The notes beneath the pieces are model-generated. The model saw nothing but the letters and a program-made list of their open reading frames with translations, was not told where the DNA came from and made no database searches. From the IMG/VR virus record IMGVR_UViG_3300013010_000102, positions 1 to 20,563 of that record: a stretch of 20,563 nucleotides of DNA, one strand, 5' to 3'. This stretch comes from a virus. The translations under genes were made by a program, and so were the position numbers. This document shows, one piece after another, positions 1-20,563 of the stretch (the stretch's first letter is position 1; each line of letters opens with the position of its first letter).

Positions 1-190
1 CCTCATCGGGTGATTCTTCAAGCAGTCCCTCTTCTATCTCATCAGTGGTTTCGTCTAGTGACTCTACCTCTGACTCGTTGGTTTGAGCTTCTTCTTCTGC
101 CGGGTTCTCTTCCGAGGCGACTCCGAGTTGCTCGATTAAATTTGTTGCTTCGTGTACATTAATGGGGCCAGTTATTTCTGGAGTGTCCAT
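1..190 (-). CDS. Acidic phage protein, N-terminal part; possible scaffolding protein (cut by window edge)
   Basis: The frame is open from an ATG at 190 to the edge of the window, so only about the first 63 residues are visible. They begin MDTPEITGPINV and become very rich in Glu and Asp, with almost no Lys or Arg. A ribosome site (AGGAAA) lies about six bases before the ATG. The gene comes just after the portal gene and one small gene in the leftward head operon. In many podovirus-like phages that place is held by an acidic scaffolding protein that guides capsid assembly, and this is my inference from position and composition. No motif proves it, and another acidic virion protein is possible. 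Confidence 0.6.
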   Translation of the reverse strand, partial: MDTPEITGPINVHEATNLIEQLGVASEENPAEEEAQTNESEVESLDETTDEIEEGLLEESPDE

Positions 191-193
191 AGT

Positions 194-427
194 TTATTTC
201 CTTTGCTGATGTTTTAAGAATTGAGAGTTGTCAGACATTGCTCTCATACGTTTAAAAAATCGTTCTGCTCCTTTGAGCTCATTCCAGAGTTGCTCACGCT
301 GCTCTGGTTTTTTAGTTTGTAGCCATTCATTAAATACTTCTTCTTGAACGGCACCAGTTAATTCTTGCCAGATGTCATCATCCATAATCTGCTGGGCACG
401 AGAGCCAAGCTGCATGTCGTTATCCAT
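194..427 (-). CDS. Small phage protein of unknown function between portal and scaffold-like gene
   Basis: This 77-residue protein is hydrophilic and rich in Gln, Glu and Lys, with two Trp-containing helices (WQELTGAVQEEVFNEWLQ, then EQLWNELKGAERFFKRM). It has no signal peptide or membrane segment. Its ATG overlaps the end of the portal gene by eight bases, so the two are probably translationally coupled, and the acidic scaffold-like gene starts three bases after its stop. The position suggests a small virion or assembly factor. I do not recognise the family. Confidence 0.75.
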   Translation of the reverse strand: MDNDMQLGSRAQQIMDDDIWQELTGAVQEEVFNEWLQTKKPEQREQLWNELKGAERFFKRMRAMSDNSQFLKHQQRK

Positions 428-2516
428 TGACTACGCCCATGTTGTTACGATTGCGAATGACTTCACGATCACGATCACCCAGGGCACGAATCTCTGCGGT
501 ATCTACTTGGGCACCATAACGTGCGGCTATTTCTGCTGCTTTCAGGATTTGCTCGGCTTCATCCTTGTCCCGCATCCGGTCATCGTTACGCATCATCTTC
601 TCGCGTTCTAATTCGAGTTCCGCTGCCTTCTTCTGGATATCGGCTTGAATTGACTGCATCTGTACCTGGATTAATTGCTCATTAATATCTGGCTCTGGCG
701 GTTGCTCTGGTGGTGGCTGATATTGTGCCGGGTCTGACCAGTAAGCATTGACGTCCTTCATCCCGGATAGTTCGGTCATGCGTGATAAAGTATTGTAATA
801 CTGCTGGATATTAACGAGTGGATTATCTGGGCCTAGAGTTTGCAAGATTTGTTCTTGCTTACTGGCAATTTGACCAAGGACCGCTGCTCGCTCCTCTTCC
901 GTGCCTTTGCCTAATGCGGCGGTAACAACAACATCCATATTGGCGTTCCAAACTCTAGGGTCCATCGGGACAAATTCATTACGGAGGCGAATCATGCGTT
1001 CACGATCTTGGTATTGAGTGACGAGCCGTAACACGCCACGATATAAATCTTTCATGCCAGTCTCGGCAAACATCCGGGCAATCAATTCAATGCGTTGATG
1101 TGCCGCCTGAATAGTTTGATTGACTGCTTGTTTGGTCGAGCTTTGTAATGCACCAGGGTCTAAACCTTCGGCTGCTTTAGATACACCAGTACGGTTCTCA
1201 CGTATCTGGTCATAGTAATCTAGCATCGGAAAACAGTCTTTACCGACAAAGGGCATAGTAAATGGCACGACCGCACCAGGTTGACGCATCCGAATAATGC
1301 CACCGACTTCGGTGTTTAATACATCATCAAGTGAGGCTTGGCCTTCCACCACTCCAACTCTGGGATGGGTCGATAGTGCTAAGGAATCCAAAGATGAACG
1401 TAACACACTGGATTTAATCTTTTGGACGTCCATGACAACATCTGCCACACTCAAACCGAAGAAGGTATGTGGCTCTGGGTCAGGTTGGAAACAACATAAC
1501 GGTATGTATTCGCATGGCTCGTTACGATAAATCTTATACGAATCGCCAATGGTGCAGACTCTTCTGAGCTCTGCAACATTGTCGCCATCGACATCAGCAT
1601 AAAAATACGATTCAACGTATAACGCACGACGCATGGTCGGATCATCGTGGTCGCTAGATGTTTGTTGCAGCAAAGGATTTCTGGTAGTCGCTTCAACATT
1701 AAACTCAAAAGTATCTTCGGCAGTAGCGTGTTCCTCTATGTCGTCATACTTATAACCCATTTCAACCAGTTCACTAAGAGTCAAATAACGCCGATGGGCA
1801 ATTAAATCAGCATCGTTCAAAGAACGAGCATTTCTGGATACTAGAATCTCTTCTGGTGGTACGGCCTCAATCTTTACTCTGCCTTTAGGTGTGCGGCGAG
1901 TTACTTTAACGGTATGTGTAGTGATCGGTTGTCCAGTTTGTGGATCAATATCATCTGAGGATTGCTCACTTTTCTGCATGAGAAACTCAACCTCATTATC
2001 ACTGGATAAGACTGCCAGGGCATTATCGTCTAACCCGGTTAAGGTATACGTATGCACATCTTCCGCATCATCCCAATAGTATTTTAAGAAGCCACATTTC
2101 TTAACCAGGGCATCTTTAAACACGGCATATAACGTATTAAAGAAATCAGCATTGTCGGTCATGCACACATAATTAATATAATCATTGGCTTGTTTAGCAG
2201 TCTCTACGTCGTTTTGTTCCATTGGAGCAAACTCAACGACTTTCTCACCACCATAGAAGATCCGCATTAACGATGGCAGCATCGTTTGCACACAGTCTCT
2301 CACATCCATAGAGATGGCAGTAGAACGACCATCCTCTTCATTACCAAACTTATCGCCTAAGTAATAAGACTCGGCTCTGGCCCGATCCGGGGATATAGTA
2401 TTATCAATATAGTCAATGGCATCCTCGATCTCGGCTGCCAAGATATTCTCTAACTCATCATCACTCATGCCAGCTTGGGCATCAACCTCAGCTTGAGGCT
2501 CGTCAACATAATCCAT
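420..2516 (-). CDS. Phage portal protein (P22/podovirus-like, about 700 residues)
   Basis: The portal forms the dodecameric ring at one capsid vertex through which DNA enters and leaves, and to which terminase and tail attach. At 698 residues this is the size of large podovirus-like portals. Recognisable stretches are an N-terminal block with RAESYYLGDKFGNEEDGRS and MLPSLMRIFYGG (about 45-90) and the typical segment TGVSKAAEGLDPGALQSSTK (about 440-460), followed by a long helical region. The C-terminal 100 residues are a charged, probably coiled-coil tail rich in Gln, Glu and Arg, with a Pro-rich linker before it. It follows terminase and a 43-residue gene, and its start lies one base before that small gene's stop. 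The identification is firm at family level. Confidence 0.92.
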   Translation of the reverse strand: MDYVDEPQAEVDAQAGMSDDELENILAAEIEDAIDYIDNTISPDRARAESYYLGDKFGNEEDGRSTAISMDVRDCVQTMLPSLMRIFYGGEKVVEFAPMEQNDVETAKQANDYINYVCMTDNADFFNTLYAVFKDALVKKCGFLKYYWDDAEDVHTYTLTGLDDNALAVLSSDNEVEFLMQKSEQSSDDIDPQTGQPITTHTVKVTRRTPKGRVKIEAVPPEEILVSRNARSLNDADLIAHRRYLTLSELVEMGYKYDDIEEHATAEDTFEFNVEATTRNPLLQQTSSDHDDPTMRRALYVESYFYADVDGDNVAELRRVCTIGDSYKIYRNEPCEYIPLCCFQPDPEPHTFFGLSVADVVMDVQKIKSSVLRSSLDSLALSTHPRVGVVEGQASLDDVLNTEVGGIIRMRQPGAVVPFTMPFVGKDCFPMLDYYDQIRENRTGVSKAAEGLDPGALQSSTKQAVNQTIQAAHQRIELIARMFAETGMKDLYRGVLRLVTQYQDRERMIRLRNEFVPMDPRVWNANMDVVVTAALGKGTEEERAAVLGQIASKQEQILQTLGPDNPLVNIQQYYNTLSRMTELSGMKDVNAYWSDPAQYQPPPEQPPEPDINEQLIQVQMQSIQADIQKKAAELELEREKMMRNDDRMRDKDEAEQILKAAEIAARYGAQVDTAEIRALGDRDREVIRNRNNMGVVNG

Positions 2517-2648
2517 TTATTTTTTCCGTGGTGGTTTTTTATAAGATTTTTTAGCGGCTTGCTTGGCTGGCTTGGTGCCCAATATCTTATCGATTTCTTG
2601 AGCGGCGGCGGTACGTCCGGCTTCACTGTAGGGATAGCTTGTTGGCAA
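2517..2648 (-). CDS. Small basic protein upstream of portal, TTG start
   Basis: A 43-residue frame reads MPTSYPYSEAGRTAAAQEID and ends in a Lys/Pro-rich tail (KKSYKKPPRKK). The start is inferred to be TTG at 2648, because GGAG lies seven bases before it and the frame has an in-frame stop (TGA) shortly upstream. Its TAA directly abuts the portal ATG, so the two are likely coupled. The basic tail suggests nucleic-acid contact or a disordered end. The coding call rests on the fit to the operon and the biased composition. I do not know the function. Confidence 0.6.
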   Translation of the reverse strand: MPTSYPYSEAGRTAAAQEIDKILGTKPAKQAAKKSYKKPPRKK

Positions 2649-2695
2649 GTTGAGTCTCCATATATGAGTTTTTCAAGGTTATATTTTATCAGATT

Positions 2696-2716
2696 TGTCA
2701 TCTCTTAGTTGACAAT
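2696..2716. promoter_or_regulatory. Inverted repeat TTGTCA-N9-TGACAA upstream of the portal operon
   Basis: Two six-base arms (TTGTCA at 2696-2701, TGACAA at 2711-2716) are separated by nine bases, about 50 bases upstream of the small gene that precedes the portal. It differs from the palindrome seen at the other phage promoters. It could be a regulator site or the -35 part of a promoter on either strand, and could be chance in this AT-rich spacer. Confidence 0.25.
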
Positions 2717-2735
2717 AAAAACAAAAAGCTAGTTT

Positions 2736-2813
2736 TATGCTAAAATATATGCACCAGAACCCCATATCTGGTTCCCCTGTTAGACCTCGCTCCCCTCCAT
2801 TCGGAGGGTGAGC
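2736..2813. other. Intergenic stretch with two consecutive hairpins and an extended -10-like box
   Basis: Between terminase and the portal operon there are two inverted repeats. One is ACCAGA at 2754-2759 pairing with TCTGGT at 2767-2772. The other is an 11-bp stem with one mismatch and a four-base loop, GCTCCCCTCC at 2789-2798 against GGAGGGTGAGC at 2803-2813. On the plus strand an extended -10-like TATGCTAAAAT (2736-2746) lies about seven bases before the first hairpin. Neither strand has a proper T-run after the stems, so a standard terminator is not clear. An RNA processing or attenuation structure after terminase, or a short plus-strand RNA, would both fit. Confidence 0.4.
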
Positions 2814-2819
2814 CCTAAT

Positions 2820-4229
2820 TTAGACGATGCCGGAGATGTTTCTCTTAATGGGTGTTTTCCAGGAAGTACGAGTATTGGTGCCATGTAAAGCGGTCGCGGC
2901 TTGTCCGGCAAAACACAGACAGACTGCATCAGCCCTATCGGGCGATGGCAGTCCACGTTTTCGCATTTGATCTTTAGATTCAATCTGCATCTTCCCGGAG
3001 GACGTAAACTTATACCGAGGACTGACTAACTCTGCTAAGAGCTTATCGTCTTTTGGTAACTTGGAATCTCTGGCCTCTAAGAACGCCTTTACTTTAAACC
3101 ACAGCTCGGCACGTAAATTAAAATAAGTGCCTTTCATGGACGGCGACTCAGCCGTATTAATACCGATAGCGGGTAGCCCTAACTCCACAAGACGATCCAC
3201 TACCCCACCACCAACCCCAATGGAGTCAATCAGGATTTCTGCTGGGCGTTCTCGTTCTTCCAAGGCATCGTACTCGGCTTTTACGGCCCCGGTTAATTGC
3301 ATCAAATCTAAACCACGCCAAATCTGTACGGCCTTAATTACCTTGCCTTGACGTTTAGCGAGAGCACTAGCAGCGGAGCCAAACCTAGCAACGTCTAACC
3401 CCCACACCACATTCACATCCTTATCAATCTCAATAGCACGGTGTTGAGCAGTCTCAACCAACTCTAATGGAATCGCGGTATCATCATCGGCTAGAGGAAA
3501 CTCACCTAATACCCGGACTCGGTAAGCATTAGAATCCTCACCATAGCGTATCTTCATTTCGTCAACATACTCTTCGGATACTCGTGGTGAATCCACACAC
3601 GATACTTTTCGAGTCCACCAGGTATCTGCCATACGGTGATGTGTATCAAAAAAGAAACCACTGGATCGGGTTGGGTTGCCTAATAAAATTGTTGAGGCAT
3701 GTTCACCAGACATAGAACCGGCGGCTGACTCAAACACAGATTCTGGGATACCAGAGGCTTCATCGGCAACCAATAAGACATTATCGGAATGCACTCCCTG
3801 GAGTGCCTCTGGCGTCTCAGCGCGAGAGGTACGGCAAGAGATAAAGGCTTCGGTCGGGGATGCTTTCAGCATAATCCGGTCGGCTTTGGCCTCTAATAAA
3901 TCAGCAATGACTGGCGGGAGCTCAGTCATCCAGCGTTTACATTCTGCAAACAAGGCATCAAATAACTGGGCACTGGTCGGTGCGGTCACGACGATTTTGC
4001 ATGGGTATCGCGTAATTAAGAACCATAACATCGCCCATGAGGCAGCGGTGGATTTACCAGTACCATGCCCAGAGCGGATTGAGATACGCCGTTCGCCTCT
4101 GGCGACGGCTTGGAGGAATTCGGCTTGCCACGGATCGGGGGTGGCTTTTAAGACGATCTTGACGAAGTTAACTGGATTGTTACGGTAGGACTGCAGAAAA
4201 TTAATAAATGGATTGGTTTGCTCCGACAT
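2820..4229 (-). CDS. terL: Terminase large subunit (DNA packaging ATPase/nuclease)
   Basis: This motor pumps phage DNA into the prohead through the portal and cuts the concatemer. The 469 residues carry an N-terminal ATPase with Walker A SGHGTGKST (53-61) and Walker B VLLVADEAS (151-159, acidic pair D156/E157), then a coupling-like segment LLGNPTR (182-188). The C-terminal RNase H-like nuclease shows the three expected acidic positions: D279 in WGLDVARFG, D335 in ILIDSIGVGGG and D434 in DRADAV. The start is preceded by AAGGAA, and it overlaps the end of a 48-residue gene by 29 bases. The portal operon follows downstream. Both domains look intact. Confidence 0.95.
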   Translation of the reverse strand: MSEQTNPFINFLQSYRNNPVNFVKIVLKATPDPWQAEFLQAVARGERRISIRSGHGTGKSTAASWAMLWFLITRYPCKIVVTAPTSAQLFDALFAECKRWMTELPPVIADLLEAKADRIMLKASPTEAFISCRTSRAETPEALQGVHSDNVLLVADEASGIPESVFESAAGSMSGEHASTILLGNPTRSSGFFFDTHHRMADTWWTRKVSCVDSPRVSEEYVDEMKIRYGEDSNAYRVRVLGEFPLADDDTAIPLELVETAQHRAIEIDKDVNVVWGLDVARFGSAASALAKRQGKVIKAVQIWRGLDLMQLTGAVKAEYDALEERERPAEILIDSIGVGGGVVDRLVELGLPAIGINTAESPSMKGTYFNLRAELWFKVKAFLEARDSKLPKDDKLLAELVSPRYKFTSSGKMQIESKDQMRKRGLPSPDRADAVCLCFAGQAATALHGTNTRTSWKTPIKRNISGIV

Positions 4230-4347
4230 GACGTTCCTTTTCTTTTAAGTAGCGTAAGTATTTAATAAGGTATTTTTTATTCACGAATTTGATTAACGTG
4301 CCATCACGATTGAGGCATTCTGGTGAGGTGTAGCTAGGTTTCTTCAT
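4201..4347 (-). CDS. Small basic protein overlapping the start of terL
   Basis: An open frame of 48 residues starts MKKPSYTSPECLNRDG and continues with a Lys/Tyr-rich segment (FVNKKYLIKYLRYLKEKE). GAGG lies nine bases before the ATG, which itself overlaps the end of the preceding small gene. The 3' end runs 29 bases into terL in another frame. It fills the gap that would otherwise lie before terL and fits the overlapping style of the operon. Its function is unknown, and it may serve partly to couple translation to terL. Confidence 0.55.
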   Translation of the reverse strand: MKKPSYTSPECLNRDGTLIKFVNKKYLIKYLRYLKEKERHVGANQSIY

Positions 4348-4468
4348 CTAAGGAATCCTCGTATTGGCGTTGTCGGATATCTTCGGCTTCTTCTTCGGTC
4401 ATCTCAGTGGATTCAATGACGTCCTCGAATTGAGGACCGTCATTAATCCAACAAGGTATTTCTGGCAT
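4334..4468 (-). CDS. Small acidic protein between resolvase and terL
   Basis: The chosen start is the ATG at 4468, which shares one base with the stop of the serine recombinase (TAATG). A longer upstream frame would run inside the recombinase gene. The 44-residue product starts MPEIPCWINDGPQFED and is strongly acidic (TEEEAEDIRQ). It has no recognisable domain. It is in the same leftward operon as terL, so a phage accessory role is likely. Confidence 0.55.
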   Translation of the reverse strand: MPEIPCWINDGPQFEDVIESTEMTEEEAEDIRQRQYEDSLDEET

Positions 4469-5133
4469 TAAGCCACCGCCTTTTGCACGAGACGACGCAC
4501 TGTCTGATAGCTGCAATCCCAACCGAATCGGTATTCAATCTCTTCGCCAATCTCCCGGAATGAGGCACCCTCGTCACGACGCTCTAACATAATATCAATC
4601 GCCTTGTCACGGAGCTCATGTTCGCGTAACACGGCTTTTCTGCCGACACCCTTAACAAAGAACCCGAATGGCACTAGACCACCGGCATAACCGCCTATCT
4701 TGCGTTTCTCTTTACGGGCATTACCGAGGCGCTCAACGATCTTCATGCGTTCGGTTTCAGCGAATACAGCGAGGATATTGAGGATTAATTTGGCATGGGT
4801 GTTGTTGTCATTACATACATCACCCAGATCCTTAATAATTAACTTAACGCCGAGTTGCTTGAGGTGATAGATGTCGTTTAGGCAGTTCCTAGTGTCGCGT
4901 GTGAAGCGATCTAGGTTCGAGACTATGATCGTATCGCCTTCGGCGAATTCAAGGTCCTTGATGGCTGGACGAAGCATAAACTCCATTGCACCAGTGACGC
5001 CCGAATCCTCCAGGTAAGTATCAATCGTTAAGTCCTCGGACATGGCCAAACCAGAGCATCGTCGACGTTGGGCGTCGAGCGATGTCTCGGTGCTGCTGTT
5101 GAGATAAGAGGTACGAATATAGCCGTATATCAT
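4468..5133 (-). CDS. Serine recombinase / resolvase (small serine recombinase family)
   Basis: Small serine recombinases cut and rejoin DNA at short sites through a 5'-phosphoserine. The N-terminal catalytic domain shows YIRTS with R7 and nucleophile S9, then NLDRFTRDTRN with R76 and R79. A long helix (ILAVFAETERMKIVERLGNA) is typical of the dimer interface. The C-terminal part (FREIGEEIEYRFGWDCSYQTVRRLV) looks like a helix-turn-helix DNA-binding domain. At 221 residues it is the size of a resolvase/invertase. The ATG overlaps the previous stop by four bases (ATGA), with GAGGAGG in front. It is odd to find it between the two terminase genes in a phage that also has a tyrosine integrase. It may act in multimer resolution or DNA inversion, or be a passenger gene. 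Confidence 0.88.
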   Translation of the reverse strand: MIYGYIRTSYLNSSTETSLDAQRRRCSGLAMSEDLTIDTYLEDSGVTGAMEFMLRPAIKDLEFAEGDTIIVSNLDRFTRDTRNCLNDIYHLKQLGVKLIIKDLGDVCNDNNTHAKLILNILAVFAETERMKIVERLGNARKEKRKIGGYAGGLVPFGFFVKGVGRKAVLREHELRDKAIDIMLERRDEGASFREIGEEIEYRFGWDCSYQTVRRLVQKAVA

Positions 5134-5402
5134 GCGACCTCCTCAGATAATTTTGCTTTTACCTTGTGAACATATTTTTGAATGTACTTAGGTAGCTCAT
5201 CAGTTTGGTCGACTCTACCCCAATCATCTCTAGGAAAAACATCATAATATTTTCTATCACCACTACCTAGATTTTGATCAATATACTGTTTAAGTACATG
5301 AACATAGTGACCATCTTTAATATGGAAAACTACACTATCAATTTCTTTCATATCGTAATGACATGGATTATCGTCTATAAGGACTTCCCATTCATATATC
5401 AT
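5130..5402 (-). CDS. Hypothetical phage protein, 90 residues
   Basis: The protein begins MIYEWEVLIDDNPCHYD and is rich in Asp, Tyr and Lys with no signal peptide, membrane helix or familiar motif. Its start overlaps the previous stop by one base (TAATG) behind GGAGGTGG, and its stop overlaps the recombinase start. It is therefore translated as part of the same transcript. I do not recognise it. Confidence 0.7.
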   Translation of the reverse strand: MIYEWEVLIDDNPCHYDMKEIDSVVFHIKDGHYVHVLKQYIDQNLGSGDRKYYDVFPRDDWGRVDQTDELPKYIQKYVHKVKAKLSEEVA

Positions 5403-5563
5403 TACGCCACCTCCAGTAGAACCATCGCTTGTTTAACGATGGCTCGCTTACGGTGGTAAAGGAATGGTACTGGAACGAGTCGCTCCCATTTACGATTAGG
5501 CTCTTTGATAAGGAGGTCAACGCCTACTTTCTTAAAATAGTAATTGTCGATTTTAGCTATCAT
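5402..5563 (-). CDS. Hypothetical small basic phage protein, 53 residues
   Basis: The start is set at the ATG at 5563 because a near-perfect AAGGAGG lies seven bases before it and it overlaps the previous stop (TAATG). A longer version from 5608 would lie inside the neighbouring gene. The product begins MIAKIDNYYFKKVGVDLLIK and is basic, with a C-terminal RKRAIVKQAM stretch. No domain is recognised. It belongs to the overlapping run of small genes before the recombinase. Confidence 0.65.
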   Translation of the reverse strand: MIAKIDNYYFKKVGVDLLIKEPNRKWERLVPVPFLYHRKRAIVKQAMVLLEVA

Positions 5564-5847
5564 TATTCGCCTCCTTCTAAGTAACTGTGAAAATCTCTCG
5601 TGATACATTCTGAATGTAATGCTTTATCGTATGCAGTTTTTAAGAGTTTTAATAAATCATGTTGGCTTGCTTTTAAACCCTTGGTGTTTCTTCTGGGTAA
5701 ATCAAACTGCATATTATCTCTGATCCATTCAACATCAATAAGATGAGTTATATTTTCAGCAGCTAAAAAATTACTCAAAATAAGTAATATTGGATCACTT
5801 GAAAAATAATCATTTTCTTTAACGTAGTCTGTATTTAAATATTCCAT
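5563..5847 (-). CDS. Hypothetical phage protein, first gene of the recombinase-terL-portal operon
   Basis: The 94-residue soluble protein starts MEYLNTDYVKENDYFSSDP, is mixed in charge and has no membrane segment. AAGGGGAA stands before the ATG. It is the first gene after the operator-containing promoter at 5893-5920, so it should be the first product of that transcript. The family is unknown to me. Confidence 0.7.
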   Translation of the reverse strand: MEYLNTDYVKENDYFSSDPILLILSNFLAAENITHLIDVEWIRDNMQFDLPRRNTKGLKASQHDLLKLLKTAYDKALHSECITRDFHSYLEGGE

Positions 5848-5892
5848 TTTTGTTCCCCTTAGTTGTTGTTATGTTTTATTTGTTACAATGTA

Positions 5893-5920
5893 ATTGTATA
5901 CCTTAAAGGTAACAAGTCAA
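5893..5920 (-). promoter_or_regulatory. Leftward promoter with repressor-type palindrome in its spacer
   Basis: On the minus strand TTGACT (5915-5920) and TACAAT (5893-5898) are 16 bases apart and lie 45 to 75 bases before the first gene of the operon. The spacer is filled by the palindrome shared by the other phage promoters (core ACCTTAAAGGTAACAA, within 5894-5915). A protein bound there would block RNA polymerase, so repression by the phage CI/Cro system is the natural reading. Confidence 0.7.
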
Positions 5921-6246
5921 ACATTATTATAAAAAAAATTTTTTACTGTGAGTATCTAGTCTATATCCCCCACCCTGGCTTTGCAGCAAGGGGGGGGCCA
6001 AAAATGTTACTAACTGCCAGAACGGCTGTATCCCTTGGTATCATTGACTTGCGCAAGGTCATTATATTTTGGTTGTTACATTCTTTTAAGACAGTATGAA
6101 CCAGATATAGGGTATATATGGTGTTATTCCTATATAAATCAATTACTTACGGCTGTTTTGAGGCACCGAGGCACTTGGCTGCCCTCTCTTAGTGCCTAAA
6201 AGTTGATTCTATTCTTTATTTGTTACCTATTAGCTACCCTAAATAA
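5921..6246. other. Gene-less stretch with a strong hairpin
   Basis: I see no convincing gene here. The main structure is a hairpin at 5967-5998: a run of C's, then ACCC, pairs with a run of eight G's, closing with GCT-TTGC-AGC (about 11 pairs, two mismatches). Other elements are a ten-base palindrome CTTGCGCAAG at 6048-6057 and an inverted repeat AGGCAC (6161-6166) / GTGCCT (6193-6198) past the end of the operon to the right. A partial match to the operator lies at 6220-6238 (good left half only). It may hold terminators for the right-hand operon, a small RNA or an origin; the sequence does not decide. Confidence 0.4.
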
Positions 6247-6468
6247 CTATGAATTATCATACATAAACAACGGTGTTCCATCACCAACATACGCACCTGA
6301 AACATTAAACTCGATATACTCTAGTGCTTCTTCAGTATCCATATCATCACGATTAACTAGGATATCTACACACTTATCTACACTGTAAATTAATCGATTG
6401 CTGCTTGTTGCAAGGTCATAGACCTGGCCAACAATAGCAGCGTCAAAACCATCAGCTTTAATCATCAT
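6247..6468 (-). CDS. Small phage protein, paralogue of the gene at 6646-6858
   Basis: The 73 residues begin MMIKADGFDAAIVGQVYD and end with NVSGAYVGDGTPLFMYD. The pattern (Ile-rich start, GFD-AI-G, a Tyr/Asp segment, a Met...EEA helix, F--NV, G-P-F-Y) is repeated in the gene two places upstream, so the two are duplicated copies. Small proteins of this kind are common in phages and have no known function to my knowledge. The ATG overlaps the previous gene's end, with GGAG nine bases ahead. It is the last gene of the operon. Confidence 0.8.
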   Translation of the reverse strand: MMIKADGFDAAIVGQVYDLATSSNRLIYSVDKCVDILVNRDDMDTEEALEYIEFNVSGAYVGDGTPLFMYDNS

Positions 6469-6649
6469 CTATTGGCGCTCCATTACCATCATAAGACCAA
6501 TCATCCTTACGCCTGTACTTAGTCTTATCACGATGCGTGACAGGTCTATGCAACTTATCCATATTTTTCTTCACTGGATTAAATATCCTATCGTAATTGT
6601 CAGCATACTTCTGGCTATTAGTCGGTCGTCGTTTACTGCCCTTACTCAT
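6458..6649 (-). CDS. Small basic phage protein (MSKGSKRRP type)
   Basis: The 63-residue protein begins MSKGSKRRPTNSQKYADNYD, is strongly basic in its first two thirds, and ends in an acidic tail (NGAPIDDD). Its start overlaps the preceding stop by four bases (ATGA), and its end overlaps the following gene. Short proteins with this N-terminus are familiar from phage genomes, often near packaging genes, but their role is unknown. It lies between the two paralogous small genes. Confidence 0.75.
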   Translation of the reverse strand: MSKGSKRRPTNSQKYADNYDRIFNPVKKNMDKLHRPVTHRDKTKYRRKDDWSYDGNGAPIDDD

Positions 6650-6858
6650 AACTTATACCTGAACACCGGAGCACCTTCACTCGCAAATACATCCAACACA
6701 TTCTTCTCCAGAAACAACCTCGCCGCTTCGCGGCTCATGTGTTTGTCTCTCATCGTCATCCGAATCATTAAGTCATAATCATAGGCATACACCTTCTCAC
6801 CCTTACGTTCTATGATGCCTTCGATAGCCTCATTGAATCCCTCAATCTTGATCAGCAT
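6646..6858 (-). CDS. Small phage protein, paralogue of the gene at 6247-6468
   Basis: The ATG at 6858 is preferred over the one at 6864 because AGGAGG ends directly against 6864 but is six bases from 6858. The 70-residue product starts MLIKIEGFNEAIEGIIE and ends NVLDVFASEGAPVFRYKL. Position by position it matches the downstream small gene (GF-EAI-G, A-DYD, M---EA, F-E-NV, G-P-F-Y). It overlaps the end of the small terminase gene. The function is unknown. Confidence 0.8.
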   Translation of the reverse strand: MLIKIEGFNEAIEGIIERKGEKVYAYDYDLMIRMTMRDKHMSREAARLFLEKNVLDVFASEGAPVFRYKL

Positions 6859-7309
6859 CGTCATCCTCCTGATCGACGTTCAACAACGTCGGTTCATGCT
6901 CAATCACACTGATATTCTTTAATGCTTCAAGATGCATATCATTAAGATTAATCTGCAAGGCCGGTGATTTCTTATCGCCCCACTTATCCGGGCTAACACG
7001 AGATGACCACCACTTCCTTGAATCAATCCTGAGCTTCGCCAGGTTCGCTTGCTGAGGATCCATATCGGCATCCGCAATATCTAATATCTCATCAGCTAAG
7101 AAATCCGCTGCTTGGCGTCTTGCCTCATAGTACCGAGCCTTGCGTCCCTCAACTTGCCGGAGCCATTTATAAAACCCACGATTGCCGCAGTTATATTTGG
7201 CATAGATTTGCTTCAAGGTATGACCGACTGTGATCAACTCGAAGATTTTATCTTCACCAACTTCATTCAGGTATCGCACCTGAGCACTTAATATCTTTTG
7301 TCCTGCCAT
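6842..7309 (-). CDS. terS: Terminase small subunit (Sf6 gp1-like)
   Basis: Small terminase recognises the packaging site on concatemeric DNA and loads the large subunit. The 155 residues have an N-terminal DNA-binding part with a helix-turn-helix look (GHTLKQIYAKYNCGNRGFYKWLR, about 28-50). A helical middle, ADFLADEILDIADA, and the segment ANLAKLRIDSRKWWSSRV..DKWGDKK are typical of the Sf6-like family (compare the usual LRIDARKW..K..PKKYGDK). An acidic tail follows. GGAGG stands before the ATG, which comes directly after the previous stop. Unusually it is separated from terL by about 2.6 kb containing the serine recombinase and small genes. Confidence 0.85.
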   Translation of the reverse strand: MAGQKILSAQVRYLNEVGEDKIFELITVGHTLKQIYAKYNCGNRGFYKWLRQVEGRKARYYEARRQAADFLADEILDIADADMDPQQANLAKLRIDSRKWWSSRVSPDKWGDKKSPALQINLNDMHLEALKNISVIEHEPTLLNVDQEDDDADQD

Positions 7310-7594
7310 TTAATCCTCCAAAAATGTTCCCATGCCTTCAATAATCTCCAACGCTTCCATCCGATCCGCAGACTCGCCTAGCGGCGTCTGCAGATCGTCA
7401 TGATACTTATCGGTCTTACTCGTGTAATTCCGTACTGCTGGCGCCTTTTTCTTTTGTTCCTGATAATATTGTTCAATCGTTTTCCATCGATGTTGGCAGC
7501 TAACGCGCTTACACCGACGCTTCCTAATCACCGAGGTCTTTTTCTTTAAACTCTCCAACACTTGCGAGTTACTCTTACATTTCGGGCACCTCAT
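7310..7594 (-). CDS. Zinc-ribbon protein, NrdR N-domain-like
   Basis: The first 40 residues form a zinc ribbon: MRCPKCKSNSQVLESL with C3/C6, then IRKRRCKRVSCQHRWKTIEQ with C28 and C33. This layout and the RKR-C-C-H-RW-T-E ending resemble the DNA-binding domain of the NrdR repressor. The ATP-cone that follows in NrdR is missing; instead there is a charged tail with no motif. A phage transcription or DNA-binding factor is likely, but direct control of nucleotide reductase should not be assumed. The start overlaps the DUF3310 gene stop by four bases. Confidence 0.75.
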   Translation of the reverse strand: MRCPKCKSNSQVLESLKKKTSVIRKRRCKRVSCQHRWKTIEQYYQEQKKKAPAVRNYTSKTDKYHDDLQTPLGESADRMEALEIIEGMGTFLED

Positions 7595-7833
7595 CGTTTG
7601 ACGACCTCATGCTCAAAAGCGATTAACCAATCCAGAAAGACCTTGGCCTTCTGTAACGATTCCACTCCACCCTTATCCTCGTACCGATACAAATACTTCA
7701 TAACCGAACCTTTCAGGTACCCGGCATAAGCTGCATCATTCATAGAGGAACGAATGCAATCAATACACTCTGAATCCCCTGGACGCTTCACCGTATAATG
7801 ATCTGGATGATGTACGTCGTCTTTAATTCTCAT
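7591..7833 (-). CDS. DUF3310 family protein (T7 gp1.7-like)
   Basis: The start at 7833 is chosen over an upstream in-frame start because GGAG lies seven bases before it and it forms an ATGA overlap with the previous gene. The 80 residues carry the family pattern: HPDHYTV (about 9-15), GDSECIDCIRSSM, YLKGSVMKYLYRYEDKGG, then SLQKAKVFLDWLI. The family includes phage T7 gene 1.7, described as a nucleotide kinase, and many small phage proteins without a tested role. A part in nucleotide metabolism is a family-based inference. Length is normal for the family. Confidence 0.85.
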   Translation of the reverse strand: MRIKDDVHHPDHYTVKRPGDSECIDCIRSSMNDAAYAGYLKGSVMKYLYRYEDKGGVESLQKAKVFLDWLIAFEHEVVKR

Positions 7834-8195
7834 AATAATTCTCCAATTGCTATTTGCTTTACCCACCAATGAAACTCTGACTCACTTAACGAGCCACGCA
7901 TCTTATTAACCGCTGAACAGACCAAGCGGATATTGCGTAACGAATACCCCTTGTCATTATTCAAACGATCAATACTGGCATTCTTTAAATCATTCACGTC
8001 ACCGTGATGATTCATATATAAATTAGTCACCGCACAACGCCCTTCTTGCCGATGCCAGAGATCCAGCACTTCAGTTGAGGTTAAGCTCCACTTCATATCT
8101 GGATTTTGTTTACTTCTCGTGTGTTTCAAATTGGCTGTCTTTTTGGTGAAGTATGCCTCGATGGTCGATAATTTTGAGATTCGTTTACTCATCAT
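7830..8195 (-). CDS. HNH-like endonuclease (divergent)
   Basis: The conserved part is at the C-terminal half: EGRCAVTNLYM, then ASIDRLNNDKGYSLRNIRLVC, then NKMRG. This C---T, SIDR-N---GY---NI-LVC, N--K/RG order marks a known phage HNH-like group in which the canonical first His is replaced by the SIDR strand. The usual paired zinc cysteines are not obvious, so activity is uncertain. Three ATGs in a row occur at the start; the middle one (8195) has GGAG seven bases ahead. It overlaps the preceding 52-residue gene by 11 bases. It could be a homing-type nuclease or a packaging-associated HNH protein. Its place near terS favours the second slightly. Confidence 0.65.
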   Translation of the reverse strand: MMSKRISKLSTIEAYFTKKTANLKHTRSKQNPDMKWSLTSTEVLDLWHRQEGRCAVTNLYMNHHGDVNDLKNASIDRLNNDKGYSLRNIRLVCSAVNKMRGSLSESEFHWWVKQIAIGELL

Positions 8196-8343
8196 CATTA
8201 AACTCCAGGTATTGCTCCAGAATGATCGCCTCATAAATCACTCGGTATTGCTCTAACGTGGTGAACGGTATCCCTAAGCGCATGCGTTCTTTACGATCAA
8301 TGTTATAGACCGTTTCTAACTGTTGCTCGGTATACAGGATCAT
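8185..8343 (-). CDS. Small hypothetical phage protein, 52 residues
   Basis: The frame begins MILYTEQQLETVYNIDRKER, contains an aromatic- and Leu-rich helix (TTLEQYRVIYEAIILEQYL) and ends EFNDDE. The start forms an ATGA overlap with the stop of the nuclease gene upstream, and the end overlaps the HNH-like gene. Its even composition and the overlaps on both sides support coding. The function is unknown. Confidence 0.65.
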   Translation of the reverse strand: MILYTEQQLETVYNIDRKERMRLGIPFTTLEQYRVIYEAIILEQYLEFNDDE

Positions 8344-8810
8344 CCTTCTGCCTTACCCTCCAACATATCTTGCTTAAATTCCTGATAGTCACTTTCAATT
8401 TCTTCAGTAGCGGCTTGTTCTCGTGCCTGATGCTTTTTATACACATTGACGAAATCGTCATACGGCATATGACAGGTAATATCATGTCGATCGACGGTGT
8501 TACCGACGACCCATTGGGCCGGTACTAAAATAGACCATGCAGTACGATCGAATCTGTAAGCCAGTAGCGGTAGTAACCGCTCCGGCTTAACAGCATCGAC
8601 CACTTGATCCCACCAATCTAATTGGTAAATCCGACCACGTTTATAACGTTTAACTTCGATACCGAAACCGGGTAAGCCGATGACATCAAAACCCGATTTA
8701 GCTGCTTGCGCATAGTTACGAGAAAATTCATGCTCAGGGAACGATTGCTGTAGAATCTTAATAAATTCTAGTTCTCCATTAGCTCCTTTACGACGACTTG
8801 TAACTCCCAT
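8340..8810 (-). CDS. PD-(D/E)XK endonuclease, Holliday junction resolvase-like
   Basis: The 156-residue protein has the small-nuclease layout: RRKGANGELEF with E13, then SGFDVIGLPGFGIEVKRYK with D42 and the pair E52/K54. This GE, (x)D, ExK pattern is that of archaeal Hjc-like and phage PD-(D/E)XK enzymes that cut branched or double-stranded DNA with Mg2+. A charged helical tail follows. AGGAAAAG precedes the ATG. It is the first gene of the leftward terS operon and lies behind the operator at 8865, so a role in debranching DNA before packaging is reasonable. The exact substrate cannot be read from sequence. Confidence 0.75.
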   Translation of the reverse strand: MGVTSRRKGANGELEFIKILQQSFPEHEFSRNYAQAAKSGFDVIGLPGFGIEVKRYKRGRIYQLDWWDQVVDAVKPERLLPLLAYRFDRTAWSILVPAQWVVGNTVDRHDITCHMPYDDFVNVYKKHQAREQAATEEIESDYQEFKQDMLEGKAEG

Positions 8811-8864
8811 CTTTTCCTACCTTTACCGGTTTTACCGATCTTACTGAAATAATTTATTTTCTAT

Positions 8865-8889
8865 TTGTTACCCTTTAGGGTATTTACAA
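8865..8889. promoter_or_regulatory. Operator palindrome upstream of the nuclease-terS operon
   Basis: The perfect arms TACCCT (8869-8874) and AGGGTA (8877-8882) share their outer bases (TTGTTACC) with the other phage sites. It lies 55 to 80 bases before the leftward gene at 8810. On the minus strand a TTGTAA at its right edge could act as a weak -35. I see no clean -10, so the promoter is less certain than the operator. Confidence 0.65.
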
Positions 8890-8892
8890 CAG

Positions 8893-8946
8893 GGCTTTTT
8901 ACTTTTACGCTTAAACACGCTTGGTGCGTTTTAGAGCGTAAAAGCC
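8893..8946. terminator. Long hairpin after the primase-polymerase gene
   Basis: TTTTACGCTTAAACACGC (8903-8920) pairs with GCGTTTTAGAGCGTAAAA (8926-8943) with small mismatches and a five-base loop. Flanking GGCTTTT and AAAAGCC can extend or compete with the stem. It sits 20 bases past the stop of the primase-polymerase gene and just before the next operator, so termination of the leftward replication transcript is likely. There is no strong T-run, so it may instead act by RNA processing. Confidence 0.55.
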
Positions 8947-8965
8947 TTATTTAACCCATTTCTCA

Positions 8966-10726
8966 CTATTGATACCCTCTTCTTACCTTCGGCTTTAATC
9001 GATACTCGGTATGTTGCCCAGTACCTTGATGCTCAATATGTTTATGATTGACAACCGTCAATCTGATCTCTCTGGCAATCGCACCATCCACTTCTAAACC
9101 GAGGCGATGACATTGTTCGGCAATCAAACTGTTGACGTCATACGCCGTCACCCAATCTCGATGCGACATATTGCGTAATACTTCTGGTAGCATTTGTGGA
9201 TGCTCGACAGCATCTACAAAGTTCTCTAACCGCATTGAATCTGGATTTAATTTAACGAGGCGTTCTTCTGGCCAAGGTCCATTCCTGGTTAAAAAACTTA
9301 AATTAATGGCACTGGAATTAGCAGCGGTCATTAAAATACCTGAGTCCATCCACCCGGTAAGTGATGATGCTCCACGAGCACCATCAAACCCATCTTGGGT
9401 AGTGGCACCTTTCCTGGTGTGATGTACTAAGAACACACAAGGTGGTGCGTCCATACCCAATGTCTCACTAGAAAAAAGATCATTAAGTTGTTTGAAGAAC
9501 ACCGCTACTTCGGCGTTTGAATTTTCATCACCAACAAAGTAGTTAGCGAGTGGATCAATACAAACAATAGAGGGCTGAATGCGTTTAATTAATGATTTAA
9601 GACGATTAAAGTTAGAGGCTAAGTCCAGATCACCACGTTCGGTCCAAAAGAAATTCTCTCTGATAAGTTCTTTTTCTTCATCATTAAAAGACTCAAACAA
9701 TGGACGTAACCTTGAACCAACATAGGCACCTCTGATCTCTGCCTGTAACCACAATGTCTTATGTGGCTTATCCCATTTCATATCTAACCACTGACCGCCT
9801 ACTGCGGCTGTGGTTAGTGCCTCTAATACTAATTGTGATTTACCTATCTTCGGAGCACCGACTACAAACACCCTAAAACCGGCAGCTATAAATCCTTCAC
9901 CTAAAAACTCTGGTGGTTTTCGATGCTCTAAATCAAATGCGTCATCTATTCTTAATACTTCAATTGGACGATCATCCATTTCTGGGGTCCAACCTTTTTG
10001 TCTGGCACCTTTAATCATCACCCGGATTTCTTCTCTGGTTTGAGAATTTGAGTACCCTGGTTGAGTCAATTTTTCACACTCTCTTAATATGGTATCGTCG
10101 CCAAGTCCTCTGGCAACACAACTACCAACCCAACGTAAGGCATTGTCATGCCAACTCTCAGCACTGAGAATATTAGTGACATTGGTTTTACCACGACGTC
10201 CTTCAATGGCTCTTAGATGTTTAGATTCCAGTTCAGGTAAATCCGAGAACATATGAAAATCTTCTTGAGAATCTTGCCAATTCCATTCGTAACCGGGGCC
10301 ATTGAAAATCACATAACCGCCCTTGTTTCTGATATCAATGCCTGATCCGGCACTTACCGTAATATCTTCTGGCAGCTTGGAGTACATCCAATGCTCACCA
10401 CCAGAGCGTGTCTTAGCGACTAATGGCGTCCAAGGTAAATTCTCTTTTGCCCAAGGGATTAACGATTCATCTTGATAGGCATCTAAATCAACCACCCCAA
10501 AGTTTTTGCCAGTAATAGCGCCCCACATACATTCTGGATAGACTTTAACCCAACGCTCTATTTCTTCTTCGGTGGGCTTGGTATCTTGATATTGCTTCCA
10601 AGGCACAAGTGGACGCTTATCTTGACCACAAGGAATGACATGCACATCGTATTCATCAACCAACTCAATGATGGCGTCTTGAACGCCCTCTTGAGTTGTT
10701 GGTTTATCTAGCAGCATTAATCCCAT
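8966..10726 (-). CDS. Primase-polymerase fused to RepA-like/AAA_25 helicase
   Basis: A single replication protein combines primer synthesis with DNA unwinding. Residues 1-165 are a Prim-Pol domain: KRPLVPWKQY (38-46), metal-binding D80/D82 in GVVDLDAY, SGGEHWMY (108-115) and GIDIRNKGGYVIFNGPG (129-145). Residues 270-500 are a RecA-fold helicase: Walker A VGAPKIGKS (289-297), Walker B IVCIDPLAN with D391, and VHHTRKG (434-440). A C-terminal winged-helix-like end follows (residues 520-586). The ATG at 10726 overlaps the Cro-like gene by ten bases; an in-frame ATG at 10717 that forms a TAATG junction is an equally good start. It should drive phage replication and is made early from the switch region. 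Confidence 0.9.
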   Translation of the reverse strand: MGLMLLDKPTTQEGVQDAIIELVDEYDVHVIPCGQDKRPLVPWKQYQDTKPTEEEIERWVKVYPECMWGAITGKNFGVVDLDAYQDESLIPWAKENLPWTPLVAKTRSGGEHWMYSKLPEDITVSAGSGIDIRNKGGYVIFNGPGYEWNWQDSQEDFHMFSDLPELESKHLRAIEGRRGKTNVTNILSAESWHDNALRWVGSCVARGLGDDTILRECEKLTQPGYSNSQTREEIRVMIKGARQKGWTPEMDDRPIEVLRIDDAFDLEHRKPPEFLGEGFIAAGFRVFVVGAPKIGKSQLVLEALTTAAVGGQWLDMKWDKPHKTLWLQAEIRGAYVGSRLRPLFESFNDEEKELIRENFFWTERGDLDLASNFNRLKSLIKRIQPSIVCIDPLANYFVGDENSNAEVAVFFKQLNDLFSSETLGMDAPPCVFLVHHTRKGATTQDGFDGARGASSLTGWMDSGILMTAANSSAINLSFLTRNGPWPEERLVKLNPDSMRLENFVDAVEHPQMLPEVLRNMSHRDWVTAYDVNSLIAEQCHRLGLEVDGAIAREIRLTVVNHKHIEHQGTGQHTEYRLKPKVRRGYQ

Positions 10727-10902
10727 AAGTCGGGCCGTAACTTAGCTCGATTAATACCTGTGATTTTTTCTACTTCAATCGCTCGTAATGGTGGAATACC
10801 ATTTTTTCTTTTCTTCCAAGCGTAAATAGACTTTGCGGATATGCCGATCTTTTTTGCCAGATCGTGCACTTTAATTTCTTGCCAAACATCTTCTGGTGTC
10901 AC
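10717..10902 (-). CDS. Cro/YdaS-like DNA-binding protein, GTG start
   Basis: The 61-residue form starts at a GTG (10902) with AAGGGG six bases before it. A longer reading from the ATG at 10935 lacks any ribosome site. The protein has a helix-turn-helix (DLAKKIGISAKSIYAWKKRK) followed by IPPLRAIEVEKITGI and LRPDLW. That order of IP-RA-E-E--TG and L-RPD-W is the hallmark of P22 Cro/YdaS-type regulators. It is the first leftward gene opposite the CI-like gene, so it is the expected Cro of the lysis-lysogeny switch, binding the palindromes at 10955 and 11091 and probably the other copies. Confidence 0.85.
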   Translation of the reverse strand: MTPEDVWQEIKVHDLAKKIGISAKSIYAWKKRKNGIPPLRAIEVEKITGINRAKLRPDLWD

Positions 10903-10954
10903 TTTATTCCCCTTAAAAATTAATGACTCGAACATAACCGAGATTAATTAATAA

Positions 10955-10974
10955 GTACACCCTAAAGGTAACAA
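10955..10974. promoter_or_regulatory. Operator, leftward side of the switch region
   Basis: GTACACCCTAAAGGTAACAA is a close match to the shared palindrome, lying about 50 bases before the Cro-like GTG. With the site at 11091 it brackets a very AT-rich 116-base spacer that must hold the divergent early promoters. I could not assign an unambiguous -35/-10 pair for the leftward promoter. Confidence 0.7.
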
Positions 10975-11063
10975 AAATAACAAATCAAGTAATTTACGAT
11001 GTTTTTAAGATTAAATATGTAAGCACAATTATAATAATAAAAATAATATAAGTAATAATTTTA

Positions 11064-11111
11064 TTGATGAATGTTATTAAGTAGTATATGTTGTTACCTT
11101 GAGGGTAACTT
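11064..11111 (+). promoter_or_regulatory. Promoter and operator in front of the CI-like gene
   Basis: TTGATG (11064-11069) and TATGTT (11087-11092) are 17 bases apart. The palindrome TTGTTACCTTGAGGGTAAC starts within the -10 and covers the probable start of transcription (11091-11109), so binding would shut the promoter. The gene's ATG is 23 bases further on behind GGAGGG. This suits autoregulation by the CI-like protein or repression by the Cro-like one. Confidence 0.65.
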
Positions 11112-11133
11112 TTAACTAACTGATGGAGGGACA

Positions 11134-11538
11134 ATGAAAACTAAAAAGAAACGACATAAGCACTCAATTGCGAAAAGAATTTCACAGTTGCGCGCAAAAC
11201 ATAAATATACACAACGCACTCTAGGTGCATTAGTTGGTGTCTCACACAACACCATAAAAAAATGGTGTGATGGGGACTTGGTACCGAAAAGGCAGAACAT
11301 TAAAAAATTGGCTAAAGTGTTTGAAGTTAGTCCAGCTTTTTTAATGTTCGGCTTGGGCGATAAACATGCAAACCCATTAGCCGATCCAATGACGCAGGTA
11401 GCAGTAGATATTTTTCAATGTTTATCTACGGCAAATAAAGAGCAGATTATTACCTTAATGACTGCGTTACTTGAAAGTGCTAAAGGCAGTGACGTCTTTA
11501 GTGAGAAATCATCAAATGGGAGTAGTAATGGATCATAA
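11134..11538 (+). CDS. CI-like HTH repressor without peptidase domain
   Basis: The 134-residue protein starts with a basic arm (MKTKKKRHKHS), followed by an HTH_3/XRE domain: ISQLRAKHKYTQRTLGALVG then SHNTIKKWCDGDLVPK and IKKLAKVFEVSPAFLMFG (about 15-70). The C-terminal half is a short helical part (IFQCLSTANKEQIITLMTALL), probably for dimerisation. There is no S24/LexA-type peptidase domain, so RecA-driven self-cleavage is not expected, and induction must work another way. GGAGGG precedes the ATG. It is divergent from the Cro-like gene and followed without a gap by an unknown gene. It is the best candidate for the lysogeny repressor that reads the repeated palindromes. Confidence 0.85.
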   Translation: MKTKKKRHKHSIAKRISQLRAKHKYTQRTLGALVGVSHNTIKKWCDGDLVPKRQNIKKLAKVFEVSPAFLMFGLGDKHANPLADPMTQVAVDIFQCLSTANKEQIITLMTALLESAKGSDVFSEKSSNGSSNGS

Positions 11539-12277
11539 ATACATAGAGGCTGGGCGCATTATCAGCATGAAACAAAGATGTGAGAAATACATTGAGAAAA
11601 TGACTGACGATTTTATAAATTTTGATGGTGAAGAGGTACATTTCGCGCATGTCACAGGTAAAGCGATACTGCGTAGAGAGTTGTGTATAGCCAAAGATTT
11701 AAAACAAAGTCTTGACAATAGAAACATATCAGTCGAGAAATTTATGCAGCATATGGTACGTGATGCAATGCACCGGATGGTACAACACTGGTTGACAACT
11801 TTACCGGCGTATGAACCTGACGCAGAGTATCCAGGTGGTCATCTTTTGAATATATTTGCTTGGTCAGAAATGAGCGGCACTTATGGTTATATAATACTTG
11901 GAGCGCAAGCATACGTCTGGAAGGTTGAGTCAGATATGGTTGAAGATGTACAGGAATACATGAAATTAAGTAATCGTTTTTTTGAATGTATCAACACGGC
12001 CAAAGGTGAGGTTTGTAAAGCATATTTACGGTTTAAACCAGTGGATATGGATGAGATACCGCAAGTGCATCCACAGGCGCATATTGACTCTGCAAATTTA
12101 CCGGTGTTACTACATAATGCTAAAACTTCTGGTGACGTCATGTTAAACATTGCTGAACATTTAATAGCGCGCACCATTGATAATAGAAACCCAAGTATCA
12201 TACCTGATATTGTGCATACAAGTGAACGTGATAAGTTACTTAACATCATGGTACGCCCTGAAAAACACAATATCTAA
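11528..12277 (+). CDS. Unknown protein co-transcribed with the CI-like repressor
   Basis: The start at 11528 is chosen because GGGAG lies ahead of it and it overlaps the repressor stop by 11 bases. A longer reading would run inside the repressor gene. The 249 residues begin MDHKYIEAGRIISMKQRCEK and are soluble, with many His, Met and Trp, a middle part FAWSEMSGTYGYIILGAQAY, and no signal peptide or known motif. It shares the repressor transcript and ends before a strong terminator. It is therefore likely to be expressed in the lysogen, and genes in that place often affect host phenotype or exclude other phages. That is only an inference from context. Confidence 0.75.
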   Translation: MDHKYIEAGRIISMKQRCEKYIEKMTDDFINFDGEEVHFAHVTGKAILRRELCIAKDLKQSLDNRNISVEKFMQHMVRDAMHRMVQHWLTTLPAYEPDAEYPGGHLLNIFAWSEMSGTYGYIILGAQAYVWKVESDMVEDVQEYMKLSNRFFECINTAKGEVCKAYLRFKPVDMDEIPQVHPQAHIDSANLPVLLHNAKTSGDVMLNIAEHLIARTIDNRNPSIIPDIVHTSERDKLLNIMVRPEKHNI

Positions 12278-12300
12278 AAGTAAGACAAGTTAAAAAACAA

Positions 12301-12326
12301 CCACCCTATTCTGGGTGGTTTTTTTT
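12301..12326 (+). terminator. Intrinsic terminator of the repressor operon
   Basis: CCACCC and GGGTGG form a six-pair stem with a six-base loop (12301-12318), followed at once by eight T's. It lies 24 bases past the stop of the unknown gene and before the next promoter. This is a textbook Rho-independent terminator on the plus strand. Confidence 0.93.
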
Positions 12327-12339
12327 GTCTAAATAATAT

Positions 12340-12381
12340 TTGTTACCTTAAAGGTTGCAATCTTAACTAAATTAATATAAT
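12340..12381 (+). promoter_or_regulatory. Operator and promoter of the rightward recombination operon
   Basis: The palindrome TTGTTACCTTAAAGG (12340-12354) runs on into TTGCAA (12355-12360), which may serve as -35. TATAAT follows at 12376-12381 after 15 bases, a little short of the usual spacing. The operator overlaps the -35, so repression by the phage switch proteins is expected. The first gene starts 30 bases further on. Confidence 0.65.
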
Positions 12382-12411
12382 TTATTTCTCACGTTTAACA
12401 GGGGAATAATT

Positions 12412-12621
12412 ATGGAAAATTTGCATGAAGCCATCAGCGATATATCAACTGAAATACGAGATCAAATTGGCGACACTGCATTTCCATTTACCAAACAATG
12501 GCAAATCAAATCTCCTGAAGCATTAAACAAATTTAAACAAGAATACCCGGATTTATATAGTCGCTTGATGTACGCCATCAAACAGCGTGAAGAATTCTAT
12601 TGTCCGGCATGTAACGAATAA
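12412..12621 (+). CDS. Small hypothetical protein with C-terminal CPAC, first of the recombination operon
   Basis: The 69-residue protein begins MENLHEAISDISTEIRDQIG and is soluble, with a helix KFKQEYPDLYSRLMYAIKQ and a C-terminal CPAC motif that could bind metal or pair with another protein. A GGGG ribosome site stands eight bases before the ATG. It is 23 bases from the Sak4-like gene. The family is not recognised. Confidence 0.7.
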   Translation: MENLHEAISDISTEIRDQIGDTAFPFTKQWQIKSPEALNKFKQEYPDLYSRLMYAIKQREEFYCPACNE

Positions 12622-12644
12622 CATAACAACTAAGGAGTAAAACT

Positions 12645-13424
12645 ATGCCAATTAAATTGGTCAAGGGAAGAGTAGAAACGCCACTCAATATGGTCATATC
12701 TGGTGTTAATGGTGTCGGTAAAAGCACATTCGCGGCGGGTATGCCAAAGCCTTTATTTATTGATTTAGAAAAAGGCACCAACCATTTAGATGTGGATCGA
12801 GTGCATGCACAAACCGATATAGAGGTTTTAGATATCTGTCACGAGCTTATTGAGAGTAAACATCCATACAAAACATTAGTCTTAGATTCATTGGATTTTT
12901 ATGAAGCTATGGTTCATAAAGCGGTGGTACGTGAATTCTCACGTAAAAAAGAAGGCATTGAGGATATCAGTGATATTGAGTATGGCCGTGGCTATTCTCA
13001 TGCTCTGAAAAAAATACGTCATACTTTAAATGTGTTTGACAAAGTGATTGATTCTGGCATGAATGTTTGCTTGATCGTGCACACTCACACCATCACTCAT
13101 CAAGATCCATTGCTTGAGCCGTACTCTAAATTAACTTTAAAGCTACATGCTAAAGCTGCCAGTCTTGTCAAGGAATGGACGTCATTTCTTCTCTTCGCAA
13201 ACTACCAGGTTAGAACGGTATCGCGTGGTGAAGGTTTCAATAAAAGAACCGTTGCAGTAGGTGACGACTCAAGGGTTCTATTCACTCGTGGATCAACCGG
13301 GTTCGATGCAAAATCTCGACGCCCTATTGTAAACGATCAGGGAAAGCATGAAATCCCATTGGATTTCAATGCTTTCAAAACAGCCTATAACAATGCTTTT
13401 AAAGCAGAGGAAACTAAACAATGA
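12645..13424 (+). CDS. Sak4-like RecA-fold ATPase (phage recombinase)
   Basis: The 259 residues form one RecA/AAA_24 domain: Walker A SGVNGVGKST (19-28), LFIDLEKG, Walker B TLVLDSLDF (about 78-86), and CLIVHTHT near 140, which corresponds to the sensor strand. A C-terminal part with RGSTGFDAKSR follows. Phage proteins with this short P-loop layout (Sak4/AAA_24) are single-strand annealing or RAD51-like recombinases and normally stand next to a single-strand-binding protein and an exonuclease, as here. GGAG precedes the ATG. I infer a recombination-dependent role in replication and repair of phage DNA. Confidence 0.82.
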   Translation: MPIKLVKGRVETPLNMVISGVNGVGKSTFAAGMPKPLFIDLEKGTNHLDVDRVHAQTDIEVLDICHELIESKHPYKTLVLDSLDFYEAMVHKAVVREFSRKKEGIEDISDIEYGRGYSHALKKIRHTLNVFDKVIDSGMNVCLIVHTHTITHQDPLLEPYSKLTLKLHAKAASLVKEWTSFLLFANYQVRTVSRGEGFNKRTVAVGDDSRVLFTRGSTGFDAKSRRPIVNDQGKHEIPLDFNAFKTAYNNAFKAEETKQ

Positions 13425-13957
13425 GTACAAGTGTAGCGTTCGGAACAGAATTACAAGATATGCCAGTTCTTGGCCCCGGTGAATTTCCACCACCAAAAAT
13501 CTTAGATGCCGGTCAATATAAAGTGACGGTCAGTAAGGCAAGATTGTTGGATAAACAAGATTATAAAACCGTCTTAATTGCAATGGAAGAGATAGACTCT
13601 GGAGCAGAGATCGTCAGTTGGATTGAAGTCGAAAAAGAAGGGGTAGCACAACGAGATAAGTTACTTATCTTGAAGTTTGCCTTTGATTGTTTTGGTGTAG
13701 ATATCCCTGACAGTATTGATGAAGATGGTCTGGGTTTTTTAATTAACAAAATGGGTACCGTACAAACTTACGTTTACGAACCTAAGAGCGGTAAGCCCGC
13801 CTCAAACCGAGTGCATCGTTTCCTTCGGGAATCAGCGACAACGGCTGTCGCACCCAAACCGGTTAAGGCAGAAGTTAAACGTGAAGAGCTTGATGATTCT
13901 GAAATCTTGAGCAGCGATGACAGTGCTAACCCTTCGTGGTTATCGGACGCTGACTAA
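13421..13957 (+). CDS. Putative phage single-strand DNA-binding protein
   Basis: The 178 residues start MSTSVAFGTELQDMPVLGPG. The middle (residues 25-130) is a strand-rich domain (GQYKVTVSKARLLD, TVLIAMEEID, GTVQTYVYEPKSGK), and the tail is acidic with an aromatic near the end (SSDDSANPSWLSDAD). An OB-like body with an acidic tip is the usual pattern of phage SSB-type proteins, and such genes commonly follow Sak4. It overlaps the ATPase by four bases (ATGA) and the nuclease gene by one. The assignment rests on context and overall layout, not on a strict motif. Confidence 0.6.
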   Translation: MSTSVAFGTELQDMPVLGPGEFPPPKILDAGQYKVTVSKARLLDKQDYKTVLIAMEEIDSGAEIVSWIEVEKEGVAQRDKLLILKFAFDCFGVDIPDSIDEDGLGFLINKMGTVQTYVYEPKSGKPASNRVHRFLRESATTAVAPKPVKAEVKREELDDSEILSSDDSANPSWLSDAD

Positions 13958-15078
13958 TGACTATTGAATCTATCATGGAAGGTGTTGATGAGAAAATGGG
14001 GCAACCTATGTCTCGACGTGGCTACCTTGGTGGCTCTTCATTAGGTAAGGATTGTCCTAGACAACTCTGGCTCGACTGGCGGTGGTGCATGCCACCGCTA
14101 GCCGATGCCAGGTTAGCTCGTATTTTTGCATTAGGGCATCAATTAGAGGACAACATCGCCGACTTCATCCGTGAGGCACCGAAGGTAAAACTAAGGACGC
14201 ATGAACGTGGTGAGCAGATCGGTGGTTCGTTCTTTGGTGGTCATTTACGTTATCACATTGATGGTCTATTAACCGAAGATGGTAAGACTTATCTCTGGGA
14301 ATGTAAGACTGCAAATAACAAGCGCTTTAACCGTTTAAACAAACTCGGCACTCAAGCTAGAGAGGCCGGTGAAACAAAAAATCTTGCGTACTTCGATTGG
14401 GATTCTACCTACGGTGCGCAAGTACATTTTTATGGTGGTGCTCTTAATGAGCAATACCCAGAAGAAGAAATACAAGGTGCTTACGTCACTGTGTATGACA
14501 AAAATACGAGTGCCATCTATGCAGAGCAGATGGACCTCGATCCAATAATGTACAACCAAATGAAGGATAAGGCGTGGTGGCTACTCAATCTAAAAGAACC
14601 CCCACAAGCTGCTTATTCTAAGTCAGCTTTTCAGGTTAAGAATTTTATGTCTGAAGAAGAACGAGGGATCTATTTAGGCGAATTAACGCCTCTGAACCCG
14701 CTGTGCCGTACTTGTAAGTTTGCTAGACCTAACCTAACAGATCGGCAAAAACGCGGTCAGTGGGGTTGTACGCGCACTAAGAAAATTATCAATCATAAAC
14801 AACAACTGAAGGGTTGCTTGGATCACGAGTGGATTCCAGGCTTAGTACCGGCCAAACATCTTGGTAATAACAAGTATGAAAAGAATGACGTGGTGTTTTA
14901 TAACGTCGGTGCCAGTGACCCCATGAATAAAGAACACAGCTACACATCTAGTGAGATTGCGTATCTGTGTCGTAACGATTTTGATTTTGAGTCTAACGAT
15001 CAAATAACTGAAGTAAGAAAAACATTCGATGTTAAACAACAAATAGAGGTAACTAACAATGCTAACAATGAGGTTTAA
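13957..15078 (+). CDS. Cas4/RecB-like PD-(D/E)XK exonuclease with cysteine cluster
   Basis: The RecB-family nuclease motifs are all visible: H61 and E64 in LGHQLEDNI, D102 in YHIDGLL, E115/K117 in WECKTAN, and Q155/Y159 in AQVHFYGG. C33 in GKDCPRQLW and a C-terminal set C250/C253 (CRTC), C271 and C287 are placed as in Cas4/AddB nucleases, where one N-terminal and three C-terminal cysteines hold an iron-sulphur cluster. A cluster is therefore possible here. With the Sak4-like and SSB-like genes it forms a standard set: it resects ends and the partners protect and pair the strand. It has 373 residues, is complete, and starts at a TAATG junction. Confidence 0.85.
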   Translation: MTIESIMEGVDEKMGQPMSRRGYLGGSSLGKDCPRQLWLDWRWCMPPLADARLARIFALGHQLEDNIADFIREAPKVKLRTHERGEQIGGSFFGGHLRYHIDGLLTEDGKTYLWECKTANNKRFNRLNKLGTQAREAGETKNLAYFDWDSTYGAQVHFYGGALNEQYPEEEIQGAYVTVYDKNTSAIYAEQMDLDPIMYNQMKDKAWWLLNLKEPPQAAYSKSAFQVKNFMSEEERGIYLGELTPLNPLCRTCKFARPNLTDRQKRGQWGCTRTKKIINHKQQLKGCLDHEWIPGLVPAKHLGNNKYEKNDVVFYNVGASDPMNKEHSYTSSEIAYLCRNDFDFESNDQITEVRKTFDVKQQIEVTNNANNEV

Positions 15079-15229
15079 ACATATATTATTACTAAGCTGT
15101 ATTGCAGTGATTTACGTGTATTCATCTAACTTAGATTATCAGGATCATGTACGTGACAACCAACTGTATTGTGAAATGATTATGGACGGAGCGTATCCAA
15201 ATTGGAGGGAAATTGATTGCACTACTTGA
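15059..15229 (+). CDS. Small membrane-anchored phage protein
   Basis: A 56-residue frame overlaps the end of the nuclease gene by 20 bases and has GAGG nine bases before its ATG. After MLTMRFK it has one hydrophobic segment (HILLLSCIAVIYVYS, about 8-22), then a polar, Asp/Tyr-rich end with two cysteines (CEMIMDGAYPNWREIDC). It may be a single-pass inner-membrane protein or have an uncleaved signal. Similar tiny proteins are common in early phage regions. The function is unknown. Confidence 0.65.
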   Translation: MLTMRFKHILLLSCIAVIYVYSSNLDYQDHVRDNQLYCEMIMDGAYPNWREIDCTT

Positions 15230-15449
15230 TGGGGTTAATGGAATTAACCGGGAGCATTTTTATACACAACTACCATTCGCCATACGTGGCACTAAAGATT
15301 GGGATCGTCGTGAAAAGATGCGTAAAAAAATGGGGTGCTATTGTGTGTGCTTAGGTCCAATACCAGTACATTGCGCTGATGGCGAAAAATGGCAGCATAA
15401 GAATAAAATGGAAGTCAGGAATGACAGACTAATAAGGACGAAAAAATGA
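15213..15449 (+). CDS. Small Cys-rich hypothetical protein, TTG start
   Basis: The 78-residue reading starts at TTG 15213 with GGAGGG only three bases ahead, so the exact start is uncertain. It overlaps the previous gene by 17 bases and ends in an ATGA overlap with the next one, which supports the frame. The product is basic, with KDWDRREKMRKKMGCYCVC and a later HC pair that might bind metal. A competing short frame from the ATG at 15229 is less consistent with the junctions. No family is recognised. Confidence 0.5.
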   Translation: MIALLDGVNGINREHFYTQLPFAIRGTKDWDRREKMRKKMGCYCVCLGPIPVHCADGEKWQHKNKMEVRNDRLIRTKK

Positions 15450-15673
15450 AAGAAGTACCACAGGATTTAATGACACTAAAAAAGTTTAATGAAACTTACC
15501 CGGATTTACATGCGTCGCTGCCTTCGTTACGAAACGAAGCTAGACGACGCTATGAGAATGGATTGATGGAATCCAATGTCATCATGGAAAAACGATCTGG
15601 GAGCGATCCACAGGCACGATCTGCTTTATTGATTAGTCCCTCACGTTACTTTATGTGGTTGGGCTCTCACTAA
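15446..15673 (+). CDS. Small DNA-binding-like protein, candidate excisionase
   Basis: The 75-residue protein starts MKEVPQDLMTLKKFNETYPD and follows the pattern of small winged-helix proteins found next to phage integrases: an N-terminal MTLKKF-ETYP helix, PSLRNEARRRYENGLMESNVI, and a closing LISPSRYFMWL strand/helix. That order (helix, L-R--Y-NGL--S-VI, then a basic wing ending F--WL) is common in excisionase-type proteins. It runs towards the integrase gene and its 3' end overlaps that gene by 23 bases. A directionality factor for excision is my inference; it could also be a general regulator. Confidence 0.55.
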   Translation: MKEVPQDLMTLKKFNETYPDLHASLPSLRNEARRRYENGLMESNVIMEKRSGSDPQARSALLISPSRYFMWLGSH

Positions 15674-16784
15674 ACATTTTTTTAGATAAGCTCTTAGCTC
15701 GTTTTTGTTGTGGCTTCATATACCGATCAAGCATATTGGTATTTTTCCAACCACCAAAAGATTTGACTTCATCAACATTAGCACCCTTCTCAAATATGTA
15801 GGTAGCCCAAGCATGACGAAAATGATGCAATACAATCTTTTCGTTGAACACTGGGTCAGGTTTATCTAATTGAGCTTTTTTCTTAATAATCTCAAACTTA
15901 CCAGTAAAACTGTTTGCCCATTCTTTTGATCGAGGTGCTGGAGGAAACACTCTATCACCAAAAAACAATGCCTTCTGAGTTTGCAATTTTAATGCTATTT
16001 GTTTGGATACATAAATATATCGGTCCTCATGGTTCTTAGTATCTTTTAAGAATATTTCAGCACCATCCTCGTTGAAATGAATTCTATCCCAGGTAAGCAT
16101 GGCAATCTCATTTCTTCTGGCACCTGTCTGCCATAAAATTTCTAAGTACAACGGCGTAAACTGCCAGACCCAACCTTTAGTTTCTAAATGTTCTTTATCT
16201 TTTGCTATTTGATGCGCAGCTTGGAGCAGAGCATCAAATTCATTGTGCGTAATTAATCGCCTACGTTGATTGATTGAACGACTACGATTCATGTCATCAA
16301 TAGGATTTATCAGACACCATTTTTGCTGTAATGCAATTTTAAACAGTACATCTAAAAACGTCTCATAATCGTATTTTGTTTTTGAGCTCCAATTACGTTC
16401 TTGCTCTATCTCATATAAACGATTAGTAACATCATCAGTGGTAAATGTTTTGATCGGAATACCACCCCAATGGTAATCTAATAAAATACGATATCCAGCT
16501 ACATAACGATTAAATTGATACTGTGATTTATCCCCATTGATATTTAATGATTGTGGATTTTTTATAATCCAATTTACGGCCTGATTAAACGTTACATTGT
16601 TTTGTAACTTTTCTGGTATTGGCTCATTAGCTCTTATCTTAATTTTTAATTCTTCAATATATTTTTTTGCTTCACGTGAAGTTTTGAAATATTTATGTAT
16701 TTTCAAACCAATTTTTTTCTTGTTGCACCTTACTAAATAATAAGTTTGTTTTCTTATCACAACTTTTTTCGGTTTTATATTCAT
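15651..16784 (-). CDS. int: Tyrosine integrase
   Basis: This enzyme integrates the phage at its attachment site. The 377 residues show an N-terminal arm-binding part (1-60, basic, IRKQTYYLVRCNKKKIGLKIHK split by strands), a SAM-like core-binding domain (about 62-170) and the catalytic domain. Its active site is complete: R223 in TGARRNE, a Lys in the hairpin KDTKNHEDR (about K250), H320 and R323 in LHHFRHAW, W346 in GGW in place of the usual LGH histidine, and nucleophile Y355 in DRYMKP. It points away from the tRNA fragment, 156 bases off, as usual for integrases beside their att site. It overlaps the candidate excisionase at the 3' end. Confidence 0.95.
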   Translation of the reverse strand: MNIKPKKVVIRKQTYYLVRCNKKKIGLKIHKYFKTSREAKKYIEELKIKIRANEPIPEKLQNNVTFNQAVNWIIKNPQSLNINGDKSQYQFNRYVAGYRILLDYHWGGIPIKTFTTDDVTNRLYEIEQERNWSSKTKYDYETFLDVLFKIALQQKWCLINPIDDMNRSRSINQRRRLITHNEFDALLQAAHQIAKDKEHLETKGWVWQFTPLYLEILWQTGARRNEIAMLTWDRIHFNEDGAEIFLKDTKNHEDRYIYVSKQIALKLQTQKALFFGDRVFPPAPRSKEWANSFTGKFEIIKKKAQLDKPDPVFNEKIVLHHFRHAWATYIFEKGANVDEVKSFGGWKNTNMLDRYMKPQQKRAKSLSKKMFSESPTT

Positions 16785-16800
16785 AATTGCCCCATAAAAA

Positions 16801-16834
16801 TAATATTATTATCATAAATATAAACTAAACATCA
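16801..16834 (-). promoter_or_regulatory. Probable int promoter
   Basis: On the minus strand TTGATG (16829-16834) and GATAAT (16807-16812) are 16 bases apart, just before the integrase ATG (16784), with GGGG as ribosome site. The tandem integrase-type repeats at 16841-16863 lie directly upstream, so integrase binding could influence its own expression. Confidence 0.5.
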
Positions 16835-16840
16835 AAAAAA

Positions 16841-16863
16841 GTGTATAATTTTTGTATAACTTT
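16841..16863. repeat. Tandem arm-type integrase sites, int side
   Basis: GTGTATAATTTT (16841-16852) and TTTGTATAACTTT (16851-16863) are two copies of one motif, with their GTATAA cores 11 bases apart. The same motif occurs twice on the other side of the tRNA fragment, also 11 bases apart. This is what paired arm-type sites of a lambda-like integrase look like. Confidence 0.65.
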
Positions 16864-16939
16864 ACAAAAAAACCCCTTCCCTAATCTTCCTAAGAAAATC
16901 AACAAAGAGGTTTAATATAATTAAATCAATGACTTATCA

Positions 16940-16999
16940 TGGTGCCCGGAGCCGGAATCGAACCGGCACGTCCTTTCGGACAACGGATTTTAAGTCCGT
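16940..16999 (-). other. 3' fragment of tRNA-Leu(UAA): attP core
   Basis: Read on the minus strand, 60 bases match the end of a tRNA-Leu: anticodon stem ACGGA, loop CTTAAAA with anticodon TAA (16990-16992), stem TCCGT, a variable arm GTCCGAAAGGAC, a T-arm GCCGG-TTCGATT-CCGGC, and acceptor TCCGGGCA with CCA. The D-arm and the 5' acceptor strand (expected GCCCGGA) are absent; the next bases are unrelated AT-rich DNA. The gene is therefore not a working tRNA. Phages that integrate into tRNA genes carry this 3' part so that the host gene is restored. The integrase is on the 3' side of the fragment. Confidence 0.85.
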
Positions 17000-17119
17000 G
17001 TCTTTTAAGAGCATAGCGTAATCATATTACTCATATTAGCTTATCTAGGGGCTTATAGAGTATCTTGATTATTATAGAATAATATAAATATGAGCAATTG
17101 TTATAAAAAAAAGGAAAAA
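17000..17119. other. AT-rich DNA between attP core and right arm sites
   Basis: I see no gene in this stretch. It contains an AT-only inverted repeat TATTAT/ATAATA near 17070-17090 and a run of A's at 17104-17112. That run reads as T's after the FecR-domain gene and might help to end its leftward transcript. It probably belongs to the attP arm. Confidence 0.35.
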
Positions 17120-17143
17120 TTTGTATAACTTTTGTATAACTTT
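17120..17143. repeat. Tandem arm-type integrase sites, far side
   Basis: TTTGTATAACTTT occurs at 17120-17132 and again at 17131-17143 in the same orientation as the pair on the int side, with cores 11 bases apart. The second copy reaches into the stop codon of the FecR-domain gene, so the attP arm and the operon end are fitted together. Confidence 0.7.
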
Positions 17144-18270
17144 TAGCTGCCTTGTCTAATATTAATAGTAGATGATGATCCACCATTAACTGCAATTCGA
17201 TTTACCTTCCCCTCTTGCTCCATAATAACAGTTGTAGAATCACCACGAGATAAACTTATTTGTATTGAATCTTGAACGTTACGAATAAACTTTATCTCAT
17301 TATCGTTAACAAAGGTATTGATCTGGGTATCAGCATCAAATCCGATAGCAGTACCTTTTATGCCATCTGCTGCTAATGATTGATTTGCTTTATTAAGCTC
17401 ATCCACCTCTTGAATGACATCTAAGAGATCCTCTAGAAAGTTCACTTGCAAGGCATCAATATCTAACTCGGTATACTCCAGATTATCTTCTTGCAATTCG
17501 TCTTTTTCTAATTCATCAAACTCTAAAAAATCTACATCTAATAAATTAACTGCATTAGTGTTCGTGCTATCGTCTATAGTCTCAACTTCATCAGGTGGAT
17601 TTACTATGAGCATGTTATCAATCATGCTCAGAGTAAGGTCTAATATTACCGATGGTGTTGGGGCCGTTTCAAAATTATAAACTGTAGTAGCCTCATACGG
17701 TTGATTGAGCACTACTTGGCCTAACGCAGTGGTTACGACAATCTCACCAGAGCTATTCCCAAACTCATCTGGTAACAGTATCACCAGGGCTTCACCTGTC
17801 TCTGCAACCGTAATGGTGAAATCTGTCCCCCGAATACCAATGGTGGCAGAGTTTGTTCTAATCTTAATATTTTCTTTTTTAATACGTTTTGTTTTACTGG
17901 TAATAAATCTGCCTGTGCCTTTCACAAAATTCAAGGCAAGGCTAGATTTATCCGGGTCAGGATCGTATACAAAATTATCAATCGTAACGTTAGAGTGCTC
18001 TGTAAGGCGTATAACGCTCTCATCAGCGAACGTAACGCCCATACGACCATTGGCTGTCTCTAAGACATCCATGCTCTGTAATGCGAAATTAAGCGTACTG
18101 TCATACGCCTTATCTCTAACTACTCGACTGACTCCTTTTAACTCTGTAATACTGCCTATATCAGCAGCCAATACTGGTCCCAGAATTAGCTTGCTGCACA
18201 CATACAGTGCCATTATTGCCGTTAGAAGTAATCTTGAGCCAATCGTTATCAGTGGTATTAGCCTGGTCAA
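17143..18270 (-). CDS. Exported FecR-domain protein with acidic pentad repeats and curlin-like C-terminus
   Basis: After an N-terminal hydrophobic segment ending GPVLA-ADIG (cleavage near 36) comes a FecR-type domain (about 60-160: GVTFADESVIRLTEHSNVTI and LNFVKGTGRFIT, then IRTNSATIGIRGTDFTI). From 242 to 281 there are eight pentads of the form [D/N]-x-L-[D/E/Q]-x with Leu at 244, 249, 254 and so on to 279. The last 50 residues resemble curlin repeats (QEGKVNRIAVNGG). The start is uncertain: TTG at 18270 has AGGA ahead, and the ATG at 18213 gives a shorter signal; both overlap the curlin-like gene. It is the last gene of the curli-like operon. There is no transmembrane anchor or sigma factor beside it, so a structural or export-linked role is more likely than FecR-type signalling. 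Confidence 0.8.
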   Translation of the reverse strand: MTRLIPLITIGSRLLLTAIMALYVCSKLILGPVLAADIGSITELKGVSRVVRDKAYDSTLNFALQSMDVLETANGRMGVTFADESVIRLTEHSNVTIDNFVYDPDPDKSSLALNFVKGTGRFITSKTKRIKKENIKIRTNSATIGIRGTDFTITVAETGEALVILLPDEFGNSSGEIVVTTALGQVVLNQPYEATTVYNFETAPTPSVILDLTLSMIDNMLIVNPPDEVETIDDSTNTNAVNLLDVDFLEFDELEKDELQEDNLEYTELDIDALQVNFLEDLLDVIQEVDELNKANQSLAADGIKGTAIGFDADTQINTFVNDNEIKFIRNVQDSIQISLSRGDSTTVIMEQEGKVNRIAVNGGSSSTINIRQGS

Positions 18271-18868
18271 TTGTAAACGTCCTTGAGTTTCCAGTGTGAT
18301 CTAAATAAAAGTAACCGCCAGCAAAACCATCCATATCCGTCGTGACCTGATTTTGATCGCCATCTAAATCTACATAATGTGTTGCTGCATCTACATCGAT
18401 GTCTGCATGAATTTGATTGCTATCACCTTGCACAATCCAATCTAAATCTGTGCCACTCGCTAAGGCGGATGTGGCCAGATCAAGAGTGAAGGTGTTACTA
18501 CCCCCGGTAACGGCGACGTTAACGTTGGAGTTATCGGCACCAAAGGCGTTGGTTGGATCCATTTTTGATGTAAAGGTATTACTATCGCCATCAAAATTAA
18601 AAAATCCCGTATATGAATCTGCATACATATCACCTAAGAATTTATTTGTATTACCGATCTGATTAACATCTAATGTCATGGACGTTCCATCCAAGTCCAA
18701 AGCTGTCATACTGCCAGCGGCAGCAGTCAAACCGCCAATAATATTTCCTGAGCCCAATTGCTCAAAATCCATGTTAGCTGTCACACCGACTTGATCTACA
18801 AAGATTTCATTATCTGCTGCAAACGCCAGTGGTGTTATTAATAAAGCCATTACACTTAATCTATTCAT
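18161..18868 (-). CDS. Curlin-like repeat protein (CsgA/CsgB-type fibre subunit)
   Basis: The 235 residues have a signal peptide (MNRLSVMALLITPLAFA) and then about eight degenerate repeats of 22-27 residues, each with a G-x-x-N-type turn: QVGVTAN (26), QLGSGN (37), QIGNTN (70), DGDSN (93), GGSN (122), QGDSN (147), DGDQN (169), TGNS (192), NGNN (216). Strands alternate around each turn, as in curlins, which stack as a beta-solenoid and form surface amyloid. It ends with two cysteines (C223, C235). The repeats are more Asp-rich than in E. coli CsgA and lack its strict S-Q-G-N-Q register. Its ATG overlaps the csgG stop, so it is likely the cargo of that pore. A fibre subunit is a good inference; amyloid formation is not shown. 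Confidence 0.8.
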   Translation of the reverse strand: MNRLSVMALLITPLAFAADNEIFVDQVGVTANMDFEQLGSGNIIGGLTAAAGSMTALDLDGTSMTLDVNQIGNTNKFLGDMYADSYTGFFNFDGDSNTFTSKMDPTNAFGADNSNVNVAVTGGSNTFTLDLATSALASGTDLDWIVQGDSNQIHADIDVDAATHYVDLDGDQNQVTTDMDGFAGGYFYLDHTGNSRTFTIDQANTTDNDWLKITSNGNNGTVCVQQANSGTSIGC

Positions 18869-19661
18869 AATCCCAATACCCCCGACTTTTTCCTATCATA
18901 ATCATTTCGTATACTCCGGCTTCAATAGCCTTTTGGAGTGCGATAGCTGTTGATTCATTCTCAGCAACACCGCCCTCTATTTCTATTAACTTTGCATTTT
19001 CATCGAGAAACCGAAAAACATCTTGACTTAGGGCCACCGATAAAATCTTCTTCTTAGTCAGGACTTCTATTAAGACTTCGCCGGTTGAGACCGACACCAG
19101 TCTTAATGAGACACTGACTGAATCTTCACGCCACTCTTTAGAGCCACCAATACCGAGATACCTGGCACCTACTCCACCGCTCTTTTCATTCGCATTATAG
19201 CTCACGACAGCGCCTTGCATGAGTAATCCTGCTAGTAACAATGGTTTTAGGGCACTGTCCTCTTCAAAATTCTCACGAGTATTGCGGATAAGCTGCCGTT
19301 CTTTAGTCAGCGAGTCTAAACCGACCCGCTCGACTACTCTAAAGAATGCACCGTTACTGGTGTGTTTTAATGCCCTTATCAAGTACGCCTCTGGCGCTTG
19401 GGTAATGGCACTAGCGAATAATGCAAATTTACCGTTAGATGCTCGTGCCCCGGTTAAGTCTTGCAGACTATTGGGATATACGGCTACCACCGGCTGTCTA
19501 ACTGCTGGTGGAATGTTTCTTAATGCATCGGATTGTAGAGCTTGTACCGATGCACTTTGGATGACGATATGCGGTATGCCGCCATCCTGTAACTCATTAT
19601 AATTGACAGCACAACTAGAAAGTAAAATCACCAATAGGGACTGTAATAGTCGTCGTATCAT
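18861..19661 (-). CDS. csgG: CsgG, curli secretion channel lipoprotein
   Basis: CsgG is an outer-membrane lipoprotein that forms a nonameric pore for curli subunits. The 266 residues start with a lipoprotein signal (LLSSC, lipid-bearing C17). The family's signature follows: a long block close to E. coli CsgG with ALKHTSNGAFFRVVERVGL (98-115), ERQLIRNTREN, GAVVSYNANEKSGGVGARYL (150-169) with GIG after it, LRLVSVSTGEVL, DVFRFLD and a terminal RGYWDYE (RGLWDLQ in E. coli). By hand alignment the constriction Phe56 is kept (F82), but Tyr51 and Asn55 seem to be replaced. It overlaps csgF by 47 bases. Length and all landmarks indicate a working channel. Its presence beside a phage attP is unusual. 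Confidence 0.93.
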   Translation of the reverse strand: MIRRLLQSLLVILLSSCAVNYNELQDGGIPHIVIQSASVQALQSDALRNIPPAVRQPVVAVYPNSLQDLTGARASNGKFALFASAITQAPEAYLIRALKHTSNGAFFRVVERVGLDSLTKERQLIRNTRENFEEDSALKPLLLAGLLMQGAVVSYNANEKSGGVGARYLGIGGSKEWREDSVSVSLRLVSVSTGEVLIEVLTKKKILSVALSQDVFRFLDENAKLIEIEGGVAENESTAIALQKAIEAGVYEMIMIGKSRGYWDYE

Positions 19662-20088
19662 TGCTGCTCTCTTCGGTTATCGTCAATGTAATAGTTTCTT
19701 CGCCTACCTCGTATTCAATTAAATTACCCTCCAGGGTAAGTTGACCTGACTTACTAGGATTTTCACCAAATAACTGCTCGACCATCTGGCGAGATAGTTG
19801 AGCATAAACTCGTGACTCAAAATTACGAATAAAACGAGATAACGTTGAATTTGTTTTCTCTCTTTCGATATCATCAAGAACGGTTTGCTCGTTTTCAATA
19901 ATCTCATTACGCCGATTAGTTTCTTGGTTCTCAATGGTCAGGTAATGTGACGAGGCATTGATGCCAGAAAAACTTGGGCTTTTAAAATTAAATAACAATT
20001 CATCGGCATTGCTGCTGTTTGCTAACAGCAGAAATGCGATTAATCTAATCGTGTCTCTGATCTTTCTTTTCTGCTTTTGTAATGTCAT
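19615..20088 (-). CDS. csgF: CsgF-like curli assembly factor
   Basis: CsgF binds the outer mouth of the CsgG pore and couples secretion to fibre nucleation. This protein has 157 residues (138 in E. coli) with a signal peptide (RLIAFLLLANSSNA, cleavage near 28). The mature N-terminus DELLFNFKSPSFSGINASS is the conserved pore-binding segment (compare TMTFQFRNPNFGG in E. coli). A helical middle (LSRFIRNFESRVYAQLSRQM) and a strand-rich end with LEGNLIEYEVG and TTTITVPIGDF also match the family's layout. The N-terminus before the signal is longer and basic. It overlaps both neighbours, so it is translated together with csgG. Confidence 0.85.
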   Translation of the reverse strand: MTLQKQKRKIRDTIRLIAFLLLANSSNADELLFNFKSPSFSGINASSHYLTIENQETNRRNEIIENEQTVLDDIEREKTNSTLSRFIRNFESRVYAQLSRQMVEQLFGENPSKSGQLTLEGNLIEYEVGEETITLTITEESSNDTTTITVPIGDFTF

Positions 20089-20395
20089 AGGTATCTATCA
20101 GTTCTGGTACTTTTAAAAGTGTTTTAAGCATGACATCGTTTCTTATTAACGATTGATCTATCTGGCGGCACCTATCTATTAAACTGACGATAATGCCGTA
20201 TTGACTGTCTAACTTGGATGATAAACGCTCTTCCATAGCATTCAGTGATGCGTCAACTTTTTCGTCAACGACATCAATCTTGGCTTCCATGCCATCAATA
20301 ATTCGGTTTATAAGTTTCCAGATAAAGAACCCAAGGCCCAGTGCGGAAGCTACTGGAAAGCCAACCTGGTTAATTAGGTTGATAATGTCATCCAT
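20045..20395 (-). CDS. Small single-span membrane protein, YvrJ/holin-like, first gene of the curli-like operon
   Basis: The 116 residues begin MDDIINLINQVGFPVASALG with one hydrophobic span (about 11-31), then a long charged, probably coiled-coil segment (GMEAKIDVVDEKVDASLNAM and onward). The opening NQVGFPVA resembles the YvrJ family and small BhlA/holin-like phage proteins, which have a single membrane helix followed by a charged tail. The AAGG before the ATG lies within the operator at 20400. As first gene of the operon it may help export or act in lysis. Neither is proven by sequence, and a general inner-membrane partner of the module is possible. Confidence 0.65.
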   Translation of the reverse strand: MDDIINLINQVGFPVASALGLGFFIWKLINRIIDGMEAKIDVVDEKVDASLNAMEERLSSKLDSQYGIIVSLIDRCRQIDQSLIRNDVMLKTLLKVPELIDTYDITKAEKKDQRHD

Positions 20396-20399
20396 TATT

Positions 20400-20434
20400 T
20401 TGTTACCTTATAGGTTACTTTGTGTTACAGTAAC
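20400..20434. promoter_or_regulatory. Operator pair in front of the curli-like operon and the divergent gene
   Basis: TTGTTACCTTATAGGTTAC (20400-20418) matches the palindrome of the phage switch region. A second element, GTTACAGTAAC (20424-20434), is a perfect short palindrome with the same half-site. On the minus strand TATAAG inside the first site may be the -10 of the operon. The divergent ATG at 20438 follows directly, so both directions could be controlled together. Confidence 0.65.
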
Positions 20435-20437
20435 GGT

Positions 20438-20563
20438 ATGGCTAATGTAACTAAAATTCCTGATATTATAATCGGGCGAAAAACAGCGCGATTAAATACT
20501 TATAATGCTCGTTATTGGTATTATACTAGTACCAATGCGAGAGACGTTGTTGATTGTCAGTAC
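20438..20563 (+). CDS. Start of a rightward gene of unknown function (cut by window edge)
   Basis: The frame is open from the ATG to the edge of the window (42 codons). It begins MANVTKIPDIIIGRKTARLN and continues with a Tyr-rich segment (YNARYWYYT). There is no clear ribosome site; the ATG is only four bases from the operator pair. Divergence from the curli-like operon supports a phage gene, but the fragment is too short to identify. Confidence 0.45.
   Translation, partial: MANVTKIPDIIIGRKTARLNTYNARYWYYTSTNARDVVDCQY

What the first reader, a model, noticed from the sequence alone, without database searches (positions are those of the whole stretch)
16940..16999. The tRNA-Leu fragment marks an unintegrated attP, so both flanks are phage DNA
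Only the anticodon-to-CCA part of tRNA-Leu(UAA) is present. At a prophage end the side next to the integrase should carry a complete tRNA, made from the host 5' half and the phage 3' half. The displaced host copy should have phage DNA on its 5' side and host DNA on its 3' side. Here the integrase is on the 3' side and no tRNA 5' half exists, so the junction fits attP of a free or circular phage, or the junction of tandem copies. This puts the curli-like operon on the phage side.
Basis: partly seen in the sequence, partly recalled or inferred. Interest (0 to 1): 0.72.

Follow-up and report, generated by a model that had tools for sequence, protein, structure and literature searches.

The report
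Phage tRNA-Leu attachment site beside curli genes
The tRNA-Leu fragment is the attachment site that a marine phage would use to insert into its host's tRNA gene, so the curli-like genes next to it belong to the phage; sites of this kind are well known, but this one points to the likely host and to the DNA repeats its integrase recognises.

Summary
Window 16940-16999 (minus strand) is the last 60 of 87 nt of tRNA-Leu(UAA), with no 5' part present. With one flanking base it is identical (61/61) to an intact tRNA-Leu in a Woeseiaceae single-cell genome.

Paired 11-bp repeats that look like integrase arm sites flank the core. Across related contigs the repeat type agrees on both sides and tracks the integrase N-terminus. 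L102 is about 98% identical around them, yet both arms and the integrase N-terminus are replaced together. Beyond curli, contig L104/L193 runs into virion genes, and contig L192 links those back to the window's left end, giving a composite circular map of about 36 kb. Curli is phage cargo beside attP.

The single-cell genome carries the predicted displaced copy (core, P' arm, fecR tail; 98%) but no such integrase.

Free or circular phage cannot be told from tandem copies.

The kind is known. The most interesting parts are the exchangeable arm-specificity module and the host tRNA-Leu island that carries several arm types.

The parts
16940..16999 (-). attP core: 3' 60 nt of tRNA-Leu(UAA), anticodon arm to CCA
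   Evidence: 61/61 identity (16939-16999) with host tRNA-Leu L100:4647-4707
16841..16862 (+). P arm: two tandem 11-bp repeats, GTGTATAATTT and TTGTATAACTT
   Evidence: Direct repeat D3; type comparison
17121..17142 (+). P' arm: two tandem 11-bp repeats TTGTATAACTT, ending at the fecR stop codon
16864..16918 (-). Terminator-like hairpin with a U run just after the tRNA CCA; would end the re-formed tRNA transcript at attL
   Evidence: MFE -21.6 kcal/mol, z -5.4 against shuffles; conserved at tRNA-Leu in four host genomes
15651..16784 (-). Tyrosine integrase; residues 1-35 vary with arm type
   Evidence: PF00589 E 3e-20; N-terminus comparison
17143..18270 (-). FecR-domain gene of the curli operon (TTG start uncertain)
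   Evidence: PF04773 E 1e-11, phrog_37870
18161..18868 (-). CsgA/B-like repeat protein (by position and composition only)
   Evidence: No family hit; position between CsgG and FecR as in pelagiphages (PMC9599517)
18861..19661 (-). CsgG outer-membrane pore
   Evidence: PF03783 E 9e-40
19615..20088 (-). CsgF
   Evidence: PF10614 E 5e-21
20045..20395 (-). Small 116-aa protein with an N-terminal hydrophobic stretch, first gene of the operon, overlaps csgF
   Evidence: phrog_18771, unknown function
20400..20420 (.). Operator-like dyad just upstream of the curli operon
   Evidence: Same motif at 5895, 11091 and 12340; 7 matches against 0.01 expected; function inferred

Best explanation
16841-17142 is the complete attP (P arm, core, P' arm) of a temperate tailed phage of a Woeseiaceae-like marine gammaproteobacterium. 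The integrase would bind the core with its core-binding and catalytic domains and the paired 11-bp arm repeats with its N-terminal domain, and recombine the core with the 3' end of host tRNA-Leu(UAA). The phage then supplies the last 60 nt of the tRNA plus a terminator hairpin, so the tRNA gene stays whole at attL, and the displaced fragment marks attR. The curli operon is phage cargo between the virion genes and attP. Shown: sequence identities, arm repeats, their joint exchange with the integrase N-terminus, virion-type genes beyond curli, and an attR-type scar in a host genome. Inferred: binding, catalysis, and whether this molecule was free or one of tandem copies.
For: Core identical to host tRNA-Leu. 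Arm repeats agree in type on both sides wherever both are visible: window and L104 TTGTATAACTT; L102 and L106-L108 TTGTGCAAATT; L105 TTGGATACTTT. Integrase N-terminus versus rest: window-L102 33% vs 99% (arms differ); window-L104 100% vs 92% (arms same). DNA by segment: window-L102 int C-part 98%, int N-term 66%, P arm 64%, core 100%, P' arm 67%, fecR 98%; window-L104 int N-term 100%, P arm 95%, P' arm 91%, fecR 73%. Virion-type genes beyond curli in L104 and linked by L192 to window position 1. attR-type scar G001:C28:286-1005, 98% identical, on the contig with intact tRNA-Leu and tRNA-Cys.
Against: No intact prophage seen: no integrase match at E 1e-20 in 107 family genomes, a search without a positive control. 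The record is a linear fragment without end redundancy. The circular map is a composite of related contigs, not one molecule. The AlphaFold model of the integrase is poor (mean pLDDT 49).
Confidence: 0.93

Rival explanations
1. Tandem prophages: the junction is between two neighbouring copies (same phage, or relatives with the same arm type) integrated head to tail at tRNA-Leu. The curli genes are then the distal end of the upstream copy.
For: The sequence at the junction would be identical. The host locus shows repeated core fragments and several arm types, so serial integration at this site has happened.
Against: No intact prophage of this integrase family in the genus or family genomes. All five comparable virus contigs show the same two-sided phage arrangement. 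Neither is decisive.
Confidence: 0.2
2. Junction of two different elements: the curli cassette is an independent mobile element or host island DNA that happens to end at the same tRNA fragment, and only the left side is this phage.
For: fecR-tail plus core scars occur in a bacterial genome without the integrase. Host cassettes there are bounded by the same fragment.
Against: Curli is followed by virion-type genes in L104. Right and left arms switch type together between phages. L192 connects that side to the window's portal. The host scar holds only the end of fecR.
Confidence: 0.04
3. Chance or decayed tRNA fragment unrelated to this integrase; the true attachment site lies elsewhere.
For: Integration was not observed directly.
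Against: 61/61 identity, int 156 b away, arm repeats on both sides, and conservation of the arrangement in five further contigs.
Confidence: 0.02

Closest known systems
attP of temperate phages that target tRNA or tmRNA genes and carry paired 11-bp arm-type sites, e.g. Cluster K mycobacteriophages (PMC3203893)
   Same: Core equals the 3' part of a tRNA-type gene next to int; pairs of 11-bp arm repeats flank the core; a stem-loop terminator lies between core and one arm pair; related phages differ in arm consensus together with integrase N-terminal residues.
   Different: There the differences within subcluster K1 are a few base positions and two residues. Here the variable part of the repeat and about 35 N-terminal residues are exchanged between phages that are about 98% identical on either side.
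Viral curli (T8SS) operons of pelagiphages and Melnitz-like phages (PMC9599517, PMC9004378)
   Same: Gene order CsgF, CsgG, CsgA/B-like, FecR.
   Different: Here the operon sits at the attP edge of a phage with an integrase; the text of PMC9599517 has no mention of an integrase. No histidine kinase gene precedes csgF in the window.
Additive flexible genomic islands at tRNA genes (Alteromonas PMC4119200; Methylophilaceae PMC10872708, which also describes tycheposons)
   Same: The host tRNA-Leu locus carries gene cassettes separated by tRNA 3' fragments.
   Different: No close integrase of this family was found in the genus genomes. Phage-type arm scars are recognisable at several cassette borders.

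Membership tests
tRNA-targeting tyrosine-integrase attP | Identity block between phage and the 3' end of a host tRNA gene | tested here: met
   61/61 with tRNA-Leu(UAA) of G001
tRNA-targeting tyrosine-integrase attP | Tyrosine integrase gene adjacent to the core | tested here: met
   15651-16784, PF00589
tRNA-targeting tyrosine-integrase attP | Arm-type repeats on both sides of the core | tested here: met
   16841-16862 and 17121-17142
tRNA-targeting tyrosine-integrase attP | Phage DNA on both sides of the core | tested here: met
   Terminase and portal on one side; virion-type genes beyond curli in L104/L193 and L192
tRNA-targeting tyrosine-integrase attP | Observed integration (attL and attR of an intact prophage) | tested here: inconclusive
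   No intact prophage in 107 family genomes; an attR-type scar and tRNA-Leu genes with phage-type P arms were found
tRNA-targeting tyrosine-integrase attP | Integrase N-terminal domain binds the arm repeats | not testable with these tools
   Supported only by co-variation and a low-confidence three-strand, one-helix prediction, the layout described for such domains in PMC8138268
End of a single prophage (attL or attR) | Complete tRNA on the integrase side, or host DNA beside the displaced copy | tested here: not met
   No tRNA 5' half; phage on both sides
Viral curli (T8SS) operon | CsgF, CsgG and FecR in the viral order | tested here: met
   order compared with PMC9599517
Viral curli (T8SS) operon | CsgA/B fibre subunit | tested here: inconclusive
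   18161-18868 has no family hit
Additive tRNA island or tycheposon (host tRNA-Leu locus) | Cassettes bounded by repeats of the tRNA 3' end | tested here: met
Additive tRNA island or tycheposon (host tRNA-Leu locus) | Resident tyrosine recombinase | tested here: inconclusive
   No close match to this integrase in the genus; other recombinases were not searched

The most novel reading that the evidence does not exclude
In this phage group the arm-binding part of the integrase and the arm repeats on both sides of the core behave as one exchangeable specificity module: at least four types in phages, plus one or two more at host tRNA-Leu genes, all using the same tRNA. This could let several prophages or gene cassettes sit in tandem at one tRNA without triggering each other's excision, and so help build the shuffled tRNA-Leu cassette island seen in the host genus.
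Probability: 0.3. Interest if true: 0.65.

Novelty: new member of a known kind. Interest (0 to 1): 0.45.

Why it matters
It settles that the curli operon is carried by the phage and sits in the usual place for lysogenic-conversion cargo. It gives an uncultured curli phage a likely host (61/61 tRNA core and a 98% identical scar). It also supplies natural pairs of nearly identical phages that differ only in integrase N-terminus and arm sites, which makes arm-site recognition, and whether different arm types allow several elements to share one tRNA gene, directly testable.

Tried and rejected
Terminal redundancy or circularity of the window: none found. Intact prophage in the genus or family: none at the threshold used. 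CsgG search of the virus collection found only L102/L103. The core in other virus contigs: except for L004 (= L102), matches were confined to the tRNA region. Reading G011 as an empty attB: rejected, because a P'-arm remnant lies 1.4 kb downstream of its tRNA-Leu. AlphaFold of the integrase: too poor for a fold search, so none was run. The pattern scan for terminators missed the hairpin at 16864-16918 (loop and stem outside its rules), but folding shows it. Rfam: only a sub-threshold tmRNA 3'-end match at the fragment.

Full report
What is there. The window is a linear 20,563-base virus record. At 16940-16999 on the minus strand lies the 3' part of tRNA-Leu(UAA): 60 of 87 nt, from the 5' strand of the anticodon stem to CCA. 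ARAGORN finds no tRNA, and the tRNA 5' half is absent even with three mismatches. To one side is a tyrosine integrase (15651-16784), and beyond it early genes, terminase and portal. To the other side are FecR, a CsgA/B-like protein, CsgG, CsgF and a small 116-aa protein.

Which tRNA and which host. A 34-base pattern from the anticodon side occurs in the GTDB species collection only in two contigs of one genome, the Woeseiaceae single-cell genome AG-313-J15 (G001). Its contig C28 has an intact tRNA-Leu(UAA) next to tRNA-Cys. Window 16939-16999 is identical to that gene over 61 of 61 bases. The anticodon-side flank of the phage core (17000 onward) has no resemblance to the tRNA 5' half, so the boundary of identity is sharp.

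Arm sites. Two tandem 11-bp repeats lie left of the core (16841-16862) and two lie right of it (17121-17142), all in the same orientation. In related virus contigs the same positions carry paired repeats of another sequence. In every contig where both arms are visible, the two arms agree: window and L104 TTGTATAACTT; L102 and L106-L108 TTGTGCAAATT; L105 TTGGATACTTT. L188, with only one arm visible, has TTGAGAACTTT.

Co-exchange with the integrase. Integrase residues 1-35 follow the arm type, not the general relatedness. Window-L102: 33% identity in the N-terminus, 99% in the rest, different arms. Window-L104: 100% and 92%, same arms. At DNA level, window-L102 are about 98% identical in int and fecR but 66%, 64% and 67% in the int N-terminus, P arm and P' arm. 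Window-L104 show the reverse, 100%, 95% and 91% against 73% in fecR. Such linked replacement on both sides of an almost unchanged core is best explained by both arms serving the same integrase. It is the strongest evidence that both flanks belong to one element. That residues 1-35 form the arm-binding domain is inferred from this, from the literature on tyrosine recombinases (PMC8138268) and weakly from a low-confidence structure prediction with three strands and one helix.

Virion genes beyond the curli side. L104/L193 has the same order (integrase, core, curli), and beyond the 116-aa gene it runs into virion-type genes. In L105 the slot beside the P' arm holds a NIDO-like protein and other genes instead of curli, again followed by those virion-type genes. 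L192 overlaps the window's first kilobase (portal end, 88% DNA identity; 98% at protein level) and at its other part matches the L193 virion-type genes at 95% over 4.9 kb. It also encodes capsid-, tail- and endolysin-like proteins by inspection. Adding the stretches gives a composite circle of about 36 kb. No single contig spans it.

How it would work. Recombination of the core with the host tRNA 3' end would give attL = host tRNA 5' part + phage core, followed by a hairpin with a U run (16864-16918 minus; -21.6 kcal/mol, z -5.4) that can end the tRNA transcript, then int. attR would be the curli end + P' arm + displaced tRNA fragment + host DNA.

The scar in the host genome. G001:C28:286-1005 equals window 16939-17661 at 98%: core, P' arm and the last 174 codons of fecR, joined to a TonB-like gene. 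The genome has no match to this integrase. But the orientation is that of attR, the homology stops inside fecR and no other curli gene is there, so a relic of a past prophage is the better explanation. The same genome's intact tRNA-Leu is followed by a P arm of the L105 type, and G012, G014 and G015 carry still other arm types at or near tRNA-Leu.

The host locus. In the genus of G001, the region downstream of tRNA-Leu(UAA) holds several tRNA-Leu 3' fragments between one- to three-gene stretches, and gene families appear in different orders in different genomes. C17 and C28 of G001 probably abut, since both end in a MORN-repeat gene. Islands of this general kind are described in Alteromonas and Methylophilaceae (PMC4119200; PMC10872708). 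Some assemblies are fragmented, so the shuffling needs confirmation.

Regulation lead. A dyad TTGTTACCYTNARGGTWACAA occurs at 5895, 11091 (before the repressor-like gene), 12340 and 20400, directly upstream of the curli operon (7 matches on both strands against 0.01 expected). It may be a repressor operator. L102 lacks the exact half-site.

What stays open. A free or circular phage, a replication concatemer and tandem prophages share this junction, and the data here do not separate them. The integrase reaction, arm binding and the benefit of curli are not tested. Viral curli with the same gene order is known from pelagiphages (PMC9599517), and paired 11-bp arm sites whose consensus varies with the integrase N-terminus are known from Cluster K mycobacteriophages (PMC3203893). 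The finding is therefore a well-supported new member of a known kind, with an unusually clean case of arm-module exchange.

Noticed in passing
L099 (G001:C17) 11293-15610, L100 (G001:C28) 286-4734, L130, L131, L132, L133: Host tRNA-Leu(UAA) locus is an island of small gene cassettes separated by tRNA-Leu 3' fragments, in different order in different genomes of the genus, with phage arm scars of several types.
   Followed up: partly
window 5895-5915, 11091-11111, 12340-12360, 20400-20420: Repeated dyad TTGTTACCYTNARGGTWACAA, possibly repressor operators; one copy sits directly upstream of the curli operon.
   Followed up: partly
window 4468-5133 (-): A second recombinase, of the serine resolvase/invertase type (PF00239), encoded beside the terminase in a phage that already has a tyrosine integrase.
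   Followed up: no
L105 4201-7571: In the slot occupied by curli in the window, this relative carries a NIDO-like surface protein (weak Pfam match) and an Asn/Thr-repeat protein: the site beside attP seems to hold exchangeable surface-protein cargo.
   Followed up: partly
L101 (G001:C25) 3852-3911 and 6277-6376; L135: Further tRNA-Leu-like 3' fragments next to tRNA-Met and nuo genes, apart from the main locus.
   Followed up: no
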